Assembly (NCBI RefSeq): GCF_030551875.1
Contig: NZ_JAUOZU010000016.1
Coordinates: 1 to 64,000, forward strand
Direction of reading: 5' to 3'
Source: Fluviirhizobium alvei
Lineage (GTDB): Bacteria; Pseudomonadota; Alphaproteobacteria; Rhizobiales; Rhizobiaceae
Length of the DNA stretch: 64,000 nt
Shown here: positions 1 to 64,000 of the stretch, in pieces
Layout: each line of letters starts with the position of its first letter
How positions within the stretch are numbered: position 1 is the first letter of the stretch
Notes under the pieces: generated by a model
What the model saw: the letters and a program-made list of their open reading frames with translations, nothing else
Databases searched by the model: none
Told to the model about the DNA's origin: nothing
Translations under genes and position numbers: made by a program

Positions 1-1082
1 TCGGTCTGGCGGGCGATTTCCTGCACGATCGAGATCTTCTCGGCAATCGTGCGCATCGCACCGACGGCACGACCGACGGCCTCGCCGGAGACTTCCGCGT
101 CCTTGGCCGACTGGCGAGCGATCTTTTCGGTCTGGGCAGCGTTATCGGCATTCTGCTTGATGTTGGCGGCCATCTCTTCCATCGAAGCGGACGCTTCTTC
201 AGCCGAGGAGGCCTGTTCCGTCGCACCCTGCGACAGCTGTTCGGAGCTTGCCGACAGTTCCTGGCTGCCCGAGGAGACATTGACCGAGGCAGAAAGCGCA
301 TCGGCGACAACGCCACGCAGACGCTCGATCATCTGATTGACATTGCCCAGCAGTTCGCCGATTTCATCGCGGCTCGAAATGTCGGCGAACTTGGTCAGAT
401 CACCTTCGGCAACGTCGCGGACGGCTGTCGTGGCACGGCCAAGGCCGCGGCTGATGGTCAACGAAATCCAGATGGCCGCGGCAACTGCAATCAAAGTCGC
501 ACCGACTGCGACACCGATCATGATGGCGCGGGTGGATTCGTAGATTACATCCGTCTCGGCATTCGCATCATTCAGCTGCTGTTTGGAAAGGTCGATCAGT
601 TCACTGACCGCATCGTCAAGCTCATTGACGGCGGCGCGGGCATCGGTGACCGAAATGCGGTTGGCCTGATCAACCATGCCGCCTGCAATCAAACCGCGAA
701 TCTTGTCGTCGGAAGCATTAGCCTTTTCAACCAGTTCCTGAATTTTCAGCCACCGGGGCCGACCTTGTTCGGAGGCAATGGCCAGTGCGCTTTCGAGCGT
801 CGAGGCAATCACGCTGCGGGCGGCATCGCCTTTGGTACGGGCGGCATCGACTTCTGCCGGCGTCGTGGCGACCAGCATGTTCTTCTGCTGGCGGATCGTC
901 TGCAGCGCCTCAATCTTGATGCGTTGGACAAGCTCAAGTCGGGCCACCGGTCCACGTGTCATGGCAGCCATGGCATCATTGATCGTTCCGAGGCTGACAA
1001 TGCCGTAAACGGCACTGCCTACCAGAAGCGCAATCATGATGATGAAGGAAATCGCCAGTTTGGTTTTGATCGTCAGGTTCAT
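1..1082 (-). CDS. Methyl-accepting chemotaxis protein (3' part outside window)
   Basis: The reading frame opens with ATG at 1082 and stays open to base 1, so the protein is cut by the window edge; about 360 residues are visible. It has an N-terminal membrane segment (about residues 9-30), a periplasmic helical region, a second membrane segment (about 186-210), a HAMP region, and the start of a cytoplasmic signalling domain rich in Ala/Ser/Glu/Gln (for example ASSAEEASASMEE), typical of methylation helices. It would sense a ligand through its short periplasmic domain and control CheA through CheW. It begins 11 bases after cheW in the same operon. The conserved hairpin tip and any CheR-docking tail lie outside the window. 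The ligand cannot be inferred. Confidence 0.93.
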   Translation of the reverse strand, partial: MNLTIKTKLAISFIIMIALLVGSAVYGIVSLGTINDAMAAMTRGPVARLELVQRIKIEALQTIRQQKNMLVATTPAEVDAARTKGDAARSVIASTLESALAIASEQGRPRWLKIQELVEKANASDDKIRGLIAGGMVDQANRISVTDARAAVNELDDAVSELIDLSKQQLNDANAETDVIYESTRAIMIGVAVGATLIAVAAAIWISLTISRGLGRATTAVRDVAEGDLTKFADISSRDEIGELLGNVNQMIERLRGVVADALSASVNVSSGSQELSASSEQLSQGATEQASSAEEASASMEEMAANIKQNADNAAQTEKIARQSAKDAEVSGEAVGRAVGAMRTIAEKISIVQEIARQT

Positions 1083-1093
1083 AGTCAGGATCC

Positions 1094-1606
1094 TTAAGAT
1101 GCCAAGGCGATGGTTTGGTCGCCCGATGCGGTGAAAATTGCGTCAAGGTTAGGGACGATGATGAACTCACCGCCACGCTTGACCAGGCAATCGAGATAAT
1201 CGGGTCGCCACCGCATACCGACGCTGGGCGGCGGCTCGCTTGCGGTCCGTTGAAGTGTGGTCACTTCGTAAACCCGATCTGTCCGGATGCCGACGAGGGT
1301 CTCCTCCCCTTCAATCTCAAGCTCAAGGACCACGATACGGCTGTCGATCGTAGCTTCCGATGCCTCCAATCCGAAGGCGAGGCGCATATCCGCAAGGGGA
1401 ATGACCTTGCCGCGGAAATTGATCACGCTGCCGACGAACGGTCTGGCGGCCGGCACCTTGGTCTCGGGCAGGAGATCGAGGATTTCCTGCACCACCACCG
1501 CCTCGATGGCGAATGTTTCTCCTGAAAGACCGAAAGTCAGGACCGCCACTTCTTCGGCTCCATTCCAGAGCCTATCGAACTGCTGTTTGTTATGTACGAT
1601 TGTCAT
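1094..1606 (-). CDS. cheW: Chemotaxis coupling protein CheW
   Basis: A 170-residue protein covering one CheW domain. It contains the family signature where FVGSVINFRGKVIPLADMR leads into the first beta-barrel lobe, and residues near IRTDRVYEV in the second. CheW bridges chemoreceptors to the P5 domain of CheA in the membrane-proximal array. Its start overlaps the cheA stop by four bases (ATGA), so the two are translationally coupled, and the receptor gene follows directly. Length is normal for the family. Confidence 0.93.
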   Translation of the reverse strand: MTIVHNKQQFDRLWNGAEEVAVLTFGLSGETFAIEAVVVQEILDLLPETKVPAARPFVGSVINFRGKVIPLADMRLAFGLEASEATIDSRIVVLELEIEGEETLVGIRTDRVYEVTTLQRTASEPPPSVGMRWRPDYLDCLVKRGGEFIIVPNLDAIFTASGDQTIALAS

Positions 1607-3555
1607 CCGGCTGCTCGCAACTGCGCCTCCTGGTTCTGACCAACATGGACGAGGTGCGACACATCGAGGATGAGTGCCACGGACCCGTCCCCAAGGATCG
1701 TCGCCCCTGAGAAGGTGACGACATCATGATGGAGCTTGGACATGGATTTGATCACGGTCTGATGGTCGCCGATGATCTGGTCGACGACGAGACCCACGCG
1801 TTCATCGCCGGTGGAAATCACCACGACCTTCTGATGCGGATCGGGCGGCGTTCCTGTGCGGAAGAGATCCCGCAGTCGAAGGAACGGTACCAGGCTGTCG
1901 CGAAGGGAAATGAAGCTGCGACCGCGCGACCGCATGTCTTGCTCGACCGAAAGCTCAAGGCATTCTTCAACCGCCGAGAGCGGGATGACATAGCAGCCGG
2001 TTCCCACCCGCACGAGCAGACCATCGATGATGGCGAGCGTCAGCGGAATGGAGAGCGAGATGATCGACCCTTCGCCCGGCTGGCTTGTCACATTGATCGA
2101 GCCGCGCAATGCCTCGACCGATTTCTTGACAACATCCATACCGACACCGCGGCCGGAAAGATTGGTGACCTGCTGGGCGGTGGAGAAGCCGGGCTGGAAG
2201 ATGAGCTGCAACAGTTCCTGATCGCTCAACTGGGCACCCGGTGCGACCAGGCCATTGGCCTCGGCCTTGGCACGGACACGTTCGCGATTGATCCCGCGTC
2301 CGTCATCGCGGATCGTGATCGTCACTTCGCCGCCAGACTGATGAGCCGAAAGGGTTACCCGGCCTGCGGCAGGTTTGCCATTTGCCAGCCGTTCCTCAGG
2401 CGTTTCGAGCCCGTGATCGCATGAGTTGCGCACCAGATGGACAAGAGGATCAGTCAGACGTTCGATGACACCCTTGTCAACTTCGGTGCTTTCGCCCTCT
2501 GTGACAAGTTCAATCTGCTTGCCGGTTTCGCGGGCAAGATCGTGAACCAGTCGCCGGAACCGGCCGAAAAGCTGGTTGATCGGCACCATCCGCAGGACCA
2601 TGGTCGTATCACGCAATTCACCGGACAGACGTTCGATATCCTCGGAAACTGCGCGCAAGCCGATATCGATGCTCGATGTGGCCAATTGGTAGAGGCGGGA
2701 CTGGGCAATCACCAGTTCGCCAACCCGGTCCATCAGTTCGTCGAGGCGTTCGGCCGGTACGCGAACATTCTCGTTCTGCGCGTTCTTGCCCTGCTTGGCA
2801 TCGGCAACCTGGGCCGGATCGCTCGCGTTTGCGGGCTTCGGTACGGGCGGCGCGACAAGGGCGGCCGGTGTCTCGGTAACAATTTCGGTGATGTCGAGCT
2901 TCATTTCGTCCATGACGAATATGAAGACATCCTCGATTTCCGTCCGACCATGCTCCGTCTTCAGGGTTGCATTCCAAGTCAGATGGATCTCGGTCGGATC
3001 GAGTGTCTCGAAGGCGGGAATGGAGGCGGCGTCCGCGGTGATCCGGCAATCGCCAAGGTCACGCAACTCATCAAGAAGAGCCAGCGGGTTGGTGCCGTTG
3101 ACCATCGAATTGGCCGGCAGGCTGAAGCGGAGGCGAAACTCCTTCAGCGCCGGACCGTTTGCGGCCGCAGCCGCAGCGCTGCTGCCATTGACGGCGCGAT
3201 GAAGGGCATCGAGCAAGGATGCGCTCGCATCGTCATGATTGCCGTTCGGCGAATCGAGAAGCGCTCTCATATGATCCTGTGCCGCAAGCACTGCGGACAC
3301 GAGTTCCTGCGTCGCAGGCACATCCCCCTTGCGGACGCGATCAAAAGCCGTTTCGCAATGATGGGTGAAAGCCGCGAGCGCATCGAAGCCGAACATGGCG
3401 CCGGAGCCTTTGAGCGTATGCAGGCCGCGGAACACCGCATCCACCTGCGCGCGGTCAGAGAGATCCCGGGTCAAATCGAGAAGACCCGCTTCGATCAGTT
3501 CGAGGCATTCGGCAGCCTCGGTGCGGAAAACGGAAATGGGATCGGGATTGCTCAT
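1603..3555 (-). CDS. cheA: Chemotaxis histidine kinase CheA
   Basis: A 650-residue hybrid with all five CheA parts. The N-terminal HPt domain carries the phosphorylated His46 in HTLKGSG. A P2-like response-regulator-binding region follows at about residues 140-235, then the dimerisation helices (about 265-320), the ATPase domain with the N box NSCDHG, G1 box DDGRG and G2 box GRGVGMDVV, and a C-terminal CheW-like P5 domain. It autophosphorylates under control of the MCP and CheW and passes phosphate to the CheY encoded just upstream. The start overlaps the cheY stop by four bases. No receiver domain is attached. Confidence 0.95.
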   Translation of the reverse strand: MSNPDPISVFRTEAAECLELIEAGLLDLTRDLSDRAQVDAVFRGLHTLKGSGAMFGFDALAAFTHHCETAFDRVRKGDVPATQELVSAVLAAQDHMRALLDSPNGNHDDASASLLDALHRAVNGSSAAAAAANGPALKEFRLRFSLPANSMVNGTNPLALLDELRDLGDCRITADAASIPAFETLDPTEIHLTWNATLKTEHGRTEIEDVFIFVMDEMKLDITEIVTETPAALVAPPVPKPANASDPAQVADAKQGKNAQNENVRVPAERLDELMDRVGELVIAQSRLYQLATSSIDIGLRAVSEDIERLSGELRDTTMVLRMVPINQLFGRFRRLVHDLARETGKQIELVTEGESTEVDKGVIERLTDPLVHLVRNSCDHGLETPEERLANGKPAAGRVTLSAHQSGGEVTITIRDDGRGINRERVRAKAEANGLVAPGAQLSDQELLQLIFQPGFSTAQQVTNLSGRGVGMDVVKKSVEALRGSINVTSQPGEGSIISLSIPLTLAIIDGLLVRVGTGCYVIPLSAVEECLELSVEQDMRSRGRSFISLRDSLVPFLRLRDLFRTGTPPDPHQKVVVISTGDERVGLVVDQIIGDHQTVIKSMSKLHHDVVTFSGATILGDGSVALILDVSHLVHVGQNQEAQLRAAG

Positions 3556-3920
3556 CGACCGAGTACCTTTCTGGCAATCTTGACGAGGTTTTCAGGATCG
3601 AACGGTTTGGTGAGCCAACCCGTTGCGCCGGCGGCCTTTGCCTGCTGGCGAAGTTCGCCATCCGACTCCGTGGTGAGGAAGATGACGGGAACGCCCGTGA
3701 ACGCCGGCAGCTTGCGCAGCTCGCGGATCATCGTCAGCCCGTCCATATTGGGCATGTTGAGATCGGTGATGACCAGATCGAACTGACCGTCCTTGAGCTT
3801 GTTCAGACCATCCATGCCATCCACTGCTTCGGTGACGTTGTAACCGGCCGTGGTAAGGGTCACCCGCGTCGTCAGACGGATGCTTGCTGAATCATCGACG
3901 GTCAGGATATTGGCGCTCAT
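3552..3920 (-). CDS. cheY: CheY-like single-domain response regulator
   Basis: A 122-residue receiver domain without an output domain. The acidic pocket DD at residues 9-10, the phospho-acceptor Asp53 in ITDLNMPN, the Thr at 83-84 and Lys105 in the TKPF motif are all present, so it should be phosphorylated by the adjacent CheA. It overlaps cheA downstream and the STAS gene upstream by four bases each. In this operon position it either contacts the flagellar motor or acts as a phosphate sink; the sequence does not decide between them. Confidence 0.93.
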   Translation of the reverse strand: MSANILTVDDSASIRLTTRVTLTTAGYNVTEAVDGMDGLNKLKDGQFDLVITDLNMPNMDGLTMIRELRKLPAFTGVPVIFLTTESDGELRQQAKAAGATGWLTKPFDPENLVKIARKVLGR

Positions 3921-4234
3921 TGTACATTCTCCGTATGAAACCAGAACTTCGATTCACCCGGCATCGCACCCTCGATAAAGCCACCGCGTTTGAGGATATC
4001 GCGGAGTTTCGGGCTTGCCGGTTGTGTCAGTGAGAAATCGCATCCGGTCTTGAGTGCATGCTGGCGGGCAGAGGCCAATAGCTGGACGAAGCTGAGATCG
4101 ACGGCGGCGTCGGGGTTGATGTCCAGCTCAAGGCCGCCTTCAACCATTGTCGCGGCGAGCTGTTGCTTGACCTCTTGAGCATGCCTGATGGTCAGTTCGG
4201 TGTCATAGCCGACTTTCAGTCTCTGATTTGCCAT
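3917..4234 (-). CDS. STAS-domain protein, first gene of the chemotaxis operon
   Basis: A 105-residue STAS-like protein (anti-sigma-factor-antagonist fold). The segment VDLSFVQLLASAR corresponds to the STAS phosphorylation loop, with Ser48 as the candidate phosphorylated residue; the usual paired Ser is not conserved (SF in place of SS or SG). The ATG at 4234 follows a GGGGACA ribosome-binding sequence. Its stop overlaps cheY by four bases. STAS proteins lead several rhizobial chemotaxis operons, but their role there is not settled; a link between the CheA array and a sigma-factor switch is only an inference. Confidence 0.82.
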   Translation of the reverse strand: MANQRLKVGYDTELTIRHAQEVKQQLAATMVEGGLELDINPDAAVDLSFVQLLASARQHALKTGCDFSLTQPASPKLRDILKRGGFIEGAMPGESKFWFHTENVQ

Positions 4235-4827
4235 GATGCTTGTCCCCGCTTACGAATGGTTGTCTGAACCGTTGCGAATATGAATTGCCGAACCCGTTTA
4301 CCCAGCAGACCGATGGTGAAGGCGCACGCGCTCATCGTCGCGATCGTCTCAACGACCGCAAACTGCCTGACTGGGTGCCGTCAGCGCTCATTGCCAACAG
4401 CGAGTTTTTTTGAAACGTGCATCGTCGTTCGCCCGGAGCCAGTCGCAGAGGCACGGGAGGAAGGCGATATCTAGATGAATTGCAGCGCTATTCCGAGAAC
4501 CGGAGCAACCACAGCGTTTCGGTGAAAATCATTCTGAATCTGTCGCTGACAGGTCACCTGACTGTGTCGGTGAAACGTTTCATCTCAGCGTTATTCTTGT
4601 TGATCAGATGAATACGAATTCACCAAGAAATGGTTTATCAATGATTAATCCACCACTGCAAGTTTTGGCTTTAGATGGCGAAATTGTGGTCGTGATCCGC
4701 TTTTTCTTCAGCTGAATCCGTTGAAAATAAAGGCGTTTCACCGTCATTCCAGACAATCCAAAAACTTAACTTCGCTTTCACACGCAGCACACCGCAACCG
4801 CATTGAAAGCAAAACTGGATCTGACAG
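4235..4827. other. 593-base intergenic region: promoter side of the chemotaxis operon
   Basis: No convincing coding sequence lies here; the short open frames lack ribosome-binding sites and known domains. The region follows the 3' end of the aldehyde dehydrogenase gene and precedes the STAS-cheY-cheA operon, all on the minus strand, so it should hold the che promoter. The base composition is visibly more AT-rich from 4570 to 4740. An 11-base palindrome, CAGGTCACCTG, lies at 4550-4560. No clear Rho-independent terminator was found for the upstream operon. Confidence 0.5.
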
Positions 4828-6324
4828 TTACCGCAGAACGAACGGGTTCGGCACATCCTTGTTGAAGGCGAGCCAGACACTCTTGGTTTCCAGGAAATCG
4901 TAGATCGCATCCTGTCCGCTTTCGCGGCCCATGCCGGAATTCTTAACGCCACCGAACGGCATCATATAAGAGACTGCACGATAGGTGTTGGTCCAGATCA
5001 TTCCAGCCCGCAACCGCCTGGCAGCGGTAAAGGCACGCGCCATGTCTGCTGTCCACACCCCGGCCGCGAGCCCGTAGGGCGTGTCATTTGCGAGCGCATA
5101 TGCCTCCTCGTCATCGCTGAACTTGATGACGGACAGAACGGGGCCAAAGACCTCCTCCTGGGCGATGCGCATCCGATTGTTGACATCGGAGAGAACGGTC
5201 GGCTCCACGAACCAGCCATCTCCGCATTCGGGACGGTCGGCCGGCTTGCCGCCAAGGGCGACGGTTGCCCCTTCAGCCTTGGCCATCTCGATCATCGACA
5301 GGACCCGCTGATATTGCGGTTGCGTGGTGACCGGGCCAACCTGGGTTGTCATATCCATCGGATCGCCCATGCGCGCCGATCGCGCAAGCTCCAGAAACTT
5401 TTCGACAAACTGATCATGGATCGCCTCATGAACGAGCAACCGCGAACCGGCGATGCAGGTCTGGCCGGTAGCGGCAAAGATGCCCGAGACGACGCCCTTG
5501 ACCGCATTCTCGATGTTGGCATCGGGAAATACCAGTTGCGCCGATTTACCACCCAGTTCAAGCGTCAGCCGCTTAAAATTGGACGCCGATTGCTGGGCAA
5601 TCCGGCGGCCGGACAATTCGCCGCCGGTAAAGGCGATCTTGTCGATGCCCGGATGCGTCGAGATCGCTTCACCGACATCCTGCCCGAAACCGGTGACGAC
5701 GTTGACGACGCCCTTGGGGAAGCCCGCTTCCTCAACCAGGCGCATCAGTTCCAGCGTCGAGGCGGAGGTGAATTCGGACGGCTTGATCACCATGGTACAG
5801 CCGGCCGCCAGGGCCGGGGCCATCTTCCAGACCAGGAGGAGAAGCGGCGAATTCCACGGCGTGATGGCAGCAACGACACCGAGGGGCTCATGGCGCGTGT
5901 AGGTGAACATATCGGGCTTGTCGATCGGCGGAACCGCGCCTTCGACCTTGTCCGCCATGCCGGCGAAATAATAGAACCATTGCGGAATGTAGGCGACCTG
6001 TCCCCGCATCTCGGCAATCAGCTTGCCATTGTCCTGGACTTCGGTGGCAGCAAGCAGGTCGACATCGCGGGCAATGAGATCGCCAAGACGGCGCAGAAGA
6101 TGCCCGCGCTGGGTGGCATTGAGTGCCGGCCAATCGCCGCTGTCAAAAGCACGGCGCGCTGCCTCAACAGCCCGGTCGACATCGTTCGCGTCACATTTTG
6201 GGATACGCGCCCAGACCTTGGCGGTGAACGGATCAACAGAGTCGAACAGCTCGCCGGAGCGCGCCGTGACCCATTCGCCACCGATGAAGCAGCGATATTC
6301 CTTGATGTCCTGAACTCTCTTCAT
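4828..6324 (-). CDS. NAD(P)-dependent aldehyde dehydrogenase
   Basis: A 498-residue member of the aldehyde dehydrogenase superfamily that oxidises an aldehyde to the carboxylic acid. The catalytic Glu256 sits in ELGGKS and the nucleophilic Cys290 in GQTCIAG; the cofactor-binding stretch contains ITPWNSPLL and KPSEFT. I chose the ATG at 6324, preceded by AGGGTGA at good spacing, over a longer in-frame start at 6366. It is the last gene of the ABC-transporter operon, 61 bases after the alcohol dehydrogenase gene, so it probably completes an alcohol-to-aldehyde-to-acid oxidation. The substrate cannot be named from sequence. Confidence 0.93.
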   Translation of the reverse strand: MKRVQDIKEYRCFIGGEWVTARSGELFDSVDPFTAKVWARIPKCDANDVDRAVEAARRAFDSGDWPALNATQRGHLLRRLGDLIARDVDLLAATEVQDNGKLIAEMRGQVAYIPQWFYYFAGMADKVEGAVPPIDKPDMFTYTRHEPLGVVAAITPWNSPLLLLVWKMAPALAAGCTMVIKPSEFTSASTLELMRLVEEAGFPKGVVNVVTGFGQDVGEAISTHPGIDKIAFTGGELSGRRIAQQSASNFKRLTLELGGKSAQLVFPDANIENAVKGVVSGIFAATGQTCIAGSRLLVHEAIHDQFVEKFLELARSARMGDPMDMTTQVGPVTTQPQYQRVLSMIEMAKAEGATVALGGKPADRPECGDGWFVEPTVLSDVNNRMRIAQEEVFGPVLSVIKFSDDEEAYALANDTPYGLAAGVWTADMARAFTAARRLRAGMIWTNTYRAVSYMMPFGGVKNSGMGRESGQDAIYDFLETKSVWLAFNKDVPNPFVLR

Positions 6325-6385
6325 GATCTCACCCTGTAGGCATGCGAAACCGCTTCCACGATCCACGCGGATGTAACGTCAAATA

Positions 6386-7513
6386 TCAATCGAACTCGAT
6401 GATCTGTCGGACCGCCGATCCGTCAGCCAGACGGTCGAACCCTTCGTTGATATCGTCGAGTTTCAATCGATGCGTCAGAAGGCGGTCGACTGGCAGTTTG
6501 CCGCGCTTGTAGAGGCCGAGAAACCGCGTGATATCACGCGAGGGCACGCCAGAGCCGATATAGCTGCCCTTGAGCGTTCTCTCTTCGGCAACCAGCGAGA
6601 CGGCGGGAAGCGACAGCATGGCCTTGGGGTGCGGCAATCCGGCTGTAATGGTGGTGCCACCACGCCGGGTGATCGCATAGCTGAATTCGAGTGCCTTGAC
6701 CGATCCGGCAAACTCGAGGGCTGCCTGAACGCCTCCCCTCGTGGCTTCGCGGACTTTGGCGACGACGTCGGGATCATCCGAGTTGAAGGTATGCGTCGCC
6801 CCAAGTTCGCGGGCGAATTCAAGCTTGGACTCCAGCCGATCGACGGCAACGATCGTTTCGGCGCCGGCGGCAACGGCCCCGAGCAGGGCGGCAAGGCCAA
6901 CACCGCCCAGTCCGACCACTGCGGTCGATCCGCCTGGCTTGACATCGCCCGTGTTGAAGACGGCGCCGGCCCCCGTGAGCACGGCGCAGCCGATTAACCC
7001 AGCGATATCGAGCGGGACTTCCTTGTCGATCTTGACCAGGGACCGCCGCGACACGACGGCATGATCCGCAAAGGACGAGACGCCGACATGATGGAAGGCC
7101 TTCTTGCCCTTGTAGTGCAAGCGATTGACGCCACCGAGCAATTCACCGGCCCCATTGGAGACGGCACCCGGTTCGCAGAGAGCCGGCCGGCCTTCCGAAC
7201 AGGGCGAACAATGGCCACAGCTCGGCATGAAGACGAAGACGACATGGTCGCCCGGCTTCAGATCGTCGACACCTGCACCAACAGCCTCGACAATGCCGGA
7301 CGCCTCATGGCCGAGAACCATCGGCACCGGACGCGGCCGGTTTCCATCGATGACGGAGAGATCGGAATGGCAGAGACCTGCGACTGCCATCTTGACCAGG
7401 ACCTCGCCCGACCCGGGTCCATCGAGATCGACCTCCTCGATCTTCAGAGGCCGGGTGCGCGCGTAAGGGCGCTCGACACCGATTTCCTCAAGGACGGCGG
7501 CTCTGATCTTCAT
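6386..7513 (-). CDS. Zinc-dependent (class III-like) alcohol dehydrogenase
   Basis: A 375-residue medium-chain dehydrogenase. Catalytic zinc ligands are Cys48, His69 and the adjacent Glu70 (GHEASG). Four structural-zinc cysteines occur at 99, 102, 105 and 113 (CGHCSPC). The Rossmann glycine motif is GLGGVG, followed by the Asp that favours NAD. The ATG at 7513 was preferred because GAGGAAGA lies just upstream; a GTG seven codons earlier lacks a better site. It follows the transporter ATPase gene and precedes the aldehyde dehydrogenase, suggesting that it oxidises the imported compound or a product of the lactonase-like enzymes. Confidence 0.92.
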   Translation of the reverse strand: MKIRAAVLEEIGVERPYARTRPLKIEEVDLDGPGSGEVLVKMAVAGLCHSDLSVIDGNRPRPVPMVLGHEASGIVEAVGAGVDDLKPGDHVVFVFMPSCGHCSPCSEGRPALCEPGAVSNGAGELLGGVNRLHYKGKKAFHHVGVSSFADHAVVSRRSLVKIDKEVPLDIAGLIGCAVLTGAGAVFNTGDVKPGGSTAVVGLGGVGLAALLGAVAAGAETIVAVDRLESKLEFARELGATHTFNSDDPDVVAKVREATRGGVQAALEFAGSVKALEFSYAITRRGGTTITAGLPHPKAMLSLPAVSLVAEERTLKGSYIGSGVPSRDITRFLGLYKRGKLPVDRLLTHRLKLDDINEGFDRLADGSAVRQIIEFD

Positions 7514-7558
7514 GCTTGTCTTCCTCATTCCCACGGCGTTGGCGCCATTGAACCGCTC

Positions 7559-9055
7559 TCAATGAACAGCGGCGTACATGATCTTTTCTTCGGTGGCTTC
7601 CTCGGTCGAGAACTCCTCGACCACCCGCCCCTGTCGCGACACCAGAATACGGTCGGCGAGATTGAGGATTTCGGGCAGGTAGGATGAGATCACCACCACG
7701 GCGAGGCCGGCATCGGCCAACTGGTTGATCACATGATGCAACTCGGCAATGGCGCCGACATCGACGCCGCGTGTCGGCTCGTCGAAAATGACGAGCTTCG
7801 GCGCCTGAACCAGCGCCTTGGCGATCACGACCTTCTGCTGATTGCCGCCCGAAAGCTCGATCACGCGGGCATTGGCGTCAATGGCTCGGATATTGAGCTT
7901 TTCGGTCCAGCTCTTGGCGAGATCCATCATTTCCGAATGCGAAATCACAACGCCCCTGTTTCGGTCTGACGACAGCAGGTTCATGTAGATATTCTCGGCA
8001 ATCGACTTTGTTTCGAAGAAACCTTCGATCTTGCGGTCTTCAGTGACATAGACGATCCCGTCCTTCACCGCCGGACGGGGGACGCGATAGCGAACAGACC
8101 GGCCTTCGAGACGCACTTCACCGCCATGGAAGAAATCGCGTTTCACCACGCCCGAGATGATCTTGGCCGTCTCGGTACGACCTGAACCGATCAGACCGAA
8201 AATACCGGTGATCTGGCCGGCATAGATGGAGAAGGACGTGTTGCGCACCATCTTGCCCATCGACAGGTTCTGCACCGACAGGACCTTGGGCCCATAGGGT
8301 CGTGCCTTGCGGGTCAGGTCGCGATTGTAAAGCTCGGCCGAAAGCGATCGGCCGACCATGGCGGCAATGATCTTGTCGCGGTCGAAATTCTTCGCATCGT
8401 CCGTCATGACATGCTGGCCGTCACGCAGGATGGTGATGCGGTCGGAAATGGCGAGAGCCTCTTCCAGCGCATGGCTGATGAAGATGATCGAGACGCCTTC
8501 GCGTTTCAGGCGGCTCACGAGCGCGAAGAAATGGTGCTTCTCTTCGGGCGTCAGCGTGGCGGTCGGCTCGTCGAAAATGATGACCTTCGCCTTGTGGTGC
8601 ACTGCGCGCGCAATCTCGACCATCTGCTTCTGGGCTGCCCCGAGCTGGGAGACATACATGGTCGGATCAACGCCGAAACTCAGCGACTGCAGGAATTGTT
8701 GGGCGGCGATGTAGATGCCACGCAGGCGATTGAGGAACTTTTCCTTGCCGAGATAGATGTTCTGCGCCACCGTAAGCGAGGGGACCAGACTGGTTTCCTG
8801 GAACACCATGGCAATGCCCTTCGTCAGGGCATCGGCCGGGCTGCCGAACGTCATCGGCTCACCATTGAACGCGACCTCGCCCTCGGTCGGCTCATACACA
8901 CCGGCCATGATCTTGGTCAGCGTCGATTTTCCGGCCCCATTCTCGCCGAGCAGCGAATGGACCTCGCCCGGCATCAGCGTGAAACTGACATTGCGGATGG
9001 CGGCGACCCCGTGGAATGCCTTGGTGACGTTCTTCAATTCGAGGATGGGCTTCAT
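7559..9055 (-). CDS. Sugar ABC transporter ATPase (RbsA/MglA type, two domains)
   Basis: A 498-residue ATPase with two tandem nucleotide-binding domains. The first has the Walker A GENGAGKST; the second has a degenerate P-loop region (GLIGSGRTE) and the signature LSGGNQQKV. This architecture belongs to importers of ribose, galactose, xylose and related sugars or polyols. The ATG at 9055 follows GGAGGGG and lies one base from the preceding stop; an upstream in-frame extension is part of the neighbouring gene. It would energise the two permeases at 13415-14401 and 10151-12271. Confidence 0.94.
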   Translation of the reverse strand: MKPILELKNVTKAFHGVAAIRNVSFTLMPGEVHSLLGENGAGKSTLTKIMAGVYEPTEGEVAFNGEPMTFGSPADALTKGIAMVFQETSLVPSLTVAQNIYLGKEKFLNRLRGIYIAAQQFLQSLSFGVDPTMYVSQLGAAQKQMVEIARAVHHKAKVIIFDEPTATLTPEEKHHFFALVSRLKREGVSIIFISHALEEALAISDRITILRDGQHVMTDDAKNFDRDKIIAAMVGRSLSAELYNRDLTRKARPYGPKVLSVQNLSMGKMVRNTSFSIYAGQITGIFGLIGSGRTETAKIISGVVKRDFFHGGEVRLEGRSVRYRVPRPAVKDGIVYVTEDRKIEGFFETKSIAENIYMNLLSSDRNRGVVISHSEMMDLAKSWTEKLNIRAIDANARVIELSGGNQQKVVIAKALVQAPKLVIFDEPTRGVDVGAIAELHHVINQLADAGLAVVVISSYLPEILNLADRILVSRQGRVVEEFSTEEATEEKIMYAAVH

Positions 9056-9056
9056 C

Positions 9057-10151
9057 TCACTTCCCCTCCGTTCCGAGGTCGGTGGCGACGAGTTCGTCGC
9101 CACCCTTTGCGCTCGCCCAAAGCCTGCCTTCGGCCTCCACCGCTGACGTGACGCCGTGACGGGTGCCGCCCGCCCGGCTGTGGAAGCTGCGAAGCGGCGT
9201 GAAATCGGCAGCCAGTTCCACGACCAGCCCATAGGAACGCGTCGGGGCCCAGGGCTTCAGAATACCCATCTGTTTGAGCGCCCCACCCTGCATGGGCTCA
9301 TGATAGGAATAACCGCTGCGCAACGCGGGCGCGATCCAGAATTCCTTGTCGACTTCGGCCATCATCGCCTTGCGATAGGCCGGCTCGCGCAAAACGAATT
9401 CGATCAGGGGGCTGCGCGGCGCAAAGATGGCCAGCCAGTATTCACCGCGATCCGACCGGCTCAAGCGAGCCGGATAGCCGGGTAGATCTTCCATGACCTG
9501 GCCGAGCGCCTGCCCCGAGGGCGAAAGCCGCAGCAGCCGCTTCTTCCAGGCCTCGCTGACGATGATATTGCCATTCGGCTCAAGCGCTACTCCGTTCGGA
9601 TAGGCGAGCCGCGCCACTATCTGCGTCGCGGCTCCGCTCTTCGGGTCAAGCCGCCAGACTGAACCGGCCTGTTCACCATCGAGCAGATCGCGCTGCCAGT
9701 CATCGACGCCATTCTTCGACGAGCCGATGGCTATGACGAGCGAACCATCCGGCGCGAAGGCCATTGCGGTGACCCCGGTCCAGGACTGCGGACCTGCCGA
9801 CAGACCGGAAGCCTTCTCGGCATCCGCCTTGCGAAACGTGATCGTTCCGGCGGCAGCGATTGCCAGCAATCCGTTCTCGCCTGCTGCGATCGCCGTAATC
9901 GGGCCGTTCAGATCCGCCAGTTTTTCGCCGGCTCCCGCGCTGAACGGCTGGCTTAGCAGCATTGTTCCGCTAGAGAAGATCAAGCGCCCACCGGCGATGA
10001 CCAGATTGTCCGGGGCCGGAATCGCGAGGCCAATACCGGCCTCTTCGAGAAGGTTGTTGGGCTTCAGCGCACCATCGAGCGGCGGCACAGTTACCGCGGC
10101 CTCGCCCCGTCCCAGGAAGCGGTCGACCCAATTGCGAAGGACATTGGTCAT
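9057..10151 (-). CDS. SMP-30/strictosidine-synthase-like beta-propeller protein
   Basis: A 364-residue protein with the repeat pattern of a six-bladed propeller (ALEPNGNIIVSEAWKKR, LPGYPARLSR, YWLAIFAPRSPL). These motifs also appear in the fused domain of the preceding gene, so the two are paralogues. Relatives include gluconolactonases, paraoxonase-like lactonases and strictosidine-synthase-like esterases. No signal peptide is evident. The ATG at 10151 shares bases with the TAA of the upstream gene (TAATG), indicating coupled translation. A lactone- or ester-hydrolysing role on the imported substrate is an inference from family and operon. Confidence 0.83.
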   Translation of the reverse strand: MTNVLRNWVDRFLGRGEAAVTVPPLDGALKPNNLLEEAGIGLAIPAPDNLVIAGGRLIFSSGTMLLSQPFSAGAGEKLADLNGPITAIAAGENGLLAIAAAGTITFRKADAEKASGLSAGPQSWTGVTAMAFAPDGSLVIAIGSSKNGVDDWQRDLLDGEQAGSVWRLDPKSGAATQIVARLAYPNGVALEPNGNIIVSEAWKKRLLRLSPSGQALGQVMEDLPGYPARLSRSDRGEYWLAIFAPRSPLIEFVLREPAYRKAMMAEVDKEFWIAPALRSGYSYHEPMQGGALKQMGILKPWAPTRSYGLVVELAADFTPLRSFHSRAGGTRHGVTSAVEAEGRLWASAKGGDELVATDLGTEGK

Positions 10152-12271
10152 TACACTGCCCCCCAATAGTTCTGATAGCTCGACCAGCGATCATTACGAT
10201 CCGGCAGCCTGATGCGGCCGATGCGATTGTTGGTGATGCCGCCGAGATAGAGATAGCCCTTGTGTTCGCGCATCGAGGTGATCATCGGATGGTTCTTGGC
10301 ACCCTGATCCCAAAGCGATTCCAAGACTTCGCCCCTGTCGTTGAACCGTATCACGCAACCGATATTGAGGTTGGGATAGAGCCACTGGTCGGGAGCGATG
10401 CGGCGGGCCATTCGCTTGCGGAAGCCGGGCATGCGGAGCGCCACATCCAAAGCCGGCGAACGCATGCCCATGATCGCGGCCCAGTAGGTGCCATCGGACG
10501 CGCGGTTGATGTTATCCGGATAACCGGGCAGCCGATCGAGGACGCGCTCGACCTGGCCCGCCTTCGGCCCGCTGATATAGAAGCGGCTGATGCGGCAGGC
10601 CCAGCTTTCGGCAAAGAGAATGGACTGGCCATCCTGGGCGGTGCAGATGCCGTTCGGGAAGATCAGATTGCGCAGCGCCGTTTGCGTCTTGCCGCTTTTC
10701 GGATCGTAGCAGATGATGCGACCGTTCCCCCGGCTCTCCAGCGCATCGACCGGCCAATCGTGCATTTCGTAGCGGATGGTGGCTTCGGAGAAGAAGATAC
10801 GGCCATCCGGCGCAATATCGAGGTCATCGGCGAGCCGAAGCCGGGAATCATCGACCACCGAGAAGGCCGAGCGATTGGTCTCGTCGGTGACCTTGCTGAC
10901 ATTGCGGTTGCGATCGATCTTGTAGAGACCCATGCCGCCGACGCAGACGAGCAGGTTGCGGTCCTTGTCCCAGCTCATGCCGAGCGGTGAGCCGCCGATA
11001 TGGGCAAAGACTTCATGCGTCTTGTAGTCGGGTGGCGCGAAGCGAACGATATCACCATGGCGGGTGCCACAGTAGAGATAATCTTCATCATCGAGAATCA
11101 CATCTTCCGGCGATTCCACATCGGCAAGGCCAATGATCTCGACATCCTTGAGCCGATCATTGAGGGCGAAGGCTGTGGCTGCACCGGCAGACGTCGAAAC
11201 CGGTTGCGGCAACTCGACATAGGTCGGTGAGACATAGACCTTGTTGAGCAGCTTGTCGCGGTTCTTGAGCCAGCGCACATCGATGAAAACGGCGGCGATC
11301 AGGGTCAGGCCCAGAACCATCGGACCGGAACCGGAATTCAATCCCAGCCGGAGCACGCCGTTGGTCATGACGAGAACGATCACGGCGCCGATGAGAGCCT
11401 TGACGATCGAGCCACGTCCGCCACCGAGGCTGTTGCCGCCGAGAACCGCTGCCGTCAGTGCCGAGATTTCCAAACCCATGCCGGTATCGGTGCCGGCGCC
11501 GGACAGGCGCGCCGCATAGAGTACACCCGCCAGGCCGCACAGCATGCCCGAGATCGTATAGGCCGCGCAGACGGTGCCGCGAACCGACAGGCCGATATTG
11601 TGGGCCGAACGACGCGAACCGCCGATCGCCATCAGGCGCCAGCCGGGCCGCGAGCGCGTCAACAGAATGTGGCCGATGATTGCGACCACCAGAAGCACGC
11701 AGAAGGAGAAGGGGATGCCGAAAAAGCCACCCAGCCCCATCAGATCCCAGACACTGGACTGATAGAAGCTCATGGACATGGCCTGCGCATATTGCAAGAG
11801 CAGCATATCGACGACCGCGCGCACGATGATGAGTGTCACCAGCGTCGTCAGAAAGGCTCTCAGCCGGAGATAGCCAATCAGCACGCCATTGAGGAGGCCG
11901 ACCGAGCCACAAATCAAAATGACGGCAGGAACCGTTGCCCAGACCGACCAGCCGGCAAGATTGAGCAGGGCAAGCGTCATGAAATTGCCGAGCGCGAAAT
12001 TCGAGCCGACCGAAAGATCGATGCCGCCGACAACGATGACCAGCATCATGGCAATGCAGACCAGCGCGAATTCACCGAGCTGGCGGGCGGTGATCGAAAG
12101 GTTCCCGGTCGTATAAAAATTGGGAATGAGGGCGCCGAAGACCACAATGACGGCGATCAGGACCAGGAAGGGAATCGCGTTGTCGATCCATTTCTTGGAC
12201 AGGATTTCCCCGATCACATGATCTGGAATGAAGCGATATCTCAGCTTCGTGAATGTTGATGCCGACGCCAA
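10151..12271 (-). CDS. Fusion: RbsC-type ABC permease with C-terminal SMP-30-like propeller
   Basis: A single 706-codon frame encodes two families. Residues about 30-335 are a ribose-type permease with about nine to ten hydrophobic segments, including GGIDLSVGS and the loop GGNSLGGGRGS. After a short linker (about 336-378), residues 380-695 form a strictosidine-synthase/SMP-30-like propeller with DVESPEDVILDD, LADDLDIAPDGRIFFSE, FPNGIC and LPGYPDNINR. The start is TTG, placed six bases after AGGAGG. No frameshift or stop separates the halves. If the permease topology follows RbsC, the propeller faces the cytoplasm, where it could act on the substrate as it enters. Confidence 0.9.
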   Translation of the reverse strand: MASASTFTKLRYRFIPDHVIGEILSKKWIDNAIPFLVLIAVIVVFGALIPNFYTTGNLSITARQLGEFALVCIAMMLVIVVGGIDLSVGSNFALGNFMTLALLNLAGWSVWATVPAVILICGSVGLLNGVLIGYLRLRAFLTTLVTLIIVRAVVDMLLLQYAQAMSMSFYQSSVWDLMGLGGFFGIPFSFCVLLVVAIIGHILLTRSRPGWRLMAIGGSRRSAHNIGLSVRGTVCAAYTISGMLCGLAGVLYAARLSGAGTDTGMGLEISALTAAVLGGNSLGGGRGSIVKALIGAVIVLVMTNGVLRLGLNSGSGPMVLGLTLIAAVFIDVRWLKNRDKLLNKVYVSPTYVELPQPVSTSAGAATAFALNDRLKDVEIIGLADVESPEDVILDDEDYLYCGTRHGDIVRFAPPDYKTHEVFAHIGGSPLGMSWDKDRNLLVCVGGMGLYKIDRNRNVSKVTDETNRSAFSVVDDSRLRLADDLDIAPDGRIFFSEATIRYEMHDWPVDALESRGNGRIICYDPKSGKTQTALRNLIFPNGICTAQDGQSILFAESWACRISRFYISGPKAGQVERVLDRLPGYPDNINRASDGTYWAAIMGMRSPALDVALRMPGFRKRMARRIAPDQWLYPNLNIGCVIRFNDRGEVLESLWDQGAKNHPMITSMREHKGYLYLGGITNNRIGRIRLPDRNDRWSSYQNYWGAV

Positions 12272-12350
12272 GGCGCGCCTCCTGCTGCAATCGTATCAAT
12301 GAACCGGATGAATGGACATGGCCGGAACAGATCCGGCCATGTCTTTGCGA

Positions 12351-13376
12351 TCAACGGAGGATCTTGGCGTATTGCTGCGGATCCCAGCAGGTACCGGCCT
12401 GGACATCGTCCTTGGTCATGACGCGGGTCGGCGAATAGATCTGCGTCTTGATGGCGCCGGCGCCCTGGTTGTTCTGAAGTGCGATCATGATCGCAGTCCA
12501 GGCATCACGGCCCATGCCGGGAGCATTGTAGTTGATGACTGCGGAATAGGTGCCATCGGCGAGCCCATCGCACATGCTCTGTGCGCCACCGCCCGAGGTC
12601 AAGAAATAGACCTGGCCCTGTTTGCCGGCCTGCTTGATCGCCGCACCCGTGCCGATGCCCTGACCATCCCAGACGTCGATGACGCCGCAGAGATCGGGAT
12701 GCTGCTGGAGCGTCGTTTCGGTGATTGCGCGCGCCTTGGAGGCATCCCAGTCGGCCGCCTGGCTCGAGACGATCTGGATTTCCGGATGTTCGTTGAACAC
12801 CTTCATCATGCCCTGGACCTGGTAATAGCTGACGCCGCCGGTGAGCACACCCTGCACGATCGCAACCTTGTGCGAGGTCTGGGTATCCTTGCCGCACTTG
12901 TCCAGCATCATGTTGGCGGCCTGCTCGCCCATGGCGATGAAATCCGGTCCGACAAAGGCATCGGTCTGAACTGCGCCCTGCATGTTCAGCTGCACGACCA
13001 CGATGCCTTCGGCATTGGCCTGCTTCAACAGGCGTGCCAGAGACTGCATGTCGGGATTTTGCGTGACGATGACATCGGGATGTTCGGCAATGAGGGCGGT
13101 CATGCCCTGAGCCATCGCATCGGTGTTCCAGTTCGGATCCTGCGACGTGAACGTCATGCCGTAACGCTCGGCTTCGGTCTTGACGACCCCACCCCAGGCC
13201 TGTGCCAGGTCGAAGCCGATCGAAATCGGCAGATAGGCGATCTTCTTGCCGGCGAGCGCCGACAGGGCCGGCTCGCGATAGGGATCATTCATGTCGTCGG
13301 CACGCACGGACGTCGCGCCGATCGTCAGGGCAGCGAGCGCTGTCGCTGCCAGTGTCTTCAAAGCAAAGTTACGCAT
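12351..13376 (-). CDS. Periplasmic sugar-binding protein of the ABC importer
   Basis: A 341-residue protein with an N-terminal signal peptide (hydrophobic core ATALAALTIGATS, probable cleavage after VRA near residue 26). The rest resembles the type I periplasmic-binding-protein family 4 (RbsB-like), with KIAYLPISIGFDLAQAWGG at the start of the first lobe and a purine-repressor-like fold pattern. It delivers ligand to the two adjacent permeases. It sits 38 bases after the upstream permease gene and 79 bases before the fusion permease, in one operon. The ligand is unknown. Confidence 0.9.
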   Translation of the reverse strand: MRNFALKTLAATALAALTIGATSVRADDMNDPYREPALSALAGKKIAYLPISIGFDLAQAWGGVVKTEAERYGMTFTSQDPNWNTDAMAQGMTALIAEHPDVIVTQNPDMQSLARLLKQANAEGIVVVQLNMQGAVQTDAFVGPDFIAMGEQAANMMLDKCGKDTQTSHKVAIVQGVLTGGVSYYQVQGMMKVFNEHPEIQIVSSQAADWDASKARAITETTLQQHPDLCGVIDVWDGQGIGTGAAIKQAGKQGQVYFLTSGGGAQSMCDGLADGTYSAVINYNAPGMGRDAWTAIMIALQNNQGAGAIKTQIYSPTRVMTKDDVQAGTCWDPQQYAKILR

Positions 13377-13414
13377 TCTGGTTCCTCCTCCTGAAATGCT
13401 GGTTTTATCGATGT

Positions 13415-14401
13415 CTAGATGTCGCCCTGCTGTCCCGTCTGCTCGTCACGCGGGTTGACGATCGAGTCGACCACAACGGCCAAAAGCAGGATCAGGCTCT
13501 TGATGACATTCTGGACGGTGTACTGGATGTCCATGATGGTCATTCCGTTCATCAGAACGCCGATCAGCAGGGTACCGACGATGACGTTGCGGACATTGCC
13601 GCGCCCGCCGGACAGGCCGACGCCGCCCAGGACCACCACCAGGATGACGTCGTAGATCATGTTTGAATTGACGATGCGGGTGTTCATCGCCTCCACCGAC
13701 GTGGCCGTAATGATGCCGGCAACGAAGGCGATCGCGCCCGAGAGCACATATTGCAGCACCAGCATTGGCCTCACCGCAATGCCGCCGATGCGCGATGCGG
13801 CAAGGTTGTCGCCAATCGCATAGATGAAGTTGCCGAGCTTGGTGTAGCGCAGGAACAGATAGACGATCAGCGCCATGGCCGCGGCAACCACGATCGGCAT
13901 CGGAATGCCGAACAGCTTTCCCTGGCCGAATGTCACAATCCAGCCCATCGTCTTCGGCATGTAGACGACGTCGGTTCCGGTGATGAGATGGGCGCGGCCA
14001 AAGCCATAGACGAAGGTCGACATGGCCAGCGTCGCGAAAAGCGGTGGAATTTCCGCATAGGCCACCAGAATTCCGGTGCAAAGCGCGATCCCGACCGCAA
14101 ACAACAGGCCCATGGTCAAAGCACCGGAGACGGGCACACCCTGATGGATGAGCTGCATGGCCCAGGCGACCGATATGGCCATGACTGCCACAAGCGAAAG
14201 ATCGATACCGCGACCCAGGACGACAATCAGCATGCCGAGACCCAGAACGCCCAGAACGGCCACACTGCGCACCAGCGAAAGAAGATTGGCGCTCGACAGG
14301 AAATTGTTGAGCGTCACGGCAAAGGCCACGAACAGAAGCACCGTCAGAATGAAGACGATTTTCTCCTGATTCAGATAGCGAAACAGACTGGGTGCATTCA
14401 C
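13415..14401 (-). CDS. RbsC-type sugar ABC permease
   Basis: A 328-residue polytopic protein of the ribose/xylose permease family, with about nine hydrophobic segments and the motifs GRGIDLSLVA and GGVGLSGGRGN. The GTG at 14401 was chosen because GGGAGGAGGA stands seven bases upstream; the in-frame extension further upstream has no such site. It is the first gene of the ABC operon and pairs with the fused permease, so the channel is probably a heterodimer of a plain and a propeller-bearing subunit. Confidence 0.9.
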   Translation of the reverse strand: MNAPSLFRYLNQEKIVFILTVLLFVAFAVTLNNFLSSANLLSLVRSVAVLGVLGLGMLIVVLGRGIDLSLVAVMAISVAWAMQLIHQGVPVSGALTMGLLFAVGIALCTGILVAYAEIPPLFATLAMSTFVYGFGRAHLITGTDVVYMPKTMGWIVTFGQGKLFGIPMPIVVAAAMALIVYLFLRYTKLGNFIYAIGDNLAASRIGGIAVRPMLVLQYVLSGAIAFVAGIITATSVEAMNTRIVNSNMIYDVILVVVLGGVGLSGGRGNVRNVIVGTLLIGVLMNGMTIMDIQYTVQNVIKSLILLLAVVVDSIVNPRDEQTGQQGDI

Positions 14402-14527
14402 CGGATTGTCCTCCTCCCGGGGTTGCCGTTCATTAGAAGAACAGCAACTTCCACTGCCAGATTGTCGACCCTTCATCTTCGGAAGTGGTGAAAATCTCGG
14501 CAGTTGCTGAGGACTATAGCCAGCGTG

Positions 14528-14562
14528 GCGTATAAGTTAAATTATCAAATTGCGTTATGCGC
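14528..14562. promoter_or_regulatory. Inverted repeat before the ABC operon
   Basis: GCGTATAA at 14528-14535 and TTATGCGC at 14555-14562 form an inverted repeat matching in seven of eight positions, separated by a 19-base AT-rich spacer. It lies about 130 bases upstream of the first permease start and just beyond the lysR stop, the expected place for the operon promoter. It could be a repressor or activator operator. No regulator of a sugar-responsive family (LacI, GntR, DeoR) is present in the window. Confidence 0.35.
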
Positions 14563-14574
14563 TATATGGGTTTG

Positions 14575-15546
14575 TTATGGCTTTTTGGCGGATTTCACAG
14601 GGGGCTGCTCGGGTGCTTTTGCGCCGCTCCACTGTCCGGTCGCCGCGAGTTCGAGAAGGGTTTCACGGCAAAGCGCCTCGATAGTCGCCACAGCATTTGT
14701 CATCGGTCGATCGGTGGCCCGAACCAGGTGGACATCACGGCTGAGCTCAGGTTTGGTGATGCGCCAGGACCGCAACCGCCCTTCCTGGACCTCGCGTGCG
14801 ATCGCGTTGAAGGGGAGGATCGAGTAGCCGAGACCTTTTTCGACCAACTCCTTGATGCTGCCATAGGAATCAACGTCGATCACGGTGTTGAGCTCGAGTT
14901 TGTTCAATGCAGCTTCGCGTTCGAGCAGTTCCCGCAGACCATGGCTGTAGCTTGGCAGGATGAGCGGAAGCGGCGCCACATTCTTGAGCGTGAGCGGGCC
15001 AAATCCCGGCGTTTTCACGTCGGCCATCGGAGAGGATGGCCCGAGCAGGCAAAGCTCCTCGGTCAGGACCGGATAGGATTTCAGAACCTTGTCTTCGACC
15101 GGAATGTAGAGAACGGCAATGTCGACGCGGTTTTCCCGGATCCATTCCGTGATGAATCCGCTCATGGCCTCGGCAATGCGAAGCTTGATCTTCGGAAAGC
15201 GCGCCCGCGCGGCAATGATGAGCGGAACGGAGAGAATCTGGCTGATCGTGCCCGGCAGACCCAGCCTGACTTCGCCGGCCGGCTCTGCCTCGTGGCCACG
15301 GATCTCCTCCTGGACGATCGCGAACTGATCGATGATGATGCGCGCATTGCGCAGGAGAATTTCACCGGCTTCGGTTGCTACCACGCCCTGGGGACTGCGG
15401 AAAAGAAGCGGCGTGCCGAGATCGGCTTCCATGTTGCGCACATGCAGGCTGAGTGCCGGCTGCGCGACATTCAGGGTCGCAGCGGCCTTGGAAAAGGAAC
15501 CCTGTTCGACGATGGCAACAAAATAGCGCAGCTGGCGCAGATCCAT
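14575..15546 (-). CDS. LysR-family regulator of the itaconate-type cluster
   Basis: A 323-residue LysR-type regulator. The N-terminal winged helix contains SFSKAAATLNVAQPALS (recognition helix) and is followed by a linker helix and an effector-binding region starting near residue 90 (VRLGLPGTISQ). The ATG at 15546 follows GGGAGGG; an in-frame start five codons earlier is less well placed. It lies downstream of, and in the same direction as, the CoA-transferase gene. In Pseudomonas the equivalent cluster is also accompanied by a LysR protein that responds to itaconate, so the same role is inferred here. Control of the following sugar ABC operon is an alternative. Confidence 0.85.
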   Translation of the reverse strand: MDLRQLRYFVAIVEQGSFSKAAATLNVAQPALSLHVRNMEADLGTPLLFRSPQGVVATEAGEILLRNARIIIDQFAIVQEEIRGHEAEPAGEVRLGLPGTISQILSVPLIIAARARFPKIKLRIAEAMSGFITEWIRENRVDIAVLYIPVEDKVLKSYPVLTEELCLLGPSSPMADVKTPGFGPLTLKNVAPLPLILPSYSHGLRELLEREAALNKLELNTVIDVDSYGSIKELVEKGLGYSILPFNAIAREVQEGRLRSWRITKPELSRDVHLVRATDRPMTNAVATIEALCRETLLELAATGQWSGAKAPEQPPVKSAKKP

Positions 15547-15653
15547 GCCCAACCCTCCCACTTATTTTTATAGCTTCAAGACGATGTTTCGCTTTTTACT
15601 ATAACGTGCGGAGGATGAGCCCTGTCAAGGCAGGGGTGAATAGCCGGCGCCCT

Positions 15654-16784
15654 TCAGGTCCGCTCGCTGAACTCGCGTTTCAATGGCTCGCTATCGGCAC
15701 CCAGCGCAGGCACCGGTCCGAATTCGGGCAAATGCCCATCGACAAGCGCACCGGGACCAAGCAGCCGCACCGGCCCGGTCGGTGTCTCGACGGTCACATA
15801 GCGGTTCTGCGGGTGGCTCGCGACATCCTCCAGCGTGCTGACCCGACCATAGGCGATCTTGGCCGCATACAGCCTCTCCGTCATTTCATCGCGCGAATGG
15901 GAAGCGAAAATCGGCGTGATTTCAGCATCAAGCGCCTCACGATTCGTCACGCGGGCACTGTTCGAACCGAAACGAGGATCCGCTGCCAGATCCGGACGTC
16001 CGAGCGCATCGGTGCATAGCCTCACCCATTCGCGTTCGTTCTGGATTGAGAACAGGACCGAACGACCATCCGCGCAGACATAGGCGCCATAGGGGGCGAT
16101 GGTGGGATGGCTGAGGCCACTGCGTGCCGGAACCTTGCCGCCATAGACATATTGCAGGTAGGGCACATTCATCCAGTCGGACAGGGCGTGATAAAGCGAC
16201 ACGGCGATATGACGGCCCTTGCCGTTCACCGAACGAGCGTAGAGCGCCTGCAACACGGCCTGGGTTGCGGTCATGCCGGCTGCGATATCGCAGACCGACA
16301 CGCCAACGCGGGCCGAACCATGTTCGTTGCCCGTAATGGCCGAAAGACCGCTTTCAGCCTGCACCAAGAGATCATAGGCCTTGAGCTCCCTGAGGGGCCC
16401 TTCATCGCCATAGCCGGAGATCGAGCAGGTAATCAGACGCGGGAACCGGCTGCGCAGGAGGTCGGGCCCGAAACCCAATCGCTCGACGGCACCCGGCGCG
16501 AGGTTCTGGATGAAGATGTCGGCCTTGCCGATCATGTTCATCAGGATATCGCGATCGGCCTCCTGCTTGAGGTCGAGGCAAACGGATTGCTTGCCGCGAT
16601 TGAGCCAGACGAAATAAGCGCTCTCGCCATGAACGAGATGATCGTACTCGCGGGCAAAATCGCCTTCGGGCCGCTCGATCTTGATCACGCGGGCACCCGC
16701 TTCGGCGAGTTTGCCGGACAGATAGGGGGCAGCAACGGCCTGTTCGACGGAAACGACGAGCAAGCCTTCCAGATCTCTATTCAT
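15654..16784 (-). CDS. ict: CaiB/BaiF CoA-transferase, candidate itaconate CoA-transferase
   Basis: A 376-residue class III CoA-transferase with the N-terminal Rossmann-like pattern AEAGARVIKIERPEGD and the family segments LNRGKQSVCLDLK and YDLLVQAESG. Its C-terminal half matches the interdigitated-ring architecture. Position opposite a CitE-like lyase and next to a FAS1-like hydratase suggests it activates a C5 dicarboxylate (itaconate, or mesaconate/citramalate) using succinyl-CoA or another donor. The gene order matches the P. aeruginosa cluster around PA0878-PA0883, in which the CaiB-type protein is itaconate CoA-transferase (recalled, not searched). Substrate remains an inference. Confidence 0.8.
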   Translation of the reverse strand: MNRDLEGLLVVSVEQAVAAPYLSGKLAEAGARVIKIERPEGDFAREYDHLVHGESAYFVWLNRGKQSVCLDLKQEADRDILMNMIGKADIFIQNLAPGAVERLGFGPDLLRSRFPRLITCSISGYGDEGPLRELKAYDLLVQAESGLSAITGNEHGSARVGVSVCDIAAGMTATQAVLQALYARSVNGKGRHIAVSLYHALSDWMNVPYLQYVYGGKVPARSGLSHPTIAPYGAYVCADGRSVLFSIQNEREWVRLCTDALGRPDLAADPRFGSNSARVTNREALDAEITPIFASHSRDEMTERLYAAKIAYGRVSTLEDVASHPQNRYVTVETPTGPVRLLGPGALVDGHLPEFGPVPALGADSEPLKREFSERT

Positions 16785-16861
16785 GTCTTCCGCCGGATTT
16801 TTTGCGTTTCCTCTTGGCCGTTCTGATCGCGGCCCATTCGACCATGTCCGATTTCTGCCAT

Positions 16862-16878
16862 CACTTCAAATAACAGTG
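16862..16878. promoter_or_regulatory. LysR-type box between the divergent transferase and lyase genes
   Basis: CACT at 16862-16865 and AGTG at 16875-16878 form an inverted repeat with a nine-base AT-rich spacer, the general shape of a LysR-family recognition site. It lies 78 bases upstream of the CoA-transferase start and 140 bases upstream of the lyase start, in the only shared promoter region of the cluster. A second hairpin-like repeat, CCGGAC/GTCCGG, is at 16965-16985. Confidence 0.35.
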
Positions 16879-17017
16879 TAATGGGGAGGATATAGCGGAA
16901 TGTTCTGGCTTGCAGGAGAAAGCCATAAGCGAGGGATATGGTGCTGGCAGCAAAAAACTATTGGCCGGACTGGACTTGCGTCCGGATAATGAGACGAATT
17001 CAGCAGGAATCCCTTCC

Positions 17018-17842
17018 ATGACGTCTTCGCCGGAGCTTGCGTCACTCTTCCTCTTCGTTCCAGCCGACCGGCCCGAGCGTTTTGCCAAGGCAGCGGCCTC
17101 GGGTGCCGACGCGATCATCATCGATCTTGAGGATGCCGTCGCCGCCGATCAAAAGGCGCCTGCCCGCGCGGCACTGACATCTCATGACGATGCGTTGCGG
17201 AACGCCGGCAGACCGGTTTTCATTCGCATCAACGGCACCACCACCCGGTGGCACGACGACGACCTTGCTGCCGTAGAGCGGCTTGCCGTTTCCGGCATCA
17301 TCCTGCCCAAGGCCGAGAGCGCATCCACCCTCGCCGCCCTTCGCCAGCGCCTTGCCGGAAAATTGCTGATCGCGCTCGTCGAGACGGCGGCAGGTCTATC
17401 CTCTGTCGACGAAATCGCGACGGCCTGCGATCGGATCGCCTTCGGCTCCGTCGACTATGCTGCCGATCTCGGATGCGCCCATCATCGGGACGCGCTGCTT
17501 CTCGCGCGCAGCCGGATCGTTCTTGCGGCCAGACTGGCCTCTCAACCGCAGCCGATCGATGGCGTCACATTGTCGATCAAGGATGACGAAGCCGTCGAAC
17601 AGGACGCCCGCTATGCAATGAAACTCGGCTTCGGCGCCAAGCTTCTCATTCACCCGGCGCAGGTGATTGCCGCCAGGCGGGGCTTTTCTCCATCTGCCGA
17701 AGAGATCTCCTGGGCCGAAAAAGTGGTCGCAACCAACCTCGACGGCGCTGCCAGTGCTATTAACGGGATTATGATCGACGCACCGGTTCTTGCCCGTGCC
17801 CGCCAGATCCTCGAACGCCAAACCCGCCTGACGAACGGATAG
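17018..17842 (+). CDS. ccl: CitE-family lyase, candidate (S)-citramalyl-CoA lyase
   Basis: A 274-residue HpcH/HpaI-CitE TIM-barrel protein. The start of the barrel SLFLFVPADRPERF, the metal-binding motif DLEDAV, the Glu in LVETAAGL and the segment FGSVDYAADLG are typical of citramalyl-CoA/malyl-CoA lyases. It would cleave (S)-citramalyl-CoA to acetyl-CoA and pyruvate, the last step of itaconate breakdown. The ATG at 17018 was chosen because AGGA precedes it and the family fold starts here; an in-frame ATG 36 codons earlier only adds non-homologous sequence. The next gene starts three bases after its stop. Confidence 0.83.
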   Translation: MTSSPELASLFLFVPADRPERFAKAAASGADAIIIDLEDAVAADQKAPARAALTSHDDALRNAGRPVFIRINGTTTRWHDDDLAAVERLAVSGIILPKAESASTLAALRQRLAGKLLIALVETAAGLSSVDEIATACDRIAFGSVDYAADLGCAHHRDALLLARSRIVLAARLASQPQPIDGVTLSIKDDEAVEQDARYAMKLGFGAKLLIHPAQVIAARRGFSPSAEEISWAEKVVATNLDGAASAINGIMIDAPVLARARQILERQTRLTNG

Positions 17843-17845
17843 AAC

Positions 17846-19213
17846 ATGACCGGCATTACCAACAGCCTGGCGCGCTATGTCGCCGAACTCGACTATTCGG
17901 ACCTTCCCGCGGAGGTTCCGGAACGGGCAAGCCATCTGGCGATCGATCTCATTGGCAGCATCGTGCGCGCCAGCAAGGAGGCGGATTCGACACCGTCGCT
18001 GCTCGGCATGCTGAAACGTCTCGGCATGGATGGACCCGGCCAATCTTCGGTCTTCGGTCTTGGGAGGCGCTATTCGCCGGCAACGGCCGCCCTTCTCAAC
18101 GGTGCCCTCGGCCATTCGCTGGATTTTGACGACACGCACGCCGACAGTTCGCTGCATCCGAGCGCGCCTGTCGTGCCGGCGGCTTTTGCGGCGGCGGAAA
18201 TGGTCGGCGCTTCCGGCAAGGAGCTTCTTGCGGCAATCGTGGCCGGTTACGAAGTCTGCTGCCGGCTCGGCAATGCACTCGATCCCACCGCACACTATGC
18301 GCGCGGCTTCCACCCGACGGCGACGGCGGGAACGTTCGGTGCTGCGGCTGCCGCTGGAAAACTCCTGGGGCTTGACGCGGCAGGGCTGGCTTCGGCCTTC
18401 GGGGTGGCCGCCAGCCAGGCGGCGGGGTCTCTGCAGTTTCTCGTCAACGGCGCCTGGAACAAGCGCTATCAGGTGGGTGCTGCCGCCATGAACGGGCTGA
18501 TCGCCGCCACTCTCGCCAAGGAGGAATTCATTGGCGCAGCCGATGCAATCGAAGGCAAGCACGGGTTTCTCGTGGGTTACACGGACAATGCCAGGCCGGA
18601 ACTCGCAACCAGGGAACTTGGCCAGACCTATGAGACAATGAAGATCGGGATAAAGCCCTATCCGGCCTGCCGCTACACCCATGCAGCCGTTGACGGGCTT
18701 CTTAGGCTTCGGCGCCTTCACGGCTGGACGGCGCAGGACATCCAGTCGGTACGCGTGGGCTTGCACCAGAACGGCATCGTTCTCACCGGTGCCCCGCTTG
18801 AGGAAAAAAGGCGCCCGCGCAGCGTGGTCGAAGGGCAGTTCTCCATGCCCTTTGCCGCCGCCATCGCGCTCTACAAGGGCAGTTTCGGCTGGGACGATTA
18901 TGCGCTTCTCGGCAATCCCGATGTGGAAGCCATCGCATCGCGCGTGGTGGTCGAGCGCGATGAGCGGCTCGAAGGCTTGCGCCATCCGTTCGGCGCCATC
19001 ATTTCCGTGAGTACGCCAAGTGGCGTGATCGAGGAGCGGATTGCCGATCCTTCCGGCGAACCGGACACGTTCCCGGACCGAAGCGCCGTGGAGGCCAAGT
19101 TCATGACGCTCGCAACACCTGTGCTGGGCAATGGGGCATCGTCATTGTTCATGCAGCTCGAAGCCCTGCCATCGGTTGCGAACATAAACGATTTCAGTAT
19201 CCTATCCGTTTGA
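17846..19213 (+). CDS. MmgE/PrpD-family protein (2-methylcitrate dehydratase / cis-aconitate decarboxylase relative)
   Basis: A 455-residue MmgE/PrpD protein with the all-helical N-terminal domain (NGALGHSLDFDDTHA, HPSAPVVPAAFA) and the lid domain (IKPYPACRYTHAAVDG). Family members act on C5-C7 carboxylates: methylcitrate dehydration, cis-aconitate decarboxylation to itaconate, or epimerisation. A PrpD homologue of undefined role is also part of the Pseudomonas itaconate cluster. It starts three bases after the lyase stop, so the two are cotranscribed. Whether it feeds itaconate or an isomer such as citraconate into the pathway is open. Confidence 0.85.
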   Translation: MTGITNSLARYVAELDYSDLPAEVPERASHLAIDLIGSIVRASKEADSTPSLLGMLKRLGMDGPGQSSVFGLGRRYSPATAALLNGALGHSLDFDDTHADSSLHPSAPVVPAAFAAAEMVGASGKELLAAIVAGYEVCCRLGNALDPTAHYARGFHPTATAGTFGAAAAAGKLLGLDAAGLASAFGVAASQAAGSLQFLVNGAWNKRYQVGAAAMNGLIAATLAKEEFIGAADAIEGKHGFLVGYTDNARPELATRELGQTYETMKIGIKPYPACRYTHAAVDGLLRLRRLHGWTAQDIQSVRVGLHQNGIVLTGAPLEEKRRPRSVVEGQFSMPFAAAIALYKGSFGWDDYALLGNPDVEAIASRVVVERDERLEGLRHPFGAIISVSTPSGVIEERIADPSGEPDTFPDRSAVEAKFMTLATPVLGNGASSLFMQLEALPSVANINDFSILSV

Positions 19214-19247
19214 TGCTATCGCTTTTTCCTATGAGAGCGCCAATCAA

Positions 19248-19267
19248 ACTGTATTTGTGGTTATAGT
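19248..19267. promoter_or_regulatory. Second LysR-type inverted repeat, before the acyl-CoA dehydrogenase gene
   Basis: ACTGTAT (19248-19254) and TTATAGT (19261-19267) form an imperfect inverted repeat around TTGTGG in the 102-base gap between the PrpD-like gene and the acyl-CoA dehydrogenase gene. The gap is longer than others in this cluster and AT-rich, so a separate promoter controlled by the same LysR protein is plausible but unproven. Confidence 0.3.
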
Positions 19268-19315
19268 TCGCGCGCCCTAGACTCCGACCGATAATTCGAC
19301 AGGAGTGAGAGAGCC

Positions 19316-20470
19316 GTGGCCAGAGAAGACTATGCCGAGATCCGCCAGGAGGTTGCCAAACTCTGCGCCGGTTTTCCGGGCGATTACTGGCAACGGCTCG
19401 AGCGCGACAGTGCCTATCCCGAGGAATTCGTCCAGGCGCTGACGGAAGCCGGTTACCTGTCCGCTCTCATTCCCGAGGCATTCGGCGGAGCCGGCCTGCC
19501 ATTGTCTGCGGCCGCGGCGATTCTGGAGGAAATCCAGCGATCCGGCTGCAACGGCGGCGCCTGCCATGCCCAGATGTACATCATGGGCGCCATCCTTCGT
19601 CACGGCAACGATGATCAGAAACAACGCTATCTGCCCCGGATCGCCAGTGGCGAACTGAGATTGCAGGCTTTCGGCGTCACCGAGCCGTCGAGCGGAACCG
19701 ACACGACCTCGCTCAAGACCTTCGCCCGCCGCGACGGCGACCATTATATCGTCAACGGCCAGAAGATCTGGACATCGCGGGCCGAGCATTCCGACCTTAT
19801 GCTGCTGCTTGCCCGCACGACCCCGAAAGATGAGGTCGCCAAGAAGACGGATGGCCTTTCGGTCTTCATCCTGGACATGCAGGAGGCGAAGAGATCCGGC
19901 ATGACGATCCGCCCGATCCGCACCATGATGAACCATGCGACGACCGAAGTGTTTTTCGACAATGTGCGGGTTCCGGCCGAAAACCTGATCGGCGAAGAGG
20001 GCAAGGGGTTCCGCTATATTCTTTCCGGCATGAATGCCGAACGGATCCTAATCGCTGCAGAATGCGTCGGTGATGCGAAATGGTTCATCAAGAAGGCGGC
20101 TGACTATTCGCGCGACCGGGTCATCTTCGGCCGCCCGATCGGCCAGAACCAGGGCGTGCAGTTTCCGATCGCCAGGGCGCATGCCCAGATGCGGGCAGCC
20201 GACCTGATGGTGAAGGAAGCCGCCCGGCTTTATGAAGAGGGTGAAAACTGCGGCGAAGAGGCCAATATTGCCAAGATGCTCGCGGCCGAAGCCTCCTGGG
20301 CTGCGGCAGAGGCCTGTGTCCAGACCCATGGCGGCTTCGGATTTGCCGAGGAATATGATGTCGAGCGCAAGTTCCGCGAGACACGGCTCTACCAGGTGGC
20401 CCCGATTTCCACCAATCTGATCCTGAGCTTCATTGCCGAGCATGTGCTGGGCATGCCGCGCTCCTATTGA
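19316..20470 (+). CDS. Acyl-CoA dehydrogenase of the itaconate-type cluster
   Basis: A 384-residue flavoprotein with the usual order of N-terminal helical domain, beta domain (FGVTEPSSGTD) and C-terminal helical domain (RVIFGRPIGQNQGVQ, VQTHGGFGFAEEY). The catalytic Glu common near the C-terminus (YEGT) is missing: the site reads YQVAP. A Glu242 in GMNAERI occupies the place where isovaleryl-CoA dehydrogenase keeps its catalytic base. The start is GTG with AGGAGTGAG upstream. Its substrate is unknown; a branched C5-CoA such as itaconyl- or methylsuccinyl-CoA would suit the neighbourhood. The following hydratase gene begins 14 bases downstream. Confidence 0.88.
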   Translation: MAREDYAEIRQEVAKLCAGFPGDYWQRLERDSAYPEEFVQALTEAGYLSALIPEAFGGAGLPLSAAAAILEEIQRSGCNGGACHAQMYIMGAILRHGNDDQKQRYLPRIASGELRLQAFGVTEPSSGTDTTSLKTFARRDGDHYIVNGQKIWTSRAEHSDLMLLLARTTPKDEVAKKTDGLSVFILDMQEAKRSGMTIRPIRTMMNHATTEVFFDNVRVPAENLIGEEGKGFRYILSGMNAERILIAAECVGDAKWFIKKAADYSRDRVIFGRPIGQNQGVQFPIARAHAQMRAADLMVKEAARLYEEGENCGEEANIAKMLAAEASWAAAEACVQTHGGFGFAEEYDVERKFRETRLYQVAPISTNLILSFIAEHVLGMPRSY

Positions 20471-20483
20471 GGGAGACCAGTTG

Positions 20484-21332
20484 ATGGAGGCGGGCATGGA
20501 CGATGTCGATCTCGAGCATCTTAAGACCTGGATCGGACGTCAGCGCACGGTCGAGGATCTGATCACGCCCAGACTGGCTCAAAGCCTCGATGCTGTGCTG
20601 GACGAGGAGAATGAACGCACGGAGGGTGAACTTGCGCCGGTCGGCATCCACTGGTGCCTGGCGCCCGATATCGTCCCGATGCGCGGCATCGGGCCTGACG
20701 GACATCCCGCCCGTGGCGGCTTCCTGCCACCGGTTCCCTTTCCCCGCCGCATGTGGGCGGGTGGAGAACTTGCTTTCAGCGGCGATTTCCATGTTGGCGA
20801 CAAGGTGGCCCGGCATTCCACCATCGAGGATGTGGTGCTGAAATCCGGTCGCAGCGGAGCGATGATCTTCGTCACCGTCCGCCATCGCTACGAGACTGAG
20901 CGCGGGGTCGCGCTCTCGGAGCGCCAGGATATCGTCTATCGCAAGGCGGAGGCTTCCGGTTCGGCACCCTTGCCGGCGGCGCGGCAGGACGAGGGCGAAG
21001 ACAAGCGCATCATCGTTGCGGATCCGGTGCTGCTGTTCCGCTATTCGGCCATTACCTTCAACGGTCACCGGATCCACTATGATTACCCATACACAACCGG
21101 CGTCGAGCATTATCCCGGCCTGATCTTTCATGGCCCACTACAGGCAACGCTGCTGCTGAAACTCGCCGCTGACCGGCGGAACGGCGCCCTGCCCGCACGC
21201 TTCGCTTTCCGCTCGGTTCATCCGCTCTTTGCCGGTGGCAGGGTCCATTGCCATGTGCGTGGCCAGGAAGATGGGCTCGAACTCTGGCTGACCAATGACG
21301 CCGGCATCATGACGATGCAGGCAAGCGCCTGA
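20484..21332 (+). CDS. ich: FAS1-like (MaoC-type) dehydratase, candidate itaconyl-CoA hydratase
   Basis: A 282-residue double-hotdog protein of the HTD2/mesaconyl-C4-CoA hydratase group. The second hotdog carries the catalytic signature YSAITFNGHRIHYD, in which the His and the preceding Asn/Arg are conserved; the first half contains the substrate-entry loop GGFLPPVPFPRRMW. It would hydrate itaconyl-CoA to (S)-citramalyl-CoA for the CitE-like lyase. Two starts are credible: ATG at 20484 with GAGGGAGA upstream, or ATG at 20496 with GGAGGCGGG upstream. Mesaconyl-C4-CoA hydratase activity is the main alternative. Confidence 0.83.
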   Translation: MEAGMDDVDLEHLKTWIGRQRTVEDLITPRLAQSLDAVLDEENERTEGELAPVGIHWCLAPDIVPMRGIGPDGHPARGGFLPPVPFPRRMWAGGELAFSGDFHVGDKVARHSTIEDVVLKSGRSGAMIFVTVRHRYETERGVALSERQDIVYRKAEASGSAPLPAARQDEGEDKRIIVADPVLLFRYSAITFNGHRIHYDYPYTTGVEHYPGLIFHGPLQATLLLKLAADRRNGALPARFAFRSVHPLFAGGRVHCHVRGQEDGLELWLTNDAGIMTMQASA

Positions 21333-21353
21333 GACCGGTTCTTCGCTCTCGAG

Positions 21354-22256
21354 TTAGCGGGACTGCGCCATTCGCTCCAGCTTGCCGAGCGTCTGCATGC
21401 CCAGTTCGACAGCGCCGAATCCCTTTGCCTCGCGGAACTCGGCCTCGGAACTGAAAACCATGCCGAGCGTCACCTTCGTGCCGCCGTCGCAATCCTCGAA
21501 AGAGGCCCAGGCATCTGCATGTTTCGGGCCGTTTTCTCCCCAGAGCAAAGCATAGGCGATGCGGTCTTCGGGACGGATTTCGGAATATTGGTGATGGTTC
21601 GGAAATACGGTGCCATCGGGCGCGATCATGTCGAACACCCATTCGCCGCCGGACCGAAGGTCGATCCGCTTGGTGCGGCAGGAAAAGCCGTTCGGACCCC
21701 ACCATTGCGGCAGGATCTCCGGATCGATCCAGGTCTTCCAGACAATGGACCGCGGCACCTTGATGATCCGTTGCAGAACCATGGTGCGCGCGGCAACAGC
21801 GGCAAGATGGGCGAGCCCGGCCTCGAACCCCTGCCGGTAGCCTGCCTCCAGGTCATCCGAACGCGCCGAGAGTTGCACCGTCACCGCCAGGTGGCTGCTA
21901 TCGGCATCGCCGGCAAAATCCGCCGTGACCAGTGCGGTCGACATCTGCTCGCCCTTGGACGAAAGACCCTCGTAGTTGACGCTCCGCACTTCCGGATCGA
22001 TCTCCAGCCAGCCGCATTCGCAGCGGATGTCATCCTGACCATCCACTTTGCAGAGGGAGATCTCACGCCCGCCAACGCGCGTGTCGGCCTCGAGAAACTC
22101 GACGACTACCGAAGGCGTAGGAGCAGCCCAGATCGCACGCGCGGCCGGCGCGGTCCATGTCTGCCAGGCAACGCCACGCGACACGGGAAGTGCCCGCTCA
22201 AAAGTGAGCGTAGCGAAGCGGCTGATGGGTGTTTCTGCTTTATCTTGCCTCGTCAT
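21354..22256 (-). CDS. Tandem SRPBCC (AHSA1-like) domain protein
   Basis: A 300-residue protein made of two START/AHSA1-like domains. The C-terminal one is clear (VPRSIVWKTWIDPEILPQWWGP, DFRSGGEW-like segment, GGTKVTLGMVF); the N-terminal one is divergent but begins with the same pattern (ALPVSRGVAWQTWTAP). The fold forms a hydrophobic ligand cavity; no enzymatic function can be assigned. Its start overlaps the stop of an ArsR-type regulator by four bases, a frequent pairing in proteobacteria. Confidence 0.8.
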   Translation of the reverse strand: MTRQDKAETPISRFATLTFERALPVSRGVAWQTWTAPAARAIWAAPTPSVVVEFLEADTRVGGREISLCKVDGQDDIRCECGWLEIDPEVRSVNYEGLSSKGEQMSTALVTADFAGDADSSHLAVTVQLSARSDDLEAGYRQGFEAGLAHLAAVAARTMVLQRIIKVPRSIVWKTWIDPEILPQWWGPNGFSCRTKRIDLRSGGEWVFDMIAPDGTVFPNHHQYSEIRPEDRIAYALLWGENGPKHADAWASFEDCDGGTKVTLGMVFSSEAEFREAKGFGAVELGMQTLGKLERMAQSR

Positions 22257-22594
22257 TCGTCTTTCTCCTTCATGGCCTTCAGCGCCATCGCTTCGAACCG
22301 GTCCAGTCTCCGCTCCCAGATCAGGCGTTGCTCATCGAGCCAGGTCCGGACAGGCTTGAAGGCTTCGGGAACGATGGCACAGGTTCGCACCCGCCCATCC
22401 TTGGCACTTGCAATCAGGCCGGCCTCCTCGAGCACCGCCAGATGGCGCATGACCGTTGGCAGACTGTAACCGGTCGGCTCCGAAAGATCGGTGACGCGCG
22501 CCGGCCCTTCCGCCAGCCGCGTCAGGATCGACCGGCGCGTGGGGTCGGAAAGCGCGTGGAACAGCAGTGATAGATCAGCTTGATGCTTAGTCAT
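22253..22594 (-). CDS. ArsR-family transcriptional regulator
   Basis: A 113-residue winged-helix protein: FHALSDPTRRSILTRLAEG is the ArsR signature helix and YSLPTVMRHLAVLEEAGLI the recognition helix. The cysteine motif used by metal sensors is absent, so it is a non-metal member of the type linked to SRPBCC proteins. The ATG at 22594 lacks a Shine-Dalgarno sequence; an in-frame GTG five codons upstream also lacks one. The gene and its SRPBCC partner overlap by four bases and probably form one autoregulated unit. Confidence 0.85.
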   Translation of the reverse strand: MTKHQADLSLLFHALSDPTRRSILTRLAEGPARVTDLSEPTGYSLPTVMRHLAVLEEAGLIASAKDGRVRTCAIVPEAFKPVRTWLDEQRLIWERRLDRFEAMALKAMKEKDE

Positions 22595-22602
22595 ATTGCT
22601 AA
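22587..22602. promoter_or_regulatory. Candidate ArsR operator covering the regulator's own start
   Basis: TTAG (22587-22590) and CTAA (22599-22602) form an inverted repeat with an eight-base spacer that includes the start codon. The sequence GCTAAC is repeated 49 bases upstream at 22647-22652. Autorepression would fit, and a very short or absent leader would explain the missing ribosome-binding site. Confidence 0.3.
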
Positions 22603-22832
22603 CTATCACGACAAGCGAACAGCCGCAACAGTTCCTTTGCCAACTCGCTAACCATTAAAGGTGATTTGCCAAAATTGGGCCAGACCGGTCCCGCGCGGCA
22701 GCGTGCATGACACTGGACTTTGTGATGAACTCTATTCGTGATGAAAAACGAACAGAAATCGTCCAAGCATCGAGAAAAGCTGGACGTACGGAAGGCGATT
22801 AATATGAAACATCAATCCGGTCGGAAAGAAAA

Positions 22833-22922
22833 TGGCGGACAGAGAGGGATTCGAACCCTCGGTACGCTTTCACGTACACACGCGTTCCAGGCGTGCGCCT
22901 TCAACCACTCGGCCACCTGTCC
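22833..22922 (-). tRNA. tRNA-Ser (anticodon GGA)
   Basis: The minus strand folds into a class II cloverleaf: acceptor stem beginning GGACAGG and ending CTGTCC plus discriminator G, D-arm GGCCGAGTGGTT, anticodon stem CACGC/GCGTG around the loop CTGGAAC (anticodon GGA), a long variable arm (TACGTGAAAGCGTA), and T-arm GAGGGTTCGAATCCCTC. The 3' CCA is encoded. The gene is 90 bases long, normal for tRNA-Ser. Confidence 0.96.
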
Positions 22923-23225
22923 TTTGAAAGTGTTGCCTGTCAGAAATGCGCGAACATTCGAAGGCTGCTTCCGGGCGCGATATATACCGAGGTTTGCCGC
23001 AGGATCAACCCTCACATGACAGAAATTTGATGTCCTTTTTTACAGGCATCTTCAACGAGGCATTGAAACCGCCACATTCGGGCGCTATCTGTCTCGGCAT
23101 CTGTCCGAATTCGGGAAAAAACTGGAAATCGAACAGCGGTCGAAAGCATAGAAGGAATGCTGGAACGGATTTTTCTTTCTCGCATGGCCGGACCGAAGCG
23201 AGATAGACGCCGACGGAGGAGTTCG
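22923..23225. other. Intergenic region between tRNA-Ser and the small membrane protein
   Basis: About 300 bases without a supported gene. It must contain the promoter of the tRNA (minus strand) on its left and that of the membrane-protein/msrA unit on its right. I saw no repeat, integrase site or terminator in it. Confidence 0.4.
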
Positions 23226-23543
23226 ATGCGTTTTCTATTGCGGCTTATGAGTCTTTTATTTCTTGCCGCGGCGGTGATGGTCGGCGTTATTGACTCGATT
23301 CAGTCGGTGGCAGGCGAAAATCTGCAGCTGACGACGCTCAGTTCGACGCTGTTTGCCATCAATCCCGGCATCCTGCCGTCGCTTCAGCACTATACGGAGC
23401 AGAACCTCCCGAACGGCAGCTGGGCGTTCCTCACCAACTGGCTGTTTTTGCAGCCCGGTGTGATAGTGTTTCTGCTGGTGTCGCTGCTCCTGTGGATTCT
23501 CGCCTATAAGCGCGAGCCCGTAGCCGGTCGCTTCGCCGCCTGA
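23226..23543 (+). CDS. Small membrane protein of unknown function upstream of msrA
   Basis: A 105-residue protein with two membrane segments: residues about 4-24 (LRLMSLLFLAAAVMVGVI) and about 78-98 (PGVIVFLLVSLLLWILAY), joined by a soluble loop that contains NPGILPSLQHY. The ATG at 23226 follows GGAGGAG; an upstream in-frame ATG at 23157 has no such site. It lies 26 bases before msrA and is probably cotranscribed. Proteins of this pattern are common in Rhizobiaceae, but I cannot assign a function. Confidence 0.75.
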   Translation: MRFLLRLMSLLFLAAAVMVGVIDSIQSVAGENLQLTTLSSTLFAINPGILPSLQHYTEQNLPNGSWAFLTNWLFLQPGVIVFLLVSLLLWILAYKREPVAGRFAA

Positions 23544-23569
23544 CACCCGCAACCTTGAAAGGATAAACA

Positions 23570-24217
23570 ATGTTCCTGATCGACATGTTCAACAACAAGA
23601 TGACGATCCCGGCTCCGGAACATGCCTTGCCCGGACGGGAGAGCGAAATACCGACATCGCGCCATCATTTCGTCAATGGCCACCCGTTGAAAGGACCCTA
23701 TCCCGAGGGCATGCAGAGCATTCTGCTCGGCATGGGCTGCTTCTGGGGTGCCGAACGAATGTTCTGGAAGCTCGATGGCGTCTGGGTGACTGCCGTCGGC
23801 TATGCCGGCGGCCACACGCCCAACCCGACCTACCAGGAGACGACCACCGGCCTAACCGGCCATGCCGAGGTGGTACTCGTGGTCTATGATCCGAAGGTGA
23901 TCAGCCTGAAGGCGCTGCTCAAGAATTTCTTCGAGGAGCATGACCCGACGCAAGGCATGCGCCAGGGCAACGATATCGGCACCACCTACCGTTCGGCGAT
24001 CTATGCCTATGATGAGGAGCAACTCAAGGAAGCAACCGCGATGCGGGATCATTACCAGGAAAGCCTCAAGGCTGCCGGCAAGAATGCCCGGATCACCACC
24101 GAAATTGCGATGGCCGGACCCTTCTATTTCGCCGACGAGGCCCATCAGCAATATCTCGCCAAAAATCCGGGCGGTTATTGCGGGTTGCGCGGAACCGGGG
24201 TTTCCTGCGCCATCTGA
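23570..24217 (+). CDS. msrA: Peptide-methionine (S)-S-oxide reductase
   Basis: A 215-residue MsrA that reduces methionine-S-sulfoxide in oxidised proteins. The catalytic Cys57 is in [13 protein letters not shown], and the segments [11 protein letters not shown] and [16 protein letters not shown] are conserved. A C-terminal Cys ([12 protein letters not shown]) is available as a resolving residue. It is the last gene of its unit and is followed by a strong terminator. Confidence 0.95.
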
Positions 24218-24249
24218 AGCGACAGATGTTAACATTTTAACTTTTGATA

Positions 24250-24294
24250 ACTCATTGCACGGGATAGAAAATTTCCGTGCAATGAGTTTTTTTT
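24250..24294 (+). terminator. Rho-independent terminator after msrA
   Basis: A perfect 13-base-pair stem, ACTCATTGCACGG with CCGTGCAATGAGT, closes a 12-base loop and is followed by a run of eight Ts on the plus strand (24287-24294). The reverse direction also has an A/T-rich flank but no gene ends there. Confidence 0.93.
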
Positions 24295-24340
24295 ACCAAG
24301 CGAAAAATTTTTGGTGAATTTTTGCTGAAGCCATGCAAGG

Positions 24341-24434
24341 ATGCCTTCGGCTGGTCTCGGGAGGCATGAGACCGTCTGAGGGTTGAGGTTCGCGGATAGG
24401 CGCGGGTATCGGCTGATCAATTTTGTTCGCAAAA
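24341..24434 (+). promoter_or_regulatory. Structured leader before the nucleoside transporter, pseudoknot-capable
   Basis: The 153 bases between the msrA terminator and the binding-protein gene contain interlocking complements. ATGCCT (24341-24346) pairs with AGGCAT (24362-24367); its loop holds GGTCTC (24353-24358), which pairs with GAGACC (24368-24373) directly downstream, the layout of an H-type pseudoknot. Two further small hairpins follow: CGCG/CGCG at 24391-24404 and TTTTG-TTCG-CAAAA at 24421-24434, the last just before the start region. This suggests a cis-acting RNA, possibly a riboswitch. It matches no class I can name, and stems of five to six pairs can arise by chance. Confidence 0.4.
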
Positions 24435-24447
24435 CAGGGCTATAAAA

Positions 24448-25443
24448 ATGAAAAAGATTCTTCTGACACTCATGGCAACGGCTTCCATGGCGGTTTCCGC
24501 TCTGGCTGCTGATGTCAAGCCAGCGATCATCTATGACCTTGGCGGCAAGTTCGACAAGTCGTTCAATGAAGCTGCCTTCAACGGCGCGACGAAGTTCACC
24601 ACCGACACCGGCATCGCCTTCCGCGAATTCGAAATCGCCAATGACGCCCAGCGCGAGCAGGCGCTGCGCAAGTTCGCCGGTGACGGCAACAACCCGATCG
24701 TCGTGGCAGGCTTCTCCTGGGCTGCTGCCGTCGAGAAGGTAGCCGCCGAATATCCGGACACCAAGTTTGCCATCATCGACATGGTCGTCGCTGGCAAGCC
24801 GAACGTGAAGTCGATCGTCTTCAAGGAACAGGAAGGCTCCTACCTCGCCGGCGTCATGGCCGCGATCGCCGCCAAGTCCAACACCGTCGGCTTCGTTGGC
24901 GGCATGGATATCCCGCTCATCCACAAGTTCGCATGCGGCTATTTCGGCGGCGTGAAGTCGGTGAAGCCGGATGCCAAGGTTCTTGAAGCCTATACCGGCT
25001 CGGATCCGTCGGCCTGGAACGACCCGGTCAAGGGTGGTGAAATCGCCAAGTCGCAGATCAGCCAGGGCGCGGACGTTGTCTATCATGCGGCCGGCGGTAC
25101 GGGCGTGGGTGTGCTCCAGGCAGCCGCAGAAGCCGGCAAGCTCGGCATCGGCGTCGATTCCAACCAGAACGGCCTGCAGCCGGGCAAGGTTCTCACCTCG
25201 ATGCTCAAGCGCGTCGATGTGGCCGTCTACAATGCTTTCAACGACGTCAAGAACGACAAGTTCGTTGCTGACATCCAGGTGCTCGGCCTGAAGGAAGAAG
25301 GCGTTGGCGTCGCCATGGACGACAACAACAAACCGCTCGTGTCTGCCGACATGCTGGCAGCTGTCGAAAAGGCGAAGGCCGACATCATTTCCGGCGCCGT
25401 GACCGTTCACGACTATATGTCGGACGAGAAGTGCCCCTATTGA
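24448..25443 (+). CDS. BMP-family nucleoside-binding protein of an ABC importer
   Basis: A 331-residue exported protein with a signal peptide (LTLMATASMAVSALA, cleavage after ALA near residue 20). It belongs to the BMP/Med family (PnrA-like): KPAIIYDLGGKFDKSFNE at the start, and VIYHAAGGTGVGVLQ-like and GVDSNQNGLQPG segments that line the purine-nucleoside site. It supplies the ATPase and permeases encoded from 25849. The only upstream Shine-Dalgarno-like sequence is AGGG nine bases before the ATG, next to a leader hairpin. A terminator separates it from the rest of the transporter, allowing higher expression of the binding protein. Confidence 0.93.
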   Translation: MKKILLTLMATASMAVSALAADVKPAIIYDLGGKFDKSFNEAAFNGATKFTTDTGIAFREFEIANDAQREQALRKFAGDGNNPIVVAGFSWAAAVEKVAAEYPDTKFAIIDMVVAGKPNVKSIVFKEQEGSYLAGVMAAIAAKSNTVGFVGGMDIPLIHKFACGYFGGVKSVKPDAKVLEAYTGSDPSAWNDPVKGGEIAKSQISQGADVVYHAAGGTGVGVLQAAAEAGKLGIGVDSNQNGLQPGKVLTSMLKRVDVAVYNAFNDVKNDKFVADIQVLGLKEEGVGVAMDDNNKPLVSADMLAAVEKAKADIISGAVTVHDYMSDEKCPY

Positions 25444-25459
25444 GCCATCGCGCATGAAA

Positions 25460-25494
25460 AGACCCGTCCGCAGTTCGCGGACGGGTCTTTTTTT
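25460..25494 (+). terminator. Rho-independent terminator after the nucleoside-binding protein
   Basis: GACCCGTCCGC (25461-25471) and GCGGACGGGTC (25477-25487) form a perfect 11-pair GC-rich stem with a five-base loop, followed by seven Ts. It also lies just beyond the convergent slyX stop. Confidence 0.94.
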
Positions 25495-25515
25495 ACCGGG
25501 ACGGGAATGACGGTG

Positions 25516-25737
25516 TCAGTAATGCGGGGGACGTGTCACTGGAGCCGCTTCGAAAGCGACATCTTCGAGCGACTGGAATCGTTCGGTGAGCTGGGTCAAT
25601 CGCAACTGCAGCTGATCGATGATCTTCCACTGATCGGCAAGCTGCGAGGACAGATCCTCGATGGTTCGCGCCTGATGTGCGGCGGCCTCTTCTAGACTTG
25701 TGATTCGCTCGCTCAAGGGATCGCCTTCGGGACGCAT
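25516..25737 (-). CDS. slyX: SlyX-family coiled-coil protein
   Basis: A 73-residue protein that is almost entirely one coiled coil (heptads through ITSLEEAAAHQARTIEDLS and IIDQLQLRLTQLTERFQ) and ends in the SlyX-type tail TRPPHY. The ATG at 25737 is preceded by AGGAGG seven bases upstream, which identifies it as the real start; the frame remains open far upstream but that part is antisense to the ATPase gene. SlyX proteins have no established function. It runs opposite to the nucleoside transporter genes on both sides. Confidence 0.85.
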   Translation of the reverse strand: MRPEGDPLSERITSLEEAAAHQARTIEDLSSQLADQWKIIDQLQLRLTQLTERFQSLEDVAFEAAPVTRPPHY

Positions 25738-25848
25738 GCCTTTCCCTCCTGTTAGGTCAAAAGGCGCTGGACAAGCTGTCCGGAACCTTGAAGACTGGTT
25801 TTTCCGATCGACCGGCAGTGTCGCCGGCGGGCTACGATATGGGTGGTC

Positions 25849-27384
25849 ATGAGCGAATTCGCAATCGAACTCAAAGGCATCGACAAGAAATTCGGTCCGG
25901 TGCATGCCAACAAGAACATCGACATCAAGATCCGCAAGGGAACAATCCACGGGATCATTGGTGAAAACGGCGCTGGCAAATCCACGCTCATGTCGATCCT
26001 TTACGGTTTCTACCAGGCCGACAAGGGCGAAATCCTGATCGATGGAAAGAAGATCGACATCAAGTCGCCCTCGACCGCCATCGCCTCGGGCATCGGCATG
26101 GTGCACCAGCATTTCATGCTGGTCGAAAATTTCACGGTTCTCGAGAATGTGATGCTGGGCGCCGAGGAAAGCGAAATCCTCAACAAGGGCATCGTCACCG
26201 CCCGCCAGGCCCTCAAGCGCCTCGAAGACGAATATGAGATGGAAGTCGATCCCGATGCGGTGATCGAGGAGCTTCCCGTCGGCATCCAGCAGCGCGTCGA
26301 GATTCTGAAGGCGCTCTATCGCGGTGCCGAGATCCTCATTCTTGACGAGCCGACGGGCGTTCTGACCCCGGCGGAAGCGGATCATCTGTTCCGCATTCTC
26401 GGTCAGTTGAAGAACCAGGGAAAGACGATCCTGCTCATCACCCACAAGCTGCGCGAGATCATGGCCGTCACCGACGAAGTGTCGGTGATGCGACGCGGCG
26501 AGATCGTCGCCACCCGCACGACTTCAAAGACCAATGTCGAAGAGCTGGCCGAGCTGATGGTGGGCCGTCACGTGCTGCTGCATGTGCCGAAAGGCGAGTC
26601 CCATCCGGGCGACGTCAAGCTTTCGGTTCGCAACCTCACGGTCAAGGATGGCCGTGGCGTGACGATGGTCGACAATGTCTCGTTCGACGTGCGCGCCGGC
26701 GAGATCGTTGGCGTCGCAGGCGTCGCAGGCAACGGCCAGTCGGAGCTTCTGGAAGCCATAGCCGGCATGCGTCGCGCCGCCGGTGGAACGGTGACCTTGA
26801 ACGGCGAGCCTGTCGATGTGACCGGCAAGGCGAGCCCGGCCAAACTGCGCAAGCGCGGCCTCGCCCATGTGCCGGAAGACCGCCACCATACCGGCCTCGT
26901 GCTGAAGTTCGAGGAAAGCGAGAATGCCATTCTCGGCTATCACAACGATCCCGAATATACCAAGGGCTGGCTGCTCGACATCAACGCCATCCGCGCCGAT
27001 GCGCAGAAGAAGATCGAGCAATATGACATCCGCCCGCCCAATCCGCGGCTGAAAACGGCGAATTTTTCCGGGGGCAACCAACAGAAAATCGTGCTGGCGC
27101 GCGAGATGGAACAGGATCCCTCCGTTCTCATCATCGGTCAGCCGACCCGCGGCGTCGATGTCGGTGCCATCGAATTCATTCACAAGCGCATCATCCAGAT
27201 GCGCGACCAGGGCAAGGCGATCCTGCTCGTCTCTGTCGAGCTCGATGAAATCCGTTCGCTATCGGACCGTGTTCTGGTGATGTTTGCCGGACGCATCGTC
27301 GGCGAACGTTCGCCTGATACGCCGGAAGGGGAACTGGGCCTGCTCATGGCCGGTGTCGAAGACAAGAAGGAGGCAGCCGAATGA
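25849..27384 (+). CDS. Nucleoside ABC transporter ATPase (NupA type)
   Basis: A 511-residue protein with two ATPase domains: the first with Walker A GENGAGKST and the segment DEPTGVLTP, the second with GVAGNGQSE and signature FSGGNQQKIVLAREM. The pattern DEPTGVLTP in the first Walker B region is characteristic of BMP-associated nucleoside importers. The ATG at 25849 is preferred over a GTG two codons earlier; both have only a weak site (GGGTGG). It overlaps the next gene by four bases. Confidence 0.93.
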   Translation: MSEFAIELKGIDKKFGPVHANKNIDIKIRKGTIHGIIGENGAGKSTLMSILYGFYQADKGEILIDGKKIDIKSPSTAIASGIGMVHQHFMLVENFTVLENVMLGAEESEILNKGIVTARQALKRLEDEYEMEVDPDAVIEELPVGIQQRVEILKALYRGAEILILDEPTGVLTPAEADHLFRILGQLKNQGKTILLITHKLREIMAVTDEVSVMRRGEIVATRTTSKTNVEELAELMVGRHVLLHVPKGESHPGDVKLSVRNLTVKDGRGVTMVDNVSFDVRAGEIVGVAGVAGNGQSELLEAIAGMRRAAGGTVTLNGEPVDVTGKASPAKLRKRGLAHVPEDRHHTGLVLKFEESENAILGYHNDPEYTKGWLLDINAIRADAQKKIEQYDIRPPNPRLKTANFSGGNQQKIVLAREMEQDPSVLIIGQPTRGVDVGAIEFIHKRIIQMRDQGKAILLVSVELDEIRSLSDRVLVMFAGRIVGERSPDTPEGELGLLMAGVEDKKEAAE

Positions 27385-28511
27385 GCGCGCCATTCGTAAA
27401 ACTGCCCGCCTGGGCGGAATATGGCCTGGTGCCGCTGGTCAACCTCGTGATTGCCTTTCTCGTGGCAGGGCTGGTGGTCGTGTTCGCCGGGGAAAACCCG
27501 TTGCGGGCTGCCTATCTCATGGTGTCGGGCGCATTCGGTTCGGGTGAAGGCATCGGCTATACGCTGTTTTATGCCACCAATTTCATTTTTGCCGGCCTTG
27601 CCGTGGCCGTCGCCTTTCACGCTGGCCTGTTCAACATCGGCGTCGAAGGCCAGGCCTATATTGGCGGCATCGGCGTTGCGGCGGCCTGCCTGGCTTTCGA
27701 CAACAGCCTGCCCTGGTACATCGTCTTTCCGCTTGCCATTGCCGGCAGCGCGATTACCGGCGCGCTCTGGGCGCTTGTTCCCGCCTGGCTGCAAGCCTAT
27801 CGCGGCAGCCACATCGTCATCACGACGATCATGTTCAACTATCTCGCCAACCAGTTGATGCTGTGGCTTCTTCTCAATGTCTACAAACCGGTCGGCTCGA
27901 TGGCCCTGCAATCGCGCACGTTTGCCGAAGGCGGGCAATTGCCGAAGCTCGACTGGTTGCTGGCAATGTTCGGCCTCAACATCCGTGCCGCACCGTTCAA
28001 CATGTCCTTCCTGTTGGCGCTTGCCGTATCGTTCCTCGTCTGGGTTCTGATCTGGCGGACACGGCTCGGCTATGAAATGCGCACACTCGGCAATTCGGCC
28101 GGCGCTGCGCGCTTTGCCGGCATTTCCGAGAAGAAGATCATCATCGTTTCGATGCTGATCTCCGGTGGGCTCTCCGGCATGCTGGCCATCAACTCGATCA
28201 TGGGTGACCAGTTCCGTATCCAGCAAGATTTTGTTGCCGGTGCCGGTTTCGTCGGCATTGCCGTGGCGCTGATGGGCCGCTCGCATCCGATCGGCATCGT
28301 GCTCGCCTCGATCCTGTTCGGCATGCTCTATCAGGGCGGCGCCGAGATCGCTTTCGACATGCCCAATATCTCGCGTGACATGATCGTGGTGATCCAGGGT
28401 CTGGTCATCCTGTTTGCAGGCGCTCTTGAGCACATGTTCCGGCCCGCCATCACGGCCTTGTTCGCGCGGGCAAGGGCCGAAGCGACAGAAACCGAAGCCG
28501 CAGGAGCCTGA
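27381..28511 (+). CDS. Nucleoside ABC transporter permease (NupB type)
   Basis: A 376-residue integral membrane protein with about ten hydrophobic segments and the family motifs FNIGVEGQAYIGG and ITTIMFNYLANQ. Its start overlaps the ATPase stop (ATGA). The permease with TTIMFN is the larger of the two subunits in this family (YufP/NupB-like). It forms the inner-membrane channel with the product of the next gene. Confidence 0.92.
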   Translation: MSAPFVKLPAWAEYGLVPLVNLVIAFLVAGLVVVFAGENPLRAAYLMVSGAFGSGEGIGYTLFYATNFIFAGLAVAVAFHAGLFNIGVEGQAYIGGIGVAAACLAFDNSLPWYIVFPLAIAGSAITGALWALVPAWLQAYRGSHIVITTIMFNYLANQLMLWLLLNVYKPVGSMALQSRTFAEGGQLPKLDWLLAMFGLNIRAAPFNMSFLLALAVSFLVWVLIWRTRLGYEMRTLGNSAGAARFAGISEKKIIIVSMLISGGLSGMLAINSIMGDQFRIQQDFVAGAGFVGIAVALMGRSHPIGIVLASILFGMLYQGGAEIAFDMPNISRDMIVVIQGLVILFAGALEHMFRPAITALFARARAEATETEAAGA

Positions 28512-28514
28512 GCC

Positions 28515-29486
28515 ATGGAAAACATCGACTGGATCATTTCCATCCTGCAATCGACCATCCGCATGTCGGTGCCGCTGATCCTCACAGCACTCGCCGGTCT
28601 CTTTGCCGAACGATCGGGCGTCGTGGATATCGGGCTTGAAGGCAAGCTGCTTGCTGCGGCCTTTGCCGGCGCGTCCGGGGCTGCCGTTACCGGCAATGCC
28701 ACACTGGGCGTCGTGGCTGCCATCGTGGCGTCGCTCCTGTTCTCCGGCGTGCATGGCTATGCCTCGATCTCGCAGCGTGGCAACCAGATCGTCTCGGGCA
28801 CCGCGATCAATTTCATCGCAGCCGGCGCGACGGTGATCATCGGCAATGCCTGGTTCAATATGGCCGGGCGCACGCCTTCCCTTCCTGCCGATGCCAAGCT
28901 CAACCCGATCACCCTGCCCTTTGCCGACGCGCTTCGTGACGTACCGGTGATCGGCCAGATCTATTCGCAGCTGCTCTCCGGCCATTTTCTTCTGACCTAT
29001 TTCGCCTATGCGATGATTCCGATCAGCTGGTGGATCCTCTACCGCACAAGGTTCGGTCTCCGACTGCGCGCGGTCGGCGAAAATCCCGGCGCCGTCGATA
29101 CAGCCGGTATTTCGGTGGTCCGGATGCGCTATATGGCGGTTCTGCTCGGCGGCGTCATGGCCGGTCTGGCGGGTGCCTTCCTCTCGATGGCTGTCAGCGC
29201 CGGATTCACCAAGGGCATGTCGGCAGGCAAGGGCTTCATTGCGCTGGCGGCACTCGTCTTCGCCAACTGGCGACCGAAGAACATTCTCTTCACCTGCCTG
29301 CTGTTCGGGCTTCTCGATTCGCTTTCGATTGCCATGCAGGGCAAGACGGTTCCGCTGGTCGGATCGATCCCGGTTCAGCTGTGGCAGGCCCTGCCCTACA
29401 TCCTGACCGTGGTGCTGCTCGCCGGCTTCATCGGCAAGGCCACCCCGCCACGGGCTTCGGGCAATCCTTACGTGAAGGAGCGGTAA
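28515..29486 (+). CDS. Nucleoside ABC transporter permease (NupC type)
   Basis: A 323-residue permease with about nine hydrophobic segments. It carries RSGVVDIGLEGKLL and SGTAINFIAAG, matching the second subunit of BMP-type importers. It begins three bases after the first permease and ends one base before cytidine deaminase, so import and catabolism of nucleosides are coupled in one operon. Confidence 0.92.
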   Translation: MENIDWIISILQSTIRMSVPLILTALAGLFAERSGVVDIGLEGKLLAAAFAGASGAAVTGNATLGVVAAIVASLLFSGVHGYASISQRGNQIVSGTAINFIAAGATVIIGNAWFNMAGRTPSLPADAKLNPITLPFADALRDVPVIGQIYSQLLSGHFLLTYFAYAMIPISWWILYRTRFGLRLRAVGENPGAVDTAGISVVRMRYMAVLLGGVMAGLAGAFLSMAVSAGFTKGMSAGKGFIALAALVFANWRPKNILFTCLLFGLLDSLSIAMQGKTVPLVGSIPVQLWQALPYILTVVLLAGFIGKATPPRASGNPYVKER

Positions 29487-29487
29487 G

Positions 29488-29886
29488 ATGGCTGTCACCG
29501 ACATGCTGTTCGATGCGGCACGCACCGCAATGGAAAAGAGCTACTCGCCCTATTCCAAGTTTCCGGTCGGCGCCGCCATCCTCGCCGATGACGGCAAGGT
29601 CTATCTCGGCGCCAACATCGAGAACCTCTCCTTCCCGCAGGGCTGGTGCGCCGAGCCGACCGCGATCGGTGCGATGATCATGGGCGGCGGTCGCAAGATC
29701 GTGGAGATGGCCGTGATTGCCGAAAAGCTTGCACTCTGCCCGCCGTGCGGTGGCTGCCGGCAGAAGATTTCCGAGTTCGCGGACAAGACGACGCTGATCC
29801 ATCTCTGCGATGAAGTCGGCGTGAAGAAGACGATGACCATGGACGAACTGCTTCCCTTCTCGTTTGAAACCGAGGTGCTGGGATGA
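29488..29886 (+). CDS. cdd: Cytidine deaminase
   Basis: A 132-residue homotetramer-type cytidine deaminase that converts cytidine and deoxycytidine to uridine and deoxyuridine. The zinc-site motif CAE at residues 54-56 (GWCAEPTAI, where most relatives have CAERTA) includes the catalytic Glu56, and Cys87 and Cys90 in PPCGGCRQ complete the site. The Pro after CAE is a mild deviation. The stop overlaps the next gene by four bases. Confidence 0.94.
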   Translation: MAVTDMLFDAARTAMEKSYSPYSKFPVGAAILADDGKVYLGANIENLSFPQGWCAEPTAIGAMIMGGGRKIVEMAVIAEKLALCPPCGGCRQKISEFADKTTLIHLCDEVGVKKTMTMDELLPFSFETEVLG

Positions 29887-30677
29887 GTGCCGTCGACATC
29901 ATTCGCGCCAATCTCGGCGATCTACAGCCGAAGACCGCTATCATTCTCGGTTCTGGCCTCGGAACCCTTGTCGCCGGGATCGAGAATGCCAAACGGATCG
30001 CCTTTGCAGACCTGCCGGGGTTTCCGGTCGGCTCGGTGTCGGGCCATGCCGGCGAGGTCGTAACCGGGCTTCTATCCGGCCGACCGGTCATCATGCTGTC
30101 GGGCCGCGTCCATTATTACGAGAAGGGCGATGCAGCCGTGATGCGCGGCCCGATCGAGACGCTGAAAGCGCTCGGCATCGAAAACCTGATCCTCACCAAC
30201 TCGGCCGGCTCGCTGCGCGAAGACCTGCCGCCGGGCTCGGTGATGCGCATTTCCGACCATATCAACTATTCCGGCTACAACCCGCTGATCGGCGAAGAGA
30301 GCGACCGCCGTTTCGTTGGCATGACGCAGGCCTATGATGTCGATCTGGCCGACCGCATGCAAAAGGCTGCAGACAAGCTCGGTATCCCGCTCGCATCGGG
30401 CGTTTACATGTGGTTCTCAGGCCCCAGCTTCGAGACACCTGCCGAAATCCGCATGGCCCGCATTCTGGGTGCCGATGCCGTCGGCATGTCCACAGTGCCG
30501 GAAGTCATTCTGGCGCGGTTCCTCGACATGCGTGTGGCCGCCGCTTCGGTCGTCACCAACTACGGCGCCGGCATGACAGGCGGTGAACTGAGCCATGAGG
30601 AAACCAAGGAAATGGCGCCGATCGGCGGCCGACGTCTGGCCGAGATTCTGACTGCCATGATTGCCGACGGGCTTTGA
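29883..30677 (+). CDS. punA: Purine nucleoside phosphorylase (trimeric type)
   Basis: A 264-residue PNP of the mammalian-like trimeric class. It contains the phosphate loop ILGSGLG, the segment GHAGEVVTGLLSGRPV with HYYEKGD, and the base-binding stretch YMWFSGPSFETPAEIR ending at GADAVGMSTVPEVI. It phosphorolyses (deoxy)guanosine and (deoxy)inosine to the base and pentose-1-phosphate. Cotranscribed with cdd (four-base overlap) and deoA (16-base gap). Confidence 0.93.
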   Translation: MSAVDIIRANLGDLQPKTAIILGSGLGTLVAGIENAKRIAFADLPGFPVGSVSGHAGEVVTGLLSGRPVIMLSGRVHYYEKGDAAVMRGPIETLKALGIENLILTNSAGSLREDLPPGSVMRISDHINYSGYNPLIGEESDRRFVGMTQAYDVDLADRMQKAADKLGIPLASGVYMWFSGPSFETPAEIRMARILGADAVGMSTVPEVILARFLDMRVAAASVVTNYGAGMTGGELSHEETKEMAPIGGRRLAEILTAMIADGL

Positions 30678-30693
30678 TCCGTCTGGAGGACAT

Positions 30694-32004
30694 ATGATCC
30701 CGCAGGAAATCATCCGCGCCAAGCGGAACGGGGAAACGCTTTCGGCTTCCGATATCGCGGATTTCGTCAAAGGCCTTTCGGACAACCGCATCACCGAGGG
30801 CCAGGTCGCGGCCTTTGCGATGGCTGTCTATTTTCGCGGCATGAGCCGGGAGGAAACCGTGGCGCTGACCCTCGCCATGCGCGATTCCGGCACCGTGATG
30901 AGCTGGTCAGATGTTGCGCGCCCGGTGGGCGACAAGCATTCGACCGGTGGCGTCGGCGACAATGTCTCATTGATGCTGGCGCCCATTGTTGCCGCCTGCG
31001 GATTGGCCGTGCCGATGATTTCCGGCCGTGGCCTCGGCCATACCGGCGGCACGCTGGACAAGCTCGAATCCATTCCCGGCTACAACCCCTACCCTTCGCC
31101 TCAGCTCTTTCACGACACGGTCAAGACAATCGGCTGCGCCATCATCGGCCAGACCGGCGAGATCGCGCCTGCCGACAAGCGTCTCTATGCGATCCGCGAC
31201 GTGACGGCGACTGTCGAATCCGTGCCGCTGATCACCGGCTCGATCCTGTCGAAAAAGCTGGCCGGCGGGCTTCAGTCGCTGACGATGGACATCAAGGTTG
31301 GCAATGGCGCCTTCATGCAGAGCATGGAGGAAGCCCGCACGCTTGCACGCTCGATCGTGGATGTCGCCAACGGTGCCGGTGTAAAAACCTCCGCCCTGAT
31401 TACCGACATGAACGAGCCCTTGGCCGATTGCGCCGGCAATGCGCTGGAAATCGCGCATGCGATGGCGTTTCTGGAAGGCGAGATGAATGGAACGCGGGCC
31501 CATGAGGCGGTCATGGCGCTTGCAGCCGATATGCTCGTGAATGCCGGGCTTGCTGCCGATACAGAAAGCGCTCTGGCCAAAGCCAACGCCGCACTCGATT
31601 CAGGCGAAGCGCGGGCGCTTTTCGGCCGCATGGTGACGGCGCTTGGCGGGCCAGAGGATTTCCTCGATCAATGGCGTGACTATCTGCCGAAGGCGCCGGT
31701 CATCCGTCCGGTTCCGGCGCCGAAGGCCGGTTTCGTTTCAGCCTATGCGACGCGCGCGATCGGGCTGGCGGTGATCGGTCTGGGTGGCGGGAGATTACGC
31801 CCCGATGACCATATCGATCACCGGACCGGCTTCAGCGCCATCCATCCGATCTCTTCGAGAGTGGAAAAGGGCGAGCCGCTCGCGATGGTTCATGCCGCCG
31901 ACGACGCGGCGGCCGAGCGGGCCATTGCGGATTTTATTTCTGCGGCAACGCTTGCCGATGGGCCGCAGAAGCGGCGCCCTGTGGTGCTCGAGCGGATCAG
32001 TTGA
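30694..32004 (+). CDS. deoA: Thymidine phosphorylase
   Basis: A 436-residue pyrimidine phosphorylase with the glycosyltransferase-family-3 layout: N-terminal helical domain with DIADFVKGLSD, the phosphate motif DKHSTGGVGD, and GRGLGHTGGTLDKLESIPG. It produces thymine or uracil and deoxyribose-1-phosphate. The ATG at 30694 has TGGAGGA directly upstream; an earlier in-frame start would overlap punA. Its 3' end overlaps the convergent protease gene by eight bases. Confidence 0.95.
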   Translation: MIPQEIIRAKRNGETLSASDIADFVKGLSDNRITEGQVAAFAMAVYFRGMSREETVALTLAMRDSGTVMSWSDVARPVGDKHSTGGVGDNVSLMLAPIVAACGLAVPMISGRGLGHTGGTLDKLESIPGYNPYPSPQLFHDTVKTIGCAIIGQTGEIAPADKRLYAIRDVTATVESVPLITGSILSKKLAGGLQSLTMDIKVGNGAFMQSMEEARTLARSIVDVANGAGVKTSALITDMNEPLADCAGNALEIAHAMAFLEGEMNGTRAHEAVMALAADMLVNAGLAADTESALAKANAALDSGEARALFGRMVTALGGPEDFLDQWRDYLPKAPVIRPVPAPKAGFVSAYATRAIGLAVIGLGGGRLRPDDHIDHRTGFSAIHPISSRVEKGEPLAMVHAADDAAAERAIADFISAATLADGPQKRRPVVLERIS

Positions 32005-32506
32005 TGAGCTTCAGCTCATCATTGTCGGCTCGGTAGGAACCCAGTTTCTTCATGAAGCTCATGCCTATCAGCGTGGCCTTGAGCGACTTGTCGCGAATGA
32101 CGAGAGCATCGACATTGCGTACCTGTACGGTGCCGATCTCGACCGATTTCAGCGTGATACGCGCGGCCTTGACCTTGCCATTGGCTGTCGTGACATCGTA
32201 GCGGAAACGCAGTTCATTTCCACCGTAACCGAGGTTGCGCGCCGCCGTTTCATTCAGGGTTACGAAGGTGGCACCGGTATCGACGATGGCGGCGATCGGC
32301 TTGCCATTGAGCCGGAACCGACCCTCGAAATGTCCTTCCGCGTTGGCCTTGACGACATAGGAACGCTCGACCGGTGCCGACGCATCGGTCACATGTGCCT
32401 GCATGGCCGCAGTCGGTTCCTGCTTTTTGGGCAGCCCGATGATGGTCGGCACATTGACGGCAATCACAATTGCTGACGACCAGATGAGCAGCGCGCGTCC
32501 AATCAT
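31997..32506 (-). CDS. Retropepsin-like aspartic protease, membrane anchored
   Basis: A 169-residue protein with one N-terminal membrane segment (about residues 5-22) and a single aspartic-protease domain. The active-site motif is DTGAT, followed by FVTLNETAARNLG and IGMSFMKKL, as in the bacterial clan AA family (TIGR02281-like) that acts as a dimer with the catalytic domain in the periplasm. The ATG at 32506 places the membrane segment at the start; an in-frame upstream start only adds charged sequence. Substrate unknown. Confidence 0.85.
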   Translation of the reverse strand: MIGRALLIWSSAIVIAVNVPTIIGLPKKQEPTAAMQAHVTDASAPVERSYVVKANAEGHFEGRFRLNGKPIAAIVDTGATFVTLNETAARNLGYGGNELRFRYDVTTANGKVKAARITLKSVEIGTVQVRNVDALVIRDKSLKATLIGMSFMKKLGSYRADNDELKLIN

Positions 32507-32635
32507 GGTTCTTCGTTCCCATTCGATAACATCTCGCCATTCTATTCGAAGGCGCTGATGCAATGGTAAACGAAACGGCGACAGACCAGGGTCGTCGCCG
32601 TTTATCTGGACATTCGGTTAACGGTTTATGATCGT

Positions 32636-33265
32636 TTATTTTGTGCCGTACATGCGGTCACCGGCATCGCCGAGACCCGGCACGATATAGCCTTTCTCGT
32701 TGAGATGGCTGTCGATCGAAGCGGTATAGACGGGAATGTCCGGGTGCGACGCGTGGAAATTGCGGATACCCTCGGGTGCGGCCAAAAGGCAGAGGAAACG
32801 GATGTTGGTCGCACCACGCTCCTTGAGCTTGTCGATGGCCGCGATCGACGAATTGCCCGTTGCCAGCATCGGATCGACCACGATCACCAGACGCTCGTTG
32901 ATATCCTCGGGCGCCTTGAAATAATATTCGACCGGCTTCAGCGTCTCATGATCGCGATAGACACCGATATGGGAGACGCGTGCCGAGGGCACGAGATCGA
33001 GCATGCCTTCCAGCAAACCGTTTCCGGCGCGCAAGATCGAGGCAAAAACGAGCTTCTTGCCTTCGAGAATAGGGGCGTTCATCGTCTCGAGCGGGGTCTC
33101 GATCTCTTCGAATGTGAGCTCGAGATCGCGGGTCACCTCGTAACACAGAAGCGTCGAGATCTCGCGCAGCAGGCGACGAAAGCCAGCCGTAGAGGTCTCC
33201 TTCTTGCGCATGATGGTCAGCTTGTGCTGCACGAGCGGATGATTGATGACCGTTACGCCGTCCAT
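32636..33265 (-). CDS. upp: Uracil phosphoribosyltransferase
   Basis: A 209-residue enzyme converting uracil and PRPP to UMP. The PRPP loop [12 protein letters not shown], the segment [12 protein letters not shown] and the C-terminal uracil-binding motif [13 protein letters not shown] are all present. The ATG at 33265 follows GGGAAGG; the start 14 codons earlier adds no family sequence. It uses the uracil released by the phosphorylase encoded on the opposite strand. Confidence 0.96.
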
Positions 33266-33358
33266 GGAGGTGCCTTCCCGAAAGTTTGCCGAAATTCTTC
33301 TTTTCACGCCGCAATCCCAGCCGCAAGAGCCGAACGGTTTTTGCCCCAGTTTTCGCGC

Positions 33359-34327
33359 TCAAAGCCGCTGAAGAAGCCGATTTCGGGTTTCTTCGTCCAC
33401 AAAGGCCGCCTCGATGGCGGTCCGCGTCATCTGGTTGATCTCCTGATCGGAAAATCCCATCTCGGTCGATGCGATTTCATATTCGCGGGCCAGCGAGGAA
33501 TGAAAGAATGGTGGATCATCGGAATTCAGCGTCACCTTCAGACCCATGTCGACGAACAGCCGCAGCGGATGCGCCTTGAAGCTCGGAAAGACAGAAAGCG
33601 CGATGTTCGATCCCGGACAGACTTCCAGAACCACCCCCTCATCGCGGATCCGCTCCACCAGTGCCATATCCTCGACGGCGCGAACCCCATGCCCGATCCG
33701 GCTTGGCTTCACATAATCCAGCGCATCGCGCACCGAATAGGCGCCGCAAAGCTCGCCGGCATGAATGGTAATCCCGAGACCGGCATCGCGCGCGATATCG
33801 AAGGCGGGGACGAAATCCCGCACATGGAACATGCGTTCGTCGCCCGCCATGTTGAAACCGCTGATCAGCGGATGGGGCCGCCGTGCGGCAAACTCGGCGG
33901 CAGCGATGACACGCTCGGCCCCAAGATGGCGAACGCCGATGACTGTCATCCGGCTTTCGATGCCGAACCGTTGGCGGGCGCGCTCCATGCCGGCACCAAG
34001 TCCTCGGATATAGGCTTCGGCACCAAGGCCTGATGCTTCACCATGATCGGGCGACACGAACAGTTCCGAGAATATGGTTCCTGCTTCGGCAAGCTCCGTC
34101 AGGTACGTTTCCGCCAGCAGCGCGAAATCCTCCTCGGTACGGAAGAGTTTGGAGGCGGAATCATAGGCGTGGAGAAAGGTCGTGAAGTCGTTCCAGATGT
34201 AGGACCCATCCCGGATGAAGCTTTCCGTCGGTTCGTTGTACTTGCGCGCCTGCGCCAGCACCAGCTGCGGCGCTGCCGCGCCCTCGATATGACAATGCAG
34301 TTCGGCCTTCTTCAGATGCTGCGTCAT
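33359..34327 (-). CDS. add: Adenosine deaminase
   Basis: A 322-residue TIM-barrel deaminase with the metal-binding HCHIEGA near the N-terminus, GITIHAGE (His and Glu of the active site), the RIGHGVR segment and [10 protein letters not shown]-like LNSDDPPF with the catalytic Asp pair. It converts adenosine to inosine for PNP. Its start overlaps the deoB stop by four bases. A related adenine or aminofutalosine deaminase is possible but less likely in this nucleoside context. Confidence 0.9.
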
Positions 34328-35544
34328 AGGAACGACTTTCCATACTTGCCCGGCTCGATCCCGAGATGTTTGGCAATGGTTTCGCCGATATCGGAGAAGC
34401 TCTCCAGAATGCCGTGCGAGCCGGCCGGCGTCGTCGGGCCGAAAGCGAGAACGGGAACCTTTTCGCGTGTGTGATCGGTCCCGCGCCAGGTGGGATCGCA
34501 GCCATGATCGGCTGTCAGGATCACTAGATCGTGCGGTCGCATGCGCCGGGCGATTTCCGGCAGACGCCGGTCAAAAGCTTCAAGTGCGGCAGCGTAACCC
34601 GGGACATCACGGCGATGGCCATAGAGCATGTCGAAATCGACGAAATTCGTGAAAACGAGATCGCCCTCTTCCGCCTTGTCCATGGTGGCGAGCGTGGCAT
34701 CGAAAAGCGCCATATTGCCGTTGGCCTTGGTCAGTGTCGAAATGCCCTGATGGGCGAAGATATCACCGATCTTGCCAACGGCATGGACCTTGCGCCCGGC
34801 CGCCACCAGCCGGTCGAGCAATGTGGGTTCGGGCGGCAGGACCGAAAAATCGCGGCGATTTCCGGTCCGTTCGAACGTATCACGGCTTTCGCCGATGAAG
34901 GGTCTGGCAATGACGCGACCGATGTTGAGCGGATCGAGGATCTTGCGCACCGTCTCGCACATGGCAATCAACCGCTCGAGGCCGAACGTCCTCTCATGGG
35001 CCGCGATCTGAAAGACCGAGTCCGAAGAAGTGTAGCAGATCGGCTTGCCGGTCCGCATATGCTCCTCGCCGAAACGCGCGATGATTTCGGTTCCGGACGC
35101 ATGACAATTGCCGAGAATGCCGGGCAGCTGGCATTCCGCAACGATTGTAGCCACAAGATCGGACGCAAAGGCGGTTTCACCCTCGGGGAAATATCCCCAG
35201 TCGAACATGACAGGGGTACCGGCGATTTCCCAATGGCCGGATGGCGTATCCTTGCCACGCGAAGTTTCGCAGGCAGCAGCGTATGCGCCAACCGTCTTGT
35301 CGGGTTTCTGCATGCCGGCCGGCACATAGCCGGATGCCAGCAGATGCGCATCGACCAGACCGAGCGACGTCAGGTTAGGCAGATGGAGCGGTCCTTGGCG
35401 CAATCCCTCGCGGTCGCCGGCGCCACTCGCGCAGAACTCGGCAATATGGCCGAGCGTATCCGACCCTAGATCCCCGTAACGCTCGGCATCCGGCGCGTTG
35501 CCGATACCGAAACTGTCGAGAACAAACAACATTGCGCGCGCCAT
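34324..35544 (-). CDS. deoB: Phosphopentomutase
   Basis: A 406-residue alkaline-phosphatase-superfamily mutase. The first metal site [15 protein letters not shown], the middle segment [10 protein letters not shown], and the final [18 protein letters not shown] are diagnostic. It interconverts (deoxy)ribose-1-phosphate and -5-phosphate, linking the phosphorylases at 29883-32004 to central metabolism. It is the first gene of the deoB-add unit, and its promoter should lie in 35545-35654. Confidence 0.96.
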
Positions 35545-35598
35545 ACCAACCTCCCCGGTCGGGCGGCAGATTGGCCAGGGCCCCGACGATTTGTGCTG

Positions 35599-35627
35599 AT
35601 CCTGACTAAAACGATGTCAGGATTTTT
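35599..35627. promoter_or_regulatory. Eight-base inverted repeat upstream of deoB
   Basis: ATCCTGAC (35599-35606) and GTCAGGAT (35616-35623) form a perfect inverted repeat with a nine-base spacer, 55 bases upstream of the deoB start. A run of Ts follows on the plus strand, which has no gene to terminate; on the minus strand the tail is not T-rich. An operator for deoB-add, or a 3' stabiliser of the tadE-like transcript, are the two readings. Confidence 0.4.
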
Positions 35628-35654
35628 GCAATCGGATTGGGAGATCGGCTGGCG

Positions 35655-36269
35655 TCAGGAACAGTCGGAGCAGAGAATCTCGGCTCCGAGACGTTGCCGG
35701 TAATAGAATTCCCGTCGGATCGTGACGGATCGGGTTTCGGATTCCGATCCGAGAAACAGGAGCATCGTGTGCGGAAGACTGATCTCCGCCCGCACCAAAA
35801 ACGATGATGGTGACTGCATGTCATCGGGAACCGGTGCCGTCGACCCTGCGGAATAGGGCACGCCACCATCCTGGTTCCACGACCAGAGGACCCGGGCATT
35901 GCCGGCGCTGTCGATTGTGATGCCGCTCACCTTCATCGTCATGCCGGTCGCACTGTGCGGCGCAATCGTCGCTTCGGCCGCATCGAACATCTGCGAAAGG
36001 AATGTCTTGCTGACGGTTGGCTGTCGTGTGACGACATCGGCAACCGTGCCGGCCGCTTTCAGAACGTTGCGGGCCGTCGAGTAGCCTGCCGTGACCTCAT
36101 AGGCGCTGATATAGATGCCGATGAGGATGGGCGCGATGATGGCAAATTCTATGGCCGCAGCGCCTGTCCTGTCGCCCTTGAGGCGGGCTGACACCTTTCG
36201 AGCGGCCCGATTGCGAGCCTTGAACCATCCCAGAGCATGAGTCACAGACGAGAGGCGACGGATACTCAT
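35655..36269 (-). CDS. TadE-like minor pseudopilin (second of pair)
   Basis: A 204-residue protein with a basic N-terminus, the prepilin-like processing motif GAAAIEFA (Gly before the cut, Glu at +5) and a single membrane segment IIAPILIGIYISAY, followed by a C-terminal extracytoplasmic domain. TadE/TadF-type proteins are cleaved by CpaA and are needed for Flp pilus assembly. Two Cys close to the C-terminus (ILCSDCS) are noteworthy. It overlaps the previous tadE-like gene by four bases. Confidence 0.82.
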   Translation of the reverse strand: MSIRRLSSVTHALGWFKARNRAARKVSARLKGDRTGAAAIEFAIIAPILIGIYISAYEVTAGYSTARNVLKAAGTVADVVTRQPTVSKTFLSQMFDAAEATIAPHSATGMTMKVSGITIDSAGNARVLWSWNQDGGVPYSAGSTAPVPDDMQSPSSFLVRAEISLPHTMLLFLGSESETRSVTIRREFYYRQRLGAEILCSDCS

Positions 36270-36883
36270 TCATATTCCTCGTTCTGGATCGCTGCTGTTG
36301 ACACCATCAGATAATCAGTTGGCAGAGGATCCCCCTCCGGACGAATGGTGGTCACATAGGGGCGAATGATATCCGTGATGATCTGCCAGCGATAAAAGGC
36401 CCGAACCATGTTGATCGAGTTCGGTCCACCCGGGGAAAAGCCGAAGCCCGTCGTATCAAGATCCGCATAATCGGCCGTCGAGACCTTCGGGATCTGCCGC
36501 GGCATATCGCCAAATGAGGAGAACTGACGGACATCGATATGCAGTTTGTCCGGCGATGCGGCTTCACTGTCGGAGCACATGTTGAAGACGGCGATTTCCT
36601 CGCAAAAAGCTTCGCGGAACTCCACCTCGGTCATATCGGTCGCCTTGCCCTGCGCGAATGTGATTTCTCCGGTCCGGATCTTGCGCGACATGGTTTCCAC
36701 CGCATTTGCCAGCACCTGTTCGCCGGCGAATGCGAAAAAGGTTTCGAAGGTGGCAAAGGTGAGCATGAGGAACGGAACAGCAAGAATCGCAAATTCGAGG
36801 GCCGCAGCCCCCTCACGATTCCTCCGAAAGCCTTTGATCAGGCCGCTGAACGCATGGGTCGATTGTCGTCGCCGCCAATTCAT
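36266..36883 (-). CDS. TadE-like minor pseudopilin (first of pair)
   Basis: A 205-residue relative of the following gene, with the processing motif GAAALEFA and hydrophobic segment ILAVPFLMLTFATFETFF. The extracytoplasmic domain has two Cys in EAFCEEIAVFNMCS that could form a disulfide. Together the two genes stand on the strand opposite to the main cpa operon. No TadG-type protein with a von Willebrand domain is present in the window. Confidence 0.82.
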   Translation of the reverse strand: MNWRRRQSTHAFSGLIKGFRRNREGAAALEFAILAVPFLMLTFATFETFFAFAGEQVLANAVETMSRKIRTGEITFAQGKATDMTEVEFREAFCEEIAVFNMCSDSEAASPDKLHIDVRQFSSFGDMPRQIPKVSTADYADLDTTGFGFSPGGPNSINMVRAFYRWQIITDIIRPYVTTIRPEGDPLPTDYLMVSTAAIQNEEYE

Positions 36884-37034
36884 CTCTCAGTCCTACCAGA
36901 TGGTATGTCAGAGAAATCTAATGGCTGGCTGTTAAATCGAGGTTCCTGAAAACGAGCGAATTTGAACCAATCGGTTCATCTTCAGGAAAGGCATGCCTTC
37001 CCTACGGTCATCGAAAAGCGTTTCGCGCGCGGGA

Positions 37035-37457
37035 TTACTCTGTAGAGCTTTCGAGCGCCTGGTGCTCTTCACAGGAAGGCGTGCAGGAAAGAACCGTACG
37101 CGATGTCTGCTTATACATACGCACGGTGTTGCCTTCATCGATGGAGACCAGGATACGCTCGTCGAGAAGCGCATTTCCTTCGACATCGAGCAGCACGAGA
37201 TTGGTGGTTCCAAAGGCTTTGCCGGTCAGAACGATGGTTTTCGCATCAGCGACCGTCGCATCGGCAACCTTTGCATTGCCGACGATCACCTTGGATACCG
37301 GCCGATCCAGTTTCAGGATCTTGGCGTGATTGATATAGACGCGCAGCATGCCGTCTTCAGCACGCGTGACGGAACTCATGGACGCAGCGACCATGATCGC
37401 CAATGTGGCCAGTTTGAGCTTTCGCACAGCCGTTCTCGATGACGATAGACAACGCAT
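37035..37457 (-). CDS. Stand-alone pilus-formation (secretin N-terminal) domain protein
   Basis: A 140-residue exported protein: signal peptide (LATLAIMVAASMSSV, cleavage after TRA), then one domain homologous to the N-terminal region of the CpaC secretin. Compare KLDRPVSKVIVGNAKVADA here with the equivalent LPEDAHDILVANPEIADA of CpaC at 40053. It lacks the BON and secretin domains. Two Cys in the tail (LSCTPSCEE) may form a disulfide. It may act as a periplasmic accessory of the pilus channel. Confidence 0.8.
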   Translation of the reverse strand: MRCLSSSRTAVRKLKLATLAIMVAASMSSVTRAEDGMLRVYINHAKILKLDRPVSKVIVGNAKVADATVADAKTIVLTGKAFGTTNLVLLDVEGNALLDERILVSIDEGNTVRMYKQTSRTVLSCTPSCEEHQALESSTE

Positions 37458-37904
37458 GCCAAGTTTCCGGATCGTTTACCTCAACAAAGGATGGACGGGA
37501 TTGGTGAAGGAAGCTTTAAGCCCGCCAAATTTTCTGCATTCATGTCCAAAACCGAGATCCCCTTATTAAACACCCCTTACAAATAGGGGCGGCAGAAACG
37601 ACCATCTGGCCCGATGGGCGCGCGTTTTGACTAGGCAAACAGGGTCATCGCGATCATAAAAACCCTACCCGGACCGGCTTTCGCCTCCGCTTCACTCTTT
37701 ACTTTCATATATTTATCAAATGACATTTCTATTTTGATGTTTCCGATAAACAGATCTTTCACCAAGCCAGAACTTCCGAGCGATTCATGTTTTAGTAACC
37801 GAAATCCTTAAGGAGGTCGCAAGTACCCCCATGTAATCTGTGCTCATCCGATCAACGGGAAACAGTTGGCGGAAGTGCTGAACCAGTTTTACAAGGAGAC
37901 AACG
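37458..37904. promoter_or_regulatory. Divergent promoter region of the pilin genes, with CCCCTTA repeats
   Basis: This 447-base gap separates the minus-strand pilus accessory gene from the first Flp pilin. It contains CCCCTTA twice in direct repeat at 37559-37565 and 37573-37579 (14-base period) followed by TAGGGG at 37584-37589, so the second copy can also form a hairpin. AT-rich stretches near 37700-37750 are good promoter candidates. No gene is supported here. Confidence 0.45.
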
Positions 37905-38078
37905 ATGTCCGCAATTTTCGCACGTTTCATGAAGGATGAGTCTGGCGCCACGGCTATCGAATATGGCCTCATCGCCGCTCTTATCTCTGTTGCATTGATC
38001 ACCGGTGCCGGCGCCCTCGGCAACGCTCTGGACAACCAGTTCAACGCTCTCTCTGGCAAGCTGAACTACACCGGCTGA
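37905..38078 (+). CDS. pilA: Flp-family major pilin, copy 1
   Basis: A 57-residue Flp prepilin: short basic leader, processing site SGATAIEYGLI (cut after Gly, Glu at +5, Tyr at +6), and the hydrophobic helix that polymerises. The ATG at 37905 follows AAGGAG. The mature pilin is only about 43 residues. It is made in large amounts in related bacteria and is exported by the Cpa/Tad machinery encoded downstream. Confidence 0.94.
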   Translation: MSAIFARFMKDESGATAIEYGLIAALISVALITGAGALGNALDNQFNALSGKLNYTG

Positions 38079-38103
38079 TCCTGAGTTATGCACTTCGCCA
38101 TAG

Positions 38104-38125
38104 TGGCCCGCCATCCGGCGGGCCA
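38104..38125 (+). terminator. Strong hairpin between the two pilin genes (attenuator or mRNA stabiliser)
   Basis: TGGCCCGCC and GGCGGGCCA form a perfect nine-pair stem with a four-base loop, 26 bases after the first pilin stop. The following sequence has only scattered Ts, so termination is probably partial. Such hairpins often protect highly expressed pilin mRNA while lowering expression of downstream genes. Confidence 0.6.
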
Positions 38126-38307
38126 TTATGCGTTTGATCGTCCGCTCATGCGCCTGATGGATCTCTACAGGACAATCCCGGCCGGTTCGGACAACAAGGT
38201 TCATGCGCAATTAACCAGCCACGTTAAACAACATTCAACGGAGCTTTGTTAAAAGCGACACATCCCCCGAGGTCGATTGAACGCGCCTCAAACCGATGGA
38301 GACTTGC

Positions 38308-38478
38308 ATGGCTTCAGTTGTCGCCCGCCTTCTCAAAGACAAGTCCGGTGCTACAGCCGTCGAATATGGTCTCATCACCGCACTCATCGCGGTTGCGATG
38401 CTGACGGGCGCTGGCACTCTCGGTAACGCGCTTGATAATCAGTTCAACGGCCTGGCTGGACAGTTGAATCTGAACTGA
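38308..38478 (+). CDS. Flp-family pilin, copy 2
   Basis: A 56-residue prepilin closely related to copy 1: the processing site is SGATAVEYGLI and the tail NALDNQFNGLAGQLN resembles NALDNQFNALSGKLN. The ATG at 38308 follows GGAGA; an in-frame ATG four codons upstream has no ribosome-binding site. It has its own upstream region of about 180 bases. The pair is a tandem duplication. Confidence 0.92.
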   Translation: MASVVARLLKDKSGATAVEYGLITALIAVAMLTGAGTLGNALDNQFNGLAGQLNLN

Positions 38479-38567
38479 ACCAACGACCGGCGGACCGCCT
38501 CCACCCTGTTGCCCGGTCGGACACCCATGCGGTGGACAAGCATGATCAGAGCGTTTGGATTAAAATC

Positions 38568-39074
38568 ATGATCGAAGCGGCAATCCTCGTTGTGTTTCCC
38601 CTGTGCATGGCCATGGCTGCCTTCAGCGACCTGTTGACCATGACGATCCCCAACAGGCTGTCGATCATCCTGATCGGTTCTTTTCTGTGCATTGCCCCGT
38701 TTGCTGGCGTTGCTCCCTATGACATCCTCTTGCATCTCGGAGCTGGGCTCGCGGTCTTTGCTGTCTGCTTTGCTCTTTTTGCCCTTCACATCATGGGCGG
38801 AGGCGATGCCAAGATCCTGACTGCAAGCGCTGTCTGGTTCGGCATGAACGCTTCGCTGATGCACTATATCGTTTACGTTTCGGTGTTCGGCGGTCTTTTA
38901 AGCCTGGTTGTGCTCGCGCTTCGTGCCAACAACAACATGATCCTGGCGTCCGGACTTCGCATTCCTGCAACCATGATGCATGCCAAGAAGATCCCCTACG
39001 GAATCGCTATCGGTGCTGCTGCTTTCATGGCCTTTCCGGAATCGCCGTTGATGGCTTTCGTACTCGGGCACTGA
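38568..39074 (+). CDS. cpaA: Prepilin peptidase CpaA (TadV)
   Basis: A 168-residue membrane aspartic peptidase with about six hydrophobic segments. The two catalytic Asp are in AFSDLLTMTIPN and GGGDAKI. It lacks the N-terminal methylase domain of PilD-type enzymes. It should cleave both Flp pilins and the TadE-like pseudopilins at their G-xxxxE sites. The ATG at 38568 was preferred over an in-frame GTG at 38532, which adds a polar stretch before the first membrane helix. Confidence 0.92.
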   Translation: MIEAAILVVFPLCMAMAAFSDLLTMTIPNRLSIILIGSFLCIAPFAGVAPYDILLHLGAGLAVFAVCFALFALHIMGGGDAKILTASAVWFGMNASLMHYIVYVSVFGGLLSLVVLALRANNNMILASGLRIPATMMHAKKIPYGIAIGAAAFMAFPESPLMAFVLGH

Positions 39075-39215
39075 AGCCGCAAGTGACCCGATGTCTGGGC
39101 TGACCCGGGTATGTTTATGTTGAATTAACTATAAACGTAAGCACTGCGTTAACCATAATTACACCAATTCCTGACCATTCTGCAGCGTGAAATTCCTTTC
39201 AGCGCAGGATGACCC

Positions 39216-40037
39216 ATGAAACCCGCCCGCCTTATCATTCTCACAGTCGCACTGGTTGCGGCAGCAGGGGCCGCCTTCATGGCGATGAACCTGACCGGCG
39301 AGGAACGGGTCGTCCAGTTGCAGGCCGAGACCGTTGTCCAGAAAGAACCGGTTGTCGATGTGCTGGTCGCAAGCGCGAACCTGCCGGTCGGTTCGAAACT
39401 CACCGACGAGGCCATGATCTGGAAGAGCTGGCCTGAAGGCAGCATTTCCGAAGGTTTCATCACAAAGTCGACACGTCCCGAGGCCCTCACCGAACTCAAG
39501 GATGCGATCGTGCGCCTGCCGATCTTCGAAGGCGAACCCATTCGCCCTGAAAAGATCGCCGATGGCAACAACGCGGTGCTGTCATCCCTGTTGCCGGCTG
39601 GAAAGCGCGCCGTGGCCACCGAAATTTCGGTCTCCACCAGCGCCGGCGGCTTCATCCTGCCGAACGATCGCGTCGACGTGATCATGGTGAAGAAGGATGA
39701 AGACGGCACCTATGTGACGGAAACCATTCTCAGCAACATTCGTGTGCTTGCGATCGATCAGGAGATCCAGGAGCGGGAAGAAGGCGCCAAGACGGTTGTC
39801 GGAACGACCGCAACCCTCGAACTCAACCCGGATCAGGCCAAGGTCATCGCCGTTGCCCAGCAGATGGCGGACCGGCTGACGCTGGCTCTGCGCTCGGTCG
39901 CCGATGCGCAGGAATCCGATTCCCTCGTCGCCGACCATCTCCTGTCGGGCGACAGCGGAACATCGATCCAGGTGATCAAATCCGGCGTCATCCAGAAGCT
40001 GAATGATCCCGGCGCCGCCACACAAGACCAACATTGA
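39216..40037 (+). CDS. cpaB: Flp pilus assembly protein CpaB (RcpC)
   Basis: A 273-residue protein with an N-terminal signal anchor (LIILTVALVAAAGAAFMAM) and a SAF-like domain beginning VDVLVASANLPVGSKLTDE, followed by the RcpC/CpaB domain (VSTSAGGFILPNDRVDVIM). It is periplasmic and is thought to support the secretin or bind peptidoglycan. It follows cpaA after a 141-base gap and precedes cpaC by 15 bases. Confidence 0.92.
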   Translation: MKPARLIILTVALVAAAGAAFMAMNLTGEERVVQLQAETVVQKEPVVDVLVASANLPVGSKLTDEAMIWKSWPEGSISEGFITKSTRPEALTELKDAIVRLPIFEGEPIRPEKIADGNNAVLSSLLPAGKRAVATEISVSTSAGGFILPNDRVDVIMVKKDEDGTYVTETILSNIRVLAIDQEIQEREEGAKTVVGTTATLELNPDQAKVIAVAQQMADRLTLALRSVADAQESDSLVADHLLSGDSGTSIQVIKSGVIQKLNDPGAATQDQH

Positions 40038-40052
40038 CCGAGGACAAGTCCG

Positions 40053-41591
40053 ATGATTTCGAAAAGTTCCTTTCTTGTCCCTGCCCGGCTGATCCTTGGT
40101 TCCGCGCTTGCACTTGCCGGCGTACCGGGAACCGGTGAATATGGCTGGTCAGTACCGGCGGCCGAGGCAGCCAATGCTTCGATCATCAAGATCTCGCAGG
40201 TCGGCCCGGGTGTTTCCAAGAAGCTCAAGCTCGGCCTGAGCAAAGCGATCGTTCTCGATCTTCCGGAGGACGCCCACGATATTCTCGTTGCCAATCCGGA
40301 AATTGCCGATGCCGTGACGCGCACGTCGCGACGGCTTTACCTGTTCGGCAAGGCCGTCGGACAGACCAACGTCTTCATATTCGGCCCGGGCGGCGAGGAA
40401 CTGGTCAGCATCGATCTCGAGATCGAACGTGATATCTCCAATCTCGAAGCACAGTTGAAGCGGTTCATTCCCGAATCCGACATCAAGGTGGAAATCATCT
40501 CGGACAATATCGTCCTGTCGGGTTCGGTCAGGACGCCGCAGGATGCCTCGCAGGCAGAAAAACTCGCCGAGATTTTCGTCAAGGGCGGTGAAGCGACCAC
40601 CCGGAATGTGTCCGCGACTTCGACGACAGCAACCGGGGATGCATCGGTCGCCCTCTTCAACGAAGATCGCCAAACATCGCAGATCGTCAACATGCTGACG
40701 ATCGAGGCAGAAGACCAGGTGACGTTGAAGGTAACGGTTGCCGAAGTCAGCCGGCAGGTGTTGAAGCAGCTGGGCTTCAGCGGCTCGATCAAGGGCGCCA
40801 GCGGCGCGATCTCCTTCACCAACCCGACCAATCTTGGCGGATCAAACAACTGGGTCACCGGCAACGCTCTCTCCGGCACGCTCGGCAAATTCGATATCTC
40901 GACCTATGTCAACGCCATGGAGCAGGCCGGCGTCATGCGGACACTCGCCGAACCGAGCCTGACCGCCATTTCCGGCGAACAGGCAAAGTTCAAGGTGGGG
41001 GGCGAATTCCGTCTCGTGTCGAACCAGGAAATCTCCGAGGACGGCATCACCCGCGAGTCCGAAAGCGTCGAATATGGGATCGAGCTGAACTTCAAGCCGA
41101 TCGTGCTTTCGCCGGGACGCATTTCGCTGAACATCGAGACCAATGTTTCGGAACCGACCTTCGAAGGCTCCTACGTTTCGGGCGGTACCAAGTCGACGCC
41201 GGCCATAACCTATCTCGGCATTCGCAAGCGCGAGGCCAGCACCACTGTCGAATTGCCTTCCGGCGGCTCGATCGTGATCGCAGGTCTGGTACGCGATGAG
41301 GTCCGGCAAGCGAGCTCCGGCATTCCCGCGCTTGCGCGGGTGCCGATCCTCGGCTCACTCTTCCGCTCGAAGGATTTCCAGCGCAACGAAACCGAACTGG
41401 TGATCATTGCGACCCCCTACCTGGTCCGTCCGGTCGAGCGGTCAAAGCTCGCCCGCCCTGACGACAATTTCAATCCCGAAAGCGATGTCGCGACCTTCTT
41501 CCTCAACCGCGTCAACAAGATCTACGGCCGGCGTGAAAATGCGAAGAACCCGGGTCAATACAATGGCGCCGTTGGCTTCATCTACAAGTAA
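40053..41591 (+). CDS. cpaC: Outer-membrane secretin CpaC (RcpA)
   Basis: A 512-residue secretin: signal peptide (cleavage near AEAANA), pilus-formation N-domain (KLGLSKAIVLDLPEDA), a BON-like segment (VEIISDNIVLSGSV), and the secretin core with TLAEPSLTAISGEQAKFKVGGE and the closing VPILGSLFRSKDFQRNETEL. It forms the outer-membrane pore for the Flp pilus. Normal family length. Confidence 0.95.
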   Translation: MISKSSFLVPARLILGSALALAGVPGTGEYGWSVPAAEAANASIIKISQVGPGVSKKLKLGLSKAIVLDLPEDAHDILVANPEIADAVTRTSRRLYLFGKAVGQTNVFIFGPGGEELVSIDLEIERDISNLEAQLKRFIPESDIKVEIISDNIVLSGSVRTPQDASQAEKLAEIFVKGGEATTRNVSATSTTATGDASVALFNEDRQTSQIVNMLTIEAEDQVTLKVTVAEVSRQVLKQLGFSGSIKGASGAISFTNPTNLGGSNNWVTGNALSGTLGKFDISTYVNAMEQAGVMRTLAEPSLTAISGEQAKFKVGGEFRLVSNQEISEDGITRESESVEYGIELNFKPIVLSPGRISLNIETNVSEPTFEGSYVSGGTKSTPAITYLGIRKREASTTVELPSGGSIVIAGLVRDEVRQASSGIPALARVPILGSLFRSKDFQRNETELVIIATPYLVRPVERSKLARPDDNFNPESDVATFFLNRVNKIYGRRENAKNPGQYNGAVGFIYK

Positions 41592-41602
41592 AGGGACAGA
41601 CA

Positions 41603-42310
41603 ATGGATACCAACCGGATGAACATCTCGCCCCTTTGCCGCAGCCGTAACAGCCGCTTTGCATCCATTGCTGCCATTGCCGTGATGTCCATGGCGGCGCT
41701 CACGCTTGCATCCTGCGGCACCGTCCGCCCTGATCGGCAGACGACAGCATCGATCCCGGATGACTATCGCACCCGTCACCCGATCACGCTGGCCGAGGTG
41801 GAACATAATCTCGATGTGCCGATCGCCGCCGGCGACATGAGCCTGACACCGGCAACCCGCGATCTGATCCGCGGTTTCGCCCAGGACTACAGTTCGCTGT
41901 CTTCCGGCACCATCCAGGTGCTGGTGCCGCAGAATGCCGCCAACTCCGGCGCCACCTATCGGGTCCGCAAGGACATTCAAGGCATCCTGCAGAAGGCGGG
42001 CATCCAGGCGAGCCGGATCGTTCAAAGCAGTTATGCGCCGCGCAACAGCGAAGCATCCTCGCCCATTCAGTTGCGGTTTGTCGCGGTAACGGCCGTGACC
42101 GACGATTGCGGACAATGGCCCTCCGACCTCGTGGGTCCAACTGCCGTTGAGAACAAGAACTGGGAAAACTTCGGTTGCGCGACCCAGCAAAACCTTGCGG
42201 CTCAGATCGCCAATCCGGCCGACCTGGTCGGCCCGCGCGGGATGACGCCGATCGACGCACAACGCCGGGCCACCGTCATCAGCGTCTATCGTGAGGATGG
42301 CGGCGCCTGA
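41603..42310 (+). CDS. cpaD: Pilus assembly lipoprotein CpaD
   Basis: A 235-residue CpaD-family protein with a hydrophobic signal and lipobox LASC, which predicts a lipid-anchored periplasmic protein. Conserved CpaD elements DYRTRHPITLAE and NFGCATQQNLAAQIANPADLVGPRG are present. It is thought to help place the CpaC secretin. Eleven bases separate it from cpaC. Confidence 0.93.
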   Translation: MDTNRMNISPLCRSRNSRFASIAAIAVMSMAALTLASCGTVRPDRQTTASIPDDYRTRHPITLAEVEHNLDVPIAAGDMSLTPATRDLIRGFAQDYSSLSSGTIQVLVPQNAANSGATYRVRKDIQGILQKAGIQASRIVQSSYAPRNSEASSPIQLRFVAVTAVTDDCGQWPSDLVGPTAVENKNWENFGCATQQNLAAQIANPADLVGPRGMTPIDAQRRATVISVYREDGGA

Positions 42311-42361
42311 TCGGTTTAGAGAACCGACCAAACGCATGCAGAGTTAATTGGAAAGACGACC

Positions 42362-43651
42362 ATGAGCGCTGTCGAATACCGCATCAATACCGGAGAAGAC
42401 CAGCCGATCGCCGAAGCTCCGGGGCGGCCGGGCGAACTCGATCATCTGCGCCCGTTGCCTCGAATTTCCGTTCACGCCTTCTGCGCGACCGAGAACATGT
42501 ACTCGCTCATGGAAAAGCTGGCGCAGGACCGCCGCATGGGCAAGGTCTCCTTCCGGGTCAACCAGGGCGGGATTCCGGCCGCGGTCACCATGTTCGCCTC
42601 GGCGCCGACGCCCAATCTCATCCTGCTCGAATCGGCTCCCGATACCCGCTCCTTGATGGACGAGCTGGCGCCGCTGGCCGAAGTCTGTGATCCGTCCACA
42701 AAGGTGGTCATCATCGGCCGCAAGAACGACATCCAGCTCTACCGCGATCTGATCCGCAATGGCGTTTCGGAATATCTGGTGGCGCCGGTATCGCTTGGGG
42801 ATATCATTACGGCCATCGCGTCGATCTTTGTCGACCCGGAAGCGGAACCGCTCGGGCGGTCCATCGCCTTCATCGGCGCCAAGGGCGGCGTCGGATCGTC
42901 GACGATCGCCCACAATATCGCCTGGGGCATTTCGAACCTGTTCTCTTCGGAAACCGTGCTGGCGGATCTCGATCTGCCGTTCGGAACGGCCAATATCGAT
43001 TTCGATCAGGACCCCGCGCAGGGCATTGCCGAAGCCGTCTATTCGCCAGACCGGCTGGACGAAGTCTTTCTCGATCGCCTGCTGACCAAATGCTCGGCCC
43101 ATCTGAGCCTTCTTGCAGCGCCCTCCCTTCTCGACAGAACCTACGATTTCGATGGCCAGGCCTTCCAGCTTCTGCTCGATACCCTGCATCGGACATCGCC
43201 GATCAGCGTTCTCGATGTTCCGCATGTCTGGAACGACTGGACCCGCTCGGTGCTGGCAAGCGTCGATGAAGTGGTGATCACGGCAGCACCCGATCTGGCC
43301 AATCTTCGCAACACCAAGAACCTGTTCGACCAGCTGCGCAAATTGCGGCCGAACGACAAGATGCCCCATCTCGTGCTCAACCAGGTGGGAATGCCGAAAC
43401 GGCCGGAGATCCTTCCGGCGGATTTCTGCGAACCTCTCGACGCCGAGCCAATCGCCATCATCCCGTTCGACAGCCAGCTGTTCGGCTCCGCGGCCAATTC
43501 GGGCCGCATGATCGGCGAAATGGATGGCAAGTCCGCAGCGGCAGAAGTGATGAGCCAGATCGCCCATATCGTGACGGGCCGCGTGGCGGTGAAAAAAGCA
43601 AAATCCGGTGGGCTGTCGGCAATCCTCGGCAAGCTTTCGAAGAAGAAGTAA
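42362..43651 (+). CDS. cpaE: Pilus assembly/localisation ATPase CpaE (TadZ)
   Basis: A 429-residue protein with an N-terminal receiver-like domain (ISVHAFCATENMYSLME) that lacks a clear phospho-acceptor Asp (it reads ILLESAPDT), followed by a MinD/ParA-type ATPase with the deviant Walker A AKGGVGSSTIAHN near residue 175. CpaE/TadZ localises the pilus machine, often to a pole. It is followed 21 bases later by cpaF. Confidence 0.93.
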   Translation: MSAVEYRINTGEDQPIAEAPGRPGELDHLRPLPRISVHAFCATENMYSLMEKLAQDRRMGKVSFRVNQGGIPAAVTMFASAPTPNLILLESAPDTRSLMDELAPLAEVCDPSTKVVIIGRKNDIQLYRDLIRNGVSEYLVAPVSLGDIITAIASIFVDPEAEPLGRSIAFIGAKGGVGSSTIAHNIAWGISNLFSSETVLADLDLPFGTANIDFDQDPAQGIAEAVYSPDRLDEVFLDRLLTKCSAHLSLLAAPSLLDRTYDFDGQAFQLLLDTLHRTSPISVLDVPHVWNDWTRSVLASVDEVVITAAPDLANLRNTKNLFDQLRKLRPNDKMPHLVLNQVGMPKRPEILPADFCEPLDAEPIAIIPFDSQLFGSAANSGRMIGEMDGKSAAAEVMSQIAHIVTGRVAVKKAKSGGLSAILGKLSKKK

Positions 43652-43672
43652 CAGTAAACAGGTCAGAACAAC

Positions 43673-45154
43673 ATGTTTGGCAGACGCGGTAATGAAGGCT
43701 TTGGCAAGGGAGGCGGTTCCGTCGTGGACGTGGCGCCGCCACCGACGGCGCCTGTGCAGCAACCGATCCCGTCGCCCAGTCCCGTTCCGGTTCTACAGGA
43801 GCCGATACGAGACAATCAGCCCAGTCGAACTCCGCTGCAGCAACCGGCTGCGCGCCGACGCGCCGCCCGCTCTGACGACTACTACACGACGAAAAGCCAG
43901 GTCTTCTCGGCCCTGATCGACACGATCGATCTTTCGCAGCTCGCCAAGCTCGAGATCGAAAGTGCGCGCGAGGAAATTCGCGACATCGTCAACGACATCA
44001 TTTCGATCAAGAATTATGCGATGTCGATTTCCGAGCAGGAAGAACTGCTCGACGACATCTGCAACGACGTGCTTGGCTATGGTCCGCTGGAGCCGCTTCT
44101 GGCACGCGACGACATTGCCGATATCATGGTCAACGGCGCCGGCCAGACCTTCATCGAAGTGAATGGCAAGATCGAAGAAAGCGAGATCCGGTTTCGCGAC
44201 AATGCGCAATTGCTCTCGATCTGCCAGCGCATCGTTTCCCAGGTCGGCCGCCGCGTCGATGAATCCTCTCCCATCTGCGATGCGCGCCTGCCCGACGGTA
44301 GCCGCGTCAACGTCATCGCACCGCCGCTGGCGATCGATGGCGCCGCACTCACCATCCGCAAGTTCAAGAAAGACAAGCTGACGCTCGATCAGCTCGTCCG
44401 TTTCGGCGCCATCACGCCGGAAGGGGCCACAATCCTGCAGGTGATCGGGCGCGTCCGCTGCAACGTGATCATCTCAGGCGGTACCGGCTCGGGTAAGACG
44501 ACGCTGCTGAACTGCCTCACAGCCTATATCGACGGTACCGAACGCGTCATCACCTGCGAAGACTCCGCCGAACTGCAGCTGCAGCAGCCGCATGTCGTGC
44601 GTCTCGAAACCCGCCCGCCGAACATCGAGGGCGAAGGCGAGATCACCATGCGTGAACTGGTCAAGAACTGCCTCCGCATGCGACCGGAACGCATCATCGT
44701 CGGCGAAGTGCGCGGACCGGAAGTGTTCGACCTTCTGCAGGCTATGAACACCGGTCACGATGGCTCGATGGGCACCATCCACTCCAACAGCCCGCGCGAA
44801 TGCCTGAACCGTATCGAATCGATGATCGCGATGGGTGGCTTTACGCTTCCGGCAAAGACCGTGCGCGAGATCATCGCCGGTTCGGTCGATATCATCATCC
44901 AGGCAGCCCGCCTGCGCGACGGTTCACGCCGCATCACCCACATCACCGAGGTTGTGGGCATGGAAGGCGATGTGATCATCACCCAGGATCTCATTCGCTA
45001 CGAGATCGAAGGTGAAGATGTGAATGGAAAGCTGATCGGCCGCCACAAATCGACGGGGATCGGAAAGCCACATTTCTGGGACAAGGCACGCTATTTCGGC
45101 GAGGACAAGCGGCTGGCCGCGGCCCTCGACGAGATGGAAAACAAATCCCGTTGA
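43673..45154 (+). CDS. cpaF: Secretion ATPase CpaF (TadA)
   Basis: A 493-residue type II/IV secretion ATPase. A proline-rich variable N-terminus (residues 15-60) precedes the N-terminal domain ([17 protein letters not shown]) and the motor: Walker [10 protein letters not shown] near residue 270, Asp box [18 protein letters not shown], Walker B-type [12 protein letters not shown] and His box [13 protein letters not shown]. It powers pilus extension and probably retraction. Confidence 0.95.
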
Positions 45155-45189
45155 CGAAAGGGTCGGCTTCGGCCGGCGACGGAACCTGA

Positions 45190-46200
45190 ATGTTCGGACT
45201 TGACCTGAATGTGATCGCCATCATCGCACTCGCCGCCATCTCGGCAGGTGCAGTGACCTATGGCATCCTCTTTTCGCGGATCGAGGCCGACAAGAAAGCG
45301 GAAAGCCGCGTCAACAAGGTCAAGACGGCTGAGACGGACCGACAGAAGATCAAGGCTTCGCGCGACCGGCTGGCCGAAATGACCAAGCGGCGCAAGAGCG
45401 TCCAGGATTCGCTTAAAGAACTCGAGCGGAAACAGAAGGAAGACAACAAGAAGAAGTCCATGACATTGCAGGCCCGGATCGACCAGACCGGCCTGGGCTT
45501 CACCCTATCGCAATTCTACATGGTCAGTGCCGGTCTCGGTCTGGCCACTGCGGTCGTCCTTCTGATCTCCGGTGCACCACTTTTGTTGCTGCTAGGCGTT
45601 TCCTTTGTCGTCGGGGCGGGACTGCCGCGCTTCTTCGTGAATTTCATGGTGAAGCGCCGCCAGAAGAAATTCATCGAGGAACTGCCGAATGCGCTCGACG
45701 TCATGGTTCGCTCGATCAAATCCGGTCTGCCGCTCAACGACGCGATCCGGCTGATTGCCTCGGAAGCCAAGGATCCCGTCCGGACGGAGTTCCGGCGGGT
45801 GGTGGAAGCACAGCAGATGGGCCTTTCCGTGCCCGAGGCGATCGCCCGCATCTACCTCAACATCCCCCTGCCGGAAGTGAACTTCTTCGCCATCGTCATC
45901 GCCATCCAGGCGCAGGCGGGCGGTAACCTCTCCGAAGCGCTTAACAACCTTTCGCGCGTTCTTCGCGACCGCCGCAAGATGAAGGCCAAGGTGAACGCCC
46001 TCTCGATGGAAGCGAAGGCTTCCGCCGTCATTATCGGCGCCCTGCCCTTTATCGTCGCCTTCCTCGTCTATCTAACATCGCCGGCCTATATGCTGATCCT
46101 GTTCACCGATCCGCGCGGCCATCTCATCATGGGTGCGTCGGCCATCTGGATGTCGATCGGCATTCTCGTGATGCGCAACATGATCAACTTCGACATCTGA
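45190..46200 (+). CDS. tadB: Pilus assembly inner-membrane protein TadB
   Basis: A 336-residue T2SS-F-domain protein with an N-terminal membrane helix, a long charged coiled stretch (residues about 35-95, rich in Lys/Glu/Arg), two central helices, the F domain (FIEELPNALDVMVRSIKSGLPLNDAI) and two C-terminal membrane segments. It forms the platform with TadC. Confidence 0.93.
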   Translation: MFGLDLNVIAIIALAAISAGAVTYGILFSRIEADKKAESRVNKVKTAETDRQKIKASRDRLAEMTKRRKSVQDSLKELERKQKEDNKKKSMTLQARIDQTGLGFTLSQFYMVSAGLGLATAVVLLISGAPLLLLLGVSFVVGAGLPRFFVNFMVKRRQKKFIEELPNALDVMVRSIKSGLPLNDAIRLIASEAKDPVRTEFRRVVEAQQMGLSVPEAIARIYLNIPLPEVNFFAIVIAIQAQAGGNLSEALNNLSRVLRDRRKMKAKVNALSMEAKASAVIIGALPFIVAFLVYLTSPAYMLILFTDPRGHLIMGASAIWMSIGILVMRNMINFDI

Positions 46201-46212
46201 GAGGCTGAAACG

Positions 46213-47199
46213 ATGAACGGCGATCTTGTCACGACGCTCACAGATCCAAAGGTCGTCCTGGCCGCCCTTGTCGCCATTTCCGTCTTCGCCACGATCTATG
46301 TGCTCGTCCTGCCCTATTTCGAAAAGGGCGGCCTGGACAAGCGCATGCGCAACGTCACCACCGAGCGCGAACAGATCCGTGGTCGCGAACGCGCCCGCCT
46401 GAACTCGGAAACCTCGCTTCAGCGCGCATCGCTGCGCCAGCAGAACAACACGAATATCCGCCAGATCGTCGAGCGGCTGAACCTCCGCGAAGCACTTGTG
46501 GATGCCGGAACCGTCGACAAGCTCAGGGCCGCCGGTTATCGCTCGCAGAATGCGCTGAACACATTTCTTTTCGCGCGCTTCTTCCTGCCATTTCTCTTTA
46601 TGGCCGTTGCAGCCTTTTACATCTTCTTCCTTGGCTATCTTGCCGACCAGACGCTGATGGTGCGCCTGTTTGCGGTTCTCGCCATCGCCTATATCGGTTT
46701 CTATGCCCCGAACATCTTCATTTCGAACCGCATGTCCAAGCGACAGCATTCGATCCGGCGAGCTTGGCCCGATGCGCTCGACCTGATGCTGATCTGCGTC
46801 GAGTCCGGTGTCTCGATCGAAGCCGCGATCAAGCGGGTCGCCGACGAAATGACGCAGAATTCGGCGGAGCTCGCGGAAGAACTGGTGCTGACAAATGCCG
46901 AACTATCCTTCCTGCAGGAACGCAGAGCCGCATTTGAAAATCTCGCCAAGCGAACGCAGATCGATTCCGTACAGGCGGTGACCCAGGCCCTGATCCAGGC
47001 CGAGCGGTACGGCACGCCGATCGCCCAGGCGCTGCGCGTTCTGGCGCAGGAAAGCCGTGACCAGCGCATGAACGAGGCGGAAAAGAAGGCCGCAGCGCTT
47101 CCGCCCAAACTGACCGTCCCGATGATTCTGTTCTTTCTTCCGGTTCTCATTGCGGTCATTCTCGGACCGGCCGGCATCCAGGTGTCCGACAAGTTCTGA
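46213..47199 (+). CDS. tadC: Pilus assembly inner-membrane protein TadC
   Basis: A 328-residue T2SS-F-domain partner of TadB, with an N-terminal membrane helix, a pair of central helices (FFLPFLFMAVAAFYIFFLGYL region) and the F domain starting RRAWPDALDLMLICVESG. It begins 12 bases after tadB. Length and domain order are typical. Confidence 0.93.
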   Translation: MNGDLVTTLTDPKVVLAALVAISVFATIYVLVLPYFEKGGLDKRMRNVTTEREQIRGRERARLNSETSLQRASLRQQNNTNIRQIVERLNLREALVDAGTVDKLRAAGYRSQNALNTFLFARFFLPFLFMAVAAFYIFFLGYLADQTLMVRLFAVLAIAYIGFYAPNIFISNRMSKRQHSIRRAWPDALDLMLICVESGVSIEAAIKRVADEMTQNSAELAEELVLTNAELSFLQERRAAFENLAKRTQIDSVQAVTQALIQAERYGTPIAQALRVLAQESRDQRMNEAEKKAAALPPKLTVPMILFFLPVLIAVILGPAGIQVSDKF

Positions 47200-47215
47200 C
47201 GAACAGCGAGAGCCT

Positions 47216-47854
47216 ATGGACGATCGAACGGACCAGGATTTTTCGGCTCGCGTTCTGGCGGGCTACGAAGAGGTTGGCGCCGACTGGATCGAACAGTCCG
47301 AACAGATCGATTGCGCAGAACTCTTCGCGCCAGTGCTGGCGTTTCTGCCGGATCGCCCTTCCCTGATTGCCGATATCGGTGCCGGAACCGGTCGGGACGC
47401 CGCCTGGCTCGCTCGCAAGGGTCATCAGGTTACAGCCGTGGAGCCGGTCGCGCGACTTCGAAACGCCGGGATCGCAATCCATTCGGCTCTGTCGATCGAA
47501 TGGATCGACGATCGCCTGCCCGAACTCAGCCAGCTGTCGCCCCAAAGATCATTTGATTGCATGCTATTGATCGGCGTCTGGCAACATCTGGACCTCAAAA
47601 GCCGTCCGCTCGCCATGGCACGGCTTTCGACGCTTCTCGGACAGCAAGGAACCTTGATCCTGCCGCTCCGGCATGGTCCCGGCGCCCTGTCGCGTCCGGT
47701 AATCGCAATCGATGTTGAGGAAACGATCGGGCAGGCCGATCAGGCAGGACTTGCGCTTGCGACGAGGGTTGAGGCCCAGTCTCTGCAGGAGGCCAACCGG
47801 CGCGCCGGCGTGACTTGGACCTGGCTGGCCTTCAGGAAAACGACGGAAGCTTGA
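47216..47854 (+). CDS. Class I SAM-dependent methyltransferase at the end of the tad operon
   Basis: A 212-residue methyltransferase: the SAM-binding motif I is ADIGAGTGRDAAWLA, and the acidic residue of motif II is in VTAVEPV. The ATG at 47216 lies 16 bases after tadC with GCGAGAG upstream, so it is probably cotranscribed with the pilus genes. The substrate is unknown. The CpaA-type peptidase of this system has no methylase domain, so prepilin N-methylation is an attractive but untested idea; a small molecule or other protein is equally possible. Confidence 0.8.
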   Translation: MDDRTDQDFSARVLAGYEEVGADWIEQSEQIDCAELFAPVLAFLPDRPSLIADIGAGTGRDAAWLARKGHQVTAVEPVARLRNAGIAIHSALSIEWIDDRLPELSQLSPQRSFDCMLLIGVWQHLDLKSRPLAMARLSTLLGQQGTLILPLRHGPGALSRPVIAIDVEETIGQADQAGLALATRVEAQSLQEANRRAGVTWTWLAFRKTTEA

Positions 47855-47860
47855 ATTGCT

Positions 47861-48670
47861 TCAATTGGTGTTGTTGTCTTCGTTCGCGAGCTTCTTCCAG
47901 GAGTTTTCCTGCGCCAGCATGCCTTTGAGATAGGCAATGTTGGCTTCCGCCTGCTGGGCGGTCAGTTCCTGGCGCGCGATGTTTTCTGCTTCCTGGAAGC
48001 GCCCCTGAAGACCGACGACGAGGGCCAGGTTCTGGCGAATACGGCTGTCTGCTCCAGGCTGGCTGATCGCGGTACGAAGATAGGTTTCCGCCGATTTGAG
48101 ATCTCGCGTCAGAAGATAGGACATGCCGAGATTGGACAGAACCGAAGGTTCGTTCGGATTGGCATCGAGCGCATCGCGATAGGCGGCACGCGCTTCTTCG
48201 GGGCGACCGAGCTGGTCAAGGATGGCACCTTCGGCCGATTTCAGCTTCCAGTCCGGACGGTCGGGCGTCTGGGCACGGGCGATGGTGGCGAGCGCCTGCT
48301 CCAGTTCGCCGGCACCCGCCAGCGATTTGCCGTAGGACGCGAGCACTTCGCGGTCCTGCGGATAAAGGATTGCCATCTGGCGCATGACGGCGAGTGCCTG
48401 CTCGTTCTTGCCGGTCATGCGCAACAGGGTCGCATAGTTGAGACCAGCCTGGCGATCCTTGGGATTACGGGCGTAATCCTCGCCAATTCGGCGGGCGGCG
48501 GCGGAAAGCTCACCGGCATTCATCATTTCGACGGGTTTGCCGAGACGGGGGATCGATGCCGTCTTTTCGCGGCTGACAGAGGAACAGGCGCCGAGAGCGA
48601 GTGCGAGGACAAGAATCACACTTGCCTTGCCGATGGTGGAGACAACCGGACTGCTCCCGAACCGAACCAT
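47861..48670 (-). CDS. tadD: TPR-repeat lipoprotein, TadD-like
   Basis: A 269-residue lipoprotein (signal ASVILVLALALGACSS, lipobox LGAC) with several tetratricopeptide repeats, for example PEEARAAYRDALDANPNEPSVLSNLGMSYL. TadD is a periplasmic TPR lipoprotein needed for Flp pilus assembly. The ATG at 48670 follows AGGAGA; the upstream extension is not lipoprotein-like. It converges with the methyltransferase gene with six bases between the stops. Confidence 0.87.
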   Translation of the reverse strand: MVRFGSSPVVSTIGKASVILVLALALGACSSVSREKTASIPRLGKPVEMMNAGELSAAARRIGEDYARNPKDRQAGLNYATLLRMTGKNEQALAVMRQMAILYPQDREVLASYGKSLAGAGELEQALATIARAQTPDRPDWKLKSAEGAILDQLGRPEEARAAYRDALDANPNEPSVLSNLGMSYLLTRDLKSAETYLRTAISQPGADSRIRQNLALVVGLQGRFQEAENIARQELTAQQAEANIAYLKGMLAQENSWKKLANEDNNTN

Positions 48671-48747
48671 TGTGCGATCTCCTGCTAGACCTCTGCGGCG
48701 GAAAATGGAGGATTTGTCGTCGCCGCAACCCTCGCTCCAGCAATAGT

Positions 48748-48763
48748 CTGTTAACCCTAACAG
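48748..48763. promoter_or_regulatory. Inverted repeat in the tadD / aminopeptidase divergent promoter
   Basis: CTGTTA and TAACAG form a perfect six-base inverted repeat with an ACCC spacer, followed by a further TTGTTAA. It is midway between the tadD start (48670) and the aminopeptidase start (48810) and is a candidate operator for either. TTAA spacing does not match the CtrA site. Confidence 0.3.
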
Positions 48764-48809
48764 ATTGTTAATTTCGACCAGCAGCCGGTCCGTTCGCTCA
48801 GGAAATAGC

Positions 48810-50204
48810 ATGGTACCCTACCAGTTCATCGAAAGACCATCGCCATTCAACAGCCGGGGTGGCAAGACATTGCCGATTTTCGCCGTGACGCCGGCGCATA
48901 TCGAAACGGGCATGGTCGATCCGGTTGCCCATGATTGGGCGCAAAAGGCGGGCTACCGGGCGGATGCCGGTTCACTTTTGCTGATCCCGTCAAATGATGG
49001 CCACCTTGCTGGTGCGCTGTTCGGGCTTGGCAAGAATCCGTCCGATACGCCCTATCTGACAGGCAAGCTTGCGCGCCTGCTTCCAGCCGGCGAATGGCAC
49101 ATCGAAACCGCTCCCCTGACGGCAAATCGTCTCCTTCTCGGCTACGGCCTTGGAAGCTATCGGTTCGAGAAATACAAATCGCCCTCTTCGGCGCCCGCGA
49201 CATTGATGATTCCGGCAGATGCCGATGCGGCGCGGATCAAGCGTCAGCTCGCCGGCGTTTTCCTGGCACGGGACCTTATCAATACGCCGGCCAACGATAT
49301 GGGACCGGACGCCCTGGAAGGGGCCTTCCGTGAACTTGCCGCCCATTACAAGGCCGAGGTTTCCGTAGTTCGCGGCGATGATCTGTTGCAGCAGAACTTC
49401 CCGCTCATTCATGCTGTCGGCCGCGCGGCCGAACAGGCGCCACGCCTTCTCAAGATGCGCTGGGGCAAGAAGGGCCATCGCAAGGTAACGCTGGTGGGTA
49501 AGGGCGTCTGCTTCGACACCGGCGGGCTCGATATCAAGCCCTCCTCGTCCATGCTACTGATGAAGAAGGATATGGGCGGTGCGGCCAACGTCATGGGCCT
49601 GGCCCTGATGATCATGGATGCAAAGCTTAAGATCGATCTGACGGTTCTGGTGCCGGTGGTGGAAAATGCCATTTCCGGCAACGCCTTCCGCCCCGGTGAC
49701 ATCTACAGGAGCCGGGCCGGGCTGACGGTCCAGATCGACAATACCGATGCCGAGGGTCGCCTGATCCTTGCCGATGCACTGTCGCTGGCCGACGAGGAGG
49801 AGCCCGACCTTCTGATCGACATGGCAACGCTCACCGGCGCGGCCCGCGTCGCGCTCGGGCCCGATCTGCCTCCATTCTTCACCGACGATGAGGATCTTGC
49901 CCATGCGCTGATGGATGCGAGCCTCGAGGTGGATGATCCGCTCTGGAGGATGCCGCTCTACAAGGGTTACGAGAAGGACATCAACGCCAAGATCGCCGAT
50001 CTGACCAATGCGCCGTCGGGCGGCATGGCCGGTGCCATCACAGCAGCGCTGTTTCTCAAGCGCTTCGTGCGCAAGACGCGATCCTGGGCCCATTTCGACA
50101 TCTATGGCTGGTCCTCGAGCGAAAAGCCGCATGCGACTGTCGGCGGCGAAGCCCAGGCCATCCGTGCCCTGTTCGACATGCTCGAGCGGAAATCGGTGCG
50201 GTAG
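48810..50204 (+). CDS. Leucyl aminopeptidase (M17 family, PepB-like)
   Basis: A 464-residue M17 aminopeptidase. The C-terminal catalytic domain has the first metal motif VGKGVCFDTGGLDIKPS, the Lys/Asp pair in MLLMKKDMGGAANV and the signature NTDAEGRLILADAL. The N-terminal domain is the shorter, PepB-like version. It removes N-terminal amino acids from peptides in the cytoplasm using two metal ions. The ATG at 48810 follows AGGAAA. Confidence 0.93.
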   Translation: MVPYQFIERPSPFNSRGGKTLPIFAVTPAHIETGMVDPVAHDWAQKAGYRADAGSLLLIPSNDGHLAGALFGLGKNPSDTPYLTGKLARLLPAGEWHIETAPLTANRLLLGYGLGSYRFEKYKSPSSAPATLMIPADADAARIKRQLAGVFLARDLINTPANDMGPDALEGAFRELAAHYKAEVSVVRGDDLLQQNFPLIHAVGRAAEQAPRLLKMRWGKKGHRKVTLVGKGVCFDTGGLDIKPSSSMLLMKKDMGGAANVMGLALMIMDAKLKIDLTVLVPVVENAISGNAFRPGDIYRSRAGLTVQIDNTDAEGRLILADALSLADEEEPDLLIDMATLTGAARVALGPDLPPFFTDDEDLAHALMDASLEVDDPLWRMPLYKGYEKDINAKIADLTNAPSGGMAGAITAALFLKRFVRKTRSWAHFDIYGWSSSEKPHATVGGEAQAIRALFDMLERKSVR

Positions 50205-50284
50205 GCATCCGCAATGGCTCTTGCAACCGTTTCGACGATCGGTGAGAATGGAACGGTTGCGTAACAATAGGCTGGAGGCTGGTG

Positions 50285-50635
50285 ATGGGCGTAGAGCTGA
50301 ATGCATCCCAGGCACTCGGCCTATGGCACGGCGTCTGCCTCGACCAGGTGAAATCGGGCGATTCCGATCTCACGATCCGTCAAATTGCCATACTCCTGCA
50401 TATCTATCTGATGCCGCCGCCACACACGGTGCGCGGCCTTGCTGCGACGCTGAACGTAACCAAGCCGGTGATCACCCGCGCGCTCGATACGATGGGCGAA
50501 CTGGGGCTCGTCGATCGGGTTCGCGATGATCTCGATCGCCGCAATGTCATCATCAAGCGCACCGTCGCCGGAGCGCTCTATCTGCAGAAGTTCGGCGACC
50601 TCATCATCGAAAGGGGACGCGGCCTGCCGCTCTAA
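50285..50635 (+). CDS. MarR-like transcriptional regulator
   Basis: A 116-residue winged-helix protein: TIRQIAILLHIYL (helix 2), TVRGLAATLNVTKPVITRALDTMGELGLV (DNA-recognition helix) and the wing DRRNVIIKRT identify the MarR family; it lacks the long C-terminal dimerisation helix of many members. The ATG at 50285 follows GGAGG. It is six bases before an NlpC/P60 hydrolase gene and could regulate that gene or the dioxygenase-esterase pair further downstream. Confidence 0.82.
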   Translation: MGVELNASQALGLWHGVCLDQVKSGDSDLTIRQIAILLHIYLMPPPHTVRGLAATLNVTKPVITRALDTMGELGLVDRVRDDLDRRNVIIKRTVAGALYLQKFGDLIIERGRGLPL

Positions 50636-50641
50636 CTCACC

Positions 50642-51496
50642 ATGCTTGATCGTAGACTGAACGCTTTTCGCCCCGACCTCGCCGACCGCAGCCTGCAGGA
50701 CAAGGTCGAAGCGGGTGCCTATTGCGACGGAACAGATGCCGTTATCGCCCTTCCCACGGTACCTTTGCGTCCTAGACCGGACGCATCGTCCGGCATCGAT
50801 ACGGAGTTACTGTTTGGCGAACCCGTCAAGGTTTTCGAACGCGCAAACGGCTGGGCATGGGTCCAGTCAACCATCGACACCTATGTCGGCTATCTCCCCG
50901 ACGATGCTGTTTTCCACGGATTGACGCCGGCAACCCATTGGGTCACGGCGGTTCGAACCTTCGTCTATCCGGAGGCCGAATTGCGCAAACCACCAATTCG
51001 GTCCCTGTCCATGGGGAGCCGCCTCGTCGTGACCGGCGAGGCCGAAACACGCGGAACCCGCTATCTCAAGCTCGCTGACGGCGGTTTCATCATCGCCAGG
51101 CATGCCGGTGCTATCGGCGCGCCTTTGGCGGGTGATTATGTCGAAATCGCCACCCGATTCATCGAAACACCCTATCTCTGGGGCGGGCGCAGCGGTTTCG
51201 GCATCGATTGTTCCGGCCTCGTGCAATTGGCGATGATGATGTCGGGCATCTCGGTCCTCAGGGATTCCGACATGCAGGCCGCCTCGATCGGCAGCGAGAT
51301 CGAGGAACGAGACCTTGGCCGTGGCGATCTCGTTTTCTGGAAAGGCCATGTCGCCATCATGGAAAATGAAGAGATGATGCTGCATGCCAACGGTTACACG
51401 ATGACAGTTTCGCGCGAACTCTACCGCGACGCGCTCAACCGCATCACACCGCTCTATGGACGACCGACCCTGTTCCGCAGACCGGCATCGAAATAG
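50642..51496 (+). CDS. NlpC/P60-family cell-wall hydrolase with SH3 domains
   Basis: A 284-residue protein. Two bacterial SH3-like regions (about residues 45-160; GEPVKVFERANGWAWVQS) precede an NlpC/P60 papain-like domain with the catalytic Cys in GFGIDCSGLVQLAMMM and His in FWKGHVAIM. Such enzymes cut gamma-D-glutamyl-diamino acid bonds in peptidoglycan peptides. No signal peptide is evident, which points to cytoplasmic recycling of muropeptides, in keeping with the neighbouring aminopeptidase. Confidence 0.88.
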   Translation: MLDRRLNAFRPDLADRSLQDKVEAGAYCDGTDAVIALPTVPLRPRPDASSGIDTELLFGEPVKVFERANGWAWVQSTIDTYVGYLPDDAVFHGLTPATHWVTAVRTFVYPEAELRKPPIRSLSMGSRLVVTGEAETRGTRYLKLADGGFIIARHAGAIGAPLAGDYVEIATRFIETPYLWGGRSGFGIDCSGLVQLAMMMSGISVLRDSDMQAASIGSEIEERDLGRGDLVFWKGHVAIMENEEMMLHANGYTMTVSRELYRDALNRITPLYGRPTLFRRPASK

Positions 51497-51634
51497 TGAA
51501 GTAATAAACAACAGGCCAGACTTCGTTCAATTATCCGAAACAATCCGTTGCGATGGCCGGGGGCTGAATTCTCCGGCATCTGAGCGCATATTAGCTGGCA
51601 AGAAACCTCCCCTAGTGAGGAGAAAGGAATTGCC

Positions 51635-52567
51635 ATGCTGAACCAGATCAAGGGCCTGCATCACGTAACATCGATGGCTGCGAATGCGCGCCAGAACAAT
51701 GCCTTCTTCACCAAGGTGCTCGGACTGCGCCGCGTCAAGCAGACGGTCAATTTTGATGCGCCGGATGTCTATCACCTCTATTACGGCGACGAGGCCGGCA
51801 CTCCCGGCACCGTGATGACCTACTTCCCCTTCCCCAATATCGGCCCCGGTCGGGCTGGAACGGGCGAAGTCGGAACCACCGTCTTTTCCGTGCCGCAGGG
51901 CTCTCTCGGCTATTGGGCCGACCGGCTGACGAAAAACAGCGTCGATGGATTGCAGCGGGATGAAAGCTTCGGACAGAAGCGCCTGCATTTCGCAGGTCCA
52001 GACGGCGATGGTTTTTCGCTGGTCGAGGTGGCAAACGACAGCCGCACCCCCTGGACGTCCAACGGAGTGGATGGCGACCACGCCATTCGCGGTTTCCACT
52101 CGGTGGCACTTCGTCTGCGCGATGAAGGTGCGACATCGGAGCTCCTGAAGTTCATGGGGTATGAGACGGTCGACAAGAGCGACGGGGTTACACGGCTTGC
52201 CGTGCCGGGTGGCAATGATGCCAGCGTCATCGATCTCGAAACGATGCCCAACATCGCCCGTGGCCTGCAGGGCGCCGGCTCGGTTCACCATGTCGCCTTT
52301 GCCGTCGAAAACCGCGAAAAGCAGCTCGAAGTCCGCAAGGCGCTGATGGATACCGGCTATCAGGTCACACCCGTGATCGACCGCGATTATTTCTGGGCGA
52401 TCTATTTCCGGACGCCGGGCGGTGTGCTGTTCGAGATCGCCACCAACGAACCGGGCTTTGACCGCGACGAGGAACGGGCCCATCTCGGTGAAAGCCTGAT
52501 GCTGCCGCAACAGCACAAGCATCTACGTCCGATCCTGGCGGAACATCTGCCGAAGCTGGAGGATTGA
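51635..52567 (+). CDS. Ring-cleaving dioxygenase, VOC superfamily (MhqO-like)
   Basis: A 310-residue protein with tandem vicinal-oxygen-chelate domains. Metal-ligand candidates are His in IKGLHHVTSMAANA, His in RGFHSVAL and VHHVAFAVENR, and Glu in GVLFEIATNEPG. The N-terminal sequence is typical of the ring-cleaving dioxygenase group that includes MhqO, linked in Bacillus to quinone and hydroquinone resistance. It is cotranscribed with an MhqD-like hydrolase two bases downstream. Confidence 0.87.
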   Translation: MLNQIKGLHHVTSMAANARQNNAFFTKVLGLRRVKQTVNFDAPDVYHLYYGDEAGTPGTVMTYFPFPNIGPGRAGTGEVGTTVFSVPQGSLGYWADRLTKNSVDGLQRDESFGQKRLHFAGPDGDGFSLVEVANDSRTPWTSNGVDGDHAIRGFHSVALRLRDEGATSELLKFMGYETVDKSDGVTRLAVPGGNDASVIDLETMPNIARGLQGAGSVHHVAFAVENREKQLEVRKALMDTGYQVTPVIDRDYFWAIYFRTPGGVLFEIATNEPGFDRDEERAHLGESLMLPQQHKHLRPILAEHLPKLED

Positions 52568-52569
52568 TC

Positions 52570-53166
52570 ATGGGCGACTACATCACCAAGGAAAGGCCGG
52601 GGAAACCCGGCCAGCCGCTGGTCTTCGTCTTTCACGGAACCGGTGGCGACGAAAACCAGTTCCTCGGATTTGCAGCTTCGCTCCTGCCGGAAGCGACGAT
52701 CGTGGCACCACGCGGCGACGTCTCCGAACGTGGCGCCGCCCGCTTCTTCCGCCGCACCGGTGAAGGCGTCTATGACATGGCAGACCTTGCACGTGCGACC
52801 GAAAAGATGGCCGCTTTCGTGAAGGCCAAGAAGGCAGAGCATGGGGCCACGGAGGTCTGGGGCCTCGGCTATTCCAATGGGGCTAACATTCTTGCAAGCG
52901 TGATGTTTGCCCATGGAGCGCTCTTCGATCGCGCCGCCCTCCTGCATCCGCTGATCCCGTTCCAGCCGAACGACAATCCGGCCCTCGCCGGCAAACGGAT
53001 CCTGATGACGGCGGGCGAGCACGACCCCATTTGCCCGCCGGGCTTCACCTGCGCGCTCGATGGCTATTTCGACGCGCAGGGAGCTGTAGTGACGACCAAA
53101 TGGCACAAGGGCGGCCATGAAATCCTGCCCGAGGAGATAGAGGCGGTCAGCCAGTTTTTTGCCTGA
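52570..53166 (+). CDS. Alpha/beta hydrolase, MhqD-like carboxylesterase
   Basis: A 198-residue alpha/beta hydrolase of the phospholipase/carboxylesterase group: oxyanion region VFHGTGGDENQFL, nucleophile elbow GLGYSNGAN (catalytic Ser), acidic residue in AGEHDPICP and the final His in HKGGHEI. The ATG at 52570 follows GGAGG. The dioxygenase-esterase pairing resembles the mhqO-mhqD pair of Firmicutes, where both respond to thiol-reactive quinones; that function is inferred here. Confidence 0.87.
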   Translation: MGDYITKERPGKPGQPLVFVFHGTGGDENQFLGFAASLLPEATIVAPRGDVSERGAARFFRRTGEGVYDMADLARATEKMAAFVKAKKAEHGATEVWGLGYSNGANILASVMFAHGALFDRAALLHPLIPFQPNDNPALAGKRILMTAGEHDPICPPGFTCALDGYFDAQGAVVTTKWHKGGHEILPEEIEAVSQFFA

Positions 53167-53243
53167 GCGCCTGTATTCGCTCTCGGGTCTTGCCTGTCAT
53201 GGACCCATCACGTTAGAAGCAAAACTTCAATGAGGTTAGGTCC

Positions 53244-53507
53244 ATGGCAAACAACGATCCTGGCAACGCGCCAAAAACACCCGCGACCTGGCGCATCGTG
53301 CTCGCGGCGATTCTCGATTTCCTGACCGCCTTTTTCGCGTTCGGCTATCTCGTCGGTGCCATGACCGGTGGGCTGACGGAGGATGGCTTTCAGTTGAATG
53401 GATGGCCTGCCCTGGTGGTCTTCGCCCTGATCATCGCCTATTTCGTGATCGGCAACCGGCTGTTCGGCGGCACGCTCTGGAAATGGATCCTCGGCGCCCG
53501 CCGCTGA
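53244..53507 (+). CDS. Small membrane protein, RDD-like
   Basis: An 87-residue protein with two membrane segments (ILDFLTAFFAFGYLVGAM and LVVFALIIAYFVIGNRLF). The pattern of an Arg-Asp-type first helix and the ending GGTLWKWILGARR resembles a shortened RDD-family protein. The ATG at 53244 is preceded by GAGGTTAGG. Function unknown. Confidence 0.65.
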   Translation: MANNDPGNAPKTPATWRIVLAAILDFLTAFFAFGYLVGAMTGGLTEDGFQLNGWPALVVFALIIAYFVIGNRLFGGTLWKWILGARR

Positions 53508-53631
53508 GGATTTACGACTGCCGATAATTCAAGAGGCAGTGCCACGCCGAGCTACGAGGCGTAAAGGCCGCTATCAGTTCCCTTCACGGTCCTCATCGTT
53601 AGCCTGAGGCGAGCCAACGTCGGCTGCCGGT

Positions 53632-53659
53632 GTTTCAGGGTCATGGATTACCCTGAAAC
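53632..53659 (-). terminator. Hairpin spanning the stop codon of the DUF4259-like gene
   Basis: GTTTCAGGGT and ACCCTGAAAC form a perfect ten-pair stem with an eight-base loop that includes the gene's TAA. No T run follows on the minus strand, so it may act in mRNA 3' protection or Rho-dependent termination rather than intrinsic termination. Confidence 0.45.
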
Positions 53660-54040
53660 GCGGGCCTTGAGTTCAAGAACGGATTGACGCCAGGCGTCGT
53701 AATCGTCACTGTCCTGCCAAAGCTCCAGCAGTTCCGATGGCTCCGAAAGAACCCTGTCGAGCGCTTCTTGCGCCATTGTGATGAGAGACGGCTGCGGCCG
53801 AAACGCGAGGTCAGCGATTTCCTCCCGAGCGCTGTTCGCGTCCGGTCTTCCCTGCAATGCGGCGACAACCTCCGCTGCGGCAATCGCAACCTCGCCTTGG
53901 GGTGCTTCCAGATAGTCTTCTGCGTCTATGACATCCGCAAAAGCCGCTTCTATGCTGCCAACATCCGGGCTTTCCAGAAGGTCCTGGAGCCAATCCTCCG
54001 CATCGTCATTGTCGAATGCCCGAATTCCCCATGCACCCAT
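53648..54040 (-). CDS. DUF4259-family protein
   Basis: A 130-residue soluble acidic protein. The N-terminus MGAWGIRAFDNDDAEDWL and the middle AIAAAEVVAALQG are typical of the DUF4259 family, whose function is unknown; members sit in many actinobacterial and proteobacterial genomes. It appears monocistronic. Confidence 0.75.
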   Translation of the reverse strand: MGAWGIRAFDNDDAEDWLQDLLESPDVGSIEAAFADVIDAEDYLEAPQGEVAIAAAEVVAALQGRPDANSAREEIADLAFRPQPSLITMAQEALDRVLSEPSELLELWQDSDDYDAWRQSVLELKARVSG

Positions 54041-54190
54041 TTTGCTTATGCCTCCTCACTTGACGCATGCAAGCTATGCATAACCCCGTACGTGTGCAAG
54101 CAAAAAGGGATTATCGGCAATCTGAGATGGCGATTCCGCTTCCGAGATTAACGTGGCAGCTATACCGGCTTTCGTCGCGCTCGCCGCTGA

Positions 54191-54605
54191 TCACTTGACC
54201 TCTTCGAGCTCGATCAGGGTGCCGTAGAAATCCTTCGGATGCAGGAACAGCACCGGGTTGCCATGGGCGCCGATCTTCGGGTTGCCATCACCCAGAACGC
54301 GGGCGCCGGCAGCCTTGAGATGATCGCGGGCGGCAAGAATGTCGGTCACTTCGTAACAGACATGGTGCATGCCGCCATCCGGATTCTTGGCGAGGAAGCC
54401 GGCTATGGTGGATTTCTCCCCCAGCGGCTCGAGCAGTTCGATCTTGGTATTGTCGAACTGCACGAACACCACCGTCACGCCATGTTCCGGCAGTGCCTGC
54501 GGGGCGGAGACATCAGCACCGAGGCTGACACGATAACGCTCCGAGGCTTCGGCGAGATTCGGAACCGCAAGCGCGATGTGATTGACGCGGCCGAGCATCT
54601 TCTTC

Positions 54606-54613
<8 letters not shown>
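54191..54613 (-). CDS. mce: Methylmalonyl-CoA epimerase
   Basis: A 140-residue VOC-fold enzyme that interconverts (S)- and (R)-methylmalonyl-CoA. Metal ligands are His in RVNHIALAV, Glu in IELLEPLG, His in MHHVCYEV and Glu in LIELEEV. The ATG at 54613 overlaps the mutase stop by eight bases (ATGACTGA) with GAAGG upstream; an internal ATG at 54598 with GAGAAG before it is the alternative start. It follows the mutase in one operon. Confidence 0.93.
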
Positions 54614-56744
<2,131 letters not shown>

Positions 56745-56800
56745 GGGTCACTCCTTGACATGCGTTACAGCAGGCGTGGGCCTTGCCCGGTCTGCTCGAA

Positions 56801-56829
56801 TTGACTGCATTGCTACTGGGTAGTATTCT
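56801..56829 (+). promoter_or_regulatory. Sigma-70-type promoter of the parDE pair with internal palindrome
   Basis: TTGACT (56801-56806) and TATTCT (56824-56829) are separated by 17 bases, a near-consensus housekeeping promoter 25 bases upstream of the antitoxin start. TACT and AGTA (56814-56825) form a small palindrome in the spacer that would let an antitoxin-toxin complex block polymerase. The fragment is also the upstream region of the divergent mutase gene. Confidence 0.6.
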
Positions 56830-56854
56830 GGGGGCAGAAACGGAGGGCAATGAA

Positions 56855-57124
56855 ATGTCCGTAAAAGCCTCGGTCTCAATTTCCGATCAACAGGAGTCCT
56901 TCGCGCGAAAGCTGGTGGAGGAAGGACGTTACGCAAGCCTGAGCGCAGTGGTGCAACGAGGACTGGAGCTGGTTCGTGAAGAAACGGAACTGAAAGACGC
57001 GGAACTCGAAGCCCTGAAAGCCCTGATCGCTGAAAGAAGAACAGGCGAATTCCTGAATGGCGCCGAGAGCCATCAACAGATCGAAGACATGATTGCCTCA
57101 AAAAGAGCGCTCTATGGCCTTTAG
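56855..57124 (+). CDS. parD: Type II antitoxin, ParD family
   Basis: An 89-residue protein with an N-terminal ribbon-helix-helix (VSISDQQESFARKLVEEGRYASLSAVVQRGLELV split over two segments) and a charged C-terminal tail that would wrap the toxin. The ATG at 56855 follows GGAGGGC. It overlaps the toxin gene by 11 bases, the standard antitoxin-first arrangement. It stands on the strand opposite to the propionyl-CoA genes on both sides. Confidence 0.87.
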   Translation: MSVKASVSISDQQESFARKLVEEGRYASLSAVVQRGLELVREETELKDAELEALKALIAERRTGEFLNGAESHQQIEDMIASKRALYGL

Positions 57125-57479
57125 GATCAGCCGATCCCGCGACAGTATCCAAGATCTCGAAATCATCTTCGATCATTTGGTGAGATCTTACATCAATCTC
57201 GGCGATAGCACCGCCGACGCCTTTGAACGCGCTGCCAATCGTATCCGCGCCATCGAGGCAGACATGGAAACGATCTCGAAAGCGCCTCATCAGGGAACGC
57301 TTCACAACCTTCTCGCGGACGACCTTCGGGTTGTCACGAAAAACCAGGCCATCTTCTATTTCGACATTGATGAAGATGCCGAGGTCATTCGAATCCTTGC
57401 TGTCTTTTTCGGCGGACAGGACCACCAGCGGCACATGTTGAAACGGCTTGGACGGAAAAAAACGGTTTCCGACGACTGA
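57114..57479 (+). CDS. parE: Type II toxin, RelE/ParE superfamily
   Basis: A 121-residue RelE/ParE-fold protein: RDSIQDLEIIFDHLVRSY (helix 1), FERAANRIRAIEADME (helix 2) and the beta sheet DDLRVVTKNQAIFYFDI followed by IRILAVFFGGQDHQRHM. The ending resembles ParE proteins that target DNA gyrase, but RelE-type RNase activity cannot be excluded. The tail beyond residue 108 (KRLGRKKTVSDD) is basic. Start at 57114 overlaps the antitoxin gene. Confidence 0.84.
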   Translation: MAFRISRSRDSIQDLEIIFDHLVRSYINLGDSTADAFERAANRIRAIEADMETISKAPHQGTLHNLLADDLRVVTKNQAIFYFDIDEDAEVIRILAVFFGGQDHQRHMLKRLGRKKTVSDD

Positions 57480-57534
57480 CGCCGTCAGAAACTCTGGCAA
57501 TGTGTCTTGCCGTGGCATCGCGTTTATCCTCTCG

Positions 57535-58092
57535 TCATACCCAGAATTTCCAGAACGGCTTCCTTACTCTGGCGCTGTGTTCTCCAGACAGCGTCACAAA
57601 TTGCAGTTCATGGCTTTCGTCATGGCGAAACCCGCTCAGATGCTGAAAGAGGACCACAGGAGCATCGTAGATAAAATCCACAACATCGTCGTCTTCTGCC
57701 GCCGCTTCGGCGCTGAGATCATCTCTGATAGTCTGCCAGATGGCAGGCAGATCTCCCCATGGGGCTAGATGGTCCAGACCTTCGTTGCAATCGTGAACAA
57801 GCGACCATTGCTTCTGGCCATGGTCAAACTTCGCGACCTCCGAGATCATTACCGTCTCATTGGCGCGAAGCATCAGTATTGGACCAAGTCGAGAAGCCAT
57901 CAGAAGCCGATCATCGGAGAATCGGTAGGCGTCATCGTTTCCCCAAATGATATAGGTTTCGCCGTTGGACGCACCGCTCAAAGGGGTTTTGTTCTCTGGA
58001 TCAGCCTCACTGGTCGCAGTGAGGCTGAGGCTTTGGAGGATCTTGTCCGCATCCCCGGCCTGCACCGAAAGAAGAGTGACCCGAAAACCCAT
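57535..58092 (-). CDS. Hypothetical protein translationally coupled to pccA
   Basis: A 185-residue soluble acidic protein that I do not recognise. The ATG at 58092 shares bases with the pccA stop (TGATG). Codon choice resembles the neighbouring genes. Visible features are a central hydrophobic stretch LLMASRLGPILMLRANETV, an acidic patch AEAAAEDDDVVDF and an aromatic C-terminus (PFWKFWV). It lies between pccA and the ParDE insertion, so it was probably the gene next to scpA before the insertion. Confidence 0.68.
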   Translation of the reverse strand: MGFRVTLLSVQAGDADKILQSLSLTATSEADPENKTPLSGASNGETYIIWGNDDAYRFSDDRLLMASRLGPILMLRANETVMISEVAKFDHGQKQWSLVHDCNEGLDHLAPWGDLPAIWQTIRDDLSAEAAAEDDDVVDFIYDAPVVLFQHLSGFRHDESHELQFVTLSGEHSARVRKPFWKFWV

Positions 58093-60095
58093 CACTCGAA
58101 TTCCATGATCACTTCATCGACGGCGAGGCTTTGTCCTGCCTCAACCTTGACCGATTTTATCGTGGCCTTCTTTTCGGCCTTCAGCACGTTTTCCATCTTC
58201 ATGGCCTCGACGGTTGCAAGCGCCTGGCCAGCTTCCACCATATCGCCTTCCTTGACCATCACCTGGGTGATGACGCCCGGCATCGGGCAGAGCAGCTGTT
58301 TGGACGTATCGGCCGCCTTCTTGACCGGCATATGACGCGACAGTTCGTAAATCCGCGGCGTCATGACCTGGAAGACCTGGTCGATGCCGCGGAAGCGCAG
58401 GCGCCAACCGGCCTGAACCTTGGCGATCTTGACGCCGAAAGACTGGCCGGAAACCATGAAGGTGCCATGCGACATGCCGGGCAACCAGTCGCTCGTCACA
58501 ACCTGCTCGATGCCATCATCATAGACGATGCTGGCACAGCCAGCTTCGACCGACATGGTCAACGGCCAGAAGAACTTGCCGCCGACCGCGACATAATCGC
58601 TGCCGAGCTTGCGCGGATGATTGGCCATGGTGCCGGAAATCCTGGTCTTGCGGGATTCCTCGACAAACTGCGCGAAGGCGGCCACGGAGGCGAGCAGGCG
58701 CGACTGTTCGGCACTCGGCTCGACGCCGCCAAAACCTTCCGGCCATTCCTCGGCAATGAAGGCGGTGGTGATGTTGCCGGAATAGAAGCGCGGATGCGCC
58801 ATCACCGCCGAAAGGAATGGCAGGTTATGGCCGATACCTTCGACCTCGAAATTGTCGAGCGCATTCGCCATGGCTTCGATGGCTTCCGGACGCGACGGCG
58901 CCCAGGTGCAAAGCTTGGCGATCATCGGGTCGTAATACATCGAGATCTCGCCGCCCTCGAAGACGCCGGTATCATTACGCACGATGGTTCCATCCTCGCG
59001 ATAGCCTTCGACCGGCGGGCGATAGCGGGTCAGGCGGCCGATCGACGGCAGGAAGCTGCGATAGGGATCCTCGGCATAAAGACGGCTTTCCATCGCCCAG
59101 CCATTGAGCTTCACTTCCTTCTGGCCGAAGGCGAGCTGTTCGCCATTGGCAACGCGGATCATCTGTTCGACGAGATCGAGACCGGTGATCAATTCGGTGA
59201 CAGGATGCTCCACCTGCAGGCGGGTGTTCATTTCGAGGAAGTAGAAGTTGCGCTTGCCGTCGACGATGAATTCGACGGTGCCGGCAGAATGATAACCGAC
59301 AGCCTTGGCGAGCGCGACCGCCTGCTCGCCCATGGCGCGGCGGGTTGCCTCATCGAGGAAAGGCGACGGCGCCTCTTCCACGACCTTCTGGTTGCGGCGC
59401 TGGATCGAGCATTCACGCTCGCCGAGATAAAGCACATTGCCATGCTTGTCGCCGAGAACCTGAATTTCGATATGGCGCGGCTCGGTGACGAATTTCTCGA
59501 TGAAGATACGGTCGTCGCCAAAGGAGTTCTTCGCCTCGTTCTTCGACGACTGGAAACCTTCGCGCGCTTCTTCCGCATTCCAGGCAATGCGCATGCCCTT
59601 GCCGCCGCCGCCGGCAGAAGCCTTGATCATGACCGGGTAGCCGATCTCGTTGGAGATCTTCACCGCCTCCTCGGCATCGGCGATCAGGCCCATATAGCCC
59701 GGTACGGTCGAGACACCCGCTTCGGCGGCCAGCTTCTTTGAAGTGATCTTGTCGCCCATCGCCTGGATGGCTCCGACCGGCGGGCCAACGAAGGTGATGC
59801 CTTCCTTGTCGAGCGCTTCGGCGAAGACTGCGTTTTCGGACAGGAAGCCGTAGCCGGGATGGACTGCATCGGCGCCGGTCTTGCGGATGGCGTCGAGGAT
59901 CTTGTCGATGACGATGTAGGACTGGCTGGACGGTGCCGGGCCGATATGGACCGCTTCATCCGCCATCTTCACATGCATCGCCTCGCGATCGGCGTCGGAA
60001 TAGACGGCAACGGTCTTGATGCCCAGCTTGCGGGCGGTCCGAATGACCCGGCAGGCGATTTCACCGCGGTTGGCGATCAGAATTTTCTTTATCAT
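58092..60095 (-). CDS. pccA: Propionyl-CoA carboxylase, biotin-containing subunit
   Basis: A 667-residue alpha subunit. The biotin carboxylase part begins IKKILIANRGEIACR, with ATP-grasp motifs (KASAGGGGKGMRI) and MNTRLQVEHPVTE; a linker (BT) domain follows from about 450 to 590, then the biotinyl domain with EAMKMENV, whose Lys is biotinylated. With PccB it makes methylmalonyl-CoA. The ATG at 60095 follows AGGAAAGA and lies inside the upstream membrane-protein gene (35-base overlap). Confidence 0.96.
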   Translation of the reverse strand: MIKKILIANRGEIACRVIRTARKLGIKTVAVYSDADREAMHVKMADEAVHIGPAPSSQSYIVIDKILDAIRKTGADAVHPGYGFLSENAVFAEALDKEGITFVGPPVGAIQAMGDKITSKKLAAEAGVSTVPGYMGLIADAEEAVKISNEIGYPVMIKASAGGGGKGMRIAWNAEEAREGFQSSKNEAKNSFGDDRIFIEKFVTEPRHIEIQVLGDKHGNVLYLGERECSIQRRNQKVVEEAPSPFLDEATRRAMGEQAVALAKAVGYHSAGTVEFIVDGKRNFYFLEMNTRLQVEHPVTELITGLDLVEQMIRVANGEQLAFGQKEVKLNGWAMESRLYAEDPYRSFLPSIGRLTRYRPPVEGYREDGTIVRNDTGVFEGGEISMYYDPMIAKLCTWAPSRPEAIEAMANALDNFEVEGIGHNLPFLSAVMAHPRFYSGNITTAFIAEEWPEGFGGVEPSAEQSRLLASVAAFAQFVEESRKTRISGTMANHPRKLGSDYVAVGGKFFWPLTMSVEAGCASIVYDDGIEQVVTSDWLPGMSHGTFMVSGQSFGVKIAKVQAGWRLRFRGIDQVFQVMTPRIYELSRHMPVKKAADTSKQLLCPMPGVITQVMVKEGDMVEAGQALATVEAMKMENVLKAEKKATIKSVKVEAGQSLAVDEVIMEFE

Positions 60096-60396
60096 CGTCG
60101 TCTTTCCTGGGTTCAGGCGCAAATTTGCGTTCGTAGGGCATGAGCCAGATGGCCGAAGCCGTGACCGCGGCGCCGAAGGTCAGCGCAAGCGGAAAGGCGA
60201 TCAGCACGATCGGCAGGATGGGATTGGATGCATGCAGAATGCGTGTGCCGATGCCGCCTATGTCGAGATAGATCAGCAAGGCCGCGATCATGAGACCGAG
60301 GAAGACGCCGAAGGCGGCGTTGAGCGCCATGAAGCGCATCATCAGCCAGTGATCTCGTCTGGCTTCTTCCGGTGTCATTTTCGGTTTGAGTGCCAT
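60061..60396 (-). CDS. Small membrane protein between pccB and pccA, copy 2
   Basis: A 111-residue protein with two membrane segments (AAFGVFLGLMIAALLIYL and LPIVLIAFPLALTFGAAV) and a cytoplasmic N-terminal motif MTPEEARRDH. The tail is highly charged (APEPRKDDDDKEN). It is a clear paralogue of the gene at 60449-60757: both share TPEEARRDH, GTR, SNPI/DNPI, LTFGA and LPYE/MPYE. GAAGGG precedes the ATG. Function unknown; its end overlaps pccA, so expression is coupled. Confidence 0.8.
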   Translation of the reverse strand: MALKPKMTPEEARRDHWLMMRFMALNAAFGVFLGLMIAALLIYLDIGGIGTRILHASNPILPIVLIAFPLALTFGAAVTASAIWLMPYERKFAPEPRKDDDDKENSDRQPR

Positions 60397-60448
60397 GGCG
60401 CCTTCCCTTCAGCATGGGCCAGCGCCGAGACGGTTTTGGATCGTCAGA

Positions 60449-60757
60449 TCAGAATGGCTCGCGCCCTTCACCACGTTCCTTTGCATATTTTGCCTCATAG
60501 GGAAGCACCCAGATGGCAATGCACAGAACGATGGCGCCGAAGGTCAGGCCCATGGGAACCGCGATCAGGAATATGGGAATGATGGGATTGTCGGTGCGCG
60601 CAACCCTTGTGCCGAGCGTGCCGATATCCAGAAGGAAAACCAGCGCTGCGCAGACCAGTCCGAGACCCAGCCCCATGGCAAAACGCTTGGCCATGAAACG
60701 CAGCATTTCCTCGTGGTCCCGCCGGGCTTCTTCCGGCGTCATCAGCGGCTTCTGCAT
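60449..60757 (-). CDS. Small membrane protein between pccB and pccA, copy 1
   Basis: A 102-residue paralogue of the next gene, with the motif MTPEEARRDHEEMLRFM and two membrane segments (MGLGLGLVCAALVFLL and IPIFLIAVPMGLTFGAIV). The ATG at 60757 follows GGGAGGAAA; the frame is open further upstream but that extension has no family similarity. The tandem pair sits inside the propionyl-CoA carboxylase operon and may anchor or regulate the enzyme, which is only an inference. Confidence 0.82.
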   Translation of the reverse strand: MQKPLMTPEEARRDHEEMLRFMAKRFAMGLGLGLVCAALVFLLDIGTLGTRVARTDNPIIPIFLIAVPMGLTFGAIVLCIAIWVLPYEAKYAKERGEGREPF

Positions 60758-60863
60758 CGACGATTTCCTCCCGTCCGAAAGCCGATGCCGCAAGCCGCTC
60801 CTCCAGCCGCGCATCGAACCATTGCGGCATATTGCCGCGCGAACGGGATCTTGTAAAGGAACG

Positions 60864-60899
60864 TCGCATATTCGCAGACGATCCTTCGCATAAATCGCA
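60864..60899. promoter_or_regulatory. Four TGCGA repeats before the membrane-protein/pccA unit
   Basis: On the minus strand TGCGA occurs four times, at 60895-60899, 60886-60890, 60872-60876 and 60864-60868, two of them as TGCGAA. The same element is present in the pccB-scfR intergenic region. This array lies about 110-140 bases upstream of the small membrane protein start, within the 204-base gap after pccB, and could be a second ScfR binding region or internal promoter. Confidence 0.4.
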
Positions 60900-60961
60900 C
60901 ATTTTGTTGACAATCATCATTTCCAGCCTCGCCGACACCGTGCTCCTCCCCGTCGACCTCC

Positions 60962-62494
60962 TCAGAGAGGCATGGTGTCGTGCTTCTTCCAGTGCGTTTC
61001 CAGCTTCTTGGTCCGAAGCATCGCGAAGGCGCGGGCGATCCGGCGGCGTGAGGAATGCGGCATGATCACCTCGTCGATGAAGCCGCGTTCGGCTGCCACG
61101 AAGGGATTGGCGAAACGATCCTCATATTCCTTGGTGCGGGCGGCAATCTTTTCCGGATCGTTGAGTTCCGAACGATAAAGAATCTCGGTTGCGCCCTTGG
61201 CGCCCATGACAGCGATTTCCGCGGTCGGCCAGGCATAGTTGACATCGGCACCGATATGCTTCGAAGCCATGACGTCATAGGCGCCACCATAGGCCTTGCG
61301 GGTGATCAGCGTCACCATCGGCACCGTTGCCTGGCTATAGGCGAACAGAAGCTTGGCGCCGTGCTTGATGATGCCGTTATATTCCTGCGCGGTGCCCGGC
61401 AGGAAGCCCGGCACATCGACGAGTGTCAGGATCGGAATGTTGAAGGCATCGCAGAAACGCACAAATTTCGCAGCCTTGCGCGAGGAGTCGATATCCAGGC
61501 AACCGGCGAGCACCATCGGCTGGTTGGCGACGACACCGACCGTCTGGCCTTCCAGGCGGATGAAGCCGGTCAGGATGTTGCGGGCATAGGCCTCGGCGAT
61601 TTCGTGGAACTCGCCCTCGTCCGCAATGGCAAGAACCAATTCGCGCATGTCGTAGGGCTTGTTGGCGCTGTCCGGAATCAGCGTGTCCAGACGCTCCTCG
61701 ATCCGGGCCGGATCGTCGAAGAAGGGGCGCACCGGCGGCTGTTCGCGATTGTTGAGCGGCAGGAAATCGAAGAGATCGCGGATCTTGAGGAGTGCTTCGA
61801 TATCATTGTCGAAGGCACCGTCGGCCACCGAGGACTTGGTCGTGTGGGTCTTGGCGCCGCCGAGATCCTCGGCCGAAACGATTTCATTGGTCACCGTCTT
61901 CACGACATCGGGGCCGGTGACGAACATGTAGGAACTGTCTCGCACCATGAAGATGAAATCGGTCATAGCCGGCGAATAGACAGCACCACCGGCACAGGGT
62001 CCCATGATCACCGAGATCTGCGGAATGACGCCCGACACTTCGGCATTGCGACGGAACACTTCGGCATAGCCGGCAAGCGAGGCGACCCCTTCCTGGATAC
62101 GGGCGCCGCCGGAATCGTTAAGACCGATGACCGGCGCCCCGTTGCGGGCTGCCATGTCCATGATCTTGCAGATCTTCTGCGCATGGGTTTCCGACAGCGA
62201 ACCACCGAGAACGGTGAAATCCTGGCTGAATACATAGACGAGGCGACCGTTGATCGTGCCCCAACCGGTAACGACGCCGTCGCCGGGGACCTTGTTCTCT
62301 TCCATGCCGAAATCGGTGCAGCGATGGGAGACATACATGTCATATTCTTCGAACGAGCCCTCATCGAGCAGGACGTCGATCCGCTCACGAGCCGTCAGCT
62401 TGCCCTTGGAATGCTGGGTGTCGATACGCTTCTGACCACCGCCCACGCGGGCCGCCTCACGACGCGTTTCCAACTGTTCGAGTATCTGGCGCAT
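60962..62494 (-). CDS. pccB: Propionyl-CoA carboxylase, carboxyltransferase subunit
   Basis: A 510-residue beta subunit of the acyl-CoA carboxylase family with two crotonase-like domains. The first holds [13 protein letters not shown] and [13 protein letters not shown]; the second has [31 protein letters not shown] and the closing [16 protein letters not shown]. It transfers the carboxyl group from biotin to propionyl-CoA. The ATG at 62494 follows GGGAGA. It faces the divergent scfR gene. Confidence 0.96.
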
Positions 62495-62580
62495 GGTATC
62501 TCCCACCCGATTGCTGAAGCCGGCCCACCTCCGGACCAGCCTCTTCATAAATCGTCGGCGCCTCTAACAAAATGCTTGAT

Positions 62581-62635
62581 CATGCGAACATGCGCAGTTT
62601 ACACTTTGTGAAACTGAATTTTGCAAATTTGCGAA
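62581..62635. promoter_or_regulatory. Operator region between pccB and scfR
   Basis: The 142-base gap holds several related elements on the plus strand: TGCGAACATG at 62583-62592 and again at 62630-62639, TTTGTGAA at 62605-62612, and TTTGCAAA followed directly by TTTGCGAA at 62620-62635. A GCAAATTTGC palindrome spans 62623-62632. TTTGCAAA-type half sites are, from memory, the recognition element of Rhodobacter PccR and related to that of RamB. The last elements touch the scfR start codon, which suits autoregulation. Confidence 0.6.
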
Positions 62636-62636
62636 C

Positions 62637-64000
62637 ATGGCTGTCGGCAAACTCTATATCGGACGCAAGGTCCGCGATCTCAGGCTCGAGAACCGCGCCA
62701 CGCAGGCGCAGTTCGCCGAACGGATCGGCATTTCGGTTTCCTATCTCAACCAGATCGAAAACAACCAGCGTCCGGTATCCGCCGCGGTGCTCCTGTCGCT
62801 CGCCGAAAAATTCAAGATCGATCTAGCCGACCTTTCTGCCGGGGAAGGCGACCGGCTGCTTTCGGCGCTGACGGAGACCCTGACCGATCCGATCTTCGAA
62901 CCTTTCAGCACCAGCCTGCAGGAACTGAAGCTGATTACCCAGAATGCACCGGGACTGGCGCACGCGCTGATCGCATGCCATCAGGCCTACCGCCACAATT
63001 CCGAACAGCTCGCCTCGATCGACCAGACTTTGGGTCGCGCTTCCGGCGTGTTTGAAAACACGCCCTATGAGGAAGTCCGCGACTTTTTCCATTTCGTCGA
63101 CAACTACATCCACGAAATCGATCTGAAGGCGGAGAAGCTCGCGACCGAACTCGGCATCGGCGATACCGATCTCAATCCGGCGCTCACAGCCTTTCTCGAG
63201 CGTGAGTATGGCGTGCGCATCGTCCGCTCGACCCGCGATGACGACATGATCCGCGCCTATGACCATCAGGCACGCGTGCTGACGCTGAATGCCTATCTTC
63301 CGGCGTCGACACGCGATTTCCAGATCGCCATGCAGATTGCCCAGCTCCATGCCGCCGATTCGATTGACCAGGTTGCAAAGCAGGCCGGTTTCCGGACGAG
63401 CGAGGCCATGGAAATCTGCAAGATCGGGCTGCACAATTATTTCGCCGGCGCGCTGATCCTGCCCTACCGCAAGTTCATGCAGGCCGCGCGCGATGTGCGG
63501 CATGACATCGATCTTCTTTCGCTGCGGTTCGGCGCCAGCCTCGAGCAGGTCTGCCACCGGCTTTCGACCCTGCAGCGCCCCGGCCTCAAGGGGGTTCCGA
63601 TTTTCTTTGCCCGCATCGATCGTGCCGGCAACATCACAAAACGCCATTCTGCTGCCAAATTGCAGTTCGCCCGCTTTGGTGCTGCCTGTCCGCTCTGGAA
63701 TGCCCATCAGGCATTCGAAATGCCGGGGCGCATCATCCGCCAGCTCGCAGAAACGCCGGACGGCGTGCGCTACCTGTCGCTTTCGACCCAGGTCACCAAG
63801 GGCGGGCGCGGCTTTCGCCTGTCGCAACAGCATTACGCGCTCGCGCTCGGCTGCGAGATTTCCTATGCCGATGCCTTCGTCTATGCCGACGGGCTCGATC
63901 TTACCAACAAGGCGGCCTTCGATCCGATCGGCATTTCCTGCCGGATCTGCGAGCGCACCAAATGCGCAAGCCGCGCCATGCCGCCGTTGAAGGGCCGGCT
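62637..64000 (+). CDS. Short-chain fatty acyl-CoA regulator ScfR/PccR (3' end outside window)
   Basis: About 455 residues are visible before the right edge. An N-terminal XRE-type helix-turn-helix (TQAQFAERIGISVSYLNQIENNQRP) is followed by an ImmA/IrrE-like middle region (AYDHQARVLTLNAYLP, QIAMQIAQLHAADSIDQ) and a C-terminal domain with the cysteine pattern SCRICERTKCASRA, which closes the ScfR family protein. Members sense CoA esters; position divergent from pccB identifies it with the propionyl-CoA-responsive PccR group. It probably activates pccB and represses itself. Confidence 0.9.
   Translation, partial: MAVGKLYIGRKVRDLRLENRATQAQFAERIGISVSYLNQIENNQRPVSAAVLLSLAEKFKIDLADLSAGEGDRLLSALTETLTDPIFEPFSTSLQELKLITQNAPGLAHALIACHQAYRHNSEQLASIDQTLGRASGVFENTPYEEVRDFFHFVDNYIHEIDLKAEKLATELGIGDTDLNPALTAFLEREYGVRIVRSTRDDDMIRAYDHQARVLTLNAYLPASTRDFQIAMQIAQLHAADSIDQVAKQAGFRTSEAMEICKIGLHNYFAGALILPYRKFMQAARDVRHDIDLLSLRFGASLEQVCHRLSTLQRPGLKGVPIFFARIDRAGNITKRHSAAKLQFARFGAACPLWNAHQAFEMPGRIIRQLAETPDGVRYLSLSTQVTKGGRGFRLSQQHYALALGCEISYADAFVYADGLDLTNKAAFDPIGISCRICERTKCASRAMPPLKGR

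Follow-up and report, generated by a model that had tools for sequence, protein, structure and literature searches.

The window analyzed in this study, a whole stretch of 64,000 nucleotides from Fluviirhizobium alvei, encodes a CUT2-type importer cassette that combines a permease-propeller fusion, whose propeller retains a predicted metal site, with a stand-alone propeller in which this site is degenerate (Table 1). The cassette consists of permease 1, the binding protein, the permease 2::propeller fusion, the stand-alone propeller, and the double ATPase. We suggest, with a probability of about one half, that the fused domain is a cytoplasmic lactone or ester hydrolase tethered at the exit of the importer, with the degenerate protein as a partner alongside. 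This suggestion is drawn from sequence comparisons and predicted structures.

Table 1. Genes and predicted functional residues of the cassette and its surroundings in the window (counts of fused and stand-alone propellers are for the main set, among the matches listed)
Feature	Position	Strand	Basis
Aldehyde dehydrogenase, downstream of cassette	4828..6366	-	PF00171 E 1e-179
Zinc alcohol dehydrogenase, downstream of cassette	6386..7534	-	PF08240, PF00107; TIGR03989 336 bits, below cut-off 440
ATPase, RbsA/AraG-type, two nucleotide-binding domains, start ATG	7559..9055	-	PF00005, two stretches, E 3.5e-57
Stand-alone propeller, predicted metal site degenerate	9057..10151	-	AF2 model, ligand positions
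Permease 2::propeller fusion	10151-12271	-	single 706-codon open frame
Fused propeller, residues 367-706	10154..11173	-	PF20067, PF03088, PF08450; Foldseek; ligand positions
Asp586-Asn587 codons; Asn587 = predicted fourth ligand (TGW6 Asn272 position)	10511..10516	-	
Trp557 codon, candidate docking residue	10601..10603	-	W in 86/87 fused, 82/82 stand-alone, 0/11 single-domain
Asn540 codon, predicted metal ligand (TGW6 Asn226 position)	10652..10654	-	N in 87/87 fused, 13/82 stand-alone
Trp506 codon, candidate docking residue	10754..10756	-	W in 87/87 fused, 82/82 stand-alone, 0/11 single-domain
Asp482 codon, predicted metal ligand (TGW6 Asn167 position)	10826..10828	-	D in 86, N in 1 of 87 fused
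Glu389 codon, predicted metal ligand (TGW6 Glu59 position)	11105..11107	-	E in 87/87 fused
Permease half of the fusion, residues 1-345, RbsC/CUT2 type	11237..12271	-	PF02653 E 4.5e-34, AF2 helices
Periplasmic binding protein	12351..13376	-	PF13407 E 4.2e-47
Permease 1, RbsC type, without propeller	13415..14476	-	PF02653 E 2.7e-28
LysR regulator, upstream	14575..15561	-	PF00126, PF03466
Type III CoA-transferase, upstream	15654..16784	-	PF02515 E 8.3e-107
Divergent catabolic block: HpcH/HpaI (CitE-like) lyase, MmgE/PrpD, acyl-CoA dehydrogenase	16910..20470	+	Pfam: PF03328; PF03972/PF19305; PF00441/PF02770/PF02771

Both permeases score above the PF02653 cut-off and share an operon with a PF13407 binding protein and an ATPase with two ABC domains (PF00005), the gene content of CUT2/RbsC-type importers. 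No NCBIfam equivalog cut-off is reached by the permeases, the binding protein, or the ATPase (for the latter, among 25 of 189 rows); the AraG model gives the ATPase 490 bits, under its cut-off. In current databases the cassette genes are named 'ABC transporter permease' or 'RbsC', 'SMP-30/gluconolactonase/LRE family protein', 'strictosidine synthase', and 'hypothetical protein'. The main set comprised 79 named loci, the best 80 of 392 relatives ranked by propeller similarity, and a non-redundant subset of 65 loci remained after a 93% propeller-identity cut. Among the matches listed, all five parts are present at 71/71 fusions with enough flanking sequence, and the stand-alone propeller adjoins each of the 71 with room to show it. 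As encoded, the five-gene set is constant. Permease 1 of locus L153 lies on the opposite strand.

The preliminary description of this DNA had proposed that an RbsC-type permease and a propeller are encoded by a single 706-codon frame, and the open frame, Pfam domains, and an AlphaFold2 (AF2) model confirm it. The frame starts with TTG, with AGGAGG just upstream. The domains named in that description were found above curated cut-offs, namely BPD_transp_2 (PF02653; residues 61-327, E 4.5e-34), Str_synth (482-569), and SGL (405-602), together with SSL_N (367-411). In the model (mean pLDDT 83.8), the first half is helical and the second half is a beta-propeller. Among the matches listed, 66 further fusions can be aligned over their full length with that of the window at 53-85% identity, thus the fusion is no sequencing accident. 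Neither a conserved separate start at the junction nor a frameshift in all homologues, which had been named as possible evidence against it, was observed: a start codon with an SD-like 4-mer occurs within 30 codons of the junction in 11/87 fusions at scattered positions, and the fusions of the set are single open frames. A frame artefact or two separate proteins can therefore be rejected. In one fusion copy (G002) the propeller frame is interrupted. The two-domain protein had thus been recognized correctly, but the constant degenerate propeller adjoining it (9057-10151) had been overlooked.

The fusion might be one of mere convenience, an ordinary lactonase gene joined to a neighboring permease gene with no coupling to transport. 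Locus L130 has an SMP-30-like gene that is not fused, in the vicinity of genes weakly matching the permease and the ATPase, a layout suggesting that separate side-by-side genes may occur. However, no unfused version of the cassette was found among the listed matches with room on both sides, the stretch beyond the last permease helix is conserved to about residue 355, and the degenerate second propeller is beside 71/71 fusions among the matches listed; such an accidental origin is very improbable.

The permease half has probably ten membrane helices with cytoplasmic N- and C-ends, as judged from charge and from the AF2 helix list, from which the ten were picked by hand (one has only 11 residues). 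The C-end is placed inside because of the helix count and the K/R-rich stretches of the fusion (residues 1-26, 207-229, and 333-344). By the same tokens both propellers are probably cytoplasmic, and a periplasmic propeller was rejected. The processing domain that the earlier analysis had tethered at the membrane would lie on its cytoplasmic side.

The Foldseek matches of the fused domain are six-bladed propellers of the SMP-30/PON/DFPase superfamily fold, and include strictosidine synthase (STR) and TGW6, the RPA3624 lactonase, DFPase, Drp35, and PON1. The earlier assignment to the SMP-30 type holds at the superfamily level, but by Pfam (PF03088, 65.1 bits vs the cut-off of 25) and profile matches the domain is nearer to strictosidine-synthase-like proteins than to SMP-30. 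The top PDB match both by profile and by fold is TGW6 (8kg3), with 20% identity in the fold match. The catalytic glutamate of STR, which we take to be Glu309 of the R. serpentina enzyme, aligns with Thr665, in a register for chain 2fp8 deduced from chain length; threonine occupies this position in 86/86 fused domains with a letter there. A Pictet-Spengler enzyme was rejected on this basis.

The predicted ligand positions were transferred by alignment with TGW6 and the accessible part of PMC10958001. Among the matches listed in the main set, all four are kept in 87/87 fused propellers and in 0/82 stand-alone ones. For instance, Asn587 is invariant in the fused domains and absent from all 82 stand-alone proteins, 76 of which have Arg; Asp586 is found in 85/87 and 0/82, respectively, with losses in the Acidisoma fusions L081 and L086; and the Asp482 position is occupied by T in 67/82 stand-alone propellers. 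Asn167 of TGW6 corresponds to Asp in the fused domain, and this is no proof of metal binding. According to the same part of PMC10958001, TGW6 keeps four of the ligand positions, yet no Ca2+ was seen in its crystal. Among single-domain relatives, 7/11 have all four positions. In a divergent set the predicted ligands are kept in 14/17 fused rows, the exceptions being L126 with L029 (one place) and L151. L126 has lost all four, and L151 has lost two of them and the Asp586 equivalent; since both keep the cassette, the metal site is not indispensable everywhere. As the predicted ligands are kept in the main set and the fold matches include the RPA3624 lactonase, DFPase, and PON1, the domain does look like a hydrolase, as proposed earlier, and is probably a ring- or ester-opening enzyme.

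The start of the stand-alone gene overlaps the stop of the fusion (TAATG). Its product is also supported as a six-bladed propeller by AF2 (mean pLDDT 90.1) and Foldseek, and Str_synth is recognized in 32/65 members. In the tree, fused, stand-alone, and single-domain propellers form three groups with 100% bootstrap each (30, 30, and 11 rows). The stand-alone gene is not a recent copy, as its group lies behind a branch of length 1.44. The contrast in ligands indicates that a probable enzyme and a predicted pseudoenzyme occur together in these importers, and at the sequence level the pair of an intact and a degenerate site is evident. One divergent clade has lost both candidate docking tryptophans, Trp506 and Trp557, from its stand-alone protein. 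Co-inheritance was rejected as proof of contact (distance correlation of 0.81 for fused and stand-alone propellers vs 0.83-0.93 for other cassette pairs).

The mean pairwise identity in 74 cassettes, among the matches listed, is 0.672 for the fused propeller, a value inflated because the main set was fetched by propeller similarity, 0.670 for the ATPase, 0.480 for the binding protein, 0.540 and 0.561 for the permeases, and 0.418 for the stand-alone propeller. Between context types the listed matches give 0.667 for the fused propeller, 0.477 for the binding protein, and 0.678 for the ATPase. In a second comparison of 13 cassettes gathered mostly otherwise (12 regions fetched; the three cut ones, L154, L156, and L161, excluded), the propeller has 0.588 vs 0.598 for the ATPase among the 11 with an intact site. 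For a substrate-specific enzyme, such conservation across context types would be unexpected unless the enzyme recognizes a shared chemical group.

These data bear on an alternative in which both propellers are a structural or regulatory gate. They would bind cargo, product, or metal and thereby gate the channel or the ATPase, as regulatory domains of other ABC importers do, and the metal site would be a sensor or fold stabilizer and no catalyst. Consistent with this are the pseudo-propeller beside every one of the 71 listed fusions with room, a fused propeller conserved like the motor and unlike the receptor across context types, the cassettes retained in L126 and L151, and the two tryptophans common to both propellers and absent from 11/11 single-domain relatives, which fits a common docking face. 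On the other hand, all four ligand positions are kept in the 87 listed fused domains, as they are in 7/11 single-domain relatives, and a purely structural part should not drift on loss of the site. In L126, the identity with the window is 0.41 for the propeller, 0.55 for the permeases, and 0.64 for the ATPase; in L127, with an intact site, it is 0.66 for the propeller and 0.49-0.50 for the permeases. That the propeller of L126 drifted and its transporter did not argues for catalysis, an argument from one locus, the sign being weak in L151 (propeller 0.46, still above the permeases at 0.42-0.44). We regard the gate as unlikely, and as less probable than the tethered hydrolase.

The genes surrounding the cassette bear on the possible cargo. 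In the window the cassette is flanked by dehydrogenases, a CoA-transferase, and a divergent catabolic block, and the same lyase, MmgE/PrpD, and acyl-CoA dehydrogenase set is annotated beside the cassette of L031. With neighbors grouped by homology clusters and families drawn from the cassette loci themselves, CoA-linked catabolic genes flank 34/65 cassettes among the matches listed vs 0/20 ordinary CUT2 importers (from 12 genomes, that of the window included; one control ends at a contig end). None of the CoA-linked families searched is beside the other 31/65 listed cassettes. Among the matches listed, HMG-CoA reductase adjoins 6/65 cassettes and HMG-CoA lyase 5/65; one representative of each was assigned to the degradative reductase TIGR00532 (427.6 vs the cut-off of 259.95) and to NF004283 (397.7 vs 246). 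The substrate of the degradative reductase is mevalonate. The genes next to the Pantoea cassette, for a dihydroxyacetone kinase and TIM-barrel proteins, are of a kind usual in sugar utilization. In the open PMC literature on mevalonate uptake, the word 'lactonase' is absent from the accessible part of PMC13064465.

Another candidate cargo is a sugar ester of the acyl-glucose type, recognized by the sugar-type binding protein and permeases and cut by the propeller as in TGW6, the freed acid being CoA-activated by products of the variable neighboring genes. CUT2 transporters import mostly sugars, the neighbors do activate acids with CoA, and such cargo would account for a propeller that stays conserved while the acid pathways next to it vary. 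Yet no recurrent sugar gene was found among the annotated neighbor clusters, and mevalonate needs no sugar. The best PDB match, TGW6, is an IAA-glucose hydrolase according to the accessible part of PMC10958001, but is only 20% identical to the fused domain in the fold match. An acyl-sugar importer is improbable.

Returning to the tethered hydrolase, the channel would be built of two different permeases, with a metal-dependent propeller on the cytoplasmic end of permease 2 that most likely hydrolyzes a lactone or ester group of the cargo leaving the channel. The product would be a hydroxy acid or free acid, which neighboring enzymes may oxidize and activate with CoA. The stand-alone propeller is probably a structural or regulatory partner that docks either to the fused propeller or to the opposite side of the channel. 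The preliminary description had suggested trapping of the substrate or prevention of back-flow. ATP-driven importers generally have no need of the latter, which would make sense only if the cargo can permeate the membrane; a neutral, permeant lactone opened at the exit would also be trapped. More tentatively, and with doubt prevailing, cargo chemistry may be integral to import: the catalytic propeller on one half of the channel and the pseudoenzyme on the other would form an asymmetric heterodimer that receives, hydrolyzes, and releases the cargo. One branch, that adjoining genes for degradative HMG-CoA reductase and HMG-CoA lyase, could then be a dedicated machine for importing and opening mevalonate/mevalonolactone.

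To our knowledge, ABC importers are generally thought to leave their cargo unchanged. The fused enzyme and the worn-out second copy suggest a machine that may chemically process its imports; if so, this widespread, strictly conserved importer would offer a testable example of import combined with a chemical step, and a way to find what is carried by transporters currently classed as sugar importers. Among the titles listed in searches of the open PMC literature, none concerned a permease-propeller fusion importer. The cassette resembles RbsABC, AraFGH, and GguAB in its PF02653 permeases, PF13407 binding protein, and double-domain RbsA-type ATPase, but differs in two distinct permeases, the C-terminal propeller on one of them, the extra propeller protein, and the CoA-linked catabolic genes beside 34/65 cassettes among the matches listed. 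Plant STR and rice TGW6 (PF03088/PF20067) are the best sequence and fold matches of the fused propeller, which shares the GYPDN and PNG motifs with TGW6; unlike these plant proteins, it is bacterial and joined to a transporter, and it has Thr at the position aligned with Glu309 of STR. RPA3624 (no paper naming it was found in the open PMC literature), DFPase, Drp35, and PON1 have the same six-bladed fold (E 2e-11 to 9e-10) and equivalent ligand positions, but share 13-15% identity with the fused propeller, a transporter part and putative hydrolase. A cytoplasmic enzyme coupled to a CUT2 transporter is also reported for rhizobia, where the sugar kinase RhaK is said to interact with the rhamnose transporter; as far as we know, that enzyme is a separate protein and no pseudoenzyme is involved. 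Finally, in DrSOD of Deinococcus radiodurans a propeller with Ca2+-dependent lactonase activity is fused to superoxide dismutase instead of a permease, with no degenerate partner mentioned in the accessible part of PMC12362111, and this protein provides a precedent for the natural fusion of this propeller type.

The preliminary description placed an RbsC-type permease and a propeller in a single frame, and both the sequence and the domain matches bear this out. The 706-codon frame is open throughout, with a TTG start preceded by AGGAGG. In the domain search which that description had proposed, residues 61-327 of the translated fusion match PF02653, and residues 367-602 match SSL_N, Str_synth and SGL, each above the curated Pfam cut-off. 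The fusion stop codon overlaps the start of the stand-alone propeller gene (TAATG), and an in-frame ATG of that gene lies at -4 to 0 of the fusion stop in 60 of 83 fusion/stand-alone pairs.

Genes of the operon containing the permease::propeller fusion
Feature	Position	Strand	Remarks
LysR	14575-15561	-	operon member
permease 1	13415-14476	-	operon member
binding protein	12351-13376	-	operon member
permease::propeller fusion	10151-12271	-	PF02653; SSL_N, Str_synth, SGL
stand-alone propeller, 364 residues	9057-10151	-	profile comparison and AlphaFold2
ATPase	7559-9055	-	operon member
alcohol dehydrogenase	6386-7534	-	operon member
aldehyde dehydrogenase	4828-6366	-	operon member

The stand-alone protein is a second propeller, overlooked in the preliminary description. 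Its Pfam match is weak in the window, Str_synth is recognised in 32/65 aligned orthologues, and the gene is named hypothetical in four and strictosidine synthase in two of six annotated plasmid records. Profile comparison with the fused propellers gives an hhalign probability of 99.9, and AlphaFold2 models a propeller (mean pLDDT 90.1); inspection by eye revealed no signal sequence.

Named loci were collected with an alignment of fused propellers as the query; the best 80 of at least 392 relatives yielded 79 loci, which with seven annotated plasmid loci make 86 loci and 90 propeller matches, 72 with room on both sides and 18 that could not be scored in full because a contig end or locus end lay close by. 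In this set (best 80 of at least 392 relatives, plus plasmids), permease 1, binding protein, fusion, stand-alone propeller and ATPase are all present at 71 of the 72 scorable matches, the remaining one being a Deinococcus single-domain protein outside any transporter. Loci from further genomes, several picked as divergent, again contain the five-part set wherever uncut; L153 deviates by having permease 1 on the opposite strand. The proposed survey of phyletic spread assigned to Pseudomonadota all 78 loci with taxonomy (of 85 named, from the best 80 of at least 392 relatives, plus plasmids), chiefly Alphaproteobacteria with Beta- and Gammaproteobacteria. Counting the window's own genome, the fused frame occurs in 11/398 genomes of the phylum sample, and the stand-alone partner in 66/394 of the family sample at E < 1e-50, after exclusion of 14 weaker ones among the 80 that matched. 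Of 1784 matching plasmid records, 15 cover 80% or more of the fusion, and the window's genome has three such cassettes. Three tandem cassettes, the outer two cut by locus ends, share a 19-kb stretch of a Dongia MAG (L071), and L087 and L089 carry a tandem pair of binding-protein genes inside one cassette. At G002:C1:2863786-2864818 the propeller match of a fusion extends over two separate open frames, of 249 and of 505 codons, by sequencing error or as a pseudogene; this genome is 86% complete.

The two propellers differ at the predicted metal site. The report on the rice hydrolase TGW6 names Glu59, Asn167, Asn226 and Asn272 there (PMC10958001); in alignment with the fused domain one and the same chain offset (28) accounts for all of them, placing the predicted ligands at E389, D482, N540 and N587. 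Among the best 80 of at least 392 relatives, plus plasmids, all four positions are kept in 87/87 fused vs 0/82 stand-alone propellers; the N587 position is Arg in 76/82 of the latter, and D586 occurs in 85/87 fused (the exceptions being Acidisoma L081 and L086) and 0/82 stand-alone domains. The four positions are also intact in 7/11 single-domain relatives. TGW6 itself contained no Ca2+, and its authors note one acidic residue at the site against two or more in binders (PMC10958001); the fused domain has two, E389 and, in 86/87, D482. The fused propeller is thus a probable enzyme, and the stand-alone one a pseudoenzyme with a degenerate predicted site. In a tree of 30 fused and 30 stand-alone propellers, both sampled, and 11 single-domain ones, each group is set off by one branch with 100% bootstrap.

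In 74 cassettes from the best 80 of at least 392 relatives, the fused propeller averages a pairwise identity of 0.672 and the ATPase one of 0.670, vs 0.561 and 0.540 for the permeases, 0.480 for the binding protein and 0.418 for the stand-alone propeller. Since this set was selected via the propeller, the comparison was redone with a second set of 13: the window's cassette, two others from its genome, one from G023, and nine of 12 found via the stand-alone protein (three cut loci dropped). In the 11 with an intact site the values are 0.588 (fused propeller), 0.598 (ATPase), 0.479 (binding protein) and 0.46 (permeases); thus the fused propeller is conserved as the motor is, unlike the receptor.

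The four ligands are kept in 14/17 divergent fused rows. L126 (identical to L029, one place seen twice) has lost all four, and L151 two of them plus the Asp586 equivalent, which makes them useful natural controls, with the site lost and damaged, respectively. Compared with the window, L126 shows identities of 0.41 (propeller), 0.55 (permeases) and 0.64 (ATPase), and L127, where the site is present, 0.66 (propeller) and 0.49-0.50 (permeases); the L151 propeller (0.46) is low, yet not below its permeases (0.42-0.44). Judging from one locus, constraint on the propeller appears to depend on the metal site, and this would favour catalysis. L126 (G023:C2) and L151 (G658:C1) retain Arg500, Trp506, Asp509, Trp557 and the entire cassette; that both propellers are still held there points to a second, possibly structural role.

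Trp506 and Trp557 are both present in 86/87 fused and 82/82 stand-alone propellers (best 80 of at least 392 relatives, plus plasmids) and absent from 11/11 single-domain proteins, which suggests a docking face common to both cassette propellers. Both have been lost from the stand-alone protein in one divergent clade, and Tyr takes the place of the second in one divergent fusion. Fusion residues 471-480 and 501-510, which include several invariant residues and have low AlphaFold2 confidence, are perhaps contact sites for a partner chain. Ten membrane helices, one of merely 11 residues, were picked by hand from the AlphaFold2 model; Arg/Lys-rich stretches lie at 1-26, 135-138, 207-229 and 333-344, the last conserved (R333, K336, R338, K340). 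Given an N-in orientation and ten crossings, the propeller would be cytoplasmic.

Four types of neighbourhood were observed: alcohol and aldehyde dehydrogenases, CoA-transferase and LysR, as in the window; an acyl-CoA ligase downstream together with a divergent AraC (15/65 loci, 14 with an enoyl-CoA hydratase match); HMG-CoA reductase, CoA-transferase and hydratase, with or without HMG-CoA lyase; and SDR, a 3-hydroxyisobutyrate-dehydrogenase-like protein and MmgE/PrpD. In L076, the one locus examined for this, ligase and hydratase form a single 885-codon frame (12652-15306) immediately downstream of the cassette. At least one CoA-linked family flanks 34/65 cassettes vs 0/20 ordinary CUT2 loci, a comparison biased by query families drawn from the cassette side; the other 31/65 have none of those searched alongside, and a Pantoea plasmid cassette adjoins genes of sugar-use appearance. 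HMG-CoA reductase lies beside 6/65 cassettes, including Metarhizobium L067 (Alphaproteobacteria) and Alcanivorax L091 (Gammaproteobacteria); the one representative tested, in L096, is the degradative equivalog, and the L035 record annotates its own as degradative. Mevalonate forms a lactone, therefore mevalonolactone is a concrete first candidate substrate. For neighbourhoods of the window's type, our guess, which fits the genes present, is that a lactone or ester would yield a hydroxy acid, then oxidised by the two dehydrogenases and activated by the CoA-transferase.

As the preliminary description supposed, public records hold similar fusions, under split names; among the papers listed from the open-access PMC literature we found no report of the fusion, or of strictosidine-like propellers with ABC transporters. 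Fusion of a propeller lactonase to another protein has a precedent in DrSOD (PMC12362111). The CUT2 importer itself is known; what we rate as new is a variant that differs from known CUT2 importers in its fused propeller and constant degenerate propeller partner.
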